NCBI GenBank assembly: GCA_014695295.1
Contig: JACJNY010000070.1
Location: forward strand, 62,001-126,000
DNA: 64,000 nucleotides
DNA from: Microcoleus sp. FACHB-61
GTDB lineage: Bacteria > Cyanobacteriota > Cyanobacteriia > Cyanobacteriales > Microcoleaceae
Reading direction: 5' to 3'
A program made the position numbers and the translations under genes. The notes under the pieces are model-generated. The model did no database searches and was not told the DNA's origin. It worked only from the letters and a program-made list of their open reading frames with translations. The number at the start of each line of letters is the position of its first letter. Position 1 is the stretch's first letter. Positions 1 to 64,000 of the stretch are shown piece after piece.

Positions 1-159
1 CTGGAATCAGCAAAATTTTCCCTATTCTGCATGAAATCTGGCACTAGGTGGTCACTCAAAATATGATTCCATCGAATGTGCTTTCCACGCAATAGTTAAC
101 CACTAATTTTCATCCCCGCAATCGTAATATTAGAATAATCCACAAAACATTAAAAAATT

Positions 160-1350
160 GTGAAAGCAATAACTCTTCTCGGCTCCACAGGCTCCATCGG
201 CACTCAAACTCTGGATATTGTAGCTCAATACCCCGATCAATTTCGGATTGTCGGGTTAACCGCCGGACGAAATGTAACGTTGCTGGCCCAGCAAATTCGC
301 CAGTTTAGACCGGAAATTGTCGCGATTTGCGACGAAGATAAATTACTGGAATTGAAGGAGGCGATCGCAGATCTCGACCCTCAACCTATTTTACTTGCTG
401 GCGAGTCAGGCGTTGTCGAAGTTGCCCAATACGGCGACGCTCAAGCCGTCGTCACCGGCATAGTTGGCTGTGCCGGTTTGCTGCCAACAATTGCGGCTAT
501 CAAAGCAGGCAAAGATATCGCCTTAGCCAATAAAGAAACATTAATCGCAGGGGGCCCCGTTGTCAACCCCTTAATCGAAAAATACGGCGTTAAAATATTG
601 CCAGCAGACTCGGAACATTCGGCCATTTTTCAGTGCCTGCAAGGTGTTATGGTTGGCGGGTTGCGGCGAATTATTCTAACGGCTTCGGGCGGTTCTTTTC
701 GAGATTTGCCGATCGACAAATTAGCAGGAGTAACAGTAGCCGATGCTTTGAAACATCCGAATTGGTCGATGGGGCAGAAAATCACGATCGATTCTGCTAC
801 TTTGATGAATAAAGGATTAGAAGTAATTGAGGCTCATTACTTGTTCGGGATGGATTATGACGACATTGATATTGTCATCCATCCCCAGAGCATAATTCAC
901 TCGTTAATTGAGTTGCAAGATACCTCGGTTTTGGCGCAATTGGGGTGGCCGGATATGCGATTGCCGCTGCTTTATGCTTTGTCTTGGCCGGAGCGCATTC
1001 ATACAGATTGGGAACGGCTGGATTTGGTAAAAGCTGGGGATTTGACTTTCCGAGAACCAGACCACGAAAAGTATCCTTGTATGCAGTTGGCTTATGCGGC
1101 GGGACGTGCGGGCGGTTCGATGCCTGCGGTGCTGAATGCAGCAAATGAACAGGCGGTAGCGCTCTTTTTGGAGGAGAAGATTCAGTTTTTGGATATTCCG
1201 AAGTTGATTGAGAAGGTGTGCGATAAACATCAAGCCGATAACTGTGAAAGCCCTGGTTTAGACGATATTTTGGCGGCGGATCGGTGGGCGCGACAGGAAG
1301 TTTTGGCAGATAGTATGGAATTGGGCGATCGTATTCTTTCGGTTCGCTAA
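160..1350 (+). CDS. dxr: 1-deoxy-D-xylulose 5-phosphate reductoisomerase
   Basis: This enzyme converts 1-deoxy-D-xylulose 5-phosphate to 2-C-methyl-D-erythritol 4-phosphate with NADPH, the second step of the MEP isoprenoid pathway that feeds carotenoids and chlorophyll phytol. The 396-residue product has the usual family length. The N-terminal dinucleotide-binding motif [14 protein letters not shown] is at residues 8-21, [10 protein letters not shown] near 124, the metal and substrate region [13 protein letters not shown] near 148, and [15 protein letters not shown] near 212. The start is a GTG, which places the Rossmann motif right at the N terminus as in relatives. No partner gene is adjacent; the 3' side is a MITE-like repeat and then a convergent gene. 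Identification is secure. Confidence 0.97.
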
Positions 1351-1428
1351 TTGTATCAGCAGACTTGCACTTACCCACAATTCCGCCAGGGAATTAATTC
1401 CCCGTGTCATAGCTAAAGTCGGTTGAAA

Positions 1429-1551
1429 CTGAGATGTTGCATTATTCTCAAGAACAGGCAAGATGCCTGTTCCACAAAGAGTGAATTTTGTTGTGGGGTG
1501 GGCTTTTAGCCCGCCCATAAAAGGCTTATTGAGAATGGTGCAATATCTGAG
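1429..1551. repeat. MITE-like element (family C copy 1) with terminal inverted repeats
   Basis: A 123-bp element lies between dxr and the next gene. Its ends (1429-1451 and 1529-1551) are inverted copies matching at 19 of 23 positions, and it is flanked on both sides by the direct repeat TTGAAA (1423-1428 and 1552-1557), which looks like a target-site duplication. Inside are two small hairpins, ACAGGC/GCCTGT and GGGC/GCCC. Related copies occur at 49547-49670 and 57980-58112, with partial ones at 18806-18862 and 23647-23755. No coding capacity is seen. Confidence 0.8.
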
Positions 1552-1707
1552 TTGAAATCGACTGCCAAACCTTAATAAATATTCAGTTTTATTTAACAGG
1601 AATTTAGCTAGGAGACAGGGGTTTCAACCCCTGATGGACTATGCCAAAAAGTGCAAAATGTCGGCAAAACCATATTAAAAGTTGACCAGATTTTAGTTTT
1701 TTATTGA

Positions 1708-2220
1708 CTAACTCCCAACTTTCGCCGCAAAATCAGCAGCACTCATCTTTTCGTACATTTCAAAAGGTTGGTGAATCCAAGGATTTTCAGCCAAATAATC
1801 TACATAATAATCCGGCTTTGCAACAGAACAAGCCTTGTACCAAAGTACAGCAGTCCGAATTTCCTGAATATCCTCGCCGTAGCGACTCTTCAGCCAAGCG
1901 ATACCTTGCTCCAAACTAATTCCCGAATCCGCCAAATCGTCAACCAAGAGAATGTGGCTGCCCAAATTATCGCCCACCATTGTCAAATCGCGGCCAAACT
2001 CGATCGCACCCCGGACTTTTCCCTCGGCCCCACCATAGGACGAGGCCGCTAAAATCGCCAGAGGTTTGTCGAAAATCCGCGACAGAGTATCCCCAACCCG
2101 CAGCCCTCCCCTGGCGAGACAGACAATTCGATCGAATTCCCACTGAGATTCATCAATCTTTACAGCCAAATCCTCAATTTTTCGATGGTATTCAGACCAA
2201 GAAACGTAAAGGTCGCTCAT
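1708..2220 (-). CDS. Phosphoribosyltransferase family protein (xanthine/guanine type)
   Basis: Predicted type I phosphoribosyltransferase, probably transferring a purine base to PRPP in salvage. The reading frame is open further upstream, but the conserved start MSDLYVSWSEYHRKIE lies at 2220, giving about 170 residues, the normal length of this family. The PRPP-binding loop is visible as ILLVDDLADSG, preceded by a DRIVCLARGGL segment typical of the family. It is divergent from the pentapeptide-repeat gene, with 54 bp between the two starts, so the promoters share that spacer. The base specificity cannot be read from sequence; xanthine-guanine phosphoribosyltransferase-like is the best guess. 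Confidence 0.85.
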   Translation of the reverse strand: MSDLYVSWSEYHRKIEDLAVKIDESQWEFDRIVCLARGGLRVGDTLSRIFDKPLAILAASSYGGAEGKVRGAIEFGRDLTMVGDNLGSHILLVDDLADSGISLEQGIAWLKSRYGEDIQEIRTAVLWYKACSVAKPDYYVDYLAENPWIHQPFEMYEKMSAADFAAKVGS

Positions 2221-2274
2221 GCCTAATATTATTGAAATATCAAAGATATTATTAAATATTTTGGGGGAAATGAC

Positions 2275-3024
2275 ATGGATGCAGATGAACTTCTCAGACG
2301 GTATGCAGCCGGAGAACGGGTTTTTCACAAAGTAGACCTGAGCGGTGCCAATATGTCAAGGACAAATTTGCGCGATATTGACCTGAGTCAAGCTACTTTA
2401 AAGGGTGCAAGTGCGATCGGTCTCACCCTCTACAGAGCCAATCTCTATCAAGCAGATATCAGCCAAGTCAACCTCTCCCAAGCCAACCTCATGTCCGCTA
2501 ATTTTGGCGAATGCGAGGCGGTGGGAGCGAACTTGAGCGGAGCCATATTGCGGAGTGTACTGCTCAGCGGGGCCGATTTAACGGGCGCAAGTCTCAGGGG
2601 GGCAGACATCAGAGATGCAGACCTTCAGCGAGCAATTTTGATTCAAGTTTATGCAGTTAACGCTAACTTGCAAGGTGCCAACTTGACAGAAGTAAAACTT
2701 TGCGGAATCAACCTCAGCAAAGCAAACTTAACCGACGCCAACTTAACACAAGCTGACCTCAGCAATGCTAACCTAACTCAAGCAAATCTGAGTTGGGCAA
2801 ATTTGACGGAAGCAAATCTCGAAAAAGCGGATTTGAAGGGAGCCGATTTGAGCGGAGCTAACTTGAGCTGTGCAAATCTCCATCTAGCAGATTTGAGCGG
2901 AGTTTCCCTTAAGGGAGCAAATCTCCGGGGAGCCAACTTGCATCAAGCTTCTTTGCGCGGGACAAATTTGAACGAAGCGAATCTGAGAGAGGCGATGATG
3001 CCTGACGGCAAAATCTCTGACTAA
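2275..3024 (+). CDS. Pentapeptide-repeat protein
   Basis: A 249-residue protein made almost entirely of A(N/D)LXX pentapeptides from about residue 20 to the end. It should fold as a right-handed quadrilateral beta helix. The N terminus DADELLRRYAAGERVFHKVDL is the short capping segment common before cyanobacterial pentapeptide arrays. There is no signal peptide or membrane segment, so it is probably cytosolic. Function is unknown; related arrays can act as DNA mimics or scaffolds, but nothing here supports either. The ATG at 2275 lies 54 bp from the divergent phosphoribosyltransferase start. A second array, fused to TerD, lies at 31126-32862. Confidence 0.9.
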   Translation: MDADELLRRYAAGERVFHKVDLSGANMSRTNLRDIDLSQATLKGASAIGLTLYRANLYQADISQVNLSQANLMSANFGECEAVGANLSGAILRSVLLSGADLTGASLRGADIRDADLQRAILIQVYAVNANLQGANLTEVKLCGINLSKANLTDANLTQADLSNANLTQANLSWANLTEANLEKADLKGADLSGANLSCANLHLADLSGVSLKGANLRGANLHQASLRGTNLNEANLREAMMPDGKISD

Positions 3025-3138
3025 ATAAGCTGGCAAAATAGAAGTTGAAACCGCAGGGTGCTTGTGGCGCACCCTACATTTAGGCTAATGCCTGATTTTA
3101 TTAAGCGGGTTTAATTCTGCGTTCATCTGACCCAGCCT

Positions 3139-3320
3139 AAAAACCGAGACAAGCCCCGGACTGCTGTCGTGGAGAGGCAAAAATTTTAGACTCTTGTTCA
3201 AGCTCCCAGATTCATCTGTGGAGTAAATTTAAAATCTCTAATCCTTCGAGTGAGCGCGACTCGACTGAGCGCTCGCCGAAGCCTCACGCCGGAGTCTAAA
3301 ATCTAACATCGACTGACAGT
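3139..3320. repeat. Interspersed repeat family A, copy 1
   Basis: The roughly 180-bp sequence ends in GACTGACAGT and contains the block CTCCCAGATTCATCTGTGGA followed by ATCTAAA-type heptamers. The same block order recurs at 3961-4090, 5305-5480, 8311-8448 and, shortened, 29191-29278. It occupies most of the 338-bp spacer after the pentapeptide gene. No ORF or RNA gene is seen. Confidence 0.75.
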
Positions 3321-3362
3321 CCATTTAAAGAGGAGCGGCAATAAAAATATTTTGGCGACAGC

Positions 3363-3563
3363 TTAATCTACAACTTTGAGCCAGCCCCGGCGAACGGCGT
3401 GCAGCAAGCGGTTGATGGCTGTTTGATCTTCTTCGGTAAGACTGTCATTTAACAGCGCTGTCTTGAGCTGTTGTCGGTGAGTGGGAGTCAGCAGACCGGA
3501 GTGATATACCTGAAAGACTAGCTCTGCAATCGTAAATTGAGGTAAGAATGTTTGGGTGATCAT
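3363..3563 (-). CDS. Small uncharacterised cyanobacterial protein, paralog of the 4266-4463 product
   Basis: A 66-residue product starting at the ATG at 3563 (a longer frame reaches a TTG at 3614 that aligns with nothing). It resembles the neighbouring 65-residue protein along its whole length: AELVFQVYHSGLLT against AELFYQVTHSGNLT, and INRLLHAVRRGWLKVVD against VKRLLHAIRRGWVRISD. The predicted fold is helical with a basic C-terminal helix (RRGW). There is no signal peptide. Function is unknown. The two genes lie in the same orientation, 702 bp apart, each beside a family A repeat, which suggests local duplication. Confidence 0.72.
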   Translation of the reverse strand: MITQTFLPQFTIAELVFQVYHSGLLTPTHRQQLKTALLNDSLTEEDQTAINRLLHAVRRGWLKVVD

Positions 3564-4265
3564 CTGTTTTTTTTGTTTGAACTCACTTTTGATAGTATTG
3601 ACTGATTTCCCCAATATTTATGTGATTCAACTACGCGAGTAAATGTGATCGATTGGGTGTTGATTGGTGATTTGTGTCAGCCGGACTTGGGGATCGGATG
3701 TTTCCTCGATCGCCCTGCAACTCGAAACACAAACCCCGTCCAGATTCCTCGCTTTTGGCAAGTCCCAAATCTCTACTTTTTGTTAAGAGACTGTGACAAT
3801 TAAATTAATATCTATCTATTAATAGATGACTAATGGCTGCTAGCTAAATCGCTCGGCTTAATTCAACGTAAAACTTTTACGGTGTTTAGAAACCCGCTTT
3901 TACCTACATTTACCTAGTTTCTTGGTGTGGTCTTTATTCCGTGGATATACTTAATAACGCGCCAAAAAACCGATACAAGTTTCCGACAGGAGCGGCCATC
4001 CGCCCCAAATTTTAGGCTCTTGTTCATCCTCCCAGATTCATCTGTGAAGTCAATCTAAAATCTAAAATCTAAAATCTAAAATCGACTGACTGCTTCAAAT
4101 CAAAAATCCCGGCTTCTTTAAGAAACCGGGTTCGAGCTTTTCTATCGCAGTACATTTTTTTTTGATAGGGTTAATGGAGCGACGTACTCACGAAAATCTT
4201 ATTGCTGGCAAAGCTTTACAGGAGAGAAAGTAGAAATACCGATCTCAACTTCCTGTGTGAGGGGA
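3564..4265. other. Intergenic spacer between the small paralogs
   Basis: No gene is seen in 702 bp. It holds a perfect 14-bp palindrome ATCTATTAATAGAT at 3814-3827, a family A repeat copy at 3961-4090, and a short family B fragment (AGAAACCGGGTTC) near 4117-4130. The 3' part would carry the terminator of the downstream paralog and the 5' part the promoter of the upstream paralog, but neither is clear. Confidence 0.5.
3961..4090. repeat. Interspersed repeat family A, copy 2
   Basis: It begins with AACCGATACAAGTTTCCGAC, continues with CTCCCAGATTCATCTGTGAA, then several ATCTAAA heptamers and ATCGACTGAC. This is the best-preserved short version of the family. It carries no reading frame of note. 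Confidence 0.75.
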
Positions 4266-4463
4266 CTAATCGGAAATCCTGACCCATCCGCGGCGGATGG
4301 CGTGAAGCAGGCGCTTGACTGCATCTCGGGCATCTTCGCTGAGAGCGCTTTCGCAGAGTGCGCGCAGCCCGTGGCTTTCAGTGCGAGTCAGATTGCCTGA
4401 ATGGGTTACTTGATAGAACAGTTCAGCGATCGCGCGATCGGATTTTAAAGTCAGAGCTTGCAT
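4266..4463 (-). CDS. Small uncharacterised cyanobacterial protein, paralog of the 3363-3563 product
   Basis: A 65-residue product with an ATG at 4463. The shared pattern with its paralog is (I/V)AEL-x(2)-QV-x-HSG-x-LT in the N-terminal half and RLLHA-x-RRGW in the C-terminal half. The protein is basic at its end and has no membrane segment or metal-binding cysteines. No function can be assigned. The codon pattern is ordinary, including a GCGATCGCGCGATCG stretch near 4426-4440 typical of coding DNA here. The conservation between the paralogs, despite diverged DNA, argues that both are real genes. Confidence 0.75.
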   Translation of the reverse strand: MQALTLKSDRAIAELFYQVTHSGNLTRTESHGLRALCESALSEDARDAVKRLLHAIRRGWVRISD

Positions 4464-4696
4464 GAAATCTCGTTGAACTCGACTATTGTAATATCCAACA
4501 TTTGAGAACAGAGTAGGGTGATTGCCGTCGGCTAAGTTGTGTGATCGTTTTTAGCTCGATCTGTGACCGAAGTCTACGAGTATACGTGAGTTAAATCACA
4601 GAGAACCAAAGACCTCGATCGCATAAGCTCTCATTGGGGTGGTAGCCTCAAGGTGTGACGAAAGCTCGAAAATGTCTGAGCGCAAGGCTTTGAGCC

Positions 4697-4748
4697 TCCC
4701 GAGCCTGCGATGTCGGGCGGACGCACTCCCGACATCGCAGGCTCGGGA
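4697..4748. repeat. Perfect 21-bp inverted repeat
   Basis: Arms at 4697-4717 and 4728-4748 are exact reverse complements (core CGAGCCTGCGATGTCGGG) around a 10-nt loop. It lies in the spacer between the small paralog and a small membrane protein gene. There is no T-run on either side, so a standard terminator is unlikely. It could be a mobile palindromic repeat or a stable RNA hairpin in the leader of the 4888 gene. Confidence 0.85.
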
Positions 4749-4887
4749 CTCGTAGAGCTGTGAAACTTTGGGTTTTAGACACTTGCAGCTTGCAGCCCAA
4801 GGCCTAAAGTTGCGATCGGCGAGCCACACCCTGAGATACAATATTTATAAATACTTCTATGCCATCTATAGGCAGGCAGGTAAAAAA

Positions 4888-5106
4888 ATGATAATGATTA
4901 GCTACTTTTCGATTGCCTTAATCGTTTTTCTTGTTTGGTTCAAAAGTTTTTTGAACGATACTGCGACATCTAAAAAAGACTTGATATCTTGGATAGTCTT
5001 AATAATCGGTCCTTTGGTTTGGCCTGTTGTTCTGCCCCTATCCCTTTTGCAAATTACCAGCAAAAAGTCGGTGGTCCAAACAGCTCAATGCGAGCAAGAA
5101 TTATAA
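4888..5106 (+). CDS. Small two-helix membrane protein, uncharacterised
   Basis: The likely start is the ATG at 4888 (MIMISYFSIALIVFLVWF), giving 72 residues; the upstream in-frame extension has no conserved character. Two hydrophobic segments are visible: residues 4-18 (SYFSIALIVFLVWF) and about 31-53 (LISWIVLIIGPLVWPVVLPL), separated by a charged loop with SKKD. Similar small membrane proteins with a WP(I/V)VLPLS motif are, to my recollection, common in cyanobacteria and unassigned. The RBS is weak (AGGCAGGTAAAAAA). The perfect inverted repeat at 4697-4748 lies in its upstream region. Confidence 0.65.
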   Translation: MIMISYFSIALIVFLVWFKSFLNDTATSKKDLISWIVLIIGPLVWPVVLPLSLLQITSKKSVVQTAQCEQEL

Positions 5107-6093
5107 TAAATTGTGGAAGTAACTGGCTTAAACCCAGTCGGTTATCTCGTCCTCAATTATCCGGCGTGAATCGCTCCTCGCCGCGAGTAAATCATCTTGT
5201 TTCAGTGTAAAAAAAAATGCAGCTATAAGGTAGAATCAAATAAAAATTCTGAATCCTAAAACAGTATTTTTTTACCGCTCTCAAATTCTGCCTTCTGCTT
5301 TTTGACCCCGCCCAAAAACAAATACAAGTTTCCGACAGGAGTCGCCAGCAGCCGAAAATTTTCGACTCTCGTTCAAGCTCGCAGATTCATCTGTGGAGTA
5401 AATCTCAAATCTCAAATCGTTCGACTGAGCGCGACTCCACGCTCGCAGAACATCTCACGCCGAAGTCTCAAATCGACTCAGGCCTACTTTTCTCCTGTCA
5501 CATCGTGATTTAATTGTGCCGCTCAGTCAAAAGTGTCAGAGCCAAATTGTCGGACGGCGACCGCAACATTCTTTTCTCAAAAATTATCTGCCACCTCCAC
5601 CAAGCTCAAAATTAATATGCAATGTAACACGGCCTGTTGCTAGCAAAAAGTATAACTTTAGACATATTTTCGTTTTCCGCTGACGAACATAATAATTTTT
5701 ATTCTTCCGGCCACTGCGCACCATTAATTGAATTTGGAAAAATCCTTGCTTGGCGTTGAAAAACAGCTAGGCTCCTTTCCCTGCAACCTTTTCAAGCTCA
5801 ATTTTTTCAAAGTGTAGCCGTTCTCAACAGGCAATTTTAGAGTTCGTTTGCGCCCAAATTGCCTAACTCTTACCGCAGTTAGATAGACAATTAAAGGCAG
5901 AGGCTGCAATATGAAATAGGCAACAAAAACTATTTCAAATGTCAAGTACGACTTACTTTGGGCGATCGGGCATCAGGAGTGTATAACGCGAGCAAGCGAA
6001 ATTTTTACAGGTGCTGGATGTTTGGGAACTTCTCAAAAAAAAGTGCCGTCACTGTATCCAAATTCGCTATTTGCATAAAAAGTAGGAGCCACA
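5107..6093. other. Gene-poor spacer
   Basis: No convincing gene is seen. A family A repeat copy fills 5305-5480. A minus-strand frame at 5724-5945 has a hydrophobic N-terminal stretch but only a TTG start and no recognisable relatives, so it is not called. The rest looks like decayed, AT-rich sequence. Confidence 0.45.
5305..5480. repeat. Interspersed repeat family A, copy 3
   Basis: This long version begins ACCCCGCCCAAAAAC and carries the GATTCATCTGTGGAGTAAAT block. It has an internal insertion between the heptamers and the final ATCGACT that is also present in copy 1 (GCTCGC...CTCACGCCGAAGTCT). Copies 1 and 3 are therefore a long subfamily, and copies 2 and 4 a short one. Confidence 0.75.
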
Positions 6094-6282
6094 ATGAACC
6101 AAGTGTCTGAGAAACCAATTTATAGAATTCTTAATCTAGTGTCGCTGCTAGCGCTGACCTACTATGCAGCTAGTTCCATCAATTATATTTTCGAGAGCGA
6201 CGCTCACATCTACAGGTACGACAGCCAGAGCAATTCCAATGCGTCAACAGCGCAACTACAAGCACACCATCGGAATAAATAG
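6094..6282 (+). CDS. Small membrane-anchored hypothetical protein
   Basis: A 62-residue frame with an ATG at 6094 preceded by AGGAG at a suitable distance (AGTAGGAGCCACA). One hydrophobic segment at about residues 10-29 (ILNLVSLLALTYYAASSI) is followed by a polar tail rich in S, N, Q and H. I do not recognise the family. The RBS and segment pattern favour a real gene, but it sits in a region of decayed DNA, so confidence is modest. Confidence 0.45.
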   Translation: MNQVSEKPIYRILNLVSLLALTYYAASSINYIFESDAHIYRYDSQSNSNASTAQLQAHHRNK

Positions 6283-6477
6283 TAGAGCTTTTTTATGAAT
6301 GCCGAACCAAATTTCCGAGAAATTGCTAATTGTTAATGAGCCACTAAAAGTTAATTAACAATTAGCCATAAAATATTTGCTGAAAAGTTAATGTTTTAAC
6401 TTACAGCTATTTGCCATCACATCTACAACAAAAATTCACTCTCTAATTGGCTCTAAAAATAGACCGCAGTGATGAAA

Positions 6478-7313
6478 TCAGTTCAAAGCATTTTCATCAT
6501 TATTAATAGCATTAATAGCTTTAGTAATCGCTTCATCCAGAACGTTTGAAGTTCGAGCTGCTTCAGAACGGACAATTACTTTGATTTTTGACCAACAGAA
6601 CTCGACGCGAAATAAATCCGGCGGGTAGGGAGGTAAGAATTTCACTTTAGCTCCAACAGCGTGGATCAAACTTTCGACCGCTTCGGCATGATGAATCAGT
6701 AAATTATCTATAGCTACAATTGCGAAAACCCATAACTGGGGCAGTAATATTTTCTTAAGGTAAACCAAAAAACTAGGCGTGTTTAGACCACCCGGTAAAG
6801 TCATATCGGCAATTAAACCCTCATCACTCATTGCCCCAACTAAAGTGACATTTTTTCCCGGATTTCCTGGTCGGTCATCATAGACTCGTTCTCCTCCTTT
6901 AGATGTGACCTTTAGATCTGCCATACCTTCGCACCTGCGGCTAGATTTACACCATTCTCATCGATGAATACGAGGTTTCTTACATCTAGACTATCTAGCC
7001 AAATCCTCCATTCATAGCGCAGCTTTTGAACTTTTTAAGAGAGCTGTTAACGGGCTATTAAACTTTTTTTGCGCCCTAATTTTAGTCGCTTGAGCTAGCG
7101 ACATAAACTAGATTCACTAACTTCTATGCCTGTGCGGTCTAAAAGGGAGCCTTGAAGTTCTCGCAGATCTATATTATTTTGATCCTTTACAAGTTTTTGT
7201 AATAATTGTTCGTCTTTTCCTTTAATCTTAGAACGACGATCTCCCCTTTGCGGCTTCGCTTCTATGTCTCCTGTCTCTCGATACCGACGCAGAAAATTGC
7301 GTATGAATGCCAA
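6478..7313 (-). pseudogene. Degenerate IS630-family transposase
   Basis: This is the remnant of an IS630/Tc1-like DDE transposase read on the minus strand. The N-terminal helix-turn-helix part (FIRNFLRRYRETGDIEAKPQ) is at 7095-7313. The middle catalytic strand, RNLVFIDENGVN, is readable at about 6940-7030 in another frame. The C-terminal half is at 6478-6924, with AIVAIDNLLIHHAEAVESL, FLPPYPPDL and FCWSKIK where intact copies have a DN-HH segment and YSPDLxPxE. At least two frameshifts (near 6920 and between about 7040 and 7095) and loss of the usual PIE glutamate context show it is dead. Terminal inverted repeats were not located. Confidence 0.85.
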
Positions 7314-7439
7314 GCTGACTTTAATTAGTGCTGCGCGTGGTGGTCACAGCAGCAAGTGTTCCTGAACATGAAGCTAGGAAACAGGTTCTCTCTTTCGGTC
7401 TACCAAATGGGACACAGGGTTTCACGGCTATATTTTATA

Positions 7440-7577
7440 TCGTTTCCGGTTGCATCGGCATGATACCGAGGACACGGCAGTGCCGTGTCCCTACAATTAA
7501 TGGGGGTAGGGACACGGCAGTGCCGTGTCCTGACTGTGAGTAATATTAATTCCGATGCTACCGGAGTTGATATTATC
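7440..7577. repeat. Palindromic repeat family D, copy 1 (tandem 21-bp palindromes)
   Basis: Two copies of the near-perfect palindrome GGACACGGCAGTGCCGTGTC end near 7489 and 7530, separated by about 20 bp. They are followed by GTAATATTAATTCCGATGCT-type sequence. This whole block matches, in reverse orientation, 49338-49400 beside oriC. Weaker palindromes occur at 22229-22251 and near 33760-33782. Confidence 0.75.
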
Positions 7578-7888
7578 TGGGTCGATCGAGGTGACAGCCG
7601 CCATCGGTTTCTCAAATCGGTGATGGATAGCTTGGAATGGATGATTCAGGTGGTTTTACGACCGCAACAGACCCAAGGCTTTGTTTTACTGAAAAAAGAT
7701 GGGTGGTTGAACAAACTTTTCGTTGGCTCAATGGGTATCGACGGTTGAGCAAGGATGATCGGCTCCACGATTGGGCCTATGGGGCGATTAGCCTAAGTTG
7801 GTATCCTTTACCACTTTTCATACAGCCTCTGAGGTTGGCTGTAAATTATCAAATCAATACTTCGGACAGTTTCATTGCCCACGCATAG
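7555..7888 (+). pseudogene. C-terminal remnant of an IS5-family transposase
   Basis: Reads IIWVDRGDSRHRFLKS, then QTQGFVLLKK in one frame and, after a one-base shift in the A-run near 7690-7697, RWVVEQTFRWLNGYRRLSKD in another. The RWVVE-TF-WL-RYRRLSKD signature is the classic C-terminal end of IS5-group DDE transposases, including the catalytic glutamate region. The N-terminal two thirds are missing, and the family D repeat abuts the break. It is non-functional. Confidence 0.85.
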
Positions 7889-7894
7889 GTAGCT

Positions 7895-7956
7895 AGAAAC
7901 CCGGTTTCTACGAGTTTTGCGTTTGGTAAGGAGAAATCTAGCAAAAAACCGGGTTT
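7895..7956. repeat. Interspersed repeat family B, copy 1
   Basis: It contains AGAAACCCGGTTTCTACGA at one end and AAAAAACCGGGTTT at the other, with a TTTGG-AA-GA-AAATCTA-C middle. Relatives lie at 10422-10460, 19627-19720, 38325-38430, 40171-40287, 48967-49060 and 60741-60840, always between genes. Confidence 0.75.
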
Positions 7957-8310
7957 AGCAAGGCCACAAGTCCGCAGAATTGAATTTAGGTTTTGAGTTT
8001 GTAGTCCGTGTTGTCCTGTGCAAGCAGATTGCCCTGGAACCCTTATTCTACTGTTGGCAATCAAAAACTTTCCGAAGTGATCGATCAAATCTAATTATAT
8101 AAAAACTTACGGAGGCTCGGGGCAGCGCGATCGCATATTTTTCTATTTGACACTGTGTCCCGAAGCAACAGACAATTAATACCATTTGAGATTTGAGATT
8201 TGAGATGGGGAATGATTGATGACGGGGTTTGGAGCTTACCTGCCGTTGCATTCTGTTTACAAACTGGTTATAAACTGGTACAAGATTCGCAGCAGCTTAT
8301 TCTCAGCTTT

Positions 8311-8448
8311 GACCCCGCCCAAAAACGGATACAAGTTTCCCACAGGAGTCGCCAGCAGCCCAAAGTTTTAGATCCTAGTTCCAGCTCCCAGATTCATCTG
8401 TGGAGTAAATCTAAAATCTAAAATTTAAAATTTAAAATCGACTGACAG
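8311..8448. repeat. Interspersed repeat family A, copy 4
   Basis: It runs from GACCCCGCCCAAAAACGGAT through CTCCCAGATTCATCTGTGGA and a run of ATCTAAA/ATTTAAA heptamers to ATCGACTGACAGTA. It belongs to the short subfamily together with copy 2. Confidence 0.75.
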
Positions 8449-9408
8449 TACCGTCAAAACTCTACCGGCCCACCGTTCATCCCAACTTAACAACACAAGC
8501 GCTGCATTGTCAGATTGTCGGGACGGATACGGCTCATGGTTGAAATGACCGATTTTGGTTGATAAACCGGGTTGTTTAGCCAAAATCCTGCGTTGAGTGC
8601 GAGGGATTTCGGTGGAAAAATTAAGGTGATGAGCCTCAAGAGTCCGTGGGGGAAAGTGTTGGGACTCACTTTGGATTGAAGGCGGCCTCCAGCGTGCGCG
8701 GGCTTGCTTTGAAAGCCTGCGAAAAAATTTTGATTTCTGGGGAACTATTGGCGAAAATCAAAAGTCAGGTCAATTACAGTGTACTTAAAAGTCGCAACTC
8801 AGTTCCAGCCCCATTGCCGGCGCTCGAACTTCCAGGCGATCGACAGTGCCAAGAGTCCGGTGCGATTTGTCAGTCTGGATAGCATACTCCGATTAAAAAT
8901 GGTTTATGTGTATTTCCTGGCTATTGTGTTAAATAATGACTAGCCACATCGAAGCTCGGTATGGTACACTCACAAACGTTTAGCTGAAATATTTTGGTCT
9001 TAGAGGAGGCAGGGAGTAGTGGAGTCGAAAGTCCAAAGCAGGAAACAACCGATATTTGCTGCTCAAGGAATACAGGATTCAACTTGCGATCCCGACCTCC
9101 TTACGGACAATTTAAATTACATGACAACTTATGGCAGCCGGGTCAATTAGGGTCTCAACCAATGTCCGGTTTCATTGGCTAAAAGCTTCAAAAAAAATAG
9201 TTGTACTCATTTGAAAAATAGGGTGCTGCTCCACCCAAATTTACGCCTGTGGACAAGTAGGAGCCGACTCCCTTGGTAGAAGCAGGAAGCAGACCGTCTA
9301 GAAACTACTTCTAGTTGAATGGTGGAGCTTAGATAAGCTTAGCCCGGTTTTGTATAGCAGAGAAAAGTGTATTGTAGAAAAGTGATTCATCCTTTAGGAG
9401 GAGTGTAA

Positions 9409-10272
9409 ATGACACAGGTAACTAACCCAACACAACCAGCAAGTTCACAACCTGGAGCTGGCGGTGGCTCAAACATTATCGGCATCCAACCCGAAAACAG
9501 GTTGAACGGCACCCCCGGCAACGATATCATCTTGACTTTTGGGGGCAATGATGTCGTCGCCGGTGGCTCTGGCAACGACCTGATTTTATCGGGCGGCGGC
9601 AATGACAGTGTCGGCGGCGGCGACGGCAACGATAGCATCATTTCAGGCAGCGGCAACGATGTGGTCGCTGGCGCCACCGGCGATGATTTAATTTTTGGCG
9701 GTAAAGGGAATGACCTCGTAGACGGCGGTGATGGCAATGACGTGGTTTCTGGCGACAGAGGCAACGACACCGTACTCGGCGGAGCTGGGAGCGATACAGT
9801 CTTTGGTGGCCAAGGTAGTGATATTGTCGACGGCGGCGACGGCAACGACAGCCTGTTCGGCGGTAAAGAAAACGATACTGTCAATGGCGGTTCGGGCAAT
9901 GACTTTATCTCTGGCGACAGAGGAAGTGATGTGCTCACGGGCGGTGCTGGCAGCGATACGTTCTTCTTCGCGAGTGCTGGTGGTGGCGATTTTGGCGTAG
10001 ACACGATCACTGACTTTGCCCCAGGCGAAGATAAGATCCGCTTGAGGCCGGGCGGTGTGTTCTCTGCTTTGGGCAGCGGCAACTTGGATGCCAGCGAGTT
10101 TGTCGTCGTTTCTGGTTTCAACGCAGCCAACGCAGGAGCAACCGGGACGAACAAGTTGGTCTACGACCCAACAAGCGGTACGTTGTTCTTCAACGGCACC
10201 AACGGAGTGCTAACTGTGGCTCAGTTGCAGCCTGGCCTGACAATTACCTCGAACAACTTCGAGTTGTTCTAA
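9409..10272 (+). CDS. RTX (hemolysin-type calcium-binding repeat) protein
   Basis: A 287-residue acidic, glycine-rich protein. From about residue 33 to 190 it consists of nonapeptide GGxGxDxhx repeats (for example GGNDVVAGGSGND, GGDGNDVVSGDRGND), which bind Ca2+ and fold as a beta roll. The C-terminal region DTITDFAPGEDKIRL is the conserved module that follows RTX blocks, and the last residues (NNFELF) resemble type I secretion signals. It is therefore likely secreted by an ABC exporter; no exporter is in the window and there is no Sec signal. A strong AGGAGG at 9396-9401 precedes the ATG. No enzyme domain is present, so a surface or matrix role is inferred. It lies upstream of the glycan operon, but 545 bp away. 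Confidence 0.92.
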   Translation: MTQVTNPTQPASSQPGAGGGSNIIGIQPENRLNGTPGNDIILTFGGNDVVAGGSGNDLILSGGGNDSVGGGDGNDSIISGSGNDVVAGATGDDLIFGGKGNDLVDGGDGNDVVSGDRGNDTVLGGAGSDTVFGGQGSDIVDGGDGNDSLFGGKENDTVNGGSGNDFISGDRGSDVLTGGAGSDTFFFASAGGGDFGVDTITDFAPGEDKIRLRPGGVFSALGSGNLDASEFVVVSGFNAANAGATGTNKLVYDPTSGTLFFNGTNGVLTVAQLQPGLTITSNNFELF

Positions 10273-10817
10273 AACAACTGGCAGTTGTGGGGCAGCACCG
10301 GATAACATCTGGGGCTGTTCTCACACTACTGGAAGTCTTGGAAGCTTTCAACTTCATTCTGCCTGCGGCGGATCGAAGTTGAAAGCTTTAATGTAGAGAC
10401 ACGACTTACGCACGCGGAGTCAGAAACCCGGTTTCTTGGTAAATACTTCGCTAGGAAACCTAAGATAGAGCAGATGCCAGATTAATTAAGTACACCTCGG
10501 AAACCCGGAGGGCGCGCGCTCTTGGCACCGCCCCGGAGCGAAACCAGTTTTTTGTACCTCATTTACCAGCAAAAGTGGCGTATATCGTAAAAATGGGGTT
10601 TATGAGGCTTGAGTCTCAGAAGCAAAAGAAAGTAGGAAGTAAAACGCGGAAATTGATGTCAACTTAAGGTCAAGCGTAAAAATTTTAACGATTTATTAGT
10701 GAAATTAATAGATGGCCCGATCGCATAAAATATAAATAGTCTGAAAATATCAAACTTTCAATTCAAAATTTATCGGGTTTACTGAAGCGGTAAAGTAACC
10801 GCAACTGCTGGCGATCA
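10273..10817. other. Spacer between RTX gene and TPR operon
   Basis: This 545-bp stretch holds the hairpin at 10342-10388, a partial family B repeat (AGAAACCCGGTTTCTTGGTAAA at 10422-10443) and an AT-rich tail from 10660 that must contain the operon promoter. No gene is seen. Confidence 0.45.
10342..10388 (+). terminator. Hairpin after the RTX gene, possible terminator
   Basis: A 14-bp perfect stem (AAGCTTTCAACTTC at 10342-10355 with its complement at 10375-10388) and a 19-nt loop lie 70 bp after the stop. The following bases are not T-rich, so termination is uncertain; it could instead stabilise the 3' end of the mRNA. Confidence 0.5.
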
Positions 10818-13637
10818 ATGAACACTCAAGAATATATCCGGCAAGCCCAAGTTTATTTGAACAGCGGGAAGTTAACTGAGGCGATCGATTTTTGTAAAAG
10901 GGCGATCGAACTTCAACCATTTTCGCCCTCTGCTTACACCACTTTAGGCGAAATCCTCGAAGCTCAAGGCGATCCGACGGCGGCAAGAGACGCTTTTGTG
11001 CAAGCTTTGGAGATTTCGCCGCAGTTTTTTCGGGCTCATGCTTATTTGGGTCAACTTTACAGCGACTATTGCTGGCTGGATGAGGCGGTTTTTCACTACC
11101 GGCAAGCTCTGGATTTGAAACCAGACTGGCCGGAAGTTCATTATAACTTGGGAAATGTTTTTCACAAGCAGGGTAATTTGTTGGGGGCGATCGACTGTTA
11201 CCGAAAGGCGATCGCTCTTAACCCCAATTATCTACTTGCTTTCTACAATCTGGCTGTGGTTTTAGATGAAAATAATCAGCTCGAAGCGGCAATTGATACC
11301 TACCGACAGGTGATTGCTCTGAAGCCGGATTACGTGGAAGCTTACAGCAATTTGGGTGCGATGCTGCTGAAGGACGATCGCGCTGCTGAGGCGATCGACC
11401 TTTACCAACGGGCGATCGAGATTAAGCCAGATTGGGCGACGCTGCACAATAATTTGGGTCAAGCGTTGCTCAACAAACATCCCGATCGGGCGATCGCATC
11501 TTACCTCACAGCTATTGAGTTGCAGCCGGACATGGTTTTGGCTCACTACAATCTGGGGAAAGCGTGGCAAATACAGGGAGAACATTCGGCGGCGGTTGCT
11601 TGTTTCGATCGCGCGATCGAACTCGATCCCGAACATATTTCGGGCTATACAGACGCCGGGTTTTCTCTGATGGTTGTGGGTCAAGTTGCGGAAGCCATGC
11701 CTTATTTTAAGCGGGCGATCGCTCTGAAACCTGATTTTGTTGAGGCTTACTGCCGTTTGGGAGAGAGGCGCAGAGTTGCTGCTGTAGAAGATGATGAATT
11801 GTCAAGGGCGATCGCTGCGTGCGATCGATTTCTCACAGCATTGATGGGAAGTTCGGCAACGGATGTCACCGATGTCACTGATATCACGGATGTCACTGAT
11901 TTAAGGGATTTAAAAGTAAATAAAAAAGATGGTGCGGCTAGATATTTGTCCAGCGCAGAGCGCGAATTGCCTGTTGCTGAAATCTGCGATAATTTAGCCG
12001 AAATTTACTTGCATTTGGGAAATGCTTTAACAGAGTACGGCGGACACGAATCTGCCGCCGCTTATTATCAAAAAGCATTGCAAATTCAGCCACAAAATGC
12101 AGAGATTTACTGGCGGGTGGGAAATTCCTTAGCCCAGCAACACCGGATAATTGCAGCAATTGCAGTTTACCGCATGGCTTTGACGATTCAACCTGCTTTA
12201 CCGCAGGTTTATTTTGAGTTGGCTAAACTGCTGGAAAAACAGGGGCACTGGGAACGGGCGATCGATTATTATCAAAAGGTTTTAGAGTTGCAACTGCACG
12301 GGTATGGGGAGCAGAAAGAGTGGAAAAAACAGAGTTTTATCTCGCCAGAGCGCAATTCTATAGAACCTCCTCACGGTATTTATTTATCGATTTGGGATTG
12401 GCTGCTTAATGCTAAGTTGGATGCGGGCAATTATGTGGAAATAGTTTGGAAATCTGCACCAGAAGCTTGTGCCAAAAATATTCATAATTCCAAATTTGCG
12501 CTCACAAATTCGCAAGTGGGAAATGCCGATTGTACAGGTTTAACTTGCGGGCTGTGTTTGCAGAGGCTTTCTAAGTGGTTCGATCCGGTGCATTTGGGTT
12601 GGGGAGTTTGCCGTTTGTCCAACTTGCAACCGCTACCTGTGGAGTCGCCAAAGACTTTTGTGGCACAGATTCCCAACGGGCGAGCTTGGATTGTTCCGCA
12701 AGAAAATTATTGGATGGTTTGCAAGGCGATCGCTGTAATTACTCCTGACAATTATTTGTTGGCTGATGTGTCGAGAGATTATCCGGGGTTTTTGCCGGGA
12801 TGCGAAAAGCATGATGTTAGAAAACACAGCGTTTTTCAGTTAGAATCCTTTCCAGATTTAAAGCAAATTGACGGTAGCGTGGCGGTGCTTTCGGGTTTGT
12901 CGGGAAATGTCTATTTTCACTGGATGGTTGATGTTTTGCCTAGAATAGAATTGCTGCGGCTCAGCGGTAGGGATTTGGCGGAAATTGATTGGTTTTTGGT
13001 GAATAGTTGTCAGCACCAATTCCAGCGGGAAAGTCTAAGAGTTTTGGGCATTCCCGAAGAGAAAGTCTTGGAGAGCGATCGGTTGCCTCATATTCAAGCA
13101 ACAGAGTTAATTGTGCCGTCTTTTGCGGGATATTTGGGCTGGCCTCCTGGGTGGGCGATGGATTTTTTGAGGCGCGAGTTTCTCAAGGGAATTATACCTA
13201 GTTCGAGCTATCCCAAACGCATTTATATCAGCCGCAGCAAAGCGAGATATCGCAGAGTTTTAAACGAGGAAGATGTGGTTGACGTTTTGGAGCAATTTGG
13301 CTTTGTTTCTATTTGGCCTGAGTCGATGTCTTTGGCAGAGCAAATTGCTCATTTTTACCACGCTGAGGTGATAGTTGCTGCCCACGGCAGCGGCTTGACA
13401 AATACGATTTTTTGTCGCCAAGGAACTAAAGTAATTGAGTTGGTGTCACCTCACTATATCAGCCATTATTACTGGGGAAGCAGTCAATATTTGCAGTTGG
13501 AACATTACTTTTTAGCGGGCGAGGCTTTTGAATGCTATCCTGTTAGACAGTTGATGTATCAGAATTCGCTGACTGAGGATATTTTGGTGAACTTGAGTTC
13601 GCTGAAAAGGATGGTTGAAGTGGTGCGTTTGGGTTAG
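10818..13637 (+). CDS. TPR protein with C-terminal family 61 glycosyltransferase (DUF563)
   Basis: A 939-residue fusion. Residues 1-310 hold about eight tetratricopeptide repeats (for example AIDCYRKAIALNPNYLLAFY), and a second TPR block lies at about 395-490. The C-terminal third is a GT61/DUF563 domain: FHWMVDVLPRIELL near 700, YISRSKARYRRVLNEEDV near 810 and AAHGSGLTNTIFC near 855, the usual signature. The predicted role is sugar transfer onto a glycan or protein, with the TPR arm as acceptor or partner platform. It has no signal peptide. A 9-bp repeat block at 11848-11908 is inserted in frame between the TPR blocks and encodes a TDVTDVTDITDVTD stretch. It is first of three co-directional TPR-enzyme genes and ends 24 bp before the next start. 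Confidence 0.92.
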   Translation: MNTQEYIRQAQVYLNSGKLTEAIDFCKRAIELQPFSPSAYTTLGEILEAQGDPTAARDAFVQALEISPQFFRAHAYLGQLYSDYCWLDEAVFHYRQALDLKPDWPEVHYNLGNVFHKQGNLLGAIDCYRKAIALNPNYLLAFYNLAVVLDENNQLEAAIDTYRQVIALKPDYVEAYSNLGAMLLKDDRAAEAIDLYQRAIEIKPDWATLHNNLGQALLNKHPDRAIASYLTAIELQPDMVLAHYNLGKAWQIQGEHSAAVACFDRAIELDPEHISGYTDAGFSLMVVGQVAEAMPYFKRAIALKPDFVEAYCRLGERRRVAAVEDDELSRAIAACDRFLTALMGSSATDVTDVTDITDVTDLRDLKVNKKDGAARYLSSAERELPVAEICDNLAEIYLHLGNALTEYGGHESAAAYYQKALQIQPQNAEIYWRVGNSLAQQHRIIAAIAVYRMALTIQPALPQVYFELAKLLEKQGHWERAIDYYQKVLELQLHGYGEQKEWKKQSFISPERNSIEPPHGIYLSIWDWLLNAKLDAGNYVEIVWKSAPEACAKNIHNSKFALTNSQVGNADCTGLTCGLCLQRLSKWFDPVHLGWGVCRLSNLQPLPVESPKTFVAQIPNGRAWIVPQENYWMVCKAIAVITPDNYLLADVSRDYPGFLPGCEKHDVRKHSVFQLESFPDLKQIDGSVAVLSGLSGNVYFHWMVDVLPRIELLRLSGRDLAEIDWFLVNSCQHQFQRESLRVLGIPEEKVLESDRLPHIQATELIVPSFAGYLGWPPGWAMDFLRREFLKGIIPSSSYPKRIYISRSKARYRRVLNEEDVVDVLEQFGFVSIWPESMSLAEQIAHFYHAEVIVAAHGSGLTNTIFCRQGTKVIELVSPHYISHYYWGSSQYLQLEHYFLAGEAFECYPVRQLMYQNSLTEDILVNLSSLKRMVEVVRLG
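11848..11908 (+). repeat. 9-bp tandem repeat (family E) inserted in frame inside the TPR-GT61 gene
   Basis: GGAAGTTCGGCAACGGATGT is followed by four GAT-GTC-AC(C/T/G)-type 9-mers. The same leader and 9-mers occur, non-coding, in the spacers at 33843-34110 and 60520-60565. Here the unit length of nine keeps the frame open and adds roughly 20 residues of TDV repeats between two TPR blocks. Confidence 0.85.
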
Positions 13638-13661
13638 TTGGCGTCTGGAGTAAGTTTAATT

Positions 13662-16600
13662 ATGCCCTCGATTGAGAAGATGGAAAAAGCAGCGGTTGAT
13701 TTGAATCGGCAAGCAGAAGTTTATTTAGCCGAAGGAAAGTTGAATGAGGCAGTTGCTGCTTGCGAGTTAGCCTTGAAAATTGAACCGAATTTGTCTACAG
13801 CTTGCCAGACGCTGGGAAAGGTGATGCAGGTTCGAGGTGAAATCGAGCAAGCTAAGCATTGGTATGAAACGGCGCTCGATCATAATCCAAATTTGCCGGA
13901 AGTTTACGCTAATCTCGGCAGTTTGTATTCTCAAGAAAAACAGTGGGAAAAGGCGATCGCCAATTGTGAAAAAGCGATTTCGCTAGCGCCGAATTTTGCT
14001 GCTGTTTACCGACAGTTGGCGAGAATTTGGACGCAGTTAGAGAAGCGAGAAGAGGCGGCAGAGTGTTGGTATCAAGCTTTTAATATCGAACCGAATTGGG
14101 CAACTGCTGACGAGCACGTTACTCTGGGAAATAGTTTAGTTGAATTGGGAAAGTTCGATCGCGCTATTGAGTGTTATTCGCGGGCAGTTGGGTTAAACCC
14201 GAAGCTGGCAACAGCTTATCACAATTTGGGGGAAATGCTGGTTGGTCAGAAGCGGTGGGATGAGGCGATCGCCAATTACCGACAAGCCATTGCCATCAAT
14301 CCAAATTCGTTTGAATCTTACCACAGTTTGGGTAAAACTTGGGCGGAGCGAGGAGAATTCGATCGGGCGATCGCCTGTTACAACAAAAGCCTCGAAATCA
14401 ATCCCAACTACGCTCGTGCTTACGTGGGTTTAGGTAATGTTTTCGCGCAAAAGCAGGACTTTGATGCAGCCATTAAATGTTACCGTCAGACTCTGGAAAT
14501 TAATGATAATTCCTACTGGGCATACAATTGCTTAGGGGACGCTTTGGCTCAAAAACAACTGTGGCCCGAAGCTATTAGTTGCTACCGCAAAGCTATTGAA
14601 ATAAATCCAAATATTCCTTGGTTTTATGTCAATTTGGGAATTGCCTTCACCTGCGAAAAATCCTGGGATGAAGCTGTGGCTGCTTTCCTGCACGCGGTTC
14701 AGATTGAGCCGAATTTGACGGGAATCAATCAGAGGTTGGGATATGTTTTGCGGAAGCGCAGCGAATCGGGTTTAGACAGCACAAGCGAAACTTATTGTCA
14801 AGCTATTGAGGTACTTGCAAGCGGGAAAATTTACCACAGCTTGCTGGGAATTGAGTTAGATGGAGCGGAGTTTTATATAAATTTAGGCAACAGTTTAGCG
14901 AAACAGAAGCAGTTGGAAGGTGCGATCGTATTTTATAGCATGGCACTGCAAATTGAACCCAATGCTGCGGAAGTTGTCGCTCAACTGGATAATGTGCGGG
15001 CGAAACAACAGGAGTTATACGCACAAATTGCCGCTTACCGCCACCAAATTGAACTCGATCCGAGCAATTCTAAGCCTTACAACGACTTAGGAAATATTTT
15101 ACCCCAATTAGGCGAATTAGAAGAAGCAATTATTTGCCACCAAAAAGCAAGCGAATTGAGGGGTTGGCCTGAGTGTGCGGCGAAAGATTATCAATTTACC
15201 CAAGATTGGTTTACCCACAATATTCCTATTTGGCAACGGCATTTGCAGGAATTTACCGGAATTGCGGATTTTCAAGTTGTGGAAATCGGCAGTTTTCAAG
15301 GAATGTCGGCTTGCTGGCTGCTGGATAATATTTTAACTCATCCGACGGCAAAGATTACTTGTATTGATTTATATTTTCAACAACATTTTAAGGGCAATAT
15401 TGTTAAAACTGGAGCAGCCGATCGGGTAATTGAATTAGAAGGTTACTCTCAAGATTTGTTAGTGAATTTGACTTCGGAATATTACGAGGTTGCTTACATT
15501 GACGGGTGTCACAAACCCACCAGTGCTCTGCAAGATGCGATTTTATCTTGGAGGTTGGTGAAAGTTGGGGGACTGATGATTTTTGACGATTACGAGTTTA
15601 CGTTTCCCGACAGCCCGGAGCAAGATACTAAAATTGGGATAGATGTTTTTTTGGAGATGTTTGGAAGTCAGTTAGAAGTAGTACACAAAGGCTATCAACT
15701 GATTGTTAAAAAAATCGGCAATCAAAGTTTGGGCGAAGAGCAAACTCTGTTGTCTCTGGGTTGGGAAAAGTTGGGGGATATTGCGGCGAATTCCGGTTAT
15801 TTGGATGAGGCGAACGCCCGCTATCAAACAGCTATTAAAATTAAATCGGGCAACTACTTAACTTACCACAAGTTGGGTAAAAGTTTGCAAGCAAAAGAAA
15901 TGTTTTATGAAGCTCGGGCCGCTTACCAACGGGCGATCGAACTAAACCCTACTTTTAGTTGGGCTTACCACTTTTTGGGGGAAACTTTGCAGGCGATTGA
16001 GGAACAGGGCGAAGCCGCTGCTGCTTACCGCAAAGCTATTGAGTTAAATCCCCATTTTTGTTGGACTTACAACAATTTAGGCGATGTGCTGATGGAGCTT
16101 TCTGAGTGGGAGGAAGCTGCTGTTGCTTACCACAAGTTAGTTGAACTAAATCCCGATTTTTGTTGGTCTTACGATAGATTAGGTAAGGCTTTGATTGCAC
16201 TGGAACATTGGGAAGACGCGGCGGCGGCTTACCGCAAAGCTATTGAATTAAATTCCGATGATTGTTGGCTGTACAATAGTTTGGGAGAAGTTCTGGAATC
16301 ACAAGAAAATTGGCCCGAAGCAGCAGCGGCTTTTGGTCGTGCTATTGAGCTAGAACCTGAGCATAGTTGGCTGTACAAAAAGTTGGGCGATGCACTGCGG
16401 AATCAAGGGGAATTGGAAAGGGCGATCGCCATTTATGAAAAAGGTATCAATCTCGATCCAAAATCCTGTTGGTGTTACGAAGGATTGGGTTTGAGTTTAA
16501 TTGCCAAACAGCAGTGGGAACCTGCAATCACTAATTTAGTTCAAGCACTGCAAATTCAACCCGATTTGTTTGAAGCTTACGATAATATAGGTTATGCTCT

Positions 16601-17753
16601 GGAACAACAAGGAGAAGTCGATGAGAGCGATCGGGGAGAATACAGCAATCAAATCTTACCCTTAAGTATTCTCAAAAAATACTGTGGGTTTACAGAAGAT
16701 TTGACCGTTCCAGCAGAATCGAATCCGCACCTCACCTGCATTGACATCCATCCTGCGAGTCAAATCAATTTATCAGATTCCAAAACAATCGACAGCAGCC
16801 CCAGATTTTGGGAGCATCAAAGTCATTCCAGAAAAGCTTTTGTTGCCGTATTGCCAAACGGACGAGCTTGGGCAGATGTTGTGACTACCGCCGTGATTAC
16901 TTCAGACAATAAACTTGTTACTGATATTTCAATGGGTTGTGCTGAATTGGTAATCACTTCCGACAAATTGCCTCCCGCTGAACACGTTGATGGAAATGTG
17001 GCTTTTTTATCGGCTCGCTGGGGTGGAGCTGCTTATTTTCATTGGATGTTTGATGTGATTACGCGATTTGACCTTTTGCAGCGGAGCGGATTGATAGAAA
17101 CTATAGATAAGTTTGTTGTCAATGCCTCGGATTCTTCCTATCAAGCAGAAACTTTACATACTTTAGGAATTCCTCAAGATAAACTTTTAGAAAGTCGCTG
17201 CAATTTACACATTACAGCCGATAAATTAATAGTTCCGTCAATATCTTATAACGGCTCGGGGGCGGTTTCTAAATGGAAGTGTGAATATCTCAAACAGACA
17301 TTTTTAAATGAACAACAGCCCCTAAATACAGACTATTCAGAGCGAATTTATATCACCCGCCAACAAGCATCATATCGGCGAATCGTCAACGATGAAGAGG
17401 TAATTAAATACTTAGAAAAATTGGGGTTTCGCAGTGTCAAGCTGGAAACGATGTCGATAGCGGAACAAGCATCGTGTTTGGCTGCTGCTAAAGTAGTTGT
17501 CGCACCCCACGGAGGGGGGTTGACAAATCTAGTTTTTTGCAGTCCGGGAACTAAGGTAATTGAGATTTTTTCTCCCCTTTACGTTCCCTATTGTTATTGG
17601 ATGATTAGCAATTTGTGCAGTTTGGAACATTACTATTTAATTGGTGATTTGGTTGATGATGAAACTCAGACAAAACCTTTACATAAAAATATGCGGTTGG
17701 ATGTGAACTCGCTGGAAAAATTACTGACTATTGCAGGAGTTTTCCATGTATAA
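13662..17753 (+). CDS. TPR protein with internal methyltransferase and C-terminal family 61 glycosyltransferase
   Basis: About 1363 residues from the ATG at 13662; the frame is open to a TTG at 13638, but the ATG follows GGAG. TPRs fill about residues 5-500. A class I SAM-dependent methyltransferase of the Methyltransf_24 type follows: VVEIGSFQGMSACWLL near 537, ITCIDLYF, VAYIDGCHKPTSAL and GGLMIFDDYEF up to about 650. A second TPR block spans about 695-990. The GT61 domain is last: YFHWMFDVITRFDLL near 1122, YITRQQASYRRIVNDEEV and VAPHGGGLTNLVF. It is a paralog of the upstream gene with a methyltransferase inserted. The predicted role is methylation and glycosyl transfer on one glycan. Its stop overlaps the next start. 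Confidence 0.92.
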   Translation: MPSIEKMEKAAVDLNRQAEVYLAEGKLNEAVAACELALKIEPNLSTACQTLGKVMQVRGEIEQAKHWYETALDHNPNLPEVYANLGSLYSQEKQWEKAIANCEKAISLAPNFAAVYRQLARIWTQLEKREEAAECWYQAFNIEPNWATADEHVTLGNSLVELGKFDRAIECYSRAVGLNPKLATAYHNLGEMLVGQKRWDEAIANYRQAIAINPNSFESYHSLGKTWAERGEFDRAIACYNKSLEINPNYARAYVGLGNVFAQKQDFDAAIKCYRQTLEINDNSYWAYNCLGDALAQKQLWPEAISCYRKAIEINPNIPWFYVNLGIAFTCEKSWDEAVAAFLHAVQIEPNLTGINQRLGYVLRKRSESGLDSTSETYCQAIEVLASGKIYHSLLGIELDGAEFYINLGNSLAKQKQLEGAIVFYSMALQIEPNAAEVVAQLDNVRAKQQELYAQIAAYRHQIELDPSNSKPYNDLGNILPQLGELEEAIICHQKASELRGWPECAAKDYQFTQDWFTHNIPIWQRHLQEFTGIADFQVVEIGSFQGMSACWLLDNILTHPTAKITCIDLYFQQHFKGNIVKTGAADRVIELEGYSQDLLVNLTSEYYEVAYIDGCHKPTSALQDAILSWRLVKVGGLMIFDDYEFTFPDSPEQDTKIGIDVFLEMFGSQLEVVHKGYQLIVKKIGNQSLGEEQTLLSLGWEKLGDIAANSGYLDEANARYQTAIKIKSGNYLTYHKLGKSLQAKEMFYEARAAYQRAIELNPTFSWAYHFLGETLQAIEEQGEAAAAYRKAIELNPHFCWTYNNLGDVLMELSEWEEAAVAYHKLVELNPDFCWSYDRLGKALIALEHWEDAAAAYRKAIELNSDDCWLYNSLGEVLESQENWPEAAAAFGRAIELEPEHSWLYKKLGDALRNQGELERAIAIYEKGINLDPKSCWCYEGLGLSLIAKQQWEPAITNLVQALQIQPDLFEAYDNIGYALEQQGEVDESDRGEYSNQILPLSILKKYCGFTEDLTVPAESNPHLTCIDIHPASQINLSDSKTIDSSPRFWEHQSHSRKAFVAVLPNGRAWADVVTTAVITSDNKLVTDISMGCAELVITSDKLPPAEHVDGNVAFLSARWGGAAYFHWMFDVITRFDLLQRSGLIETIDKFVVNASDSSYQAETLHTLGIPQDKLLESRCNLHITADKLIVPSISYNGSGAVSKWKCEYLKQTFLNEQQPLNTDYSERIYITRQQASYRRIVNDEEVIKYLEKLGFRSVKLETMSIAEQASCLAAAKVVVAPHGGGLTNLVFCSPGTKVIEIFSPLYVPYCYWMISNLCSLEHYYLIGDLVDDETQTKPLHKNMRLDVNSLEKLLTIAGVFHV

Positions 17754-19605
17754 TGACTACCACTATTTGGGTAATTCCCTGCAAGAAAGCGGTCGGTTTG
17801 ATGAGGCTGTTGCTGCTTACAAAAAAGCTATTGAATTAACTCCTGATTTTTCTTGGTCTTATCACAGTTTGGGCGATGTTTTGCTGAAACTTGGAAAATG
17901 GGAGGAAGCTGTTGCTGCTTACAAAAAAGCTGTTGAGTTAAATCCTGATTTTTCCTGGTCTTATCACAATTTGGGCGATGCTTTGCTGAAACTTCAGCAA
18001 TGGGAAGAGGCTGCTGCTGCTTACCGCTGCGAGATTGCACTCAACTCGGATTTTGCTTGGTCTTTTTGCAATTTAGGCGACGCTTTAACTAAACTCAAAC
18101 AGTGGGATGAAGCTATCGCCGCGTATTTAAAAGCTGTTGAAATTGACGCAAATTTGCCGGGAATTTACGAGAAGTTGGGATACGCTCTCGGACAAACAGA
18201 ATCTGATTTAAACTTAGTGTTAGAACAATCTCAATTGCAAATTACACCGGAAAATTGGGAGTTTTATTTGCAGTTAGGAGATAATTTAGCCAAGTACGAT
18301 CGCCCAAAAAGCGCAATTATTTTTTACAAAATGCTATTGACAACTATGCCGGATTGTGCCGAGCTGTCAGCAGGATTAGAGGAGTTGTTGCAGCAGCAAG
18401 AAAAGTGCGTTAGCGAAGCCCTCGAAGAGGATCGCGCATTAGCCTCATCTCGCGCAACTGTCGCCCAAAAACCAGATGATTGCTGGTCTTATTACAATTT
18501 AGGTGCTGTTCTGAGCCACCAAAAATATTGGGAGGAAGCGGCTGCGGCATTTTTCCAAGCAATAGAAATAAATCCAGATCTTCCTTGGTGGTTTTATTAC
18601 AATTTGTGGGAAGTTTTTGTTAGGCAAAACAAGCTAGATGAAGTTGAGAACTTGTGCCGCGAAGTTGTTGCAGCTAAACCGGAGGCTTTTTGGCCTTATC
18701 TGAATTTGGGGGAAGCTTTGACGAGGCAAGGTAAAATTGCAGAGGCGATTGATTTTTATCGAACTGTCAGTTTAAAAGAAAGTTTGGCATCTCTTATCAG
18801 TAAGAGAACAGGCAAGATGCCTGTTCTACAAGAAGATACAGGCATCTTGCCTGTTCTACAAAGTTGGAACTTAAAACCAGTCAAAGTTCCTAACTTTATA
18901 ATTATTGGTTCTCAGCGGTGCGGGACGACTTCTCTGTATACTTATTTAGCTCAACACCCGCAAATTTTGACTCCGATTAAAAAGGAGATGGATTTTTTCT
19001 CGTGGCACTTTGACAGAGGGATTGATTGGTATTTGGCTCATTTTCCGCCAATGCCGCAGGGAGAGCAATTTTTGACGGGCGAAGCAAGTCCGAGCTATTT
19101 TGACTGTCGGGAAGCACCGGAACGGCTCTACACCGCGTTTCCAGAGGCTAAACTGATTGTACTGTTGCGAAATCCGGTCGATCGGGCGATTTCTCAATTT
19201 TACCGCTTGACTGCCTTAAATTGGGAAGCGCGATCGCTCGATCGAGCAATTAGCGATGAAGTTGAACGGTTGAATCAAAATCCCGAATACATCATCGGCG
19301 AGGAACCAGGAAATTATTTAGCTCGCGGTAGGTACATAGAATTTATAAAAAACTGGCGGAATTTCTTTCCCCAAGAACAGTTGTTAATTTTGAAAAGCGA
19401 AGATTTTTATGCGGGTGCAGCGGGGACTGTCAAGCAGGTTTTAGAATTTTTAGATTTGCCGGAATATCAATTGTCTGAATACCAGAATGCTAATCCCGGT
19501 TCTTACCAGCCGGTCAATCAATCGGTTCGCGATTGGTTGAGGAATTATTTTCAACCTTACAATCAGCAGCTAGAGGAGTATTTAAGCACAAATTTTAATT
19601 GGTAA
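17746..19605 (+). CDS. TPR protein with C-terminal PAPS-dependent sulfotransferase
   Basis: About 619 residues. The start is the ATG at 17746 inside ATGTATAA, overlapping the upstream stop by 8 bp, which indicates translational coupling. TPRs span residues 1-350. The C-terminal domain (about 380-619) is a sulfotransferase: the 5'-phosphosulfate loop IIGSQRCGTTSLYTYL near 385, the 3'-phosphate motif LRNPVDRAISQFYRL, and ARGRYIEFIKNW. Such domains move sulfate from PAPS to sugar hydroxyls. Together with the two GT61 fusions upstream this suggests a sulfated glycan. A repeat pair at 18806-18862 is inserted in frame just before the enzyme domain and encodes GKMPVLQEDTGILPVLQ, so the TPR-enzyme linker is partly mobile-repeat derived. 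Confidence 0.93.
   Translation: MYNDYHYLGNSLQESGRFDEAVAAYKKAIELTPDFSWSYHSLGDVLLKLGKWEEAVAAYKKAVELNPDFSWSYHNLGDALLKLQQWEEAAAAYRCEIALNSDFAWSFCNLGDALTKLKQWDEAIAAYLKAVEIDANLPGIYEKLGYALGQTESDLNLVLEQSQLQITPENWEFYLQLGDNLAKYDRPKSAIIFYKMLLTTMPDCAELSAGLEELLQQQEKCVSEALEEDRALASSRATVAQKPDDCWSYYNLGAVLSHQKYWEEAAAAFFQAIEINPDLPWWFYYNLWEVFVRQNKLDEVENLCREVVAAKPEAFWPYLNLGEALTRQGKIAEAIDFYRTVSLKESLASLISKRTGKMPVLQEDTGILPVLQSWNLKPVKVPNFIIIGSQRCGTTSLYTYLAQHPQILTPIKKEMDFFSWHFDRGIDWYLAHFPPMPQGEQFLTGEASPSYFDCREAPERLYTAFPEAKLIVLLRNPVDRAISQFYRLTALNWEARSLDRAISDEVERLNQNPEYIIGEEPGNYLARGRYIEFIKNWRNFFPQEQLLILKSEDFYAGAAGTVKQVLEFLDLPEYQLSEYQNANPGSYQPVNQSVRDWLRNYFQPYNQQLEEYLSTNFNW
18806..18862 (+). repeat. Family C repeat core (two copies) inserted in frame inside the sulfotransferase gene
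   Basis: Two tandem units, AACAGGCAAGATGCCTGTTC-TACAA and TACAGGCATCTTGCCTGTTC-TACAA, match the hairpin core of the MITE-like family C (1453-1472 and 58070-58090). In this gene they are read as GKMPVLQ and GILPVLQ. The element's terminal repeats are absent. The frame is kept and no stop is introduced. Confidence 0.85.
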
Positions 19606-19626
19606 TAAACTTTCTTTTTGCTACTT

Positions 19627-19720
19627 TCAGGACTTAAGCAGGGGTGGTCAGAAGCCGGGTTTTTTTAGCAAATTTGCGGGTTCCAACGAAGTATTTTCGG
19701 GAAAAAACCGGGTTTTTTGG
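19627..19720. repeat. Interspersed repeat family B, copy 3
   Basis: It contains CAGGACTTAAGC, then GAAGCCGGGTTTTTTTAGC, ACGAAGTATTTTCGGGAAA and AAAACCGGGTTTTTT. It fills a third of the 320-bp spacer after the sulfotransferase gene. The remainder of the spacer holds the promoter of the peroxiredoxin gene. Confidence 0.7.
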
Positions 19721-19849
19721 GTCGGAGTGCCTCCATGATGGCGTCTCTAGCGAGAGCGGAGGAAGTCGGACTTACCGCACATGATATGGCGCAGAAACTG
19801 GGTTTTTGACTCCCGCGCCCCCAAGTCCGAGGAAAAGACCCCCCTACAC

Positions 19850-19879
19850 TTGACAAGTCATACTCGTTATGAGTACGAT
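19850..19879 (+). promoter_or_regulatory. Candidate promoter with internal inverted repeat, upstream of the peroxiredoxin gene
   Basis: TTGACA at 19850-19855 and TACGAT at 19874-19879 are separated by 18 bp, a plausible sigma-70 type promoter 47 bp before the start codon. Between and overlapping the -10 lies TACTC-GTTAT-GAGTA (19861-19875), an inverted repeat that could be an operator for a redox or metal regulator. The regulator is not known. Confidence 0.5.
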
Positions 19880-19925
19880 AAACTAAGCAAAGGAATTTAA
19901 CCCAAGTACCCAAGAACTCAAAATC

Positions 19926-20660
19926 ATGCTGACGAACCACGAAGGTCAAAGAGTACCCAAAGTCACCTTTCGCACTCGCAAAGACAACGAGTGGGTCGAT
20001 GTCACCACCGATGATATATTTGCAGGCAAAACCGTAGCAGTGTTCTCGCTGCCGGGAGCTTTTACTCCCACTTGTTCGTCAACGCACCTCCCGGGTTACA
20101 ACGAATTGGCCAAAGTTTTCAAAGAAAACGGCGTAGATGATATCGTTTGTATTTCCGTCAACGACACCTTTGTGATGAACGAATGGGCAAAAAACCAAGA
20201 ATCAGACAATGTGACGCTAATTCCCGACGGTAACGGCGAATTTACCGAAGGCATGGGAATGCTGGTAGACAAAACAGATTTAGGCTTTGGCAAGCGGTCT
20301 TGGCGTTATTCTATGCTAGTAAAAGATGGCGTAGTTGAAAAAATGTTTATTGAGCCTGATGAACCGGGCGACCCTTTCAAAGTGTCCGATGCCGAGACGA
20401 TGCTCAACTACATCAACTCCGCAGCAGCCAAGCCGAAGGTAGTTTCGCTGTTTACAAAAATGGGCTGTCCCTTCTGCGCTAAGGCTAAGGCACTGCTGAG
20501 TAAAAATGGCTTGGATTATGAAGAAATCGTCTTGGGCCGGGATATCACCACTCGATCGCTCCGGGCTGTGACTGGCGCTACAACTGTGCCGCAAGTATTT
20601 ATAGACGGCAAGTTGATCGGTGGTTCCGAAGCCCTAGAGTCTTATTTTGCAGTTGCTTAG
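19926..20660 (+). CDS. Hybrid peroxiredoxin-glutaredoxin
   Basis: A 244-residue two-domain antioxidant enzyme that reduces peroxides and alkyl hydroperoxides with glutathione. Residues 1-160 are a Prx5-type peroxiredoxin with the catalytic motif [16 protein letters not shown] (peroxidatic Cys near residue 50). Residues about 172-244 are a glutaredoxin with the CPFC dithiol active site in [15 protein letters not shown], and [18 protein letters not shown] for glutathione binding. Fusion proteins of this kind are known from cyanobacteria and some pathogens. The gene appears monocistronic, with its own promoter at 19850-19879. The stop is followed by a short repeat rich in GCGCAC. Confidence 0.95.
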
Positions 20661-20863
20661 TTAAACAAAAATACTTAGCCTGCGGGTGCTCCGTGCACAC
20701 CTTACTCGTTGTAGGGTGCGCACTGTGCGCCTTTGCCGTATTTGGGGGTATTTAGCCCGATCGAGCTTTCGCGTCACAAGTTCGATCGGTCTATTGATCC
20801 ATTCTCGTGCCACAATTACTGGGGAAGTAATATTAAAAACGCAAGAAATGGGAGTGAACGATC

Positions 20864-21835
20864 GTGGATTTGAGTTTAGTCGCGTCAAATATCTTAAATC
20901 CACCCATATTGGCTTTTTTCATGGGAATGCTGGCAATTTTTCTCAAATCTGATTTAGAAATTCCAGCGCCCATCCCCAAACTGTTTTCGCTGTACCTGCT
21001 GTTTGCGATCGGATTTAAAGGCGGCGTCGAACTGTCCAAAAGCGGAATTGACCAGCAAGTTGCCCTGACAATTTTGGCAGCGATGGTGATGTCAATGCTA
21101 GTACCAATTTATACTTTTTTCATACTGAGGATCAAACTCGACGCTTACAATGCCGCAGCGATCGCAGCCACCTACGGTTCCATTAGCGCCGTAACATTTA
21201 TTACCGCAACCTCCTTCCTCACAGCACAGGGGATCGACTTTGACGGTTACATGGTAGCCGCGCTAGCATTAATGGAATCCCCAGCAATTATAGTCGGCCT
21301 AATCCTCGTGAGTGTATTCGGCGGGGAAGAAGGAAAACGCGAAATAGTTTGGCCAGAAGTGTTGCAAGAAGCATTCCTAAACAGTTCAGTTTTTCTACTG
21401 ATTGGCAGCCTAATTATGGGCATAATAACAGGAGAACACGGTTGGGAAGTTATGAGTCCGTTTACTCAAGACTTGTTTTACGGGGTTTTGACTTTTTTCT
21501 TGCTAGACATGGGGCTGGTTGCCGCTAGCAGAATTAAAGATTTGCAAGAAGCAGGAGTTTTTCTGATCGGCTTTGCAATCCTAATTCCCATAGTCAACGC
21601 AGTAATTGCTTTGCTAATAGCGAAATTAATCGGAATGCCGCAGGGAGACACTTTGTTGTTTGCCGTATTGTGCGCCAGTGCTTCTTATATAGCAGTACCA
21701 GCAGCGATGCGCCTAACTGTTCCCGAAGCGAATCCAAGTCTTTACATTTCAACGGCCTTAGCAGTGACATTTCCTTTTAATATCATTGTAGGCATTCCCC
21801 TGTATCTATACGGAATCAATATGTTTTGGAGGTGA
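20864..21835 (+). CDS. sbtA: Sodium-dependent bicarbonate transporter SbtA
   Basis: High-affinity Na+/HCO3- symporter of the inner membrane, part of the carbon-concentrating mechanism. The 323-residue product starts at a GTG (VDLSLVASNILNPPILAFF) and shows about ten hydrophobic segments in two inverted halves, with the conserved GFKGGVELSKSG near residue 50 and AATYGSISAVTF near 103. SbtA proteins are normally about 370 residues; this one is somewhat short in the central cytosolic loop (GGEEGKREIVW), the region that differs most between species. The gene is directly followed by sbtB; the sbtA 3' end carries the GGAGGTGA that serves as sbtB's RBS. It is likely induced at low CO2. Confidence 0.95.
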   Translation: MDLSLVASNILNPPILAFFMGMLAIFLKSDLEIPAPIPKLFSLYLLFAIGFKGGVELSKSGIDQQVALTILAAMVMSMLVPIYTFFILRIKLDAYNAAAIAATYGSISAVTFITATSFLTAQGIDFDGYMVAALALMESPAIIVGLILVSVFGGEEGKREIVWPEVLQEAFLNSSVFLLIGSLIMGIITGEHGWEVMSPFTQDLFYGVLTFFLLDMGLVAASRIKDLQEAGVFLIGFAILIPIVNAVIALLIAKLIGMPQGDTLLFAVLCASASYIAVPAAMRLTVPEANPSLYISTALAVTFPFNIIVGIPLYLYGINMFWR

Positions 21836-21836
21836 G

Positions 21837-22148
21837 ATGATGGAGCCAGTCAAAAGGATAGAAATCATAGCCCACTCAGTGGAACTCGGCAAAATTTTAG
21901 ACGGTTTAGACAAAGCTGGCGTACCCGGTTATTCCGTGATTCGTGATGTCGCGGGAAAAAGCACCAGGGATCACGTTTCCCGCCATTCATCAATGACGGC
22001 GTTGGATAACATTTATGTGCTTGCTTTTTGTTCACCAGCTCAAGTTTCAGCAGTTGCAGAAAACATTAGACCCGTGCTCAATAAATTTGGTGGGTCGTGT
22101 TTTATTTCAGATGCGGTGGAATTGCTAATTACTAGGTGCGTCGGGTAA
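21837..22148 (+). CDS. sbtB: PII-like regulator of bicarbonate transport SbtB
   Basis: A trimeric PII-like protein that binds adenine nucleotides and controls SbtA. The 103-residue product starts 1 bp after the sbtA stop (two consecutive ATGs at 21837 and 21840). The pattern EIIAHSVELGKILDGLDKAG, GYSVIRDVAG (T-loop base) and NIYVLAFC matches the family. The C terminus ends at LLITRCVG, without the CGPEGC redox extension described for the Synechocystis protein, so only one cysteine of that type remains. Direct coupling with sbtA fits 1:1 complex formation. Confidence 0.93.
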   Translation: MMEPVKRIEIIAHSVELGKILDGLDKAGVPGYSVIRDVAGKSTRDHVSRHSSMTALDNIYVLAFCSPAQVSAVAENIRPVLNKFGGSCFISDAVELLITRCVG

Positions 22149-23641
<1,493 letters not shown>

Positions 23642-23646
23642 TTTTT

Positions 23647-23755
23647 TGTGGAGTGGCATTTTCGGCGGGCTCGCGTGCCCACCCCACAAACAAATTCTTA
23701 TGATTTTTTGTGGAACGGGCGGGAGAGCCCGTTCCTGAGAATAGTACCTAATGTG
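23647..23755. repeat. Paired hairpins after GAPDH (family C related)
   Basis: Hairpin one pairs TTTGTGG-GTGG (23646-23657) with CCACCCCACAAA. Hairpin two is GGAACGGGC-GGGAGA-GCCCGTTCC. The block ends TGAGAATAGTACCTAATGTG, a degenerate version of the family C end. It may terminate the GAPDH transcript, since it lies directly after the stop. Confidence 0.65.
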
Positions 23756-23791
23756 AGTTAAACTTTTTTTGTTTCCGATTCGATCGCGCTC

Positions 23792-24157
23792 ATGTCTGAA
23801 TTACCACCGCTGAATAACGAAACTATTTGGGCTATCCTCAACGAAGAAATCGACGATGCTGCCGTCAACCGATTAGTTTGGCAGTATCTGGGCTACCGCT
23901 GCGATGCGGAGACTGGTAAGTGGAACAGTGCTGATGTTGCTACTGAGTGGCGCCAAGAGTACCCGGAACCGCCGGATTTTATCGCTTCTAGGCCGGCGAC
24001 GGTGAAATTGACTCGATCGACCCCTCCAGAAAACAAGCAGTTGCTGAAGGAAAAATTGGGGTTTAAGGGCTATAAAATTGGGGAATTCGGGCCGAGACAG
24101 ACTCGCAGGGCGACGATGGCTAATTGGTTGATGGGTTTTATGGAAGCTGGGGCTTAG
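23792..24157 (+). CDS. DUF1823 family protein
   Basis: A 121-residue soluble protein found, to my knowledge, in nearly all cyanobacteria and in some plastid-bearing eukaryotes. Recognisable blocks are NNETIWAILNEEIDDAAVN at the start, LGYRCDAETGKW, WRQEYPEPPDFI and LLKEKLGFKGYKIGEFGP in the C-terminal half. No enzyme motif, membrane segment or metal site is visible. The function is unknown. The gene stands alone, after the GAPDH gene and its hairpins. Confidence 0.88.
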   Translation: MSELPPLNNETIWAILNEEIDDAAVNRLVWQYLGYRCDAETGKWNSADVATEWRQEYPEPPDFIASRPATVKLTRSTPPENKQLLKEKLGFKGYKIGEFGPRQTRRATMANWLMGFMEAGA

Positions 24158-24456
24158 GAGTTATTGGGGATTGGCGTGCGGTTGTTGCGAGGGTAGGATT
24201 GAGGGTATGGATGGGTTGATTGGGCGATCGAACTATGTTTTTTGCTTCAAAATAAGGATTGAAATTTTTATTAAACTCTTCCTTTCTTTCTCTGTGTCAA
24301 GAGCGTCCTCTGCGGTTAATTAACAAAAATTCCGCCTGTTGAAAGTCAAAAAAAACTAAAACCCGCCAATTCAAACCTCCCCACCCCCAACCCTGACATC
24401 GGGCTGTTCCGTAAAGTATCCTAGAGTCCGCACAAACTCACTGTGAGAAAAACTTT

Positions 24457-25152
24457 ATGAACACCACCCATATGTCTCGATTGACAAGCATTTCCCTCGC
24501 TGCGCTAATGCTAGCCGGTGTTTAAGTCAACGCGCTCGCCACGCCAGCCACCACCCAACCCGCAACCCAACTCGCCCAAGCGACGGCCGAAAAGCGCCTC
24601 GTCGTCATGGATTTCGACTAGGGCACCACCAACAGCTATTACACTTCCTACAGGGGAGTCGGCGCCACCAAAGGCATCAGCTAACTGGTAATCAACGAAC
24701 TCGTCAACAATGGCACTTATACAGTAGTCGATCGTAGCAAACTCGAACAACTGCTCAAACAGCAAAATCGTAGCGGTACGATGGATGCCGGCACCGCAGC
24801 AGAAATTGGCAAGGAGTTAGGAGTTGACGCCGTGCTCATCGGCACCATTACCAAGTTTAATATCGACAAACAATCAGGTGGCGGCAGTTTCATGGGAATC
24901 GGCGCAGGTTCGCAAAAAACCAAAGCTACCGTTCAAATAGACGTGCGGTTAATCGCTACAGCTTCAGGAGATATTCTTGCCACCGCCAAAGCAGTAGGAG
25001 AAGCCGATCAAAGCGATTCTAATATTTCGGCCAGGGGAATCAGTGGCAATTCCGGCAGCAACAATGAGGATACACTTTTGAGCGCGGCAGTTGACAAAGC
25101 CGTCTCACAAATGGTGACTAAACTTGCAGAGGGATCTAAGAAATTAGGTTAG
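24457..25152 (+). pseudogene. CsgG-like (curli-assembly family) protein with three in-frame stop codons
   Basis: Starting at the ATG at 24457, one continuous frame reads a signal peptide (MSRLTSISLAALMLAGV), then KRLVVMDFD, LVINELVNNGTYTVVDRSKL and AAEIGKELGVDAVLIGTITKF, which is the CsgG/HfaB pattern of outer-membrane-associated proteins. Stops interrupt it at 24523 (TAA), 24619 (TAG) and 24682 (TAA), but there is no frameshift anywhere and the last 470 bp are fully open. The third stop sits after KGIS where relatives have an acidic or polar residue. It is either a young pseudogene or a sequence-error or recoding case; an ATG at 24781 could start a 123-residue fragment. Confidence 0.8.
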
Positions 25153-25403
25153 CAATCAAGCATCATACAAGCATCATATCAAATATGCTGATACCAAATC
25201 CGGCTTAAATATTTCCTGGATCTCTTAGTGTGTCCGAGCCTAGGTCGGGTCGCGTAAACAGCGGCATACTTTATTTGTATAGTTTGAGGTCAAAAAGTTT
25301 CAACCCCCTCCTTCATAAAGGAAGTAATAAACCCGGATTTGGTATTAATTATTTTCCGGGCAATTGTGCTCACAGATTCGAGCTGAGTAAACTATTTTAA
25401 ACT

Positions 25404-26138
25404 CTAGCTCAATTCAGTAGAAAGGCTACGCTTCAGCCATGTTTTGGTTGTTCTTGCTGCACCTGCCAATTGCCAGACCCCAGGTACACGGTCAAACCAG
25501 GCATTAGGATAGATGTCACTACGGGAACTCCTTTGCCACCCCAGGTTTGGAGAAGCAATCAAGGTGACAACATCGGGATTTTGAGATCGGAAAGTAGAAT
25601 AAGCTCCGTCGATGTGCATCGGGCCGCCGTCGGGATGTCCCGGAGGTCGCTGTTGCACTTCTTCCAGAAAGCGCAGGAGGCGATCGAAAATCCTGCCATT
25701 TACAGCGTAAAAATGAGTGGTCATCACGCCCTCAGAAAAGGGCACGAGGGCGACAGGAGACTTTTTTTCAACCTCTTCGACGTGTCCGAAGTAGACGAAA
25801 TCCCACTCTTGCTGACACAGTTGTTCGACGATAAGAGCTTGGTGTGTTCTGAACTTTGGTGAAATTTCTAGGTCGTCTTCTACAATCAGGATATTGCTCA
25901 ACCCCTGCTGTTTTGCCTGCTGGAGGATAGCTACATGACTGGAAAAGCATCCCCTCGCCCCAATGCTGGGGAAACCTCCAGCTTCGTCGGGGCGGATTGC
26001 CGGAAATATCTCAACCTTATGGGGCGTGAGGGGCATTCCTGCTTCTTCTAATTCCTTGACTATGAGCTGGCGTCGATCTTTCCTCTCAGGCAGATTTACC
26101 GCATAAACTCCCTGGAAATAGTCTGTGATTTTCGTCAT
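25404..26138 (-). CDS. Family 25 glycosyltransferase
   Basis: About 244 residues from the ATG at 26138 (MTKITDYFQGVYAVNLPERK); another ATG lies at 26153. GT25 enzymes transfer galactose or glucose onto lipooligosaccharide or other glycans. The family marks are YAVNLPERKDRR at the N terminus, GARGCFSSHVAILQ near residue 60, and the metal-binding ILIVEDDLEISP near residue 83. MHIDGAYSTFRSQNPDVVTL fits the acceptor region. It has no membrane segment. The gene faces the CsgG-like pseudogene and lies downstream of the PP2C gene on the same strand, with a 165-bp gap. Confidence 0.88.
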   Translation of the reverse strand: MTKITDYFQGVYAVNLPERKDRRQLIVKELEEAGMPLTPHKVEIFPAIRPDEAGGFPSIGARGCFSSHVAILQQAKQQGLSNILIVEDDLEISPKFRTHQALIVEQLCQQEWDFVYFGHVEEVEKKSPVALVPFSEGVMTTHFYAVNGRIFDRLLRFLEEVQQRPPGHPDGGPMHIDGAYSTFRSQNPDVVTLIASPNLGWQRSSRSDIYPNAWFDRVPGVWQLAGAARTTKTWLKRSLSTELS

Positions 26139-26303
26139 AGTTCGATCTCGCATCAAGAAGTTGATAAATCTTCGGCTCGCTGGACTCCGGTTTCAATTGA
26201 AGTCTGTGTCTGCCTTAAATCCCTCTATCTTTAGCAAGATGTATCTTCCTTTTTCTCAAACTTACTCAAATCCCCTCGGCACAATCTAGCAGTGAGAGTT
26301 TAA

Positions 26304-28610
26304 TTAGCCATTTGGATTTGAGTCAGAATCAACGCATTTCCCCTGTTGATTAGGGTTTGGGGCTGGATTGGAGAGTACCTTATCAACAGCAGCTTTTTCT
26401 TGAATCCATCCGATTTCCCCCGCTTGCAGCTTGGCGATTTCTACTTCAAGTGTTGGCTTAACGGCCGGGGAAGGCGAGGGAGTTGCCACAGCGGGAGATG
26501 GATTCAGTGCGGGTTTTGAGACTCTAGAAAAATCTTTATTGGAACTGGGTTTGGGAGAGTTCGCCGGCACTATTTCAGGAATCGAACAAACTTTCAATTC
26601 CAGCCAATTGCCTTGAGGGGTAAGCTGTTTGTTTGTCACCTGCAAAATGCTGCCGGCAGGGACTGTTCCTTTGACAGTCAACTCACCGATGGCGACTCGC
26701 AAATCCAAGCGATCGCCCTCTGTTCCCAATTCCCCAGCCGCAGAACTTCTAATCTCTATAAACGAGCCTGTTTCTAAAGATTTGACCGGAGAAGCTACAG
26801 CTTCAACTCTTTTCTCCCGCGGGGTTCCAACATTAATTAAACCGCGTTTCCCGAAAATCGACTCCCCGGCAGTATCGATCGCCCGACCCACCGGAGGGAT
26901 GAAAAAATAAGCAAATACACCCCCCAAACCTAATAAAAATAAAATTTTCAGCAGCAGCGAAAATGAACTTTTGCTTTTTTCCGGGTGTAACAACCGCGTT
27001 TTCCCTTGATAATTACCATCGCCAAGGGTTGTGAGCTCCGTCAAATCCGTTGGCAAATCCTCGCTGTCGGCAATTAGTTCGATCGGCGTATCTAAAGGTG
27101 CGACAGACAATTCTGTAAAAGTATTGCCTTCGTCCCTCAAATGTGCTTGACAGTGAATTAAAGCAACAGTGACGTTATCGTGACCGTTTCTAGTATTAGC
27201 AATCTCAATCAGCCGATCGCGCGCTGCGGCAACACCAATACTGCCATCAAGAATCGGCAAAATCTCCGCTTCCCAACATTCCTCAACTCGGTCTTTATCG
27301 CTCAAACCGTCGGAACACAGCAGCAAAACGCAGTCTTCATCCACCGGAAAACGCTGCACAGTCGGGTGCAGAGTGTTGGACGAAGTAATGCCCAAAGCTT
27401 GAATCAGAGCGCCGGCGGCCACTTGTTCCAGAGCATCCCGGTAGAGGGAGTAGCCCAAGCGCACCTCGCGACAAGCTACATCGTCGTCGAGAGTAACTTG
27501 ATAGCAGCCAGTGCGGGTAATCCAGTAAGCCCGACTGTCTCCGACGTGGGCGACGTAGAGTTCGTGAATGTGGGCTAAAGCCATAACTAGCGTAGTTCCC
27601 ATCCGCTGGCGACCTTGGCGGTGTTCGGTGTCGTTGCGACTGGCTATCTTGTCGTTAGCAGCACAAGCCGCCCGTTCCAGCTTGGAAGTCAGGCTCAGCG
27701 GGTCCCAATTAGCCTGATGCAGGGGCATTTGATCCAACTTTTCACGCAGCACAGCAATCGCTTCTTCCGAAGCGATTTCGCCGCCGTCTTGTCCGCCGAT
27801 ACCGTCGCAGACGATCGCGCAAGCTTCCGATCCCGGGTTTCCTGCGAACACCGTACCGCTGGGCGGATAGCAAGCATCTTCGTTGTGAGCCCGCGCTCTG
27901 CCCACATCGGTGCCCGTGGCAATCTCAACGTGGCGATCGTAAGCTCGGCCGCACTTTGCCAGAGCTTTATCCAACTGGCCCATCAGTTGTTCGCCGTGGC
28001 GCACTTGACCGGCAACCATTTGCTGGCAAAGTTGCCTCAAAAAATTGGCGATCGCCGGGTGAGCATCTTCTAGCCACTGCTGCCACAATTTGCCCAAATG
28101 CGACAAATTAGGCGGTTTGCGATCCGGCTGCAATTCCAGAAACCGCACCAATTGCCCTTCCACCCGCAGCAGTTCCGGAGTCAGCAGCGTGGAAGCCACG
28201 CCCTGAGAGATACACGGCTGCCACAACTGGGCCATTTGCCATAGCCAATTGAGCTGGCGCATCGCTGCGGCTCCTTTCCAGGAGTCCGCCAATTCCGGCA
28301 TTAAAGATTCCGTCACCTTCAAAATAGGCGCGTTTTCCAGCAGCCAGAGATCTCCCGAGAGCTTGCTCCTCTGGGACGATACCAGCCCGTATACTTGAGG
28401 TACGTGCAACTGATAGGCAAATAGTCTCAGATAAGGAGTGACAACACTCGGAATCTCTTCGGGCAGTTCCGGCAAATGTTCGGGTTGAGTATCGACAAGA
28501 AGTCGATCGCGCTTGACCAAGTAGCGACCAGCGATCAGATCGCCTGGCTTACACCCTTTGATCCCTTCACCTAAAGCCCATAAGTAGTGTTTTGCCACAG
28601 AGTTTTGCAT
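26304..28610 (-). CDS. Membrane-anchored PP2C-type protein phosphatase
   Basis: A 768-residue protein. Residues 1-225 form an all-helical domain of unknown role. Residues about 228-480 are a PP2C (PPM) Ser/Thr phosphatase with the metal-binding motifs GRARAHNEDA, IVCDGIGGQDGGE, GTTLVMALAH, VAHVGDSRAYWI, LLLCSDGLSD and GHDNVTVAL all present. A single membrane helix follows near 550-575 (SLLLKILFLLGLGGVFAYFF). The tail is proline-rich and contains an SH3-like segment (GSFIEIRSSAAGELG, LQVTNKQLTPQGNWLELKV). It therefore probably acts at the membrane with its catalytic side inside. No kinase partner is adjacent. Confidence 0.9.
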   Translation of the reverse strand: MQNSVAKHYLWALGEGIKGCKPGDLIAGRYLVKRDRLLVDTQPEHLPELPEEIPSVVTPYLRLFAYQLHVPQVYGLVSSQRSKLSGDLWLLENAPILKVTESLMPELADSWKGAAAMRQLNWLWQMAQLWQPCISQGVASTLLTPELLRVEGQLVRFLELQPDRKPPNLSHLGKLWQQWLEDAHPAIANFLRQLCQQMVAGQVRHGEQLMGQLDKALAKCGRAYDRHVEIATGTDVGRARAHNEDACYPPSGTVFAGNPGSEACAIVCDGIGGQDGGEIASEEAIAVLREKLDQMPLHQANWDPLSLTSKLERAACAANDKIASRNDTEHRQGRQRMGTTLVMALAHIHELYVAHVGDSRAYWITRTGCYQVTLDDDVACREVRLGYSLYRDALEQVAAGALIQALGITSSNTLHPTVQRFPVDEDCVLLLCSDGLSDKDRVEECWEAEILPILDGSIGVAAARDRLIEIANTRNGHDNVTVALIHCQAHLRDEGNTFTELSVAPLDTPIELIADSEDLPTDLTELTTLGDGNYQGKTRLLHPEKSKSSFSLLLKILFLLGLGGVFAYFFIPPVGRAIDTAGESIFGKRGLINVGTPREKRVEAVASPVKSLETGSFIEIRSSAAGELGTEGDRLDLRVAIGELTVKGTVPAGSILQVTNKQLTPQGNWLELKVCSIPEIVPANSPKPSSNKDFSRVSKPALNPSPAVATPSPSPAVKPTLEVEIAKLQAGEIGWIQEKAAVDKVLSNPAPNPNQQGKCVDSDSNPNG

Positions 28611-28696
28611 AAGGGTTCCTGACGCCTTTGGGCAAGCGTGCTGATCTGAACTATTTTAGCGATTGAACCTCGACGGGTTGATACGTGGCGATTATT

Positions 28697-29010
28697 TGAC
28701 ACCCCCGCTTTCTCAACATACGGGGATTCTTAAGACTTCGCAGTCCTAATATCCTGATTTTTCAGGTTCCTCGGCTCACCACGTTTGCACTGTTGTGTGC
28801 GTAGCGATATCTCCTGACAATGTTTTAGGCGTGACTTTCCCCCAGTCCAGGGGTAGGTTTTAATGTCTTGTACTGACACGAATAGTCTACCATTTTGTTG
28901 GCCCCCCGATGAATCTTGCTACGAGCTTTCAGGGTTAGACCCTCGCGCGACGCCGAAGTCCTCGGCTTGAAAGCACCCTGTTTTCAGGATATTCCTGATA
29001 GTGGCCGTTT
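28697..29010 (-). mobile_element. IS200/IS605-type right end (omega-RNA-like) without an intact tnpB
   Basis: Read on the minus strand, the sequence ends in GAATCCCCG-loop-CGGGGGTGTCAAA, a subterminal hairpin (CCCCG at 28703-28707 pairing with CGGGG at 28721-28725) followed by TGTCAA, the typical right end of cyanobacterial IS605/IS1341 elements. About 150-300 bp upstream is a short frame ending KPTPGLGESHA, which resembles the end of a TnpB. No transposase domain (RuvC, zinc finger) is found. If correct, this is an orphan omega-RNA scaffold region. Assignment rests on motif memory, not a search. Confidence 0.55.
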
Positions 29011-29190
29011 CCGAAGAAATCGCAGCCCTCAAGCGAATTGATATTTTAGATTAACTATAATGGTATGATGCAGGTAGGTAGAAATCACCTGAGCCGAGAG
29101 GTATAAATAAATATCAATTCTCGGTTTTCTCGCGAAGGGTGTTTCGTGCCTCCTGTCCTAGTTTCCCAAGTAAAGTTAAATTTAACCTTA

Positions 29191-29278
29191 CCCAAAGACG
29201 GATAAAATGCCCCTGATTCATCTTTGGAGTCCATCTAAAGTCTAAACTCTAAAATCTACAATCTGCAATCGACTGACC
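29191..29278. repeat. Interspersed repeat family A, copy 5 (shortened)
   Basis: It keeps CCCTGATTCATCTTTGGAGT, then several ATCTAAA-like heptamers and ATCGACTGACCGG. The first half of the family is missing. It ends just before the next gene. Confidence 0.65.
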
Positions 29279-29307
29279 GGCCTCTGCAAGCTGTTGAGTA
29301 TTTAACC

Positions 29308-29706
29308 ATGCCCCTACATGAGCCCAGCGCCTTTCGCAAGAATATGCCCGATCCGAAGCTGCTGCCTGCAGTTGAAATAGACGAAATATTGACTAGCATT
29401 CAACATTCTCACAGTTTTTATTACAAAGTGATGAATCTTGAGGTTTGGGCGCTGGTGGAAACCTTGGATGGGCTGTTTCCCGGCGCTTGGGGTCAGTTTA
29501 TGACTAACCGCCAAGTGGCAGTAAAACAGTTTTTAGAGCGCGATCGCCATCCTACTAATTTTGCCGTCGATCCAGGGGATGCGGGGGAGAAGGAAGAAGG
29601 AAAAAGACCCTTCGACTCCGCTGAGGGTAAAAAGAAGGAAGAAGCCGGGAGTCAGGAGTCAGGGGGTCAGGAGTCAGGAGTCAGAAAGAAGCAGGAAGAA
29701 GAATAA
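29308..29706 (+). CDS. Conserved cyanobacterial protein with a repeat-derived tail
   Basis: A 132-residue product. The first about 90 residues look like a real small domain (EIDEILTSIQHSHSFYYKVM, WALVETLDGLFPGAWGQFM, NRQVAVKQFL). The tail (KEEGKRPFDSAEGKKKEE..., then SQESGGQESGVRKKQEEE) is encoded by purine-rich GAAGAAGG and GGAGTCAGGAGTCAGG repeats that occur in spacers elsewhere (43990-44056, 60510-60640). The stop codon was probably lost into repeat DNA. I do not recognise the family function. A second in-frame ATG lies at 29344. Confidence 0.65.
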   Translation: MPLHEPSAFRKNMPDPKLLPAVEIDEILTSIQHSHSFYYKVMNLEVWALVETLDGLFPGAWGQFMTNRQVAVKQFLERDRHPTNFAVDPGDAGEKEEGKRPFDSAEGKKKEEAGSQESGGQESGVRKKQEEE

Positions 29707-29910
29707 AAGCAGATTTTCCCAATTCTCCCCATCTGGGCCTTTCCTTTGTATCGAAGTCTCGATCGCCCTCAATCGCCCTTAAGCCGGGAGACAAAAGAGA
29801 AGCCTCTTGTCCCCGCCTTAAGGCTAGGGAGGATCGAAACTCAGCTACAAGCGACATTTATGATGGCTTTCAATCTTAAGTTGACACAAATGCCGATCGC
29901 CCGATCGCCC

Positions 29911-30255
29911 TTACAGGTGAACTTTGGAATCAACTTGAGGCAATCCCATGCTGTAGTTAACAGCGCGGCCGTTGAGGTTGTAGCTGATTTGGCCTTTTTG
30001 TAGGAGCGATCGTACCAAGTGTTCCAACTCCGAACCGATACGGCGGAGGTTGTACTCGGTCAAATCTTCGCCCTCGTAAGCGTCTACGAGTTGGTCGAAC
30101 TTGGCCTGTACCTGTTTGATTGACTCCTCGTTCCAGTTAAGTTCGTTATCTGGGTCAATGTCGAGCGTCAAAAGGTCATTGCTGGGGACAAGTTCGTTAT
30201 CTTCGAGGATAGCGGTGTATATGCGAATATGGCGGGTTGTTGACTTGAGCTGCAT
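29911..30255 (-). CDS. ndhM: NAD(P)H-quinone oxidoreductase subunit M
   Basis: A 114-residue subunit of the cyanobacterial NDH-1 complex, specific to oxygenic phototrophs, which takes part in cyclic electron flow, respiration and CO2 uptake at the thylakoid membrane. The N terminus QLKSTTRHIRIYTA, the central LDIDPDNELNWNE and the C-terminal YNLRRIGSELEHLVRSLL and YSMGLPQV are strongly conserved in NdhM. It is a peripheral subunit, with no membrane segments as expected. The gene is alone, between two uncharacterised genes. Confidence 0.95.
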   Translation of the reverse strand: MQLKSTTRHIRIYTAILEDNELVPSNDLLTLDIDPDNELNWNEESIKQVQAKFDQLVDAYEGEDLTEYNLRRIGSELEHLVRSLLQKGQISYNLNGRAVNYSMGLPQVDSKVHL

Positions 30256-30330
30256 GAGTTCTTATGTGTAAAGATTTTTTGCTGAATTAATTGTAATGGC
30301 ACAGAGATGCGCGGGGAGGGTGGGCGATCG

Positions 30331-30852
30331 TCAATTTCTCGGAATCCCGAAATTTTTTAGTTGTTCGGCAGTCCAATTTTTGTAATATTCAGTTTTCTCT
30401 AAAAAATCGGAAGCTGGCTTCAGCTTAGAATTTACTTGAACAGTGAAGCCCGGATAGGGCATCCTCCTAGTATGAAGCCCGTCAATATTAAAATCTTCTT
30501 CGGGATGGATGTGAAAAGCCAGCAAGCCCAACTCTGAAATCTGATTATTCAATTTGTCTATCAATTCTTTAGTTTCGGGCGCACTAATTGCAGTTTTTTC
30601 GGGATTAATTACTACCATTATTTCAAATTCAGAATTGTAAAATTCATAAATGGATTTCATTATGGCAGAATCGCGCTCGAACTCAGTCAGGGCTGAAAAC
30701 CGCTCGATTTTGAATAAAATTTGATTAGCCAAGCGTGCTTTTTTAGCGAAGGGACAAATCGGTAAATCGCTGAAAACTGGATGCGGTAGCTCGACAAACT
30801 CGGTCATCCATCTGAGGGTAGATTCTAGAATTTCCGTGTCAGATTCATTCAT
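30331..30852 (-). CDS. Uncharacterised protein
   Basis: A 173-residue soluble product with an ATG at 30852; the frame is open to a TTG two codons earlier. Visible features are FVELPHPVFSDLPICPFAKK near residue 18, a hydrophobic strand FEIMVVINPEKT near 78 and LGLLAFHIHPEEDF near 111. The CPFAKKAR motif recalls DUF1415-type proteins, but the rest does not match well. No catalytic residues can be named. It is transcribed in the same direction as ndhM, 75 bp upstream of it; co-transcription is possible. Confidence 0.7.
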   Translation of the reverse strand: MNESDTEILESTLRWMTEFVELPHPVFSDLPICPFAKKARLANQILFKIERFSALTEFERDSAIMKSIYEFYNSEFEIMVVINPEKTAISAPETKELIDKLNNQISELGLLAFHIHPEEDFNIDGLHTRRMPYPGFTVQVNSKLKPASDFLEKTEYYKNWTAEQLKNFGIPRN

Positions 30853-30975
30853 CGACAATCTATGTATTTGATCTTTAATACTAATCCTAATCTATTTCTA
30901 GGGCGATGCACACCCCACTCTTGGTATCAATTTAAGACTGAAACCTATAATAAATGTCACTTCTATCAAAGTCTC

Positions 30976-31057
30976 GATCCCCCTAAATCCCCCTTAAGAA
31001 GGGGGACTTTGAGTGCTTCCGGTTCCCCCCTTTTTTAAGGGGGGCTAGGGGGGAGAT
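30976..31057. repeat. Twin G/C-block hairpins
   Basis: CCCCCTT-AAG-AAGGGGG (about 30989-31005) and CCCCCCTTTTTTAAGGGGGG (about 31024-31044) are followed by GCTAGGGGGGAGATC. This is a common type of cyanobacterial intergenic repeat. It lies between the 30331 gene's upstream region and the 3' end of the TerD fusion gene, where it could act as a terminator. Confidence 0.65.
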
Positions 31058-31125
31058 CCGGGTCAAGAAAACACGCCCTACTCCTGCCATTTCTAAGGAC
31101 TCAATTCGTTACTACAAACTTGAAT

Positions 31126-32862
31126 TTATTTGTGAGTTGTGCCATCTGGCATAATTGCTCCTGTGAGTGTTGCATTTTCCAGATTGGCTCCAACCAGTTT
31201 AGCTTCTTTCAGGTTAGTTTTCTTTAAGTTTGCATAGCTCAAATTGGCCCCACACAAGTTTGCAGAATTTAAGTCTGCTTCACTTAAGTTTGCTCGGTGT
31301 AGGTTAACCCCAGACAGATTAAAGCCACTCAAGTTTTGCCCGCTCAGATTAACGCTCTGTAAGTTTACCCCAATCAAATTTACCCCTGTGAGGTTAGCAC
31401 CATCCAAGTTAGCGCCTAAACAGTTTGCCCCACTCAAACTTGCTCCACTTAAGTTAATCCCAATCAACTTGGCATAACTTAAGTTTGTGCCAGTCAAATT
31501 TACCCCACTCAAATTCATGCCACTAAGGTTAACTCCTTGAAGGTTTACCCCAGTCAAACTTACCCCTGTTAAGTTAACACCACTAAGATTTGCACCACTA
31601 AGGTTGACTTTAGTTACCTTCGATTGGCTTAAATCGGCTCCTGTCAGGTTAGAACTAGCTAGACTTGCTTGAGTTAAGTTAGCTCTACTGAGGTTTGCTG
31701 TAGTCAGGTTTGCGCTATCTAACTTTGCTTCGCTTAAGTTGGCTTGACTAAAATTAGCCTGAATTAGTCTTGCAGAATACAATATTGCCTTGGTTAAGTT
31801 AGCTCCACTTAAATTAACTTCAATCAAATCAGCGTTTTGCAAGTTTGTTGAGTTCAAGTTCGCGCCTTGCAAGTTAGCTCCAATCAAATTTACCCCAGTC
31901 AATTTGGCATTTGCTAGATTGGCAGTGCTCAAGTTTGCTTGACTTAGACTGACATTAGAGTCAAGAGTTTTGCCACTTAGATCCACTCCCGTTAGGTTAA
32001 TCCCTGTAAAGTCGCGTTCTCCGTCTTTATATCGTTTCCAAAATTCCTCAGCACTGATAACGGGTTCCAGATTTTCTAGTGTAGAATCATCTATTTTTTC
32101 CTCTTCCTGAGATTGCACAGTATCCGAATTTACAGGAGTAGCAGCCGGCTGTTCTACTGCTTCGCTAGATACTGGAATCGGTGTCTCCCCGATCGCCTCT
32201 TCCCGCAATAGCTTGTCCACCCGATCGCTAAACCGCCTCACAACCTCAGCATCATCAAGTTTCTCACCAGCATTCGAGCTTTTCTCAACCGCATTCTCAA
32301 CATAATACTTGTCTACAAAACTTTGCAAGCCGGCATTATATCCCTCTCCTACCGCTTGAAACCTCCATTCACCATTCTTCTTATACAAACGTCCAAATTC
32401 TAAAGCCGTTTCTTGGGAAAATATCTGATTTAAATTGTACCGAACCAATTCGCTAAGAGTTTCTCGGTTGTAAAGCCTGATAAAAGCCTTTGTAACTTGA
32501 CTAAAACTTTGATTCTTTTCCTGTCCCTCGTGAATAGTCACAACAAACACAATTTCCTGAATCGCCGAATTGATTTTACTCAAATCCACATAAACCGTCT
32601 CGTCATCTCCGTCTATTTGCCCAGTCGCGCTGTCTCCCGAATGTCGCACCGCACCGTCCGGCGATGTCAGATTGTTGTAAAATACAAAATACTTTTCATC
32701 AGGAATCCGACCGTCCGCCCCTAACATAAAAACAGATGCGTCAATGTCGCAGTTTTGTGCTGTCTGGCTGACTTGCCAACCCAGGGCGATCGCAATTTTA
32801 CTGAAATCAGGAGTTTCTTTAGAAAGATTGAACCTTTCACCCTTAGTTAATTCGATACTCAT
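31126..32862 (-). CDS. TerD domain fused to a long pentapeptide-repeat array
   Basis: A 578-residue fusion. Residues 1-190 are a TerD (tellurium/chemical stress) domain, with the acidic Ca2+-binding features CDIDASVFML and SGDSATGQIDGDDE and the closing GEGYNAGLQSFVDKY. A linker of about 75 residues rich in E, S and P follows. From about residue 275 (AEEFWKRYKDGERDF) to the end is a pentapeptide array of more than 55 A/V-NL-x-x units. The N-terminal domain is a close paralog of the three TerD domains at 53451-56241. There is no membrane segment. The gene diverges from the potassium channel gene, with only 25-46 bp between starts. Function is unknown; a stress scaffold is inference. Confidence 0.9.
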   Translation of the reverse strand: MSIELTKGERFNLSKETPDFSKIAIALGWQVSQTAQNCDIDASVFMLGADGRIPDEKYFVFYNNLTSPDGAVRHSGDSATGQIDGDDETVYVDLSKINSAIQEIVFVVTIHEGQEKNQSFSQVTKAFIRLYNRETLSELVRYNLNQIFSQETALEFGRLYKKNGEWRFQAVGEGYNAGLQSFVDKYYVENAVEKSSNAGEKLDDAEVVRRFSDRVDKLLREEAIGETPIPVSSEAVEQPAATPVNSDTVQSQEEEKIDDSTLENLEPVISAEEFWKRYKDGERDFTGINLTGVDLSGKTLDSNVSLSQANLSTANLANAKLTGVNLIGANLQGANLNSTNLQNADLIEVNLSGANLTKAILYSARLIQANFSQANLSEAKLDSANLTTANLSRANLTQASLASSNLTGADLSQSKVTKVNLSGANLSGVNLTGVSLTGVNLQGVNLSGMNLSGVNLTGTNLSYAKLIGINLSGASLSGANCLGANLDGANLTGVNLIGVNLQSVNLSGQNLSGFNLSGVNLHRANLSEADLNSANLCGANLSYANLKKTNLKEAKLVGANLENATLTGAIMPDGTTHK

Positions 32863-32887
32863 GTGCGATAATTCCCTTACCTGAGAA

Positions 32888-33688
32888 ATGGTATTAATTA
32901 TCTTGTCTATGTTAAGCAGATCGCAAATTGGATTTTATCTCGAAGACATCGAAACCCCAATTGGCAGAACCGTCAATTTAACTCTTACCGGACTCATTCT
33001 TTTATCTTCCGCCAGCTTCATCGCCGAAACTTACCCGCTTTCGCAACCTGTTAGAATTAATTTCCAAACTCTCGATACTGTTCTTTTAATCGTTTTTGCC
33101 GTTGAATATTTATTGCGGCTGTGGTGTGCCGAAAATCGAGTTAAATTTATTTTTAGTTTTTTTTCAATTATTGATTTGCTGGCAATATTACCATTTTTGC
33201 TGGGATTTGTCAACGTTAGTTTTATCCGAATTTTTCGCTGGTTTAGAATTCTCCGACTCATCCGCTTTCTGGAATTGAAAATTTCTATTTTCCGCATCAG
33301 CAGCGAAGATGGGGTGATTTTTGCTCGAATTTTGTTTACTTTGCTGGCAATAATTTTTGTTTATTCGGGTTTGATTTATCAAGTGGAACATCCAGCAAAT
33401 CCCGAAGGTTTTGGGACTTTTTTGGATGCTGTTTATTTCTCAGTTGTCACCATGACGACGGTGGGATTTGGCGATGTTACTCCGATTTCCGAATCTGGTC
33501 GTTTTCTGACTATTTTGATGATTTTGACGGGGATTGCTTTGATTCCTTGGCAATTGGGCGATTTGATTAAACAATTAGTTAAAAGTGCTAATCAAGTAGA
33601 AAATTTTTGTAGAAGTTGCGGTTGGTCTGTACACGATGCTAATGCCAAATATTGTAAAATGTGCGGCAGTCAGTTAGATAATGGTTGA
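32888..33688 (+). CDS. Voltage-gated-type potassium channel with C-terminal zinc ribbon
   Basis: A 266-residue inner-membrane channel of the six-helix VIC family. Helices are visible at about 30-48, 60-78, 88-104 and 145-160. The charged S4-like segment is FRWFRILRLIRFLELK near 113-130. The pore loop with the selectivity filter TMTTVGFGDVTP is near 190-201, and S6 follows. The C terminus (after residue 240) carries CRSCGWSVHDANAKYCKMCG, a C-x2-C-x11-C-x2-C zinc ribbon, unusual for such channels. Two starts are possible (32888 and 32909); the second leaves more room for the divergent promoters. Confidence 0.9.
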   Translation: MVLIILSMLSRSQIGFYLEDIETPIGRTVNLTLTGLILLSSASFIAETYPLSQPVRINFQTLDTVLLIVFAVEYLLRLWCAENRVKFIFSFFSIIDLLAILPFLLGFVNVSFIRIFRWFRILRLIRFLELKISIFRISSEDGVIFARILFTLLAIIFVYSGLIYQVEHPANPEGFGTFLDAVYFSVVTMTTVGFGDVTPISESGRFLTILMILTGIALIPWQLGDLIKQLVKSANQVENFCRSCGWSVHDANAKYCKMCGSQLDNG

Positions 33689-33721
33689 CTGTTGACTGTT
33701 GACTGTTGACTGTTGACTGTT
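33685..33721. repeat. Heptamer tandem repeat (TTGACTG)n
   Basis: Five consecutive TTGACTG units begin at the stop codon of the channel gene. Short tandemly repeated repetitive (STRR) heptamers of this kind are well known in filamentous cyanobacteria. A related TTGACGG array is at 52482-52549. Confidence 0.9.
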
Positions 33722-33794
33722 ACAGCAGTTTTCCGTTGAGTGTAGTACAGATAACGGGTAGGGAAACCGCATAGCCGTGTCCTGTACTTCATAA

Positions 33795-34115
33795 ATCAGG
33801 AATAAACTGTAACTTCTTCCCTTTTCCCTCTTCCTTCTTCCTCACATCCGTTACATCCGTTACAGAATCCGTTGCCGAACTTCCCTCTTCCCTCTTCCTT
33901 CTTCCTCACATCCGTTACATCCGTTACATCCGTTACATCCGTTACAGAATCCGTTGCCGAACTTCCTTCTTCCTGACATCCGTTACATCCCTTACATCCG
34001 TTACATCCGTTACATCCGTTACAGAATCCGTTGCCGAACTTCCTTCTTCCTGACATCCGTTACATCCGTTACATCCGTTACATCCGTTACAGAATCCGTT
34101 GCCGAACTTTCCTCT
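33795..34115. repeat. 9-bp tandem repeat array (ACATCCGTT) with CTTCC spacers, family E
   Basis: Four blocks of 2-6 ACATCCGTT units are each closed by ACAGAATCCGTTGCCGAACTT and separated by CTTCCTTCTTCC-type sequence, covering about 320 bp. It lies between the channel gene and a convergent histidine kinase gene. The short open frames through it are products of the repeat. The reverse complement of the same unit lies inside the TPR-GT61 gene (11848-11908) and near 60520-60565. Confidence 0.85.
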
Positions 34116-34122
34116 TCCTTTT

Positions 34123-35523
34123 TTAAGCTAAGGGTAACAAAATTTCAAATTGGGTGCCGCTGCCTAACTCCGATCGCATTCTGAATGCACCGCCGTGTTT
34201 GCCCGTCACTATTTGATAGCTAACTGCTAAACTGGTTTCTTTGAGGGCGCGTTTTTCCGTAGAGAATGATTCTATAATTTTTTTGTACTTGCTAGGTGAC
34301 ATTCCTGGCCCGTTATCTGCTATGCAAATCGAAACCCAGCGAACATGAAGTTTGTCTAAATCGCTCGCAGGTTCGGGACAGCAGACTTGAGTTGTGATTT
34401 CAATTTGAGGCTGGCGATAGAAGTCTTTGACTCCTGCACCTTTAAACTCTTTCGCCAATTCTTGACCGACTGCTTCGTTAATTAATGTATGAATAGAATT
34501 GGTTAAGATATTCATAAATACTTGGTTTAGCTGTCCTGCATAGCACGGCACTGGTGGCAGGTAGCCGTAGTTTTTCACTACTTGGATTTCCCTGGTCAAA
34601 CGACTTTTGAGCAGCAAAAGTATGCTGTCTATGTTGGCGTGCAAGTCGGTAGGTTTGGGATAAATATCGTCGATGTGGCAGAAGTTTTGCAAACTGGTTG
34701 CCAACTTGCTCAAACGTTCTGCTCCTGATTTGATGCTGGCAACAGTTCGGAGGAAATCGTTTTGCAAAAAGTCATAGTCGATCTCTTCTTTGAGCCGTGC
34801 TATTTCCGGCGGGGGGTCGGTACAGTATGCGTCGTAAACTGAGAGCAATTCCATCAAGTTTTTGCTGTAGTCGCTTACGTAGGTTAAATTCCCCCAGATA
34901 AAGCCTACCGGATCTAAAATTTCGTGAGCTACTCCATTGACTAAACGCCCTAAACTAGCCATTTTTTCGCTTTGAATCATTTGAGTTTGGGCTCTTTCGT
35001 AGCGGACTTGAGTTTCTATGCCGCGAATTTGCCAGTAGGCGATGTTTAGCGCGTGAGGGTCTAAGAGTCGGTAAGATTGGGAGTCTATTTGAACGACGAT
35101 TGGTTCTGACTGCAATTCGGGCGATCGACGCAGGGCTTGTGGGGCTGCTGCCAAAATGGTTGTACTCTCTGCAACCAATAATATTTCGACGCGAGCATAA
35201 CTGTAGAGAACTTTCAGCGGCAGGTGCAAAAATAGCTCGGGGCCTTGGGGTTTGAGCAAATATTCCAGCAGTTGCCTGCGGGATATCATGCCAGCAAACT
35301 CTCCTGCTTCCATCAAGACGACTCCCGGCACTAGGGGATGCTGTTCAAAGATTTCGGCAACAGCGATCGCCAAGCAGCTCGATTTAACCTGAAAGTCATA
35401 CAGGGGCAAATCCCAAAGGGTAGACTCTAGGGAAAGGTCTTGATGGCTGCCTTCGGAGAGTGAAGGGCCCAGGAGTTTGGAGCTGAATTTATTTGCCACT
35501 GGAACTTTTAGTTGCCGAAACAC
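34123..35523 (-). CDS. Degenerate histidine kinase paralog
   Basis: A 466-residue relative of the kinases at 35609 and 46229. Residues 30-190 form the shared N-terminal domain (SLESTLWDLPLYDFQV, PLVPGVVLMEAGEFAGMISRR). The H-box reads GVAHEILDPVGFI where the paralogs have AHEIRNPL. The N-box (FMNILTNSIHTLI) and G1 (ICIADNGPGMSP) are present, but the F/G2 region reads FSTEKRALKETSLAVSYQI, without the FTTKPAGKGTGMGLAI of its paralogs. ATP binding or autophosphorylation is therefore doubtful. The start codon is GTG. It lies 85 bp downstream of the 35609-36964 paralog, on the same strand. Confidence 0.88.
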   Translation of the reverse strand: MFRQLKVPVANKFSSKLLGPSLSEGSHQDLSLESTLWDLPLYDFQVKSSCLAIAVAEIFEQHPLVPGVVLMEAGEFAGMISRRQLLEYLLKPQGPELFLHLPLKVLYSYARVEILLVAESTTILAAAPQALRRSPELQSEPIVVQIDSQSYRLLDPHALNIAYWQIRGIETQVRYERAQTQMIQSEKMASLGRLVNGVAHEILDPVGFIWGNLTYVSDYSKNLMELLSVYDAYCTDPPPEIARLKEEIDYDFLQNDFLRTVASIKSGAERLSKLATSLQNFCHIDDIYPKPTDLHANIDSILLLLKSRLTREIQVVKNYGYLPPVPCYAGQLNQVFMNILTNSIHTLINEAVGQELAKEFKGAGVKDFYRQPQIEITTQVCCPEPASDLDKLHVRWVSICIADNGPGMSPSKYKKIIESFSTEKRALKETSLAVSYQIVTGKHGGAFRMRSELGSGTQFEILLPLA

Positions 35524-35608
35524 GCTGGGAAAGTGAAATGAGAAGCTACTACTAAGCTAGCCTATAATTTCACCGCAGGAGCGAACCTGAAGACTGTTCC
35601 TGAGTTAA

Positions 35609-36964
35609 TCATATCTTGCGAACTATGGGCAGGAGAATTTCAAATTCGGTGCTCTGGCCAGGCTGCGATCGCAATTGCAGTTGACCGCCGTGCTTTTCTG
35701 TGACGATTTGATGGCAGATAGCCAGCCCCATACCCGTGCCTTTGCCTGCTGGTTTAGTGGTAAAAAAGGTGTCAAATATTTGCTGGTGATTTTCTGGGGG
35801 AATGCCGGGCCCGTTATCGGCAATGCAAATTGCGACCCGCTTGCCGTGTTCGGTTTCTATGACTTTAGTGGTAATTTCGATTTGGGGCTGCCAGTTGTCC
35901 AGGCACTCGGTCTGTATTTCTCGATCGGCTGCGTACTCTGTCAGGGCGTCTAGAGCATTAACTAACAAATTCAAAAACACCTGACTCAACTGACCGGAGT
36001 AGCCACTAACTAGCGGCAGTTCGCCGTAATTTTTTACCACTTCTATGCTGTTTTTCAAGCGGTTTTTCAGAATTAACAGCGTCATTTCCACGCATTCGTG
36101 AATGTCTGTCTCTACTGGCTTTGTCTCGTCCATGTGAGAGAAGTGGTGCAGCCCGTTAACTATTTTTAGCAATTGCGAGGCTCCCAGCTCCATCCCTTCT
36201 AAGGTGATTGGCAAATCTTCTTGTAAAAAATCAAATTCAATTTCTTTTTTGAGCGCATCAATTCGCGGACACGGTTCTGAATATTCTTCTTCATAAACCG
36301 ACATTAGCTGAAGCAAGTTTTCAAAATAGGACAGCAGGAAAGTCAAATTTCCCCAAATACAGTTCAGCGGATTTCTGATTTCGTGAGCTACTTCTGCTAC
36401 AATCCTCCCCAAACTCGCCATTTTTTCAGTTTGGATGAGTTTGGCTTGGGTTTGTTTGTGGAGCAACTTATTTGTTAATTCGTGAATTCTTGATTGAGCG
36501 ACCATTAATTGGTGTACGTCTAACAGCTTGTAGGTCTGAGGTCCTACTTCCACTACTACAGGTTCGTAAATTAATTCGGCTGACCTGTAAAGCGATTCCT
36601 GGGCGGCTTCTACTATTAATGTACTGGCGGGAAGTACCAGCGGATCAGGCTTGGAAAACTTGTACAATACCTCTATTGGCCGCTTGAAAAACATTTCTAA
36701 TCCGTAGCGACGGTTAACTTTTTCAAAAAATAGACGTCTGGATATTATGCCGACAAAATTACCCCGTTCTGTCAAAATGACGCCGGGAAGCATGGAATTT
36801 TCTTCAAAAGCCTGGGCTACTTCTTTTGCCTGTTGAGTTAATTCAATTTGGCAGTTGTAGAGTGGCAGGTCTAGGAGAGTTGATTCTATGGAAATGTTCC
36901 AAGTACAAATTTCAGGTATATGCAACACTGATAACTCCGAGCTAGTCTCACGCACAGCAAACAT
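35609..36964 (-). CDS. Histidine kinase with CBS-like N-terminal sensor domain
   Basis: A 451-residue cytosolic sensor kinase. The N-terminal part (about 25-165) carries SIESTLLDLPLYNCQI, LPGVILTERGNFVGIISRR and FKRPIEVLYKF, which resemble a CBS-type pair and are shared by all three paralogs here. A coiled linker follows, then H-box VAHEIRNPLNCI near 195, N-box QVFLNLLVNALDALTE, G1 CIADNGPGIPPE, F box FDTFFTTKPAGK and G2 GTGMGLAIC. All catalytic elements are intact. No membrane segment is present. No response regulator is adjacent; the partner is unknown. The ATG at 36964 is clear. Confidence 0.92.
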   Translation of the reverse strand: MFAVRETSSELSVLHIPEICTWNISIESTLLDLPLYNCQIELTQQAKEVAQAFEENSMLPGVILTERGNFVGIISRRLFFEKVNRRYGLEMFFKRPIEVLYKFSKPDPLVLPASTLIVEAAQESLYRSAELIYEPVVVEVGPQTYKLLDVHQLMVAQSRIHELTNKLLHKQTQAKLIQTEKMASLGRIVAEVAHEIRNPLNCIWGNLTFLLSYFENLLQLMSVYEEEYSEPCPRIDALKKEIEFDFLQEDLPITLEGMELGASQLLKIVNGLHHFSHMDETKPVETDIHECVEMTLLILKNRLKNSIEVVKNYGELPLVSGYSGQLSQVFLNLLVNALDALTEYAADREIQTECLDNWQPQIEITTKVIETEHGKRVAICIADNGPGIPPENHQQIFDTFFTTKPAGKGTGMGLAICHQIVTEKHGGQLQLRSQPGQSTEFEILLPIVRKI

Positions 36965-37616
36965 AGATGAAACCCCTGTTAAATGTTGTATTGATAGATA
37001 ACTTAAGTTGCTATTGATTGGTAACGGGTAATTGGTAGGGGGTAGTCGCTAATTTGTTAAATGACAACAGCACCCGATGGGAAAACCCGATCGCACTAGC
37101 ATTGTTGGCTAAAGATTTTGTTTCTAAATCAATGTTAAACGATAAAAGCTTTTGTGGAACTTACGGAGCTCTGCTGTAAACTTTTTACCATGATATACCT
37201 GCGATCGGGTGTTTTCAGAAAATTTTTAATATTTATCAGGGATTTTTGTTCTCTATTATACAATTTTTCCGGTGCTAGTAGGGAATTGGAGAACAGCTCG
37301 CGGGCTATCAGTGAATATACGGGCATCCTTCGAGGGTTCGAGGGCCCGGATTGGCGATGGTGGAACTGGCTTGAGGCCCCAACGGTCAAGACTGGGGCGG
37401 AGGCAAAAATCGGCAGATTGTACAGCAGAAGGAAGAAGCAAGAAGCAATCTTCCGCAAGGGTTTGTACAATTAACAACGTCCTAACCGTCGGGCGCTGTT
37501 GCTATACCACTATAAAGGAATGCAACTTCAGGCAACTTCCCTACCTTGATGGTCGTCAGTTTTTTGTAATCTGCAACCTCCAATCTGCAATCTGCAATCT
37601 CAAATCTCAAATCGTC
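36965..37616. other. Spacer without clear genes
   Basis: A 652-bp gap. It contains AGAAGGAAGAAGCAAGAAGC purine-rich sequence near 37428, and ATCTGCAA/ATCTCAA heptamers near 37569-37616. Overlapping short frames of about 100 residues on both strands (37135-37650) have no recognisable family and conflict with each other, so none is called. The promoter of the kinase must be in the first 100 bp. Confidence 0.4.
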
Positions 37617-38183
37617 TTAGGGTTCCACCTCCGGCCAGAGGCGTTCTAGCTGATACCGCCAAGCGGCGAGAGTGTTTTCGCGAGACTCTCGCCCTAGTTC
37701 CATTTCACCCATCAATCCCTCTGCGTAGAAACGGTCTAAAGTCTGAAGGGTAGTTTCGACAGACTGTCCCTGCATCTTGGCAGCTTTGATGATTTGACGG
37801 ATGCGGTTTTCTACTAAATCGCCGAAAAAGTCGGACAAACCTCGCTCTTGCAAAGCCAGCACTCTGGCGACGGCGGCCGAGAAATCTGCGGCGGCGAGTG
37901 TGGCACAACTGTGCTGAAATACTCCCCACAAAACGTTTTGATGTATGGCGTAGCGAGTTTCGAGGGTGGTGTCAAAGTTCGCTTCTAGCAGTTTATCAAA
38001 AAATGGTTGAGCTTCCTGGGCATCGGCGATCGGCAGCAAAATCCGCAGCCAAGTCCCATCTTCTGAAAGGAGGACTAACAGGCGAAATTTGGAGGTTTCT
38101 ACCTGCCAAGAAGTAGCAGCAGGCGTCTCAACACTGTCACCAAATAAGTCTTTAAGGGTATTGCTAATTTCTTGGGGAGTCAT
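37617..38183 (-). CDS. Uncharacterised conserved protein, YbjN/CesT-like fold suspected
   Basis: A 188-residue soluble product with an ATG at 38183. The N-terminal half (WQVETSKFRLLVLLSEDGTWLRILLPI, then EAQPFFDKLLEANFDTTLETRYAIHQNVLWGVFQH) has the alternating strand/helix pattern of YbjN or type III chaperone-like folds. The C-terminal half is helical (FFGDLVENRIRQIIKAAKM). I believe such proteins are common in cyanobacteria but unassigned. It stands alone between a repeat-rich spacer and the next minus-strand gene. Confidence 0.7.
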   Translation of the reverse strand: MTPQEISNTLKDLFGDSVETPAATSWQVETSKFRLLVLLSEDGTWLRILLPIADAQEAQPFFDKLLEANFDTTLETRYAIHQNVLWGVFQHSCATLAAADFSAAVARVLALQERGLSDFFGDLVENRIRQIIKAAKMQGQSVETTLQTLDRFYAEGLMGEMELGRESRENTLAAWRYQLERLWPEVEP

Positions 38184-38324
38184 GCGAATTTTTGATTTTA
38201 GGTTTGAGGTTTCAGATGTGAAATTGCAGGCTCGTGAATTGGTTTCAAAGAGTGTAATATTTACCAGTATCGCTCAATCTAAAATCTAAAATCCACCATC
38301 TTAGGACTTATGCTTGCGGATTTA

Positions 38325-38430
38325 AAATAGGACTTACGCTCAGAAACCCAGTTTCTACGAAAATAAGAGGTTTGGCAACGAAAAATCTACGAATAAACCG
38401 GGTTTCTGAGGATTAGTACGTCCAGGACTG
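38325..38430. repeat. Interspersed repeat family B, copy 4
   Basis: It begins AGGACTTACGCTCAGAAACC and ends AACCGGGTTTCTGAGGATTA followed by GTACGTCCAGGACTG. It lies in the spacer after the 38543-40108 gene's neighbour. ATCTAAA heptamers flank it at 38275-38290 and 38512-38540. Confidence 0.75.
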
Positions 38431-38542
38431 TAAAAGTTGGGTGCGCACCGCAGATATTTCAACGCCCGGTGCGCACCGCACCTTATTGATATTTACCAAG
38501 ATCGGTCAATCTAAAATCTAAAATCTAAAATCTAAAATCGAT

Positions 38543-40108
38543 TTAGGGGAGCCAGCGGGGGTGATAGCCGGCCAAGGGAAGTTCTTCTGGCTGTACTTTT
38601 GCGGGAGAACGGTCTGCGGGTATTTCTACTAAGGGTAGCAGCCAGAGGCGGCTGGTGGCGATCGACTGTCCGCTATCGTTGCGGGGACTGTCTGCTGCTG
38701 AGGGATTTGCTGCTGTGACTGATTGGTCGAAAATTAATGCCAGCCCGTCGGGAGATAAACTGATTTGGGTATCTAATTGGTTGGGTAAAACGAGCAGCGG
38801 TTTGATGGTTCCTACCAAACGAGTGCCCTCTTTTTTGAGGTCGATGGCGGCGATGAAAGGCTGTTCTTTGTAGCTTTCTGTTTTGAGGCGTTGGGCTAAC
38901 AAACAGTAGAGACGCTGAACTTGGTTGTCTTTGTCTTTGCGGGGGTCAAAATAAACGGCGATAATGCTGCCGGGAATGCGCAATATTTCTTGTTCTGCAC
39001 CTTGGTTATCTAAGATGAAAAGCGATCGAGTAAAGTCGCTGTTGTATTTAACATAGGCGGCGGCGGAGTTGTCGCGGGCCATACCCAATACTTGTTCGTA
39101 TTTTGGCAAAAATTCTACTGGGTCTGCTTCCGGTTTGAGGGGGACGATCGCTAATCCTTGTTTTTGAGATATTACCATCGATTTGCTATCGGGGCGAATC
39201 ATAAAATCTCCGCCTTGTTCATTTTCCAAGCGTCGGGGCGGCACTTTTTCTTCCACAATCCAAGGACTGAAATCGCCGGGATTGCTGCGGTTGACGCGCT
39301 GGATAACTATGATTTTTCCGTCGGCTGAGAGGTCGAATTTGAGGTTTTGGTAATCTTTGGAGTCTAAGATTTTGTCGATTCTACCGGCTGGGTATTTTTG
39401 TTGGGGTTCTGAGCCCGATTGGGGGTTGAGGCCGGTGGTGACTGTGAATAGTTCTTGATTTAGGGTGCCGCGAGTACGGGCGATGGTTCTATCTGTGGCT
39501 GAGAATAAAATGCGATCGCTGTCGGGATAAGGTTTAAAATCCGTTACTACTAAATCTTTGGGAGTCAGCGGTATCGGTTTCGATTCGCTGCTGGTGAGAT
39601 TGACTAGCATTAATCTGCTTTCTGTTTCGCCTTCGACGCCGATGTAAGCAAAAGCTCGATCGCGGCTGCGAAAGGAACTACTAAACGGCTGCATTGGAGT
39701 TCCTTTATTTTGGTTGTTTTCTCCGAAATACTTGTCGGTTGCTCCGGCGAGTTTTACTGTGTAGGTAACGCCGTAAGGTGCTGGATCTTTGAGGGTGTAA
39801 GCCATGCGCCTTCCTGCCCAACTAAATTTACCGGGGAGGGGGGGTTCTAGCTTTAAGTTTTCCTCGACGGTGGACTGGTTCATCGGCCGAAAGAAGGTGA
39901 GGATAAAGCCGGTATCTTCGGCGCCGATTTGTTTGTTTTCCCAGGTGAATTCTCGCACTCTGGGTGCTGTGCGATCGCCGCTCAGCAGCAGCAGTCCGAT
40001 TAAGACGCTCAGCACTAGCATGAGGAAGATGGCCGTGCGGTCGATCGGCTGTTTGAATGGCAGAATAGCGAAGGGTGAAGGATTAATTTTTTTGTTAAAA
40101 ATACTCAC
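38543..40108 (-). CDS. Membrane-anchored protein with beta-propeller-like (TolB-type) domain
   Basis: A 521-residue protein. One membrane segment at about residues 26-44 (AIFLMLVLSVLIGLLLL) follows a short cytosolic N terminus, so most of it lies outside the membrane. Residues 50-125 resemble a bacterial Ig-like (SbsA) domain (FTWENKQIGAEDTGFILTF, YTVKLAG). The rest shows repeated motifs of the type LSADGKIIVIQ, LSPDGLALIFD and FSATDRTI, typical of TolB/WD40-like propellers. No catalytic residues are visible. The function is unknown; a periplasmic sensor or scaffold is inference. It is monocistronic. Confidence 0.72.
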   Translation of the reverse strand: MSIFNKKINPSPFAILPFKQPIDRTAIFLMLVLSVLIGLLLLSGDRTAPRVREFTWENKQIGAEDTGFILTFFRPMNQSTVEENLKLEPPLPGKFSWAGRRMAYTLKDPAPYGVTYTVKLAGATDKYFGENNQNKGTPMQPFSSSFRSRDRAFAYIGVEGETESRLMLVNLTSSESKPIPLTPKDLVVTDFKPYPDSDRILFSATDRTIARTRGTLNQELFTVTTGLNPQSGSEPQQKYPAGRIDKILDSKDYQNLKFDLSADGKIIVIQRVNRSNPGDFSPWIVEEKVPPRRLENEQGGDFMIRPDSKSMVISQKQGLAIVPLKPEADPVEFLPKYEQVLGMARDNSAAAYVKYNSDFTRSLFILDNQGAEQEILRIPGSIIAVYFDPRKDKDNQVQRLYCLLAQRLKTESYKEQPFIAAIDLKKEGTRLVGTIKPLLVLPNQLDTQISLSPDGLALIFDQSVTAANPSAADSPRNDSGQSIATSRLWLLPLVEIPADRSPAKVQPEELPLAGYHPRWLP

Positions 40109-40170
40109 AAATCTTTCTCTCCTATTTCTGCTGAAAATTAACTCTCAAATTTTCCCTCTTAAATTTTACA

Positions 40171-40287
40171 GTCCTAGATGCACTCCCTACCCTCATAAAC
40201 CCGTTTTTTTTACCAGCGAAAAGGACTGCAACGAAGTATTTTGGTAAAAAACCCGGTTTCTGAAAGCTGTGGTGCGTCCAGGACTGA
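40171..40287. repeat. Interspersed repeat family B, copy 5
   Basis: This copy starts CAGTCCTAGATGCAC and ends GTGCGTCCAGGACTG, inverted repeats matching at 13 of 15 positions. The body has ACGAAGTATTTTGGTAAAAA and ACCCGGTTTCTGAAAG. It supports family B being a small mobile element. The rest of the 486-bp spacer (40288-40594) holds only AATCTCAAAT-type heptamers. Confidence 0.75.
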
Positions 40288-40594
40288 ATTATTAAACTCA
40301 CGATCTTAAATCGGTGGAGTCTGCGGCACTTCCCACAGCATCAACCGATTTTAGACGTGAAATTTGAGATTTTAGCTTTTAGAGCGCCTCAGGGCTAACA
40401 ATTGCTCGATCGAGAGAGGTTTTTACGATCGTATAGCACCCTACCATTTTGCCAGTCGCGTCCACCATTGTTTGAGATTTAAGATTTTTAATCCCATCTA
40501 AAATCTCAAATCACGAATTCTTTAATAGGTTGAGGGGTAAAGCTAGCACTCTACCCATCCTACTAATAATCACGATGACCTACTTAGATCCCTT

Positions 40595-41581
40595 TCACGA
40601 ATCCTTGAGGATTGGTATGTTGGAACTGTTATTAACTGCTGACAGTGTATACGGCGATTCCGGCTCGGGATATAACTTAGAATATTTGCTATCGTAATGC
40701 CTGACCTCAAAATAGTTTAAGTTTGACGGGTGAGGCTTATATATGGAAAAACATTCCAACAGACAAAAAGTTGCTGCACTCTCTAAAAGCCCGACATTCA
40801 CTACTTGATTTTTGAAGATGCGACCTGATTTTATCCACTCTTTCATCTGATTTCTTGACAAGCAGTAAAATGCTGAATGAGGATTGTTAAACTCAGCAAA
40901 TTTTACACCTTCTATCTCTACACTAGATAACTGATTCCACAATAGCGGCTGCTGTATTGTCAAATCAATATATCTCTTGGTACCTTGATACATTTCAAAA
41001 CGGTTTGGGTAAAGAATAGCATTCTCATACCCGCTTTGTCTGTTAAAATTTTCTAATTTTTCTAGAATGAAAGCATCGGACAAAACAATGTCATCTTCTA
41101 TGAATAAAAACCAGTCAAATTTTTCTACTCTTTCGACAAATTCTTCCTGAAGTCTAAACTCTACAAACATGGGGTCGCATTCAGGACCTTCTTGTATTTG
41201 AATGCACTTAATTTGATATTCAGGTAAGTACGCTGTAACGTGCCTATTGGGTAAAGTTTGAATCGAAATTGTCAGGTCGCAATGAGCAAAACTCGTTAAC
41301 AGTCCATCTATTGTTTGCCTGAGTCTCTCTATTTTTTCTGTGGCTTTTTCGGGATTGTTAGATTCTTCAACTGATGTAATGTGTGCGACGGCGGCAAAGA
41401 CTTTGGGTCGTTCTTTTTCGGGCTGTTCGTTTTCTTTGAATAAATCTATAATGCGATTTCTTTGATAGAAGAACATCATTTTAGTATACCTCTTGGCAAC
41501 TCGCAATATTTCTTGTAACAGAGCCATTTGTAAAAAGATAAAGTGCATTACTTTTCTTCTTGTATTTTGTTCGGCTGACAT
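40595..41581 (-). CDS. Putative GT-A type glycosyltransferase
   Basis: A 328-residue protein. The central region VFAAVAHITSVEES, then EKFDWFLFIEDDIVLSDAFILEKL with an EDD motif, is the nucleotide-sugar and metal-binding core of a GT-A fold. The C-terminal half (NPHSAFYCLSRNQMKEWI, LLESAATFCLLECF) fits acceptor binding. The exact family is not clear. It lies 20 bp downstream of the flippase gene on the same strand, so the two are co-transcribed. This supports a job in exopolysaccharide or O-antigen synthesis. Confidence 0.72.
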   Translation of the reverse strand: MSAEQNTRRKVMHFIFLQMALLQEILRVAKRYTKMMFFYQRNRIIDLFKENEQPEKERPKVFAAVAHITSVEESNNPEKATEKIERLRQTIDGLLTSFAHCDLTISIQTLPNRHVTAYLPEYQIKCIQIQEGPECDPMFVEFRLQEEFVERVEKFDWFLFIEDDIVLSDAFILEKLENFNRQSGYENAILYPNRFEMYQGTKRYIDLTIQQPLLWNQLSSVEIEGVKFAEFNNPHSAFYCLSRNQMKEWIKSGRIFKNQVVNVGLLESAATFCLLECFSIYKPHPSNLNYFEVRHYDSKYSKLYPEPESPYTLSAVNNSSNIPILKDS

Positions 41582-41601
41582 ATAGATAATCTCCTTTTTG
41601 T

Positions 41602-42978
41602 TTACTGAAACAGTTGATTGATGGGAATTAAATCCATCGGTGATAATTTATCGATTGGGAGGCCCCAACCAAAAGCGACTCTAAACCAAAGTAGACTTGC
41701 CAGCACCCCTACAAACAGCCCTGTTAATTGAATATCCTGCCAAAAACAGGTTAGTCCTTCTTTCCACAAACCGTAGTTAGTTACTACATAGGTAGGGAGG
41801 TCACCGAGAGCTATAGCAATCACGGCACCTAAATTACCTTTTAAGTAGTATCCCAGCGGTATACTTATACATAGATTAACAAAAGTCAGCAGATTGCCAA
41901 TAGCTGGGTACTGAGACTTTCCTACGGCTAACAGACAAGAACCCATCATATTGTGGAGGGTGGTATGCCAGATACCTAAAGCCAAGATTGGCATCATCCA
42001 AGATGCAGCCGCATACTCTTTCCGATACAGTGTTAAAATTAACTGATCTCCAAAGCTCACAAAAATTGCTAAACCTACGGCTAACGGTATTAGAATTAGC
42101 TTGCGGTTCTTGAGTATCTTGGCGCGCAACTCCTCCCGCGGCAACTCTGCCAGCATAGAAATCGAGGGAAAAATTACCCTGCCGCTAATGGCGATGATGA
42201 CTTGGCGCGGCATATCGCCGAGAGTAAAAGCGATGCCGTAAATGCCCAACATTGTTAAAGTAAATATTTTCCCGAGGATGAGTCTATCGGCTTGAGAACA
42301 CAAGAAAAACAAAGCCGTAGACAAAAATATCCATTTGCCATAAGAAAATATTTCTTTAGCTGCTTCTTTATCCCAAGCAAAGCGGTTTGATTTGCCGGGA
42401 ATCAAAAAATGGCTCCATACTACCTCCATTACAGCTCCAGTCAAGCCGCCTGCAACGATCGCCCAGATGCTGCGATCGAACCAGGCCCAGACAATCATCA
42501 CTGTTGTAGAAACAATCTGTATGCCCAACTCAAAAATTACTACTTTCTTCACTGCCATTTTGCGTTCTAGGCTGGATGTGGCGGTGGATTTAAACCCTCC
42601 TATTAGGGAATTTATACCTATTACTGGAATCAACCACAGGAGACGGGGATCTCCATAAAAACTCGCAACCGGCTGGGTAATTATAACTAAACCAATCCAA
42701 ATGAAAAAGCTGCGAATAACTTGCAGTGTCCAAGCGGTGTTTAGAAATTGAGGATCTTCCCCGCGTTTGTTCTGGATGATACTTGGGCCCAAACCTATGT
42801 CTGTAAATAAGTTGATCCCTGTGATAAAAACGTAGGATAGACCTACCAGACCAAATAGTTCTGGCAAAAGCAAGCGCGTCAGGATTAAGTTGCTGGCAAA
42901 TCGGATAATTTGACTGCTTCCATAGCTGATGATCGTCCAGGCTGCACCTTTGATAGCTAATTTTTTTTCTGATGACAT
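41602..42978 (-). CDS. Polysaccharide flippase (Wzx-like, MOP superfamily)
   Basis: A 458-residue inner-membrane protein with about 12 hydrophobic helices. It moves undecaprenyl-linked sugar units or lipids across the membrane. The N terminus KGAAWTIISYGSSQIIRFASN and LILTRLLLPELFGLVGL are typical of the Wzx/TuaB/PST branch of MOP proteins. The downstream 40595-41581 glycosyltransferase forms a two-gene operon with it. An intact start ATG lies at 42978. Substrate unknown. Confidence 0.9.
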   Translation of the reverse strand: MSSEKKLAIKGAAWTIISYGSSQIIRFASNLILTRLLLPELFGLVGLSYVFITGINLFTDIGLGPSIIQNKRGEDPQFLNTAWTLQVIRSFFIWIGLVIITQPVASFYGDPRLLWLIPVIGINSLIGGFKSTATSSLERKMAVKKVVIFELGIQIVSTTVMIVWAWFDRSIWAIVAGGLTGAVMEVVWSHFLIPGKSNRFAWDKEAAKEIFSYGKWIFLSTALFFLCSQADRLILGKIFTLTMLGIYGIAFTLGDMPRQVIIAISGRVIFPSISMLAELPREELRAKILKNRKLILIPLAVGLAIFVSFGDQLILTLYRKEYAAASWMMPILALGIWHTTLHNMMGSCLLAVGKSQYPAIGNLLTFVNLCISIPLGYYLKGNLGAVIAIALGDLPTYVVTNYGLWKEGLTCFWQDIQLTGLFVGVLASLLWFRVAFGWGLPIDKLSPMDLIPINQLFQ

Positions 42979-43163
42979 ATACTCAGAACTTATTTCCTAA
43001 TTACGAGTCTAGTTGCTGAATTTGCGATTGGCAACTGTTACAGGATGCTGCTGCCACTTTTATAGCTAATTTTACTGTATCTTAATTTGCATACCGAGGA
43101 CGGGCCCGGAATGCCCATCCCGAAATCAGAAAGGTAAAATTTAATCTCCAGCTTGCTTTGCAT

Positions 43164-43952
43164 CTAATAATCATAAGGGTTTTTTGGTTCGGAAATTGGT
43201 TTGAGGGAGGATGCTTGAATGATTAATTTGCGCTTGCCTTGCAGTTCTTCTACAATCGTTTCTCCTTCTATTTCTAGCCAACTGTCTGGGGCAAAGGTGG
43301 CGCGGTTTTGACCGATCGATAATTTTACTGGCAACCCGATCGGATAGGCGTCCGCCGCGCAGCAAGTAATGATAAAACGCCCGATCCACATATATTGTTC
43401 TGCTATATTGGGGGGATGAATAACAAATCCTTCAACCTTGACTTTTTGACCTCTGTATGTATCTGGTTCTGGATTGAAATTTAACAGCCGCACCCATTCG
43501 ACGAGCGATCGCTTTTCTGGTTTTGTAGTATTGCGAAATTCTTGGGGTTGCAGTCTGGTGATTGGCAGGGATTCGGTGAGGCCTCGTTCTAGTGCTGTCT
43601 GGCTGGTAAATGTGCGTGGCGTTGTTAGTAAACCTATTAATGCGACGCTCAACATTAAGGTGCTGCCGATACTGGGGGGAAACAAAGTAACGTGTTCCAC
43701 TTCTGTGCTTCTGAGAGACTTATTTGCTGGTGATGTCCGCGATTGCTTTGTGGTGCGATCGAGTTTTAAGAGTTCCCAAGTTTTTAACCCGCCAATCACC
43801 ATTAAGCCGATTCCTCCCGCTAGAGTCAAGCCAAAGTAATTGGGGTGAATGAGAATGCTTAATTTGCCGGTGATCCAATATTTGAGGAGCAGTATCCCCC
43901 AGGCTAAGATAGCTAGGGCGTCCAGCCAGGGGCTAAATTTTTTAAGATTCAT
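43164..43952 (-). CDS. TIGR03943 family membrane protein
   Basis: A 262-residue protein with two N-terminal membrane helices (about residues 9-25 and 40-56), a third near 95-112, and a C-terminal periplasmic-type domain containing MWIGRFIITCCAADAYPIG. The ITCC-ADA motif is the hallmark of the TIGR03943/YcgQ family, which nearly always accompanies DUF318 permeases. Here it lies 199 bp downstream of one. The pair is thought to form a two-part permease, possibly for metals, but the substrate is not established. Confidence 0.88.
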   Translation of the reverse strand: MNLKKFSPWLDALAILAWGILLLKYWITGKLSILIHPNYFGLTLAGGIGLMVIGGLKTWELLKLDRTTKQSRTSPANKSLRSTEVEHVTLFPPSIGSTLMLSVALIGLLTTPRTFTSQTALERGLTESLPITRLQPQEFRNTTKPEKRSLVEWVRLLNFNPEPDTYRGQKVKVEGFVIHPPNIAEQYMWIGRFIITCCAADAYPIGLPVKLSIGQNRATFAPDSWLEIEGETIVEELQGKRKLIIQASSLKPISEPKNPYDY

Positions 43953-43989
43953 TTTTTAAGGGTCATTGAGAATTTGGAATGGGGACGTT

Positions 43990-44056
43990 GAAGGAAGACT
44001 AAAAAAGGAAGAAGGAAGAAGAAGAGGGAATAAGGAAGAAGGAAGAGGGAAAAAAT
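43990..44056. repeat. Purine-rich GAAGGAAGAAGAGG tract
   Basis: A simple-sequence tract between the two permease genes, made of GAAGGAAGA and AAGAGGGAA units. It is identical in type to tracts at 29582-29705 and 60510-60640. If the two permease genes are co-transcribed, it lies inside the message. Confidence 0.7.
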
Positions 44057-44151
44057 ACCTATCCATATATTCGTGACTTCCGTGTCGTGAATCAAGCTAA
44101 TTGAATATTGAAAATCGAAAATGGTATTAGTTGTATGTCCGACCTGATTTA

Positions 44152-45231
44152 TTAACCTAAATGCAAGTTGACAGCGAGGGTCATTAAAAACGTTAACTGA
44201 GCTGCCAAGACAATTAAGTAAACTACGGCTCGACCTTTAAAAATTGAGAGCATTAAGCCGATGCCTTTGAGGTCAACCATGGGGCCGAAAATGAGAAATG
44301 CTAACAGCGAACCGCTGGTAAATGTGGAAGCAAAAGATAGGGCAAAAAAGGCATCTACTGTAGAACAAATCGATACGACTGCAGCTAATAGCAGCATGGC
44401 TAAAATCGAGGAAACGGGGCCTTGGCCGAGGTTGAGAATTAGTTCGCGGGGTGCGCCAACTTGAATGATGGCTGCGATCGCACTTCCAATTACCAACACT
44501 CCCCCCAATTCCCGCAACTCCTGTACCATAGTATCTAAAAGCAGGCGCAGACGCTCTTTAGAAACGCGGTGGAACATGGAGGAACGTTTCGAGGTTATTT
44601 CTGTTTTGCCTGTTTGTAATGGCTTCCAGTCGTCTTGTAGCAAAGATTCGATCGGCACCGCCCCCCCCGGCTGACCGAGCATAAATGTTCCCGACTGCAA
44701 CAGCAGCGAAGTGTTGGCTTGGACGAGCTCTTTTTCGGAAAACTCTGGTTTTGGCAAAGGGATAGCGCGGGCTACAGAGGGTTGCAGCAGAGGCCGCAAG
44801 TCTTTTTGGGCGCTGAATACGCAGCCGATAACTGTGGCTGTGACTAGGGAAAATACCACCCGCAAAACTACAATTTCTGGCTGATCGCGAAATGCCGTCC
44901 AAGTCGCCCAAATTACCACGGGGTTGATGGTGGGGGCCGCCAGCAAAAAGCCGATCGCCGCTGGTGCGGGTACTCCCTGCATCAGTAACCTGCGGGCTAC
45001 GGGTACGTTACCGCACTCGCACACGGGAAACAAAAAGCCGATCGAACTGCCCATCAAAGCCGCCAGCACCGGGTTTCGCGGGATGCGGGATACGAGTTTG
45101 CGTTCGTCTACAAAGCCCAGCAGCAAACCTGAGAATAAAACTCCCAGCAGCAGAAAAGGTATTGCCTCTACTAACAAGCTGAGAAAAAGGGTAAAAGCAT
45201 TGTTTAACTGATTCGTGAGGGCGGGTTGCAT
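44152..45231 (-). CDS. DUF318 (UPF0718) permease
   Basis: A 359-residue inner-membrane permease with about eight helices arranged in two halves. Conserved blocks are EAIPFLLLGVLFSGLLLGF, FPVCECGNVPVARRL with the CECG motif, GFLLAAPTINPVV, and in the second half STVDAFFALSFASTFTSGS and FGPMVDLKG. The central cytosolic loop (about 150-220) is variable. The family includes ArsP-type exporters, but this one pairs with a TIGR03943 protein, so its substrate is more likely a metal or small molecule not yet known. It is the first gene of the pair. Confidence 0.9.
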   Translation of the reverse strand: MQPALTNQLNNAFTLFLSLLVEAIPFLLLGVLFSGLLLGFVDERKLVSRIPRNPVLAALMGSSIGFLFPVCECGNVPVARRLLMQGVPAPAAIGFLLAAPTINPVVIWATWTAFRDQPEIVVLRVVFSLVTATVIGCVFSAQKDLRPLLQPSVARAIPLPKPEFSEKELVQANTSLLLQSGTFMLGQPGGAVPIESLLQDDWKPLQTGKTEITSKRSSMFHRVSKERLRLLLDTMVQELRELGGVLVIGSAIAAIIQVGAPRELILNLGQGPVSSILAMLLLAAVVSICSTVDAFFALSFASTFTSGSLLAFLIFGPMVDLKGIGLMLSIFKGRAVVYLIVLAAQLTFLMTLAVNLHLG

Positions 45232-46228
45232 CGATCACCTACTGGTAAATTTCCTAGTTACACGTCTTTGACAGGGCCCCTGTAGATCATACCAAAGCAC
45301 AGCGCTAAGTTAAGATGCAGTAAAAAAAATGCCTGCCTTTTTTTTGATTAAATTTGTAGAGGTTTTAATTTCATCAATTCTGATGTCTTGAATGATTGGG
45401 ACTCGCTAAACTTGTTTGAATTGCACTCAATTTTTATGCCTATCCGCCTGGTACAGCCAATTAATAATTGCACCGGCAAACCGCCGCAGGTTTGATGGAT
45501 ATTTCGGTCAAGAATGGTTGATTGTAGAACAACTGCCAGGGCTGATTTTGCCGATCGTGGCCGATGTTGACTGTTTTATATTATGTGCGATCGAACGATC
45601 GCTATAAAATTGGTTTGTAGCCAGGACTTTAGTCCTCACTACAAACCTATACGGGACGCAATGGCGGGTGTGCCGCTGGCTGACCGTTACGGGGGTTGCG
45701 AGTACCGGATCGGGGATATGGGATGACATGGCCTCAAATGCCGTAGCTTGCGGGGCTCCGGGCCATCGCGCTTAGCAAGCTAAAACTCAGGGAAGCGATC
45801 GCCCTGGCTTTGTGCTTTTAACTTCTTTCATTTCGCTGTATCGCAGGGGCGATCGGGATGATTCCGATTTTCCTCTATTGTCCGTTAATTATTTTTTCTT
45901 GAATATAATTTAATTATTAACGATAGGTTAAGACTATAACTCAAGATTAATTAATAGTTAAATACTGCAACCAAGCGTTAATACCGCTCAAGTCAATATA
46001 AAATAAAGTCAGGCATAATTGTCAGGGCCCATCGATCGCGGTGATATTCTATCTTGCCTAATACTTAAGTGGTAACATCCCACGTACCACAGTCAGTTTT
46101 TTTTTGTAATTTAAAATGCAGTTTGCCCGGGGGATGCCGGTCAAAGCACTCAGCAACTCACTTGCTGACCTTTGGTAGCTGAAGGTCTGCTGGCAAATAG
46201 AACCCCAAAAAAGCGTGCTGATGAATTT
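45232..46228. other. Divergent spacer with one palindromic repeat
   Basis: About 1 kb between the permease gene and the third kinase. It contains a hairpin repeat at 45612-45647 and an AT-rich stretch at 45890-46000. No frame here is supported by motifs. The upstream promoter of the permease gene should lie near 45240-45300, but no regulator site is recognised. Confidence 0.45.
45612..45647. repeat. GGTTTGTAG palindromic repeat
   Basis: GGTTTGTAG pairs with CTACAAACC (9 bp), enclosing AGGACT-TT-AGTCCT. It is a compact cyanobacterial-type intergenic hairpin; only one copy was seen here. Confidence 0.75.
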
Positions 46229-47668
46229 ATGTTGAATACCTCCTGCGTAGAAAGACCAGTCCAAGCCACGTCCCAGGCTTCCATCAGAGAACTTTGTTTA
46301 GACTCTACTCTCCAAGAATTGTCGCTTTACGATTTTCAGGTAGAAGCTACGGATTTGGGAATGCGAATTTCCCAGATGTTAGAAGCTAATCCGCTGTTAC
46401 CGGGAGTCATTTTGACCCATCAAGGTGAATTTGCCGGTATGATTTCCCGGCGGAGATTTTTAGAATTTATTAGCCGTCCTTTTGGGCGAGAATTATTTTT
46501 AAAGCGCCCTGTGAGGGCTTTGTACCGCTTTGCCGAAACTGAGACTTTAATTTTTCCCAGCAATACTTTAATTGTGGATGCAGCGAGAAAGTCGCTGTTG
46601 CGATCGAAAGAACTGCTGTACGAGCCGATTGTAGTTCAAGTGTCGCCTCAAACTTATAGTTTGCTAGACGTGCACGAACTGTTAGTAGCCCAGTCCAACA
46701 TTCACGAACTAGCGACAAAATTGCTGAGGCAGCAAACTCAATCTCAACTAATTCAAACCGAAAAACTAGCTAGTTTGGGGCAGATGGTAGCTGGAGTCGC
46801 CCACGAAATCAGAAATCCCCTCACCTGCATCAGCGGAAATATCGGCTTTTTGTTCAACTACTCGAAAGACATCATGGATTTGCTGTCTGCTTACGAACAA
46901 ATTGTCGGTGAAAGCGAAAAAATTGACGGACTCAAAAAAGAGATAGAATTTGGTTTTTTGCAAGAAGATTGGGTGGAAATTCTCAAAAGTATGAAAGTTT
47001 CATCAGAGAGGCTGACCGAACTCGTCACCAGCCTGCACACCTTTTCTCACATGGACGAAGCCCACTTGAAAGAAGCTAACATCCACGAATGTATTGACAG
47101 TACGCTGCTAATTATGAAAAACCGTCTTAAGTACGGGATTAAAGTAGTTAAAAGCTATGGTGATTTGCCTTTATTCAAGTGTTACTCTGGTCAGTTGAGC
47201 CAGGTATTTATGAATATCATCAGCAATGCGATCGACGCTTTGGAAGAGGCAAAAGAAGAAAAGGGTTTTGTGCCTGCAATTACTATTGAGACTGAGGTAA
47301 TAGAGAGTTCTGACGGAGACTGCGTGAATTCGGAATTAATTCAAAATTATGTTAGGGGCGATAGACAAAATTCAAAACAGCTATCCTCTGCCACCCAAAA
47401 CGGCGATTTCAGCCTAGAAGCAGCGAAAAACAATCAAAATAACGCTTGGATAGCCATCAGAATTTCCGATAACGGGCCAGGAATTCCGCCAGAAATTCAG
47501 CGGCGAATTTTTGATACATTTTTTACCACTAAACCGGCGGGAAAAGGTACCGGTTTGGGGTTGGCAATTACCCATCAAATTGTTACGGAAAAGCATACGG
47601 GCAAGTTAAATTTGCATTCTACGCCCGGTACGGGTACGGAATTTGAAATTTTGCTGCCATTGATTTGA
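46229..47668 (+). CDS. Histidine kinase, third paralog
   Basis: About 479 residues from the ATG at 46229; the frame continues upstream to a TTG at 46172 without similarity to the paralogs. It carries the same N-terminal domain as the kinases at 34123 and 35609 (CLDSTLQELSLYDFQVEA, LLPGVILTHQGEFAGMISRR). The H-box is GVAHEIRNPLTCI near 205. It is followed by N-box QVFMNIISNAIDALEE, a longer insertion with ESSDGDCVNSELIQN, G1 RISDNGPGIPPE, FFTTKPAGK and GTGLGLAI. All motifs are intact. It has no receiver domain and no adjacent regulator. A 16-bp stem hairpin follows 15 bp after the stop. Confidence 0.92.
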   Translation: MLNTSCVERPVQATSQASIRELCLDSTLQELSLYDFQVEATDLGMRISQMLEANPLLPGVILTHQGEFAGMISRRRFLEFISRPFGRELFLKRPVRALYRFAETETLIFPSNTLIVDAARKSLLRSKELLYEPIVVQVSPQTYSLLDVHELLVAQSNIHELATKLLRQQTQSQLIQTEKLASLGQMVAGVAHEIRNPLTCISGNIGFLFNYSKDIMDLLSAYEQIVGESEKIDGLKKEIEFGFLQEDWVEILKSMKVSSERLTELVTSLHTFSHMDEAHLKEANIHECIDSTLLIMKNRLKYGIKVVKSYGDLPLFKCYSGQLSQVFMNIISNAIDALEEAKEEKGFVPAITIETEVIESSDGDCVNSELIQNYVRGDRQNSKQLSSATQNGDFSLEAAKNNQNNAWIAIRISDNGPGIPPEIQRRIFDTFFTTKPAGKGTGLGLAITHQIVTEKHTGKLNLHSTPGTGTEFEILLPLI

Positions 47669-47683
47669 AGGATGAAGTCAGTT

Positions 47684-47723
47684 GTTATTGGTTATTGGTT
47701 ATTTGTCACCAATAACCAATAAC
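47684..47723. terminator. Hairpin between convergent kinase and dnaN genes
   Basis: A perfect 16-bp stem (GTTATTGGTTATTGGT and its complement) with an 8-nt loop lies in the 81-bp space between two convergent stops. It could terminate transcription in both directions. The arms are built from the same TTGGTTA/ACCAATA units seen as spacer repeats at 52550-52590 and 60893-60960. Confidence 0.65.
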
Positions 47724-47749
47724 TAAGGACTACTGACTAATGACTATTT

Positions 47750-48889
47750 TTAAGCTCTTAGCTGAACTGGCATTACCAAGAATGTAGCATTGACTCCGCC
47801 CAAAGGCTGGAAAATTACGGGGGCTAAAGCACCGTTTAATTGCAGTTGAATTTCTGGGGATTGAGCCGTTTTTAAGATATCAATCAGATATTTCACATTG
47901 AAAGCAATATCTATGCTGTCTCCCGAAATTTGTGCGGGCATTGACTCTTTGCCGCAGCCGACATCTTTAGCATCTACAGACAAAGTAATTTCCTGATTCT
48001 CCTCGTCGATGCTGCATTTGAGAATATTATTTTTTTGATCGGCAAAAACAGCAATTCTTTCTACTGCTGCTAAGAACGATCGCCTTTCTAAGGTAATTTG
48101 CCGCTCAAAAGACGGCGGAATCAACTGCCTGTATGCGGGATATTGCCCTTCCAAGGTGCGAGTTGTCAGCCGCTGGTCGGCCCATTCAAACACTACTTGA
48201 CCCTGTTCAAAATGCAGGGTGACAGGTTCAGTCCACTGCCGCATCACCAGCATTCTTTCTACTTCCCGCAATGCTTTAGCGGGAACTGTCACCTCAAATT
48301 CTTCTTCGGTTTCTTCGCCTTCGGCTTTTTCATTTGGAGTTTGAACTACTGCCAATCTGTGGCCGTCTGTAGCAGCAAATTCCAGACAATCTTGCAATAC
48401 CTTTAAATGCACGCCTGCAAGTACCTGTTTTGCCTCGTCGGGGCTAGTAGCAAATAAAGTTCCTTTGAGTCCTTCTATTAAGGCTTCGGGTGGCAATTTG
48501 AGGATTGTTCCGGCTTCGATTGCGGGCAATTCTGGGAATTCTTCCGGACCCATGCCTCTAACTTGGTAGCTGCCAGAACTGCAAGTGAGATATGCTACAG
48601 TGTCCCCCGCTTCATCTTCTAAAGTAATCTCTCCATCTGGGAGTCTCGAAACAATATCGTTAAGTAATTTCGCGGGTATGGTAAAACTGCCGCCCCCAGT
48701 CACTTCTGCTGCAAAGCTGGTACGAATGCCCAAACTGAGATCGAAAGCTGTCAAGCTAACCCGCTGATTTTCCTCATCCGCTACTAAGAGCACGTTGGCG
48801 AGTACCGGATGTGTCGGGCGGGAGGGAACGGCCCGACTTACCAACGAGAGGTTGGCGTTGAGGTCACTTTGGGTGCAAACCAATTTCAT
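47750..48889 (-). CDS. dnaN: DNA polymerase III beta subunit (sliding clamp)
   Basis: The ring-shaped clamp that tethers DNA polymerase III. The conserved start MKLVCTQSDLNANL is at 48889, giving 379 residues; the frame extends 13 codons further without similarity. The three clamp repeats are visible through LANVLLVADEE and FDLSLGIRTSF in the first, VLAGVHLKVL and EFAATDGHRLAV in the second, and FNVKYLIDILK and APVIFQPLG near the end, finishing FLVMPVQLRA. It lies just beyond the oriC candidate and in line with dnaA, the arrangement known for several filamentous cyanobacteria. Confidence 0.97.
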   Translation of the reverse strand: MKLVCTQSDLNANLSLVSRAVPSRPTHPVLANVLLVADEENQRVSLTAFDLSLGIRTSFAAEVTGGGSFTIPAKLLNDIVSRLPDGEITLEDEAGDTVAYLTCSSGSYQVRGMGPEEFPELPAIEAGTILKLPPEALIEGLKGTLFATSPDEAKQVLAGVHLKVLQDCLEFAATDGHRLAVVQTPNEKAEGEETEEEFEVTVPAKALREVERMLVMRQWTEPVTLHFEQGQVVFEWADQRLTTRTLEGQYPAYRQLIPPSFERQITLERRSFLAAVERIAVFADQKNNILKCSIDEENQEITLSVDAKDVGCGKESMPAQISGDSIDIAFNVKYLIDILKTAQSPEIQLQLNGALAPVIFQPLGGVNATFLVMPVQLRA

Positions 48890-48966
48890 GGGTGGAAGGT
48901 TAATTAACCGGATTTGAAACAGAAACAAATGGTATCACAGAAAGCCGGCGGGTCGGTTTTTCTCTG

Positions 48967-49060
48967 TCAGGACTTAAGCCTGGGCGCTTATTTCCGGTTT
49001 CTACGCAAAATTTTGTCTGTAAAAACGAGAAATCTTCCAAGCAACCGAGTTTGTAAGGTC
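48967..49060. repeat. Interspersed repeat family B, copy 6
   Basis: It starts GTCAGGACTTAAGCCTGGGC, contains TTCCGGTTTCTACGCAAAAT and GAGAAATCTTCCAAGCAACC, and ends near AGTTTGTAAGGTC. It is a diverged copy directly upstream of dnaN, so the dnaN promoter may lie within or upstream of it. Confidence 0.6.
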
Positions 49061-49104
49061 AGCGCGCGTCGCGAACTATTTGTGTAGAGTGCGAAGGGAT
49101 CGCC

Positions 49105-49333
49105 TATTTTTTTAATTTCTTGAATTATTTTTGTGCCGATCGCCCTGTGGAAACTGTGGAAAAAAAAGTTAATTGTTTGCTGGGCGTGACTTGTAGCTAA
49201 GAATTACCTGTGGAAAACTTGTGGGAAAGCTGGTTTGGTCGATCGCCCGTCGGTTTTGGTGCAAAAACTATTTTGAGCGATCGAGTAAAGTTTTCCACAA
49301 ACGGATGGCAAATTTTCCACAGGTTTTTCCACA
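49105..49333. other. oriC: Candidate chromosomal replication origin (oriC)
   Basis: Five exact copies of the DnaA box TTTTCCACA occur here: two as TGTGGAAAA at 49155-49163 and 49209-49217, and three forward at 49291-49299, 49313-49321 and 49325-49333. Two one-mismatch boxes lie at 49146-49154 and 49220-49228. The two clusters face each other. An AT-rich tract with runs of T at 49105-49132 on the left is a plausible unwinding element. It lies between dnaN and dnaA, the known origin position in related cyanobacteria. Confidence 0.85.
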
Positions 49334-49337
49334 GGCA

Positions 49338-49490
49338 ATATCAAATCCGGTGGCATCGAAATTGATATTACCCACACTCAGGACACGGCGCCGTGTCGTT
49401 TCCCGAAAATTAATCCGGCGATGGTTACATCTCTCATGGAGTGCTCATGATTATTTGGCGGTAGGGAAACGGCATTGCCGTGTCCTCCGT
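49338..49490. repeat. Palindromic repeat family D, copy beside oriC
   Basis: It begins ATCAAATCCGGTGGCATCGA and continues to ACACTCAGGACACGGCGCC. The reverse complement of this block matches 7520-7577 at most positions. The second half contains GGAAACGGCATTGCCGTGTC, a further palindrome. It starts 5 bp after the last DnaA box. Confidence 0.75.
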
Positions 49491-49546
49491 TCCCTATGTG
49501 TTTATCCGTGTCCGAATCCGTGTCGTGCCTTCCTTCTTCCTTAAAA

Positions 49547-49670
49547 CTCACATCTTGCACCATTCTCAAGAACGGGCTCTCCGGCCCGTTCCACAAAGAG
49601 TAGATTTTCTTGTGGGGTGGGCTTCTAGCCCGCCCAAAAAAGGATTATTGAGAATGGTGCAAAATCTCAG
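49547..49670. repeat. MITE-like element (family C) between oriC and dnaA
   Basis: A 124-bp element with inverted ends: TCTTGCACCATTCTCAA at the left (49553-49569) and its near-complement TTGAGAATGGTGCAAAATCT at the right. The flanks TTAAAA and TTCAAA match at five of six positions, resembling a target-site duplication. Internal hairpins are GAACGGGC-GCCCGTTC and GGGCT-AGCCC. It ends 6 bp before the dnaA stop codon, so it forms the 3' end of the dnaA message. Confidence 0.8.
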
Positions 49671-49676
49671 TTCAAA

Positions 49677-51047
49677 TTAACTTTTGCGGCTGACAACGTT
49701 AATTCGATCGCTCAACTGACGCAAAGTTTGAGCCAAATTCGGGTCAGTGTTCCGCAACTGAGCAATTTTGTCACAACTGTAAAGCACAGTCGTGTGGTCT
49801 TTTCCGCCGAAGACTTCGCCAACTTTCGGCAAACTCAAACCAGTATGCTGCCGAATTAAATACATCCCTATTTGACGGGCGAGACTAATTTCTCGCCTGC
49901 GGGAAGTGCCTTTCAAATCTTCAACAGAAACATCAAACGCCTCGGCCACAACTGCAATTACTGCATCGGGAGTCGCCTCTACGCTTTCTGTTTGCGGGTT
50001 CAAAACCGGGGTGATATTCTCCACGGTCATCGGCAAACCGGTAATTGAAAGATATGCTACCGCCCGAATCAAAGCACCTTCTAATTCCCGAACGTTGGAA
50101 GTGTAACTAGAAGCAATGTATTCAATGACATCTCGCGGCAGCCGCATATTTTCATACTCAGCTTTTTTCTGCAAAATTGCCATCCGAGTTTCCAAGTCGG
50201 GCAATTGAATGTCGGCAATTAATCCCATCGAAAATCGGGAACACAAACGCTCTTGCAGGCGGGGGATTTGCTGCGGCGGACGGTCGGAAGCTAAAACTAC
50301 TTGGTTTCCAGATTCGTGCAAAGTATTAAAAGTGTGGAAAAATTCTTCTTGAGTGTATTCTTTGCCTTCAAGAAATTGGATGTCATCTATTAATAAAACA
50401 TCGGCGGCCCGATAATGGTCGCGGAAAGTTTGCATACTGTCTTTGCGAATTGCGGCGATTAAATCGTTAGTAAATTTTTCAGTAGAAACGTAAAAAATCT
50501 TGGCGTTGGGGTCAATTTCCAAGCGATAATGACCGATCGCCTGCATCAAATGAGTTTTGCCCAAACCGACGCCACCGCACAAAAATAGGGGATTGAATTC
50601 TCTGCCCGGCGACTCGGCTACCGCGAGGGAGGCCGCGTGAGCCATGCGGTTGTTAGAACCGACGACAAAGCGGGAAAATACGTGTTTCGGGTTTAAATTG
50701 GCGGGTTTGGGGGGGTGAAGCGAGTGGCTTTCCGGGATATCGGCGATGGGAGAGGGCCAAATTATGGCCGAGTCGCTGCTGCCGCCTGTTTCGTTTCCCC
50801 CGGCAATTGTCAAGTAAATGTCTACGGGATAGCCGAGAATTTCTTCGACTGCATCGGCAAGGATTTCTCTGTAATATTTTTGCAACCAATTGCGAGCAAA
50901 GGGGTTGGGGGCGCTGACGATCAAACAGTTATTTTCGAGTTGTTCGGCCCTGGCAGTTTTGATCCAAGTCTCAAAGCTAGGTCTGCTCAGTTGTACCTGG
51001 AGACGTTCAAGTATCTGATTCCACAGACTTTCGAGGGGAATGTCCAC
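49677..51047 (-). CDS. dnaA: Chromosomal replication initiator protein DnaA
   Basis: AAA+ ATPase that binds the DnaA boxes at oriC and opens the DNA. The 456-residue product has domain I ([21 protein letters not shown]), Walker [20 protein letters not shown] near residue 155, Walker [15 protein letters not shown], sensor regions, and the C-terminal DNA-binding helix-turn-helix with [16 protein letters not shown]. The start is a GTG at 51047. It points toward the origin and dnaN. The HtrA gene is divergent from it, with 184 bp between starts. Confidence 0.97.
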
Positions 51048-51231
51048 TGCTCACCTCTGCCGATCGGCATTCAAGATATTAATTCTACTCTAGAGAGTTT
51101 AGTCCTCAGATGCTAAAGTTTAAGGGAGTCTGCCGATCGCCAAAATTTTTGCGGCTCTGCAGCCCAAACCAGGTATCGGGGAGCTGCTCAGCAAATATTT
51201 AGATTTGGCAGGAAAGCCTAAAAACGTGGCC

Positions 51232-52473
51232 ATGAAGAGTTCTACTGGCAAATTTTGGAAGCAACCGGCAATTTACATATTGCTGCTGGTAACGGGAGCA
51301 GGGGCCGCCATGTTGGGCGATCGTCTGACGGTTCCTCAATTTCGTGCAAATTCTGGCGACTCGGGACAAAGGGCCCTGGAACCGAAATTGCAACTGCCTC
51401 CTAATACAAAGAATCAAGCTAGCAAAGTCTTGCCGCCGGCTTCCTTGTCGGGCGACGGGGCTAATGTGAATTTTATTGTGGCTGCGGTGGCAAAAGTTGG
51501 CCCGGCAGTGGTTCGGATCGATGCTTCGCGCCGGGTGAAACCGGGAAATAGAGGGCTGTCGCCGGAAGATTTTTTTGGCATAGAACCGAATTCGGGCGGC
51601 AGGGGCGGGATCGAACGCGGCACTGGTTCGGGTTTTGTCATCGGTGCCGACGGCCTAATTCTCACTAACGCTCACGTTGTAGAGGGAGCCGATACGGTAA
51701 ATGTAACTCTCAAGGACGGCCGCAGCTTTCAGGGGCGGGTGTTGGGGGCGGATAAGGTGACGGATGTGGCTGTGGTGAAGATTGAGGCGAACGCTGTGCC
51801 TGTGGTGGCGATCGGCAATTCGGATAAGCTGTTGCCTGGGGAATGGGCGATCGCGATCGGCAATCCTTTGGGTTTGGACAATTCCGTAACTGCGGGGATT
51901 ATTAGCGCTACGGGACGATCGAGCTCTGATGTGGGCGTACCTGACAAGCGGATCGGTTTTATTCAAACAGACGCTGCAATTAATCCGGGGAATTCCGGCG
52001 GCCCGCTGCTGAATGCTTCGGGCGAAGTTATTGGCATGAATACGGCGATTATTCAAGGTGCTCAAGGATTGGGGTTTGCGATTCCCATTCAGGCGGCCCA
52101 ACAGGTGGCGCAGGAACTGATTACGACGGGGAAAGTCGAACACGCTTATTTGGGTATTGAAATGGCGACGCTGACTCCCGATGTTAAGCAGCAAATTAAC
52201 AGCAACGCTAACAGCAGCCTGCGAGTTGCAGTCGATCGGGGTGTGGCTATTGTTAGCGTTGTTCCTAATTCTCCCGCAGCGACAGCAGGTTTGCGCGCTG
52301 GAGATGTGATTCAAAAAATTAATAATCAGCCGATTATTCAGTCGGAAGCTGTTCAGGAGTTCGTGCAAAATGCTAAGGTTGGCGGTCAGTTGCAAATGGA
52401 AATCAACCGCAACGGGCAAATAGTTAATTTGAGTGTTAAACCGGGGAGTTTGCCGGTTCAAAAAGTTGGATAA
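51232..52473 (+). CDS. HtrA/Deg family serine protease
   Basis: A periplasmic or thylakoid-lumen quality-control protease. The ATG at 51232 ([20 protein letters not shown]) gives 413 residues; the frame extends to a TTG at 51205. Residues about 11-30 form a signal anchor. The trypsin-like domain has the triad His in [11 protein letters not shown], Asp in [10 protein letters not shown] and Ser in [11 protein letters not shown]. One PDZ domain follows ([18 protein letters not shown] to [10 protein letters not shown]). It is closest in layout to cyanobacterial HhoA/HhoB/HtrA; which one cannot be decided. It diverges from dnaA. Confidence 0.94.
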
Positions 52474-52481
52474 ATCTGTTG

Positions 52482-52590
52482 ATGGTTGACGGTTGACGGT
52501 TGACGGTTGACAGTTCACGGTTGACGGTTGACGGTTGACGGTTGACAGTTGTTACCAATTACCAATTACCAATTACCAATTACCAATGAC
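52482..52590. repeat. Heptamer arrays TTGACGG and TTACCAA
   Basis: About nine TTGACGG/TTGACAG units (52482-52549) are followed by four or five TTACCAA units to 52587. These are STRR-type simple repeats. They fill the spacer between htrA and def. Related arrays are at 33685-33721 and 60893-60965. Confidence 0.9.
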
Positions 52591-52598
52591 TAATTAAT

Positions 52599-53132
52599 AT
52601 GGCAGAAATCTTGCAAATTTCTCAATTAGGAAATCCCGTACTGCGCCGCCCGTCGCAAGTTGTCGAGAACATTAAGGACGATCGCATTCAACAGTTGATT
52701 GACAGCTTAATATTTACAGTACAGCAGGCAAACGGAGTGGGCATTGCCGCCCCTCAAGCGGCTCAGTCCGATCGCCTGTTCATCGTCGCATCCCGCCCCA
52801 ACCTGCGGTATCCCCAAGCACCCAACATGGAACCCACAGCGATGATTAATCCTCGGATTGTGGCTGCATCAACAGAAACAGTCAAAGACTGGGAAGGCTG
52901 TTTGAGCATTCCGGGGATTCGGGGATTGGTGCCGAGAAGTAGGGCGATCGAGATAGAATACACCAGTAGAGACGGCAAACTCCACCGACAAGAATTGACA
53001 GACTTTGTGGCCCGAATTTTTCAACACGAACACGACCATTTAGATGGAATCGTGTTTTTAGACAGAGTGGAAAATACCCACGAACTCATGACTGAGGATG
53101 AGTACCAGCAGCAATTTGTCAACCTGCTGTAG
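52599..53132 (+). CDS. def: Peptide deformylase
   Basis: Metallo-enzyme that removes the formyl group from the N-terminal methionine of new proteins. The 177-residue product shows all three motifs: GVGIAAPQ near residue 47, EGCLSIPG near 94 (metal-binding Cys) and QHEHDHLDG near 145 (two metal His plus catalytic Glu). It is the normal length. The last codons (DEYQQQFVNLL) are copied twice in degenerate form in the DNA right after the gene (53231-53266 and 53364-53395). Confidence 0.96.
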   Translation: MAEILQISQLGNPVLRRPSQVVENIKDDRIQQLIDSLIFTVQQANGVGIAAPQAAQSDRLFIVASRPNLRYPQAPNMEPTAMINPRIVAASTETVKDWEGCLSIPGIRGLVPRSRAIEIEYTSRDGKLHRQELTDFVARIFQHEHDHLDGIVFLDRVENTHELMTEDEYQQQFVNLL

Positions 53133-53395
53133 CCGCAAGCATTCAGGGTACAAAGCCCTCGGATTTACCCGTAGGGTCAATTCTTCAATTATCTAATCTA
53201 AAATCCAAAATCGAAAATCGAAAATCGATTGATGAGTACCAAAAGCAAATTGTCAACCTCCTCTAGCCGCAAGCTTTCACGGTACAAAGCCCCCGGATTT
53301 ATCCGTGGGGTCAATTTTACAATCGAAAATCCAAAATCTAAAATCTAAAATCGATTGACTGACGACAAGTACCAGCAATTTGTCAAGCTGCTCTG
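53097..53395 (+). repeat. Three-copy tandem duplication of the def 3' end and its downstream repeat
   Basis: The def end GATGAGTACCAGCAGCAATT...CTGTAG (53097-53132) recurs at 53231-53266 and, shortened, at 53364-53395. The copies are separated by near-identical blocks of CCGCAAGC-TTCA-GGTACAAAGCC and ATCTAAAATC heptamers ending ATCGATTGA. The period is about 134 then 133 bp. The degenerate copies still end in TAG or TGA in register with DEYQKQIVNLL and DKYQQFVKLL. Confidence 0.9.
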
Positions 53396-53450
53396 ACAGT
53401 TTGTATAATTGTTATCAGTAATATTACAGATTTTGCACGCAGGAGGGCGA

Positions 53451-54020
53451 ATGTCTATCAATTTGGAAAAAGGCGGGAGAATCAATCTATCTAAAGAAGC
53501 ACCAGGGTTGAAAAATGCCGGGATTGGTTTGGGATGGGATATCAACGCTACAGACACGGGCGCAGCGTTTGACTTAGATGCTTCCGTGTTTATGTTGGGG
53601 GCTACTGGCAAAATTCCCGGCGAACAATACTTTGTTTTCTACAACAACAAGGAGTCGCCGGACACTTCTGTAATACATCTGGGAGATAGCAGAACCGGAG
53701 AAGGATTTGGCGATGATGAAACCGTTACAGTCGATTTAACCAAAGTCGATCCGGCGGTGCAAGAAATTGTGTTTGTGGTAACTATCCACGAAGCAGAATC
53801 GAGAAGGCAAAACTTCGGTCAAGTGCGGAATGCTTTTATCAGGATTTACGATACTACTACTAGCGCAGAGGTAACGAAGTACGATTTGGACGAGGATTTT
53901 TCTAGGGAAACTGCGGTGGAGTTTGGCAGACTTTACAAGAAAGACGGCGAGTGGAGGTTCCAAGCTGTAGGACAAGGCTACAATTCAGGCTTGCAGAGCT
54001 TTGTAGACAAGTATGCCTGA
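53451..54020 (+). CDS. TerD family protein
   Basis: A 189-residue single TerD domain, of the tellurite and chemical stress resistance group; such proteins bind Ca2+. The ATG at 53451 follows a strong AGGAGG. Family blocks are INLEKGGRINLSKEAPGLKN, FDLDASVFMLG, LGDSRTGEGFGDDE (metal site) and VGQGYNSGLQSFVDKY at the end. It is first in a cluster of three TerD genes (gaps 102 and 79 bp), probably co-transcribed. Upstream lies the duplicated def tail. Confidence 0.93.
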   Translation: MSINLEKGGRINLSKEAPGLKNAGIGLGWDINATDTGAAFDLDASVFMLGATGKIPGEQYFVFYNNKESPDTSVIHLGDSRTGEGFGDDETVTVDLTKVDPAVQEIVFVVTIHEAESRRQNFGQVRNAFIRIYDTTTSAEVTKYDLDEDFSRETAVEFGRLYKKDGEWRFQAVGQGYNSGLQSFVDKYA

Positions 54021-54122
54021 TCGGAGGGCGATCGCTCCTAGCTAAATAAATCGAGGGGAAACTTGGAAACAGGAATGTTTCCCTCGATTTTAAGCAATCA
54101 GACTCATGAGGTTATAAACCCG

Positions 54123-55562
54123 ATGGGAATTCAATTAAAGAAGGGCGAAAGATTTAATCTTTCTAAAACATCTCCTAATTTAACAAAAGTTGCGATCGCC
54201 CTGGGGTGGGAGGTAGAAACGCAACTAAAATTATCGGACTCAAACCAGCCAAGCTGCGATATCGATGCCTCTGTTTTTGCATTAGGTTCGGACGGCAAAA
54301 TTCCCGATGAAAGATACTTTGTATTTTACAATAACTCGCAGTCGCCGGACGGATCGATCGCCCATTCGGGAGATAATCAAACCGGTCAAACTCAAGGGGA
54401 TGATGAGACAATTTATGTAGACTTAGAAAAGGTAACGGCTGCTGTTGAGGAAATGGTTTTTGTTGTCACGATTCACGACGGACACGCTAAAAATCAAAAT
54501 TTCAGCCAAATCAGAAATGCTTTTATCCGATTGTACGATCGCGAAACCGGCAGCGAACTAGCGCGGTATGATTTAACAGAAGCTTTTTCTGAAGAAACAG
54601 CAGTCGAGTTTGGACGGTTGTATAAAAATGATGCAGCTTGGAGATTTCAGGCCGTAGGACAAGGATATAAAGCAGGGTTGCAGAGTTTTGTTGACAAGTA
54701 TCATTCTGAGATTCAACAGCAACAAAAGCCAGCAGAACCTAAATTACCAGTTATTGAAGATAGCCACAAAAGTCAGAAAGCTATAGCATTAGACAAAAAG
54801 CTTCAGGAGAAAGCGCCGCACATTTTCAATCTTGCTAAGAAAGCCGATATCTCGCTCAAGAAGGCAAATCTAACAAATCACAATGCTCAAGTAGCGCTTT
54901 GTCTCGATATTTCTGCTTCTATGTCTTCCCTATACCGTTTAGGAAAAATTCAGCGTTTGGCAGAGAAGATTTTGGCTTTGGGATGTCGGTTTGATGACAA
55001 CGCAGCGATCGAAATATTTCTGTTTGGAGTCAACCCCCACAATCCCGGTGAAATGTCGATCGACAATTTCTCAAACTTCATCCACCATATACTCCAACAG
55101 TATCCTTTAGAAGGAGGTACTTATTACGGTAAAGTGATGAAGGAAATTAGAAACTTCTATTTTCCTGACGCTCGGGGTAGCAGGCGCTACGCACCTATTA
55201 AAGCCGATCGACCTGTCTACGTGATGTTTGTAACTGATGGAGAAACAGCGGACGAATCGGAAAGCAAGCAGCAGCTACAATGGTCGTCTTACGAGCCGAT
55301 ATTTTGGCAGTTTATGGCGATCGGCAAGTCGCAGAAAGATGTCAAAAGTAAGGGAGCTCGCGGGTGGTTAGCAAGAGCCGTAGCGAGCGATTTTAGCTTT
55401 TTAGAACAGCTTGACGAAATGGGCGGTCGCTACCTAGACAACGCCGATTTCTTCAGTTTAGAAGACCCCGAGCATATTGCAGATGAGGAATTATATGATT
55501 TGTTGACAGCAGAATATCCGCATTGGGTAAAATCAGCGCGAATTAAAAATATCTTACACTAG
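54123..55562 (+). CDS. TerD-von Willebrand A fusion protein
   Basis: A 479-residue fusion starting at the ATG at 54123 (MGIQLKKGERFNLSKT). Residues 1-200 are a TerD domain with CDIDASVFALG and SGDNQTGQTQGDDE. After a polar linker, residues about 255-470 are a vWA domain like that of TerY/TerF, with the MIDAS motif LCLDISASMSS, the second-motif threonine in LEGGTYYGKVM and VMFVTDGETAD. It is a candidate scaffold of the stress complex. The TerD part is closest to that of the TerD-pentapeptide fusion at 31126-32862. Confidence 0.92.
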   Translation: MGIQLKKGERFNLSKTSPNLTKVAIALGWEVETQLKLSDSNQPSCDIDASVFALGSDGKIPDERYFVFYNNSQSPDGSIAHSGDNQTGQTQGDDETIYVDLEKVTAAVEEMVFVVTIHDGHAKNQNFSQIRNAFIRLYDRETGSELARYDLTEAFSEETAVEFGRLYKNDAAWRFQAVGQGYKAGLQSFVDKYHSEIQQQQKPAEPKLPVIEDSHKSQKAIALDKKLQEKAPHIFNLAKKADISLKKANLTNHNAQVALCLDISASMSSLYRLGKIQRLAEKILALGCRFDDNAAIEIFLFGVNPHNPGEMSIDNFSNFIHHILQQYPLEGGTYYGKVMKEIRNFYFPDARGSRRYAPIKADRPVYVMFVTDGETADESESKQQLQWSSYEPIFWQFMAIGKSQKDVKSKGARGWLARAVASDFSFLEQLDEMGGRYLDNADFFSLEDPEHIADEELYDLLTAEYPHWVKSARIKNILH

Positions 55563-55641
55563 AAACAGCTTTTGCCGGCAAAAAATGCTAGCTTAGGGCC
55601 ATCATTCAACTTCACTATAAACCTTACAAAATCACAAAACT

Positions 55642-56241
55642 ATGGCTATTAACTTGACAAAAGGACAATCGATCGTTCTTAGCAAAAGCGAATACGACTT
55701 GTCCAGACTGACAATGGCTTTGGGCTGGGATGTAGCACAAGCTAAAAAAGGTCTTTTCGGCCGAAGCAGCGGTGCAAATTTTGACTTAGATTCCTACGCT
55801 CTGCTGCTGGGGGAAAATGGCAAATTAAAGAACTACAAAGAGGATGTAATTTATTACTCTCATTTGGAGTCAAAGGACAAAACAGTTGTTCACTCAGGGG
55901 ACAATCTTACGGGGGCTGGAGACGGAGACGACGAACAAATATTACTGAAACTGAGCTCTTTGCCAGCAGAATATCACAAAATTATTTTGGGCGTAAATAT
56001 TTACGATGGAAAAGAGAGAAAACAGCATTTCGGCCTGGTAGAAAATGCTTTCGTGAGGGCTGTAGATGCCGCCGGGAAAGAAATAGCTCGCTATCGCTTG
56101 TCAAATGACCCTTCTTATGAAGGAAAATTAAATATGTTGATGGGAGAAGTTTATCGAGAAGGCGGCGAGTGGAAATTTAAGGCTTTGGGAAATCCTTTGG
56201 CTGAAGATTTGAACGGTGTTGTCGGTTCGTTTATGCGGTGA
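55642..56241 (+). CDS. TerD family protein, diverged
   Basis: A 199-residue TerD domain: INLTKGQSIVLSKSEYDLSR, FDLDSYALLLG, HSGDNLTGAGDGDDE and FKALGNPLAEDLNGVV. It is more distant from the other three, with an insert (KKGLFGRSSG) after the first strand, like the YceC/TerX branch of the family. It closes the three-gene cluster. No TerC, TerB or biosynthetic ATP-grasp genes are in the window. A large hairpin follows at 56254-56353. Confidence 0.9.
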   Translation: MAINLTKGQSIVLSKSEYDLSRLTMALGWDVAQAKKGLFGRSSGANFDLDSYALLLGENGKLKNYKEDVIYYSHLESKDKTVVHSGDNLTGAGDGDDEQILLKLSSLPAEYHKIILGVNIYDGKERKQHFGLVENAFVRAVDAAGKEIARYRLSNDPSYEGKLNMLMGEVYREGGEWKFKALGNPLAEDLNGVVGSFMR

Positions 56242-56253
56242 TCTTAAAAATGT

Positions 56254-56353
56254 TTTTTTAACCGCAGATAAAGGCAGATAAAAGCAGATAAAAGCAGATG
56301 GAATTTCATCTGCTTTTATCTGTGTTAATCCGCTGATATCTGCGGTTAAAAAA
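56254..56353. terminator. Nested hairpin between terD-like and lysS genes
   Basis: The outer arms TTTTTTAACCGCAGATA (56254-56270) and its exact complement (56337-56353), 17 bp, enclose an inner perfect 16-bp stem CAGATAAAAGCAGATG (56285-56300 with 56307-56322). T-runs sit on both outer ends. It lies between convergent stops and can terminate both. The body is composed of GCAGATAAAA repeats. Confidence 0.8.
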
Positions 56354-56395
56354 TCCCCATGTACTTATTAGACATCGGCAAAAAAGCTACTCCAA

Positions 56396-57949
56396 TCAAT
56401 CTTTGACCGGGCGCATGGTCGGGAACATGACGGCATCTCGGATGCTTTGAGTGTTAGTTAAAAGCATCACCAATCTGTCTACACCGATGCCCATTCCCGC
56501 ACAATTAGGCATTCCCAAAGATAGCGCTTGAATAAAGTCTTCATCCATTGGATGCGCTTCGTCATCGCCTGCATTTTTCTGTGCTAACTGTTCCTCAAAC
56601 CGCTTTCTTTGCTCTTTCGGATCGTTCAATTCTGAGAACCCGTTCGAGTATTCTGTACCGTTGATAAATAGCTCGAAACGTTCTACAAATCCCGGCTTGC
56701 TGCGATGTCCTTTTGCTAACGGACTGACTTCGACAGGATAGTCGATGATGAATGTAGGTTGAATTAGTTTGGGAACAACTAATTTGTCAAAAACCGCATA
56801 CAGCACGTAGCCTAAACTCTGTTGTTCTAACTTAGACAGGTGCAATTCTAGCTTGGTTGCAGAGGATCTCGCACTTTCTAAGTCCAAACTGTCAAAATCC
56901 AGCCCAAACTCGTCTCTGACAGCTTCTACCATCGTTTTCACTTGCCAGTGTTTGCCCTTGAAACCGGGATATTTTTCGCTGTAGTCGAACTTGCGTTCTA
57001 AACTAATCGTTTCCCCCTGATTTTCAATTTCTTTGACATCCCCAAATACCGCCGCCGCTGCGAAACACATCACGTCTTCGACAACGGTTAAGATGTCGAA
57101 AACATCAGCATAAGCTTGGTAAACTTCTAAAGAGGTAAACTCGGGATTGTGGGTGCTGTCAATTCCCTCATTTCTAAATGCTTTCCCTAGTTCAAATACT
57201 CGCTCGAAACCGCCGCAAATTGCTCTTTTTAAGAATAATTCTGGAGCCACTCGCAAATACAAATCCACCTCCAAAGCATTGTGGTGAGTGATGAATGGCT
57301 TAGCAGCAGCACCGCCATAAATAGCTTGCAGTGTCGGGGTTTCTATTTCGTAAAAATCGGCTTGCCAGAGATAGGAACGGATGCTTTGGACGATGCGGCT
57401 GCGCAGCATAAAACGGTTGAGCGCATCTTGGTTGCTTGCCAAATCCATTTCGCGGTGACGGCGGCAAACTTCGGGGTCGTTAATTCCGTAATAAGAATCG
57501 GGAAATTGAATTGTAGCTTTTGATAAAAGCTTGAATTCCCTCACTAAAATAGAAAGTTCTCCCCTGGGGGTGCGGCAGCCGATACCTTCGACGCCGACAA
57601 AATCGCCGACATCGAGCAATTTTTTAATTTGTTCAAAGCTCAAACCGACTTCGCCTGTGACGATTGCTTTCTCGATTTTGAGTTGAATTTTGTCTGTGGC
57701 GTCTTTTAAATCGATGAAACCAATTTTGCCGCTGTCTCGCTTGGAAGTGATGCGGCCGGCTAATCGCAGGGAAATTTCTTCGGGGTCACTTTGTCCGTTT
57801 TCGAGTTCTTTTCCCGGCTGACTAAATATTTCGCGAACTTGCTTGGCTGTGTGCGATCGCGCGTAGGATTCACTGGGATACGGTTCTATGCCTTGCGATC
57901 GCAGTTCGTCTACTTTTTGACTGCGGACTTCGGCTTCACTCAGAGTCAT
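56396..57949 (-). CDS. lysS: Lysyl-tRNA synthetase, class II
   Basis: Charges tRNA-Lys with lysine. The 517-residue product has an N-terminal OB-fold anticodon domain (residues about 60-165, RLAGRITSKRDSGKIGFIDL) and a class II core. Motif 2 is FRNEGIDSTHNPEFTSLEVY near 285, and motif 3 GMGIGVDRLVMLLT is near the end. The length fits bacterial LysRS. The ATG at 57949 is clear. The gene is monocistronic, and upstream lies a MITE-like element. Confidence 0.97.
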   Translation of the reverse strand: MTLSEAEVRSQKVDELRSQGIEPYPSESYARSHTAKQVREIFSQPGKELENGQSDPEEISLRLAGRITSKRDSGKIGFIDLKDATDKIQLKIEKAIVTGEVGLSFEQIKKLLDVGDFVGVEGIGCRTPRGELSILVREFKLLSKATIQFPDSYYGINDPEVCRRHREMDLASNQDALNRFMLRSRIVQSIRSYLWQADFYEIETPTLQAIYGGAAAKPFITHHNALEVDLYLRVAPELFLKRAICGGFERVFELGKAFRNEGIDSTHNPEFTSLEVYQAYADVFDILTVVEDVMCFAAAAVFGDVKEIENQGETISLERKFDYSEKYPGFKGKHWQVKTMVEAVRDEFGLDFDSLDLESARSSATKLELHLSKLEQQSLGYVLYAVFDKLVVPKLIQPTFIIDYPVEVSPLAKGHRSKPGFVERFELFINGTEYSNGFSELNDPKEQRKRFEEQLAQKNAGDDEAHPMDEDFIQALSLGMPNCAGMGIGVDRLVMLLTNTQSIRDAVMFPTMRPVKD

Positions 57950-57979
57950 TAGTTATTGCCTGATTAAAATTACAAATAT

Positions 57980-58112
57980 CTGACATCTTGCACTATTCTG
58001 GCGATCGTGCGATCGGGTAGGCTAGAAGAGCTCAACCCTACTCCCCACAAGAAAATTCACTCTTTGTGGAACAGGCATCTTGCCTGTTCGTGACAAAGCT
58101 GCAAGATGTCAG
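57980..58112. repeat. MITE-like element (family C) with 13-bp perfect terminal repeats
   Basis: The ends CTGACATCTTGCA (57980-57992) and TGCAAGATGTCAG (58100-58112) are exact inverted repeats. Internally it carries ACTCTTTGTGGAACAGGCA and the hairpin ACAGGCATCTTGCCTGT. At 133 bp it matches the 1429-1551 and 49547-49670 elements. No TSD is clear here. It lies between the divergent lysS and tkt genes, near the lysS promoter. Confidence 0.8.
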
Positions 58113-58438
58113 AAACACCAAACTCTATCATAACAGGGTGGTTTTGAGAGCCAATTTCCCAAATAATAAGTTACACCCTCTCCTAGCCCGATCGCACAGA
58201 TCCGCACTCGCCCCAGAAATATCTCCGATAAAAATTTACGATCGACTGCACAAAGCGGCCGAAACATTAAAAAATTAAGTTGTCTGTCGATCGCAACAGG
58301 TGAGATGATATGTAGTGCAGCCTCACGGCAGTTCCACAGAAACTGAACAGCAGAGACGATCGTCGATCGAACTCGGCTCCTCGCACCTCTGTCAGAATCG
58401 ACCACACACTCTCTCTCTTACATATAAAAACCAGAATT

Positions 58439-60454
58439 ATGGCTGTTGCAACCCAATCACTCGAAGAACTCTGCATCAACTCTATCCGCTTTTTGGCCAT
58501 CGATGCGGTAGAAAAAGCAAAATCAGGACACCCGGGACTGCCGATGGGCGCTGCCCCTATGGCTTTTGTGCTGTGGGATCGGTTCATGCGGTTCAACCCC
58601 AAAAACCCCAAGTGGTTTAATCGCGATCGCTTCGTCCTCTCCGCCGGCCACGGCTGTATGCTACAGTACGCCCTCCTGTACTTGACCGGCTACGAGAGCG
58701 TCACCCTCGACGACATCAAGCAATTTCGCCAGTGGGAATCCAGAACCCCCGGACACCCCGAAAACTTCATGACCGAAGGCGTAGAAGTTACCACTGGCCC
58801 CCTGGGACAAGGAATTGCTAATGGCGTCGGTTTGGCAATGGCAGAAGCTCACCTCGCTGCTAAGTTTAACAAGCCCGACCACACCATTGTTGACCACTAC
58901 ACCTATGTAATTTTGGGTGACGGCTGCCACATGGAAGGCGTTTCTGCCGAAGCTTGTTCTTTGGCCGGACACCTCGGACTCGGCAAATTAATTGCCTTGT
59001 ACGATGACAATCACATTTCTATTGAAGGCGACACAAGCTTGGCCTTTACTGAAGATGTGGGCAAGCGTTTTGAAGCTTACAACTGGCACGTTATTACAGT
59101 AGACAATACCGCTCTAGACGATGATACTAACCTAGAAGCAGTTCACAAAGCTATTGAAGAAGCCAAAAAAGTCACCGACAAACCGTCCATGATTAAAGTC
59201 CGTACCGTCATTGGTTACGGTTCTCCCAACAAGCGCAATTCCTACAGTGCTCACGGTGCTGCTTTGGGTCCCGATGAAGTGAAAGCAACTCGCGATTTCT
59301 TGAAGTGGGAACACGCACCGTTTGAGATTCCTGAGGATGCTTTGTCACACTTCCGCAAAGCAGTCGATCGCGGCGCTCAAGCTGAGCAAGAATGGCAGAA
59401 AGCTTTTGATGCTTATAAAGCAGCATATCCTGCAGAAGCTGCAGAATATGAGCGCACGGTTGCCGGCAAGCTTCCTGAAGGTTGGGATAAAGTTTTGCCG
59501 ACATACAACCCGGAAGATAAGGCAGATTCGACTCGGAATCATTCTGGAAAATGTTTGAATGCTTTGGCAGGTGTGCTACCTGAATTGATCGGCGGTTCCG
59601 CTGACTTGGCATCTTCTAACATGACTTTGCTCAAGGGTGAAAAAGACTTCCAAAAAGGTCAGTACGAAGGACGTAACCTGCGGTTTGGTGTGCGGGAACA
59701 CGGCATGGGTGCGATCGCCAACGGTATGCTGTTGCACGGCGGTTTAATTCCTTACTGCGCCACTTTCTTGGTATTTGCTGACTATATGCGGGGAGCAATT
59801 CGCCTCTCTGCACTCTCGGAAGCTGGAGTTATTTATGTAATGACTCACGACTCCGTAGCCTTGGGCGAAGACGGCCCCACTCACCAACCCGTGGAAACCA
59901 TCGCTTCTCTGCGCGTAATTCCCGATTTGTTGGTAATGCGCCCTGCGGACGGTAACGAAACATCCGGCGCTTACAAAGTGGCAGTTGAAAGCCGCACTCG
60001 CCCAACTTTAATGGCTCTGTCGCGCCAAAATCTGCCCAACTTGGCCGGAAGCTCGATCGAAGGAACAGCCAAAGGCGCTTACATTTTGTCCGACGACGGT
60101 GGCACTCCCGACATCATTTTAATCGGCACCGGCGGCGAAACATACCTCTGCGTTGATGCTGCTGAAAAATTGCGCGCCGCAGGTAATAAAGTGCGCGTAG
60201 TTTCGATGCCTTGCTGGGAATTGTTCGACTTACAAGATGCCGCTTACCGCGAATCTGTACTGCCGAAAGCTGTTACTAAACGGTTGGCAGTTGAAGCAGC
60301 TTGTAGCTTCGGGTGGGGACGTTATTTGGGTTCCGAAGGCGACAGCATCAGCATCGACACATTCGGCGCTTCTGCACCGGGACCAGTTGCTTTAGAAAAG
60401 TTTGGCTACACCGTTGATAATGTGGTAGCTAAGGCTCAGGCGCTGTTGGGTTAA
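58439..60454 (+). CDS. tkt: Transketolase
   Basis: Thiamine diphosphate enzyme of the Calvin cycle and pentose phosphate pathway. The 671-residue product has the N-terminal signature [21 protein letters not shown], the ThDP/Mg2+ motif [15 protein letters not shown] near 159-173 and [11 protein letters not shown]. The second domain has [14 protein letters not shown] and [16 protein letters not shown], which carry the cofactor glutamate and substrate residues. The start ATG follows a 300-bp leader that includes CATATAAAAACC. A good terminator follows at 60476-60506. Confidence 0.97.
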
Positions 60455-60475
60455 TAGCAGCAGCATAATTTTTGG

Positions 60476-60506
60476 TGGGGCGGGCTTCTGGCTCGCCCCA
60501 TTTTTT
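60476..60506 (+). terminator. Rho-independent terminator of tkt
   Basis: TGGGGCGGGC and GCTCGCCCCA pair (10 bp with one G-U) around a TTCTG loop, directly followed by TTTTTTATA. The hairpin starts 22 bp after the tkt stop. Form and position are those of an intrinsic terminator. Confidence 0.85.
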
Positions 60507-60508
60507 AT

Positions 60509-60970
60509 AGAAGAAGGAAGAAGTTCGGCAACGGATTCTGTAACTGATGTAACAGATCTCACAGAGGGATGGAAGAAGGCTTTAGTTATCTAGGAGAGAA
60601 GGCTTTAGTTATCTAGAAGATAAGGAAGAAGGAAGGAAAAGCTAAAATCTAAAATCTAAAATCGGAATATTGGGTTTCACTTCGTTCTACCCAACCTAGA
60701 GTTCGCTACAGCTCGCGAATCATTGAGAATTGCTATATTAAGAATTACGGAAGAAAAACCAGTTTCTACGACAATATTCGGTTTGGCAACGAGGCATCTA
60801 ACCAGAAACCGGGTTTTTAGCCCCCGGTGCGTTCAAGACTGTATATTTCAAAAATTTGAGATAGGTTATAAGTCATTGGGTTAAATTAGCAATTACCAAT
60901 TCCCGCTTACCAATTCCCGCTTACCAATTACCAATTACCAATTACCAATTCTCGATTACCCATTCCATTT
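60509..60970. repeat. Composite repeat spacer before the ethylene-type kinase
   Basis: In order it holds a GAAGAAGGAAG tract, a family E block (AAGTTCGGCAACGGATTCTG with GTAACTGAT 9-mers) at about 60520-60565, and two copies of AGGCTTTAGTTATCTAG (60574-60617). An ATCTAAA run and a family B copy (60741-60840) follow, and then seven or so TTACCAAT units at 60893-60950. The kinase promoter must lie in or around the last section. No gene. Confidence 0.8.
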
Positions 60971-63769
60971 ATGATGATTTGGAAATTTTTAAATCACCTG
61001 TTATTCACCGGAAATTATATTCCTCAAGGCTACTGTTACCTTTGGCAGCGAGAGCTAGTCGCGCTCCACATAGTGTCAGACTCTATAATTGCCCTGGCCT
61101 ACTATTCAATACCGCTATCCCTAATTTATTTTATCGGTCAGCGAAAAGACTTGCCCTTCCGCAACATCTTTTGGTTGCTTGCAGCCTTTATTATCTCTTG
61201 CGGCACTACTCATATAATGGAAGTCTGGACGCTTTGGCATCCTGTTTATTGGATTTCTGGCAGTCTGAAAATTATTACAGCCGCGATTTCTGCTTACACC
61301 GCTTTTGCATTAATTCCTTTAGTTCCCCAAGCATTAACTCTCCTCAGTCCAACTCAATTAGGGATGATCGATCTAATACTGCAAAAAGAAATCATTGAGC
61401 GCCGAGAAACGGAAGCTCGCTATCAAACTTTAACTGAAGCTTCGCCGGTGGGAATATTTTATGCAGATGCTGTAGGAGACTGCTTGTATGTCAACGAGCG
61501 CTGGTGTCAAATTTCGGGAATTACCTGCAATGAAGCTTTGGGCAAAGGGTGGTTGCAAGGCATTCATCCAGACGACCGCGATCGGGTTTTTACTGAATGG
61601 TATAGCGCCGCCCAGGAGAAATTGCCGTTTAAATCTGAGTACCGCTTTCAAGGCATTAATCAAACTCAAATCAGTTGGGTATTCGGCCAAGCTGTCGGTC
61701 AAATCGGAGAAAATGGGGAGGTTAAAAGTTATGTGTGTACTATTACTGATATTACAGAACGCAAGCAGGTAGAAGAGGAAAATCGACTGCTCAATGAAAC
61801 TCTGGAGCATCGAGTTGCTGAGCGCACTGCTCAAATCGAAATTTCTAATCACAAATTGCAAAAAGAAATAGCCTACCGCGAAAAAATAGCGATCACTTTG
61901 TTGGAATTGACGCAACTGCAAAATGCAATTCTTAATAGCGCTAACTACACAATTATTTCTACAGAACCCGACGGTACAATTAAAACATTTAATCGGGCGG
62001 CAGAGCAACTTTTAGGTTATTCGCTAGAAGAAGTGGTGGGGAAAGTCACGGTAGAAATAATTCACGATCCTCTGGAGGTCGCTAAAAGAGCTGAAGTTCT
62101 TTCTCAAGAATTAGGAGTGAAAATAGAGCCGGGAATGGAAGCCTTTGTTGCCTTGCCGCGCCGGAAAATCGCTGACGAAAATGAATGGACTTACATTCGC
62201 AAAGATGGTTCGCGGTTTCCGGTACTGCTGTCGGTGACTGCCTTATTTGACAGTAACGGAAATATTAACGGTTTTTTGGGTATCGGTCAGGATATTAGCG
62301 ATCGCAAACAAGCTGAAAAAGAGCTGCGCGACCTCACTAATGCCATGCAAAATGCGGTGGAAGGCATTTCGCTGCTGGACATTGAGGGACGCTACGTGAA
62401 GGTTAACCGAGCTTACGCTCATAAATGCGGTTACGAACCGGAACAAATGCTTGGCATGGAATGGCAGCCCACCGTACATCCGAGCGATCTTGAGATGATG
62501 GTCTCAGCTTATCAGGAAATGCTAATTTCTGGCAAAGTAGAAGTTGAAGCTAGGGGCGTTCGGAAAAATGGGTCGTTTTTTTACAAGCAATTAACGATGG
62601 TAAAAGCTTGCGACGCACAAGGGATATTTAACGGTCACCACTGTTTTATGAAAGATATTACCGAGCGCAAACTAACTGAAACAGCTTTGCAGGAAAGCGA
62701 ATTCAAGTACAGGCAAATCGTTGAATTAGCAGAAGAAGGTATTTGGGTAATTGACAGCAATGGCCTCACGAATTACGTGAACCACGCAATGGCGCGAATG
62801 CTCGGCTATAGTGAATTAGAAATGTTCGGGCGGTCGCTTTTTGATTTCATGGACGAACAGGAAAAACGACAAGCTCTTGATAATTTCGAGCAGCGCAAGC
62901 AAGGTATTGGTGAACAACACGAATTTAAATTCAAAACTAAGGACGGCAAAGATATTTGGACTGATATGTCTACCAGTCCCGTCATGGACTCTCAGGGTAA
63001 TCTGCTATCTTGTTGCGCCTTGGTTTACAACATTACAGGCCGCAAAGAAGCAGAGCAGCAAATGCTGCAACTTACAGAAGATTTGAAGCGTTCCAACGAG
63101 GAATTAGAACAATTTGCTTATGTAGCTTCCCACGATTTGCAAGAACCGCTCCGAGCCGTTACCAGTTACACTCAATTGCTGGCCCAGCGCTATCAAGGAA
63201 ATTTGGACGATCGCGCAGATAAGTATATTAATTATATTGTCGATGGCGCCACCAGAATGCAGCAGTTAATTAACGATTTGTTGGCGTATTCGCGCCTGGG
63301 AACGAGGGGTCAGGAGTTTGAGCCGGCCGACTGCAAGGCTGCTGTGCAGCAAAGTTTGTGTAATTTGCAAATTGCGATCGCCGAAAAGAAAGCTGTCATC
63401 ACCTGCGACGCGATGCCAACCGTGATGGCGGATGAATTTCAACTGGTGCAATTATTTCAAAATTTGATTGCTAACAGCATCAAATTTTGCCGCCAAGATA
63501 TCCCGTTGATTCATATCGCTGCCTGCAGGCAAGAGAGCGAATGGGTGTTCAGCGTCCGGGATAACGGCATTGGCATCGATCCGGAGTATGCCGATCGCAT
63601 TTTTATCATTTTTGCGCGCCTGCACTCCCGCCGCGAATATTCCGGTACTGGCATAGGTTTGGCGATGTGCAAGCGAATTGTTGAACGCCACGCCGGGCGC
63701 ATCTGGGTGGAATCTCAGGAGGGAAAAGGAGCGACTTTTTACTTCACTATTCCTATAATTAGTACCTGA
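60971..63769 (+). CDS. Ethylene-binding-domain sensor histidine kinase with four PAS domains
   Basis: A 932-residue membrane sensor. Residues about 30-125 hold three helices matching the plant ETR1 ethylene-binding domain: D37, Y44, I47, P48, I74, C77 and H81 occupy the spacing of ETR1 residues 25, 32, 35, 36, 62, 65 and 69, which bind copper(I) and ethylene. Four PAS domains follow (about 145-265, 310-450, 455-575 and 585-700), with a coiled segment near 275-305. The kinase is phytochrome-like: H-box FAYVASHDLQEPLRA near 720, N-box FQNLIANSIKF, G1 RDNGIGIDP and G2 GTGIGLAMCKRI. It has no receiver domain, but an Rcp1-like regulator lies 47 bp downstream. Confidence 0.93.
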   Translation: MMIWKFLNHLLFTGNYIPQGYCYLWQRELVALHIVSDSIIALAYYSIPLSLIYFIGQRKDLPFRNIFWLLAAFIISCGTTHIMEVWTLWHPVYWISGSLKIITAAISAYTAFALIPLVPQALTLLSPTQLGMIDLILQKEIIERRETEARYQTLTEASPVGIFYADAVGDCLYVNERWCQISGITCNEALGKGWLQGIHPDDRDRVFTEWYSAAQEKLPFKSEYRFQGINQTQISWVFGQAVGQIGENGEVKSYVCTITDITERKQVEEENRLLNETLEHRVAERTAQIEISNHKLQKEIAYREKIAITLLELTQLQNAILNSANYTIISTEPDGTIKTFNRAAEQLLGYSLEEVVGKVTVEIIHDPLEVAKRAEVLSQELGVKIEPGMEAFVALPRRKIADENEWTYIRKDGSRFPVLLSVTALFDSNGNINGFLGIGQDISDRKQAEKELRDLTNAMQNAVEGISLLDIEGRYVKVNRAYAHKCGYEPEQMLGMEWQPTVHPSDLEMMVSAYQEMLISGKVEVEARGVRKNGSFFYKQLTMVKACDAQGIFNGHHCFMKDITERKLTETALQESEFKYRQIVELAEEGIWVIDSNGLTNYVNHAMARMLGYSELEMFGRSLFDFMDEQEKRQALDNFEQRKQGIGEQHEFKFKTKDGKDIWTDMSTSPVMDSQGNLLSCCALVYNITGRKEAEQQMLQLTEDLKRSNEELEQFAYVASHDLQEPLRAVTSYTQLLAQRYQGNLDDRADKYINYIVDGATRMQQLINDLLAYSRLGTRGQEFEPADCKAAVQQSLCNLQIAIAEKKAVITCDAMPTVMADEFQLVQLFQNLIANSIKFCRQDIPLIHIAACRQESEWVFSVRDNGIGIDPEYADRIFIIFARLHSRREYSGTGIGLAMCKRIVERHAGRIWVESQEGKGATFYFTIPIIST

Positions 63770-63816
63770 AGCCTCAAAATTCAATTTTTTTTATAATCAA
63801 TAAGGATACGCCGATT

Positions 63817-64000
63817 ATGAGCGATCGAACCACTGTTAGACCTATAGAGATTCTGCTGATTGAGGATTCTCCCAGCGATGCCGATTTGGCAAGAGAAGCT
63901 CTCGGTCACGGTAAAATATTGAATAACTTGCATTTTGTGGAGGATGGAGTCGAAGCAATGAAGTTTTTGCGCAGGAAAGAACCCTATCTCAGGGTACCGC
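63817..64000 (+). CDS. Response regulator, Rcp1-like (cut by the window end)
   Basis: Starts at the ATG at 63817 with an AAGGA RBS 12 bp before it. The 61 visible residues include IEILLIEDSPSDADLARE, with the acidic residues of the receiver domain, and NLHFVEDGVEAMKFLRRK. This is the single-domain CheY/Rcp1 pattern that commonly follows phytochrome-like kinases. It is co-transcribed with the ethylene-type kinase and is its probable phosphorylation target. The phospho-acceptor aspartate lies beyond the window. Confidence 0.9.
   Translation, partial: MSDRTTVRPIEILLIEDSPSDADLAREALGHGKILNNLHFVEDGVEAMKFLRRKEPYLRVP

Follow-up and report, generated by a model that had tools for sequence, protein, structure and literature searches.

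In several families of cyanobacteria, a gene for an RTX protein stands beside one clade of TPR-fused GT61 glycosyltransferase genes, and in the window (the whole 64-kb stretch of DNA analysed here, from a filamentous cyanobacterium) this pair is followed by genes for a TPR-methyltransferase-GT61 protein and a TPR-sulfotransferase. The recurrence of this grouping suggests that the enzymes decorate the RTX protein before it leaves the cell. On balance, it is probable that a cytoplasmic, TPR-guided line of enzymes glycosylates, methylates and sulfates the RTX protein ahead of its secretion by a type I system.

Genes, domains and conservation of the trio

Genes A, B and C follow one another on the same strand, with the RTX gene directly upstream of A (Table 1). 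The first-pass annotation of this DNA had read the trio as TPR arrays fused to GT61, to a methyltransferase plus a second GT61, and to a sulfotransferase, and profile searches bear this out. Numerous TPR matches occur in each of the three proteins, the Glyco_transf_61 domains score 108 bits in A and 104.5 bits in B (Pfam cut-off 27), the Methyltransf_24 domain of B scores 69.4 bits (cut-off 26.3), and both sulfotransferase profiles match C above their curated cut-offs. The two GT61 domains, rightly described there as paralogous, are about 40% identical and lie on two sides of a branch of the GT61 tree.

Table 1. Coordinates of the RTX gene, the three enzyme genes and their catalytic domains in the window
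Feature	Coordinates	Strand	Description and evidence
RTX calcium-binding protein gene (proposed substrate)	9409..10272	+	287 aa; PF00353 2.7e-46
Gene A	10818..13637	+	TPR superhelix + GT61; 939 aa
Glyco_transf_61 domain of A (A-type clade)	12912..13436	+	PF04577 6e-31, residues 699-873; tree
Gene B	13638..17753	+	TPR - Methyltransf_24 - TPR - GT61; 1371 aa as TTG frame
Methyltransf_24 domain of B	15279..15593	+	PF13578 5.5e-19, residues 548-652
Glyco_transf_61 domain of B (B-type clade)	17034..17561	+	PF04577 6.8e-30, residues 1133-1308; tree
Gene C	17746..19605	+	TPR + sulfotransferase; 619 aa from ATG
Sulfotransferase domain of C	18892..19473	+	PF00685 (Sulfotransfer_1) 8.6e-17, PF13469 (Sulfotransfer_3) 1.4e-18

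The frame of B opens with a TTG immediately after the stop codon of A, and alternative ATG candidates are found at 13662 and 13680. The frame of C can be read from a TTG at 17731 (624 aa); the ATG at 17746 is the better start because GCAGGAG lies upstream of it, and with this start the last two genes share the 8 bp (17746-17753) claimed earlier. A scan for promoters and terminators gave 9 against 5.0 (sd 2.3) and 8 against 5.1 (sd 2.5) in shuffles, and no Rfam matches or tRNA were found in the 64-kb window.

The sulfotransferase domain of C matches heparan sulfate 3-O-sulfotransferase (4.1e-22), and its solved relatives include heparan (i.e., polysaccharide) sulfotransferases. Its GSQRCGTTSLY and LRNPVDRAIS stretches, which we take to be the 5' and 3' PAPS-binding stretches, respectively, align with 3rnl and with heparan 3-O-sulfotransferases. 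For the GT61 domain of A, the closest solved relatives by sequence are POMGNT2 (E 0.0098) and EOGT (E 0.018), both weak matches, while no OGT chain appears among the PDB sequence matches of A residues 561-939 at E up to 1. Among the best 25 of 33 Pfam families, the C-terminal domain of A is GT61 and not GT41.

The likeness to O-GlcNAc transferase (OGT) suggested by the first-pass annotation stands in part. The OGT TPR domain is the best match of the predicted TPR superhelix of A in a structure search covering residues 1-495, but consensus TPRs score close behind. Past residue 500 the model is poor (blocks of pLDDT 21 to 72), and the GT61 and sulfotransferase domain models, built from shallow alignments (14 and 13 rows), are poor in both parts. 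In the TPR arrays, conserved asparagines recur every 34 residues or so (N110, N144, N178, N212, and N245 in A), much as they presumably do in the asparagine ladder of OGT; as asparagine is common at that TPR position, they were dropped as evidence.

With B as query, a scan returned 29 loci. A B ortholog is present in 28 of these, at 62-94% identity in the best segment, and most come from Microcoleus, Tychonema and Oscillatoriales. Since B was the query, its presence in these loci (L005-L033), and that of the methyltransferase in 24/24 orthologs, is given by construction; the presence of RTX, A and C is not, and their order is kept wherever the contig reaches, locus L018 excepted. The domains of A and C were also searched separately against 61 Microcoleaceae genomes. 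Among the matches listed, an A ortholog (at least 72% identity) occurs in 30 genomes; a C ortholog lies about 6 kb from A on the same contig in 25 of these 30 and on a different contig in four. In the last (G195; Tychonema sp. BBK16, locus L018/L123), the peroxiredoxin gene follows B with no C in between. The reading of the trio as a unit had been staked on profile matches and on co-conservation across genomes, and both were found. Most orthologous loci with enough flank also have Prx, SbtA and GAPDH genes downstream, and to that extent the synteny simply reflects inheritance.

Linkage of RTX genes to A-type GT61 genes

GT61 proteins were classed as A-type or B-type by closer resemblance to the A or B domain of the window. 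Loci were counted where at least 2 kb upstream and 1.5 kb downstream were available (6 kb downstream for methyltransferase and sulfotransferase genes), and identical frames were counted once. Regular expressions for the nonapeptides served to recognise RTX genes; they missed one, at locus L184, which tblastn found between A and the methyltransferase gene. An RTX gene adjoins A in 20/20 window-ortholog loci with enough flank, 33/49 other A-type genes of Microcoleaceae (among the matches listed, chiefly the stronger ones), and 27/37 A-type genes outside Microcoleaceae (28/37 with L184).

As the gene before B or C in trio loci would hide an RTX gene, loci lacking an A-type gene served as the control. 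There, RTX genes are near none of 16 B-type, 14 other GT61 and 40 TPR-sulfotransferase genes, and within 6 kb upstream the counts are likewise zero (0/13, 0/12 and 0/31, respectively). At loci that do hold an A-type gene, an RTX gene is near 0/23 B-type genes, 0/1 other GT61 gene and 3/48 sulfotransferase frames; in the three exceptions (L183, L186, and L187) it lies between A and the methyltransferase gene. A first count, made on the top of the hit list, placed RTX genes beside 47/61 A-type frames (one of them a fragment), 0/43 B-type and 0/67 sulfotransferase frames, a control that is partly trivial in that the preceding gene fills the 2 kb examined before B or C in trio loci. Before 39 loci were added, this top-of-list sample had RTX genes at 20/20 orthologs, 22/35 other A-type genes of Microcoleaceae and 27/33 outside; enlargement slightly lowered the shares.

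An RTX neighbour is absent at 16/49 other A-type genes of Microcoleaceae, namely a clade of 13 genes plus L258, L264 and L270, and two genomes of that clade (G424 and G427) hold a second A-type gene with an RTX neighbour (L175 and L174, respectively). Outside Microcoleaceae it is absent at 9/37, counting the tblastn match at L184 as present; the weakest A-type relatives there (L214, L216, L239, L240, L243, and L244; 46-49% identity) have none.

In a tree of 124 GT61 domains, a branch with support 97 has the 25 B-type rows all on the same side, and the A/B split takes a single change. For the RTX label, 6 changes are needed, whereas shuffled labels average 35.1. The tree set predates the 39 added loci and counts L184 among the loci without RTX; of its orthologs with at least 85% identity, 7 were kept by random choice. 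Because near copies cluster on the tree, the label test shows no more than inheritance of the linkage within the clade.

That the enzymes belong together, as the first-pass annotation supposed, agrees with the recurrence of GT61, methyltransferase and sulfotransferase genes outside Microcoleaceae, where all 59 listed places were fetched by A matches alone. Among A-type genes there with at least 6 kb downstream, a TPR-methyltransferase gene follows in 14/30, a TPR-sulfotransferase gene in 15/30 and both in 14/30. At typical loci (L190, L193, L195, L196, L198, L200, L202, L203 and L206), RTX, TPR-GT61, TPR-methyltransferase and TPR-sulfotransferase are encoded in this order by separate genes. 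Within Microcoleaceae, loci L114, L115 and L116 have separate TPR-methyltransferase and B-type TPR-GT61 genes beside TPR-sulfotransferase genes. With its two halves encoded separately elsewhere, gene B appears to be a TPR-methyltransferase fused to a second TPR-GT61. Other A-type genes of Microcoleaceae with at least 6 kb downstream have a methyltransferase gene in 0/26 cases and a sulfotransferase gene in 2/26, and the neighbours scanned include TPR-GT2 and TPR-GT1 proteins. The core is therefore the pair of RTX and A-type GT61, and the tailoring enzymes vary.

The RTX gene of the window, which the first-pass annotation had omitted, has AGGAGG before its ATG. Its product begins with MTQVTNPTQP, ends with NNFELF and contains GGxGxDxx nonapeptide repeats (PF00353, 8 stretches). 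The A-linked RTX proteins have the nonapeptide repeat in the middle and are 174 to 604 aa long, with some starts uncertain and one protein cut by a contig end; the RTX frame at L136 spans 638 aa. A C-terminal [FW][ED][ILVTF][FILMVS], typically NNFELF or DDFEII, is found in 72/79 of them; such a tail could act as a signal for secretion, as a docking site for TPR arms, or as both. At the other end, the window orthologs start with MTQxxNPTxP. The NPTxP tag is present in 34/78 RTX starts, comprising the 20 window orthologs and 14/58 others (e.g., MSQITNPTQP and MSLIENPTTP); with this low share beyond the orthologs, it was rejected as a universal docking signal. A DNA pattern for NPTxP has matches in 9/386 genomes of the phylum, eight of them in Microcoleaceae, and the ninth (G352) is not in an RTX gene.

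In 20 regions of the window's own genome, 14 other RTX frames have neither the NPTxP start nor the C-terminal end of the A-linked proteins, and no GT61, methyltransferase or sulfotransferase frames were seen in these regions. Judged by their ends, the A-linked RTX proteins look like a distinct subset. At L207 and L210-L213, the A frame has its first ATG within the last part of the RTX gene, so that the two genes would overlap by about 20 nt with this start. The genes beside the cassette include no recognised type I exporter, and the highest-scoring HlyB-like match in the genome (715.8 bits, just under its cut-off of 725.55) is on the same contig, away from the cassette. One generic ABC exporter is found near L120.

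Proposed decoration of the RTX protein and competing explanations

In the mechanism proposed here, RTX, A, B and C would form the conserved unit, with the RTX gene product as a small calcium-binding protein that leaves the cell through a type I system. While this protein is still inside, the TPR superhelix of A may hold its unfolded chain, perhaps by one of the conserved tails, so that the GT61 domain could add a sugar in the cytoplasm; B would extend and methylate the glycan, and C would sulfate it, with a TPR arm on each of the three enzymes to bring it to this common substrate. The result would be a protein of the surface or slime that carries short glycans with methyl and sulfate groups.

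A more far-reaching version is tentative, although possible: the cassette might represent an undescribed bacterial assembly line, in which one group of genes encodes the substrate, the first-sugar transferase, the methyltransferase and the sulfotransferase, the OGT-like TPR arms serve one unfolded RTX chain, a sulfated, methylated calcium-binding glycoprotein is exported for gliding or slime, and the RTX tails (NPTxP and the FE[IL][FI]-like end) act as docking or attachment sites. Such a product would amount to a bacterial version of a sulfated proteoglycan. A search of titles and abstracts found no paper on an RTX-GT61-sulfotransferase cassette.

The enzymes might instead build or finish a sulfated, methylated exopolysaccharide of slime or sheath, with the RTX protein as a co-expressed, calcium-dependent matrix protein that binds it and with no protein glycosylated at all. 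This is rather unlikely, although B-type GT61 and TPR-sulfotransferase genes are also found away from RTX genes, some of them in clusters with a GDP-mannose dehydratase gene and multi-domain GT2 proteins. In addition, GT2 proteins make up 6 of the 20 flanking proteins scanned, C resembles heparan sulfotransferases, and an excerpt of one report describes sulfated exopolysaccharides from mats with cyanobacteria (PMC9723792). The RTX gene, however, tracks the A-type clade alone (where a locus has no A-type gene, 0/16 B-type and 0/40 sulfotransferase genes), and the 20 flanking proteins, which come from several loci, include no priming transferase, polymerase or flippase. The exopolysaccharide or sheath glycan named in the first-pass annotation as the shared product was accordingly not upheld. 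A, B and C do seem to share a product. The context favours the RTX protein over a sheath polysaccharide, since no neighbour of the A-type gene is more constant than the gene of a small RTX protein.

The persistence of a TPR-GT61 without an RTX neighbour in the A-type clade of 13 loci would fit an enzyme acting on another surface protein or on lipopolysaccharide, the RTX gene being linked for co-regulation only; such a role is improbable, as the RTX linkage holds in distant families and with diverged paralogs. A chance neighbourhood, or shared ancestry of one chromosomal region with no functional link, is very improbable. Apart from the Prx, SbtA and GAPDH genes common to most orthologous loci with enough flank, what speaks for it is the frequency of RTX repeats in the window's 6.6-Mb genome (177 matches, with about 48 distinct frames among the matches listed); rough arithmetic from these 48 or so frames puts the chance of an RTX gene in such an interval under 1%. 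Outside Microcoleaceae the other neighbours differ, but RTX and the A-type GT61 stay together, and the RTX controls in loci without an A-type gene are zero.

Comparison with known systems

If TPR-armed enzymes decorate the RTX protein, the cassette might work in outline like FlmG or OGT, the likeness to FlmG being one of description. FlmG, the flagellin O-glycosyltransferase of Caulobacter crescentus, as described in an excerpt of its report (PMC7591256), joins TPR to a GT-B domain, and its TPR part binds flagellins, which are modified in the cytoplasm. An N-terminal TPR region and a C-terminal glycosyltransferase in one protein are also found in A by Pfam, and cytoplasmic modification of a TPR-bound, exported filament protein, as seen in that excerpt for FlmG, has its counterpart in the modification proposed here. 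The cassette differs in its GT61 domains, in the additional methyltransferase and sulfotransferase with their own TPR arms, and in its putative substrate, an RTX protein.

O-GlcNAc transferase and SPINDLY (GT41) are also among the closest known systems, although A has a GT61 domain and is not a GT41 member. POMGNT2 and EOGT, presumably the eukaryotic protein O-glycan enzymes of GT61, resemble A through the weak sequence matches to its GT61 domain. They are enzymes of the eukaryotic secretory pathway and, to our knowledge, have no TPR arrays such as those of A. Sulfated exopolysaccharide pathways of cyanobacteria, such as that of synechan, also bring sulfotransferases and glycosyltransferases together. 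Synechan-type clusters are expected to carry polymerase and export genes, whereas none were seen in the flanking proteins scanned at the cassette loci.

Links between glycosylated RTX surface proteins and cyanobacterial motility date back to the 1990s. In a review passage (PMC3034196), oscillin of Phormidium uncinatum is described as highly glycosylated, and SwmA of Synechococcus appears to be glycosylated. That passage names no glycosylating enzymes. For the sugars of RTX glycoproteins, the cassette offers candidate enzymes beside a candidate substrate, so that the question becomes directly testable. If the proposed decoration is true, GT61 chemistry, methylation and sulfation would be added to bacterial cytoplasmic protein glycosylation, and the cassette could help to build sulfated glycoproteins in laboratory strains. 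In Phormidium sp. KS, an excerpt of one study gives no oscillin homolog above 34% identity (PMC4284469). The likeness of the window's RTX protein to these surface proteins is one of description, oscillin having 646 aa with 46 repeats and SwmA 130 kDa, against 287 aa in the window.

RTX genes and giant A-type proteins

A-type proteins, whose GT61 domain is closer to that of gene A (TPR-GT61) than to that of gene B (TPR-Methyltransf_24-TPR-GT61), reach about 1730-2360 aa in nine of the loci fetched from cyanobacterial genomes (L128, L136, L153, L154, L159, L162, L163, L169, and L170), and an RTX gene lies upstream of the giant gene in all nine. The best 25 families matched by the C-terminal parts of the three giants scanned (L128, L136, and L163) are TPR-like, so GT61 is flanked by TPR arrays on both sides. 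The RTX frame of L136 is similar in length to oscillin, the glycosylated surface protein of Phormidium uncinatum (given as 646 aa in PMC3034196). Two tandem RTX genes with differing N-terminal linkers precede A in L015, L019, L024, and L031.

Sulfotransferase gene content

Tychonema sp. BBK16 (L018 3081-8090, the same locus as L123) retains A and B and lacks the TPR-sulfotransferase gene C, B ending ~120 bp short of a peroxiredoxin frame; the locus would offer a naturally occurring case in which to look for a product without sulfate. Clusters in L105-L113 and L119 contain two to four TPR-sulfotransferases each, and most also hold frames for TPR-GT61 or for TPR alone. Within the regions fetched, RTX frames were not detected.

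Other features of the window

Upstream of the RTX gene, the ~6.4 kb at 3025-9400 contain no ORF of at least 120 aa in the ORF listing apart from two frames: one antisense to the RTX gene and one whose sequence gives the impression of a transposase (148-aa ORF in the table).

Features of the window and of locus L136
Feature	Location	Coordinates	Strand	Evidence
AATCTAA-type heptamer array	window	4052-4083		
148-aa ORF	window	6478-6924	minus	ORF listing
AATCTAA-type heptamer array	window	8407-8439		
Glycosyltransferase family 25 protein	window	25404-26156	minus	PF01755, 6.9e-11
Histidine kinase, 932 aa	window	60971-63769		profile search
RTX frame, 638 aa, upstream of A-type gene	L136	5324-7237		

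The glycosyltransferase family 25 gene lies ~6 kb downstream of C; such a protein recurs downstream of GAPDH in L011, L014, L017, and L023. The histidine kinase carries an N-terminal ETR1_N ethylene-receptor-like domain (1.6e-40) and several PAS domains.
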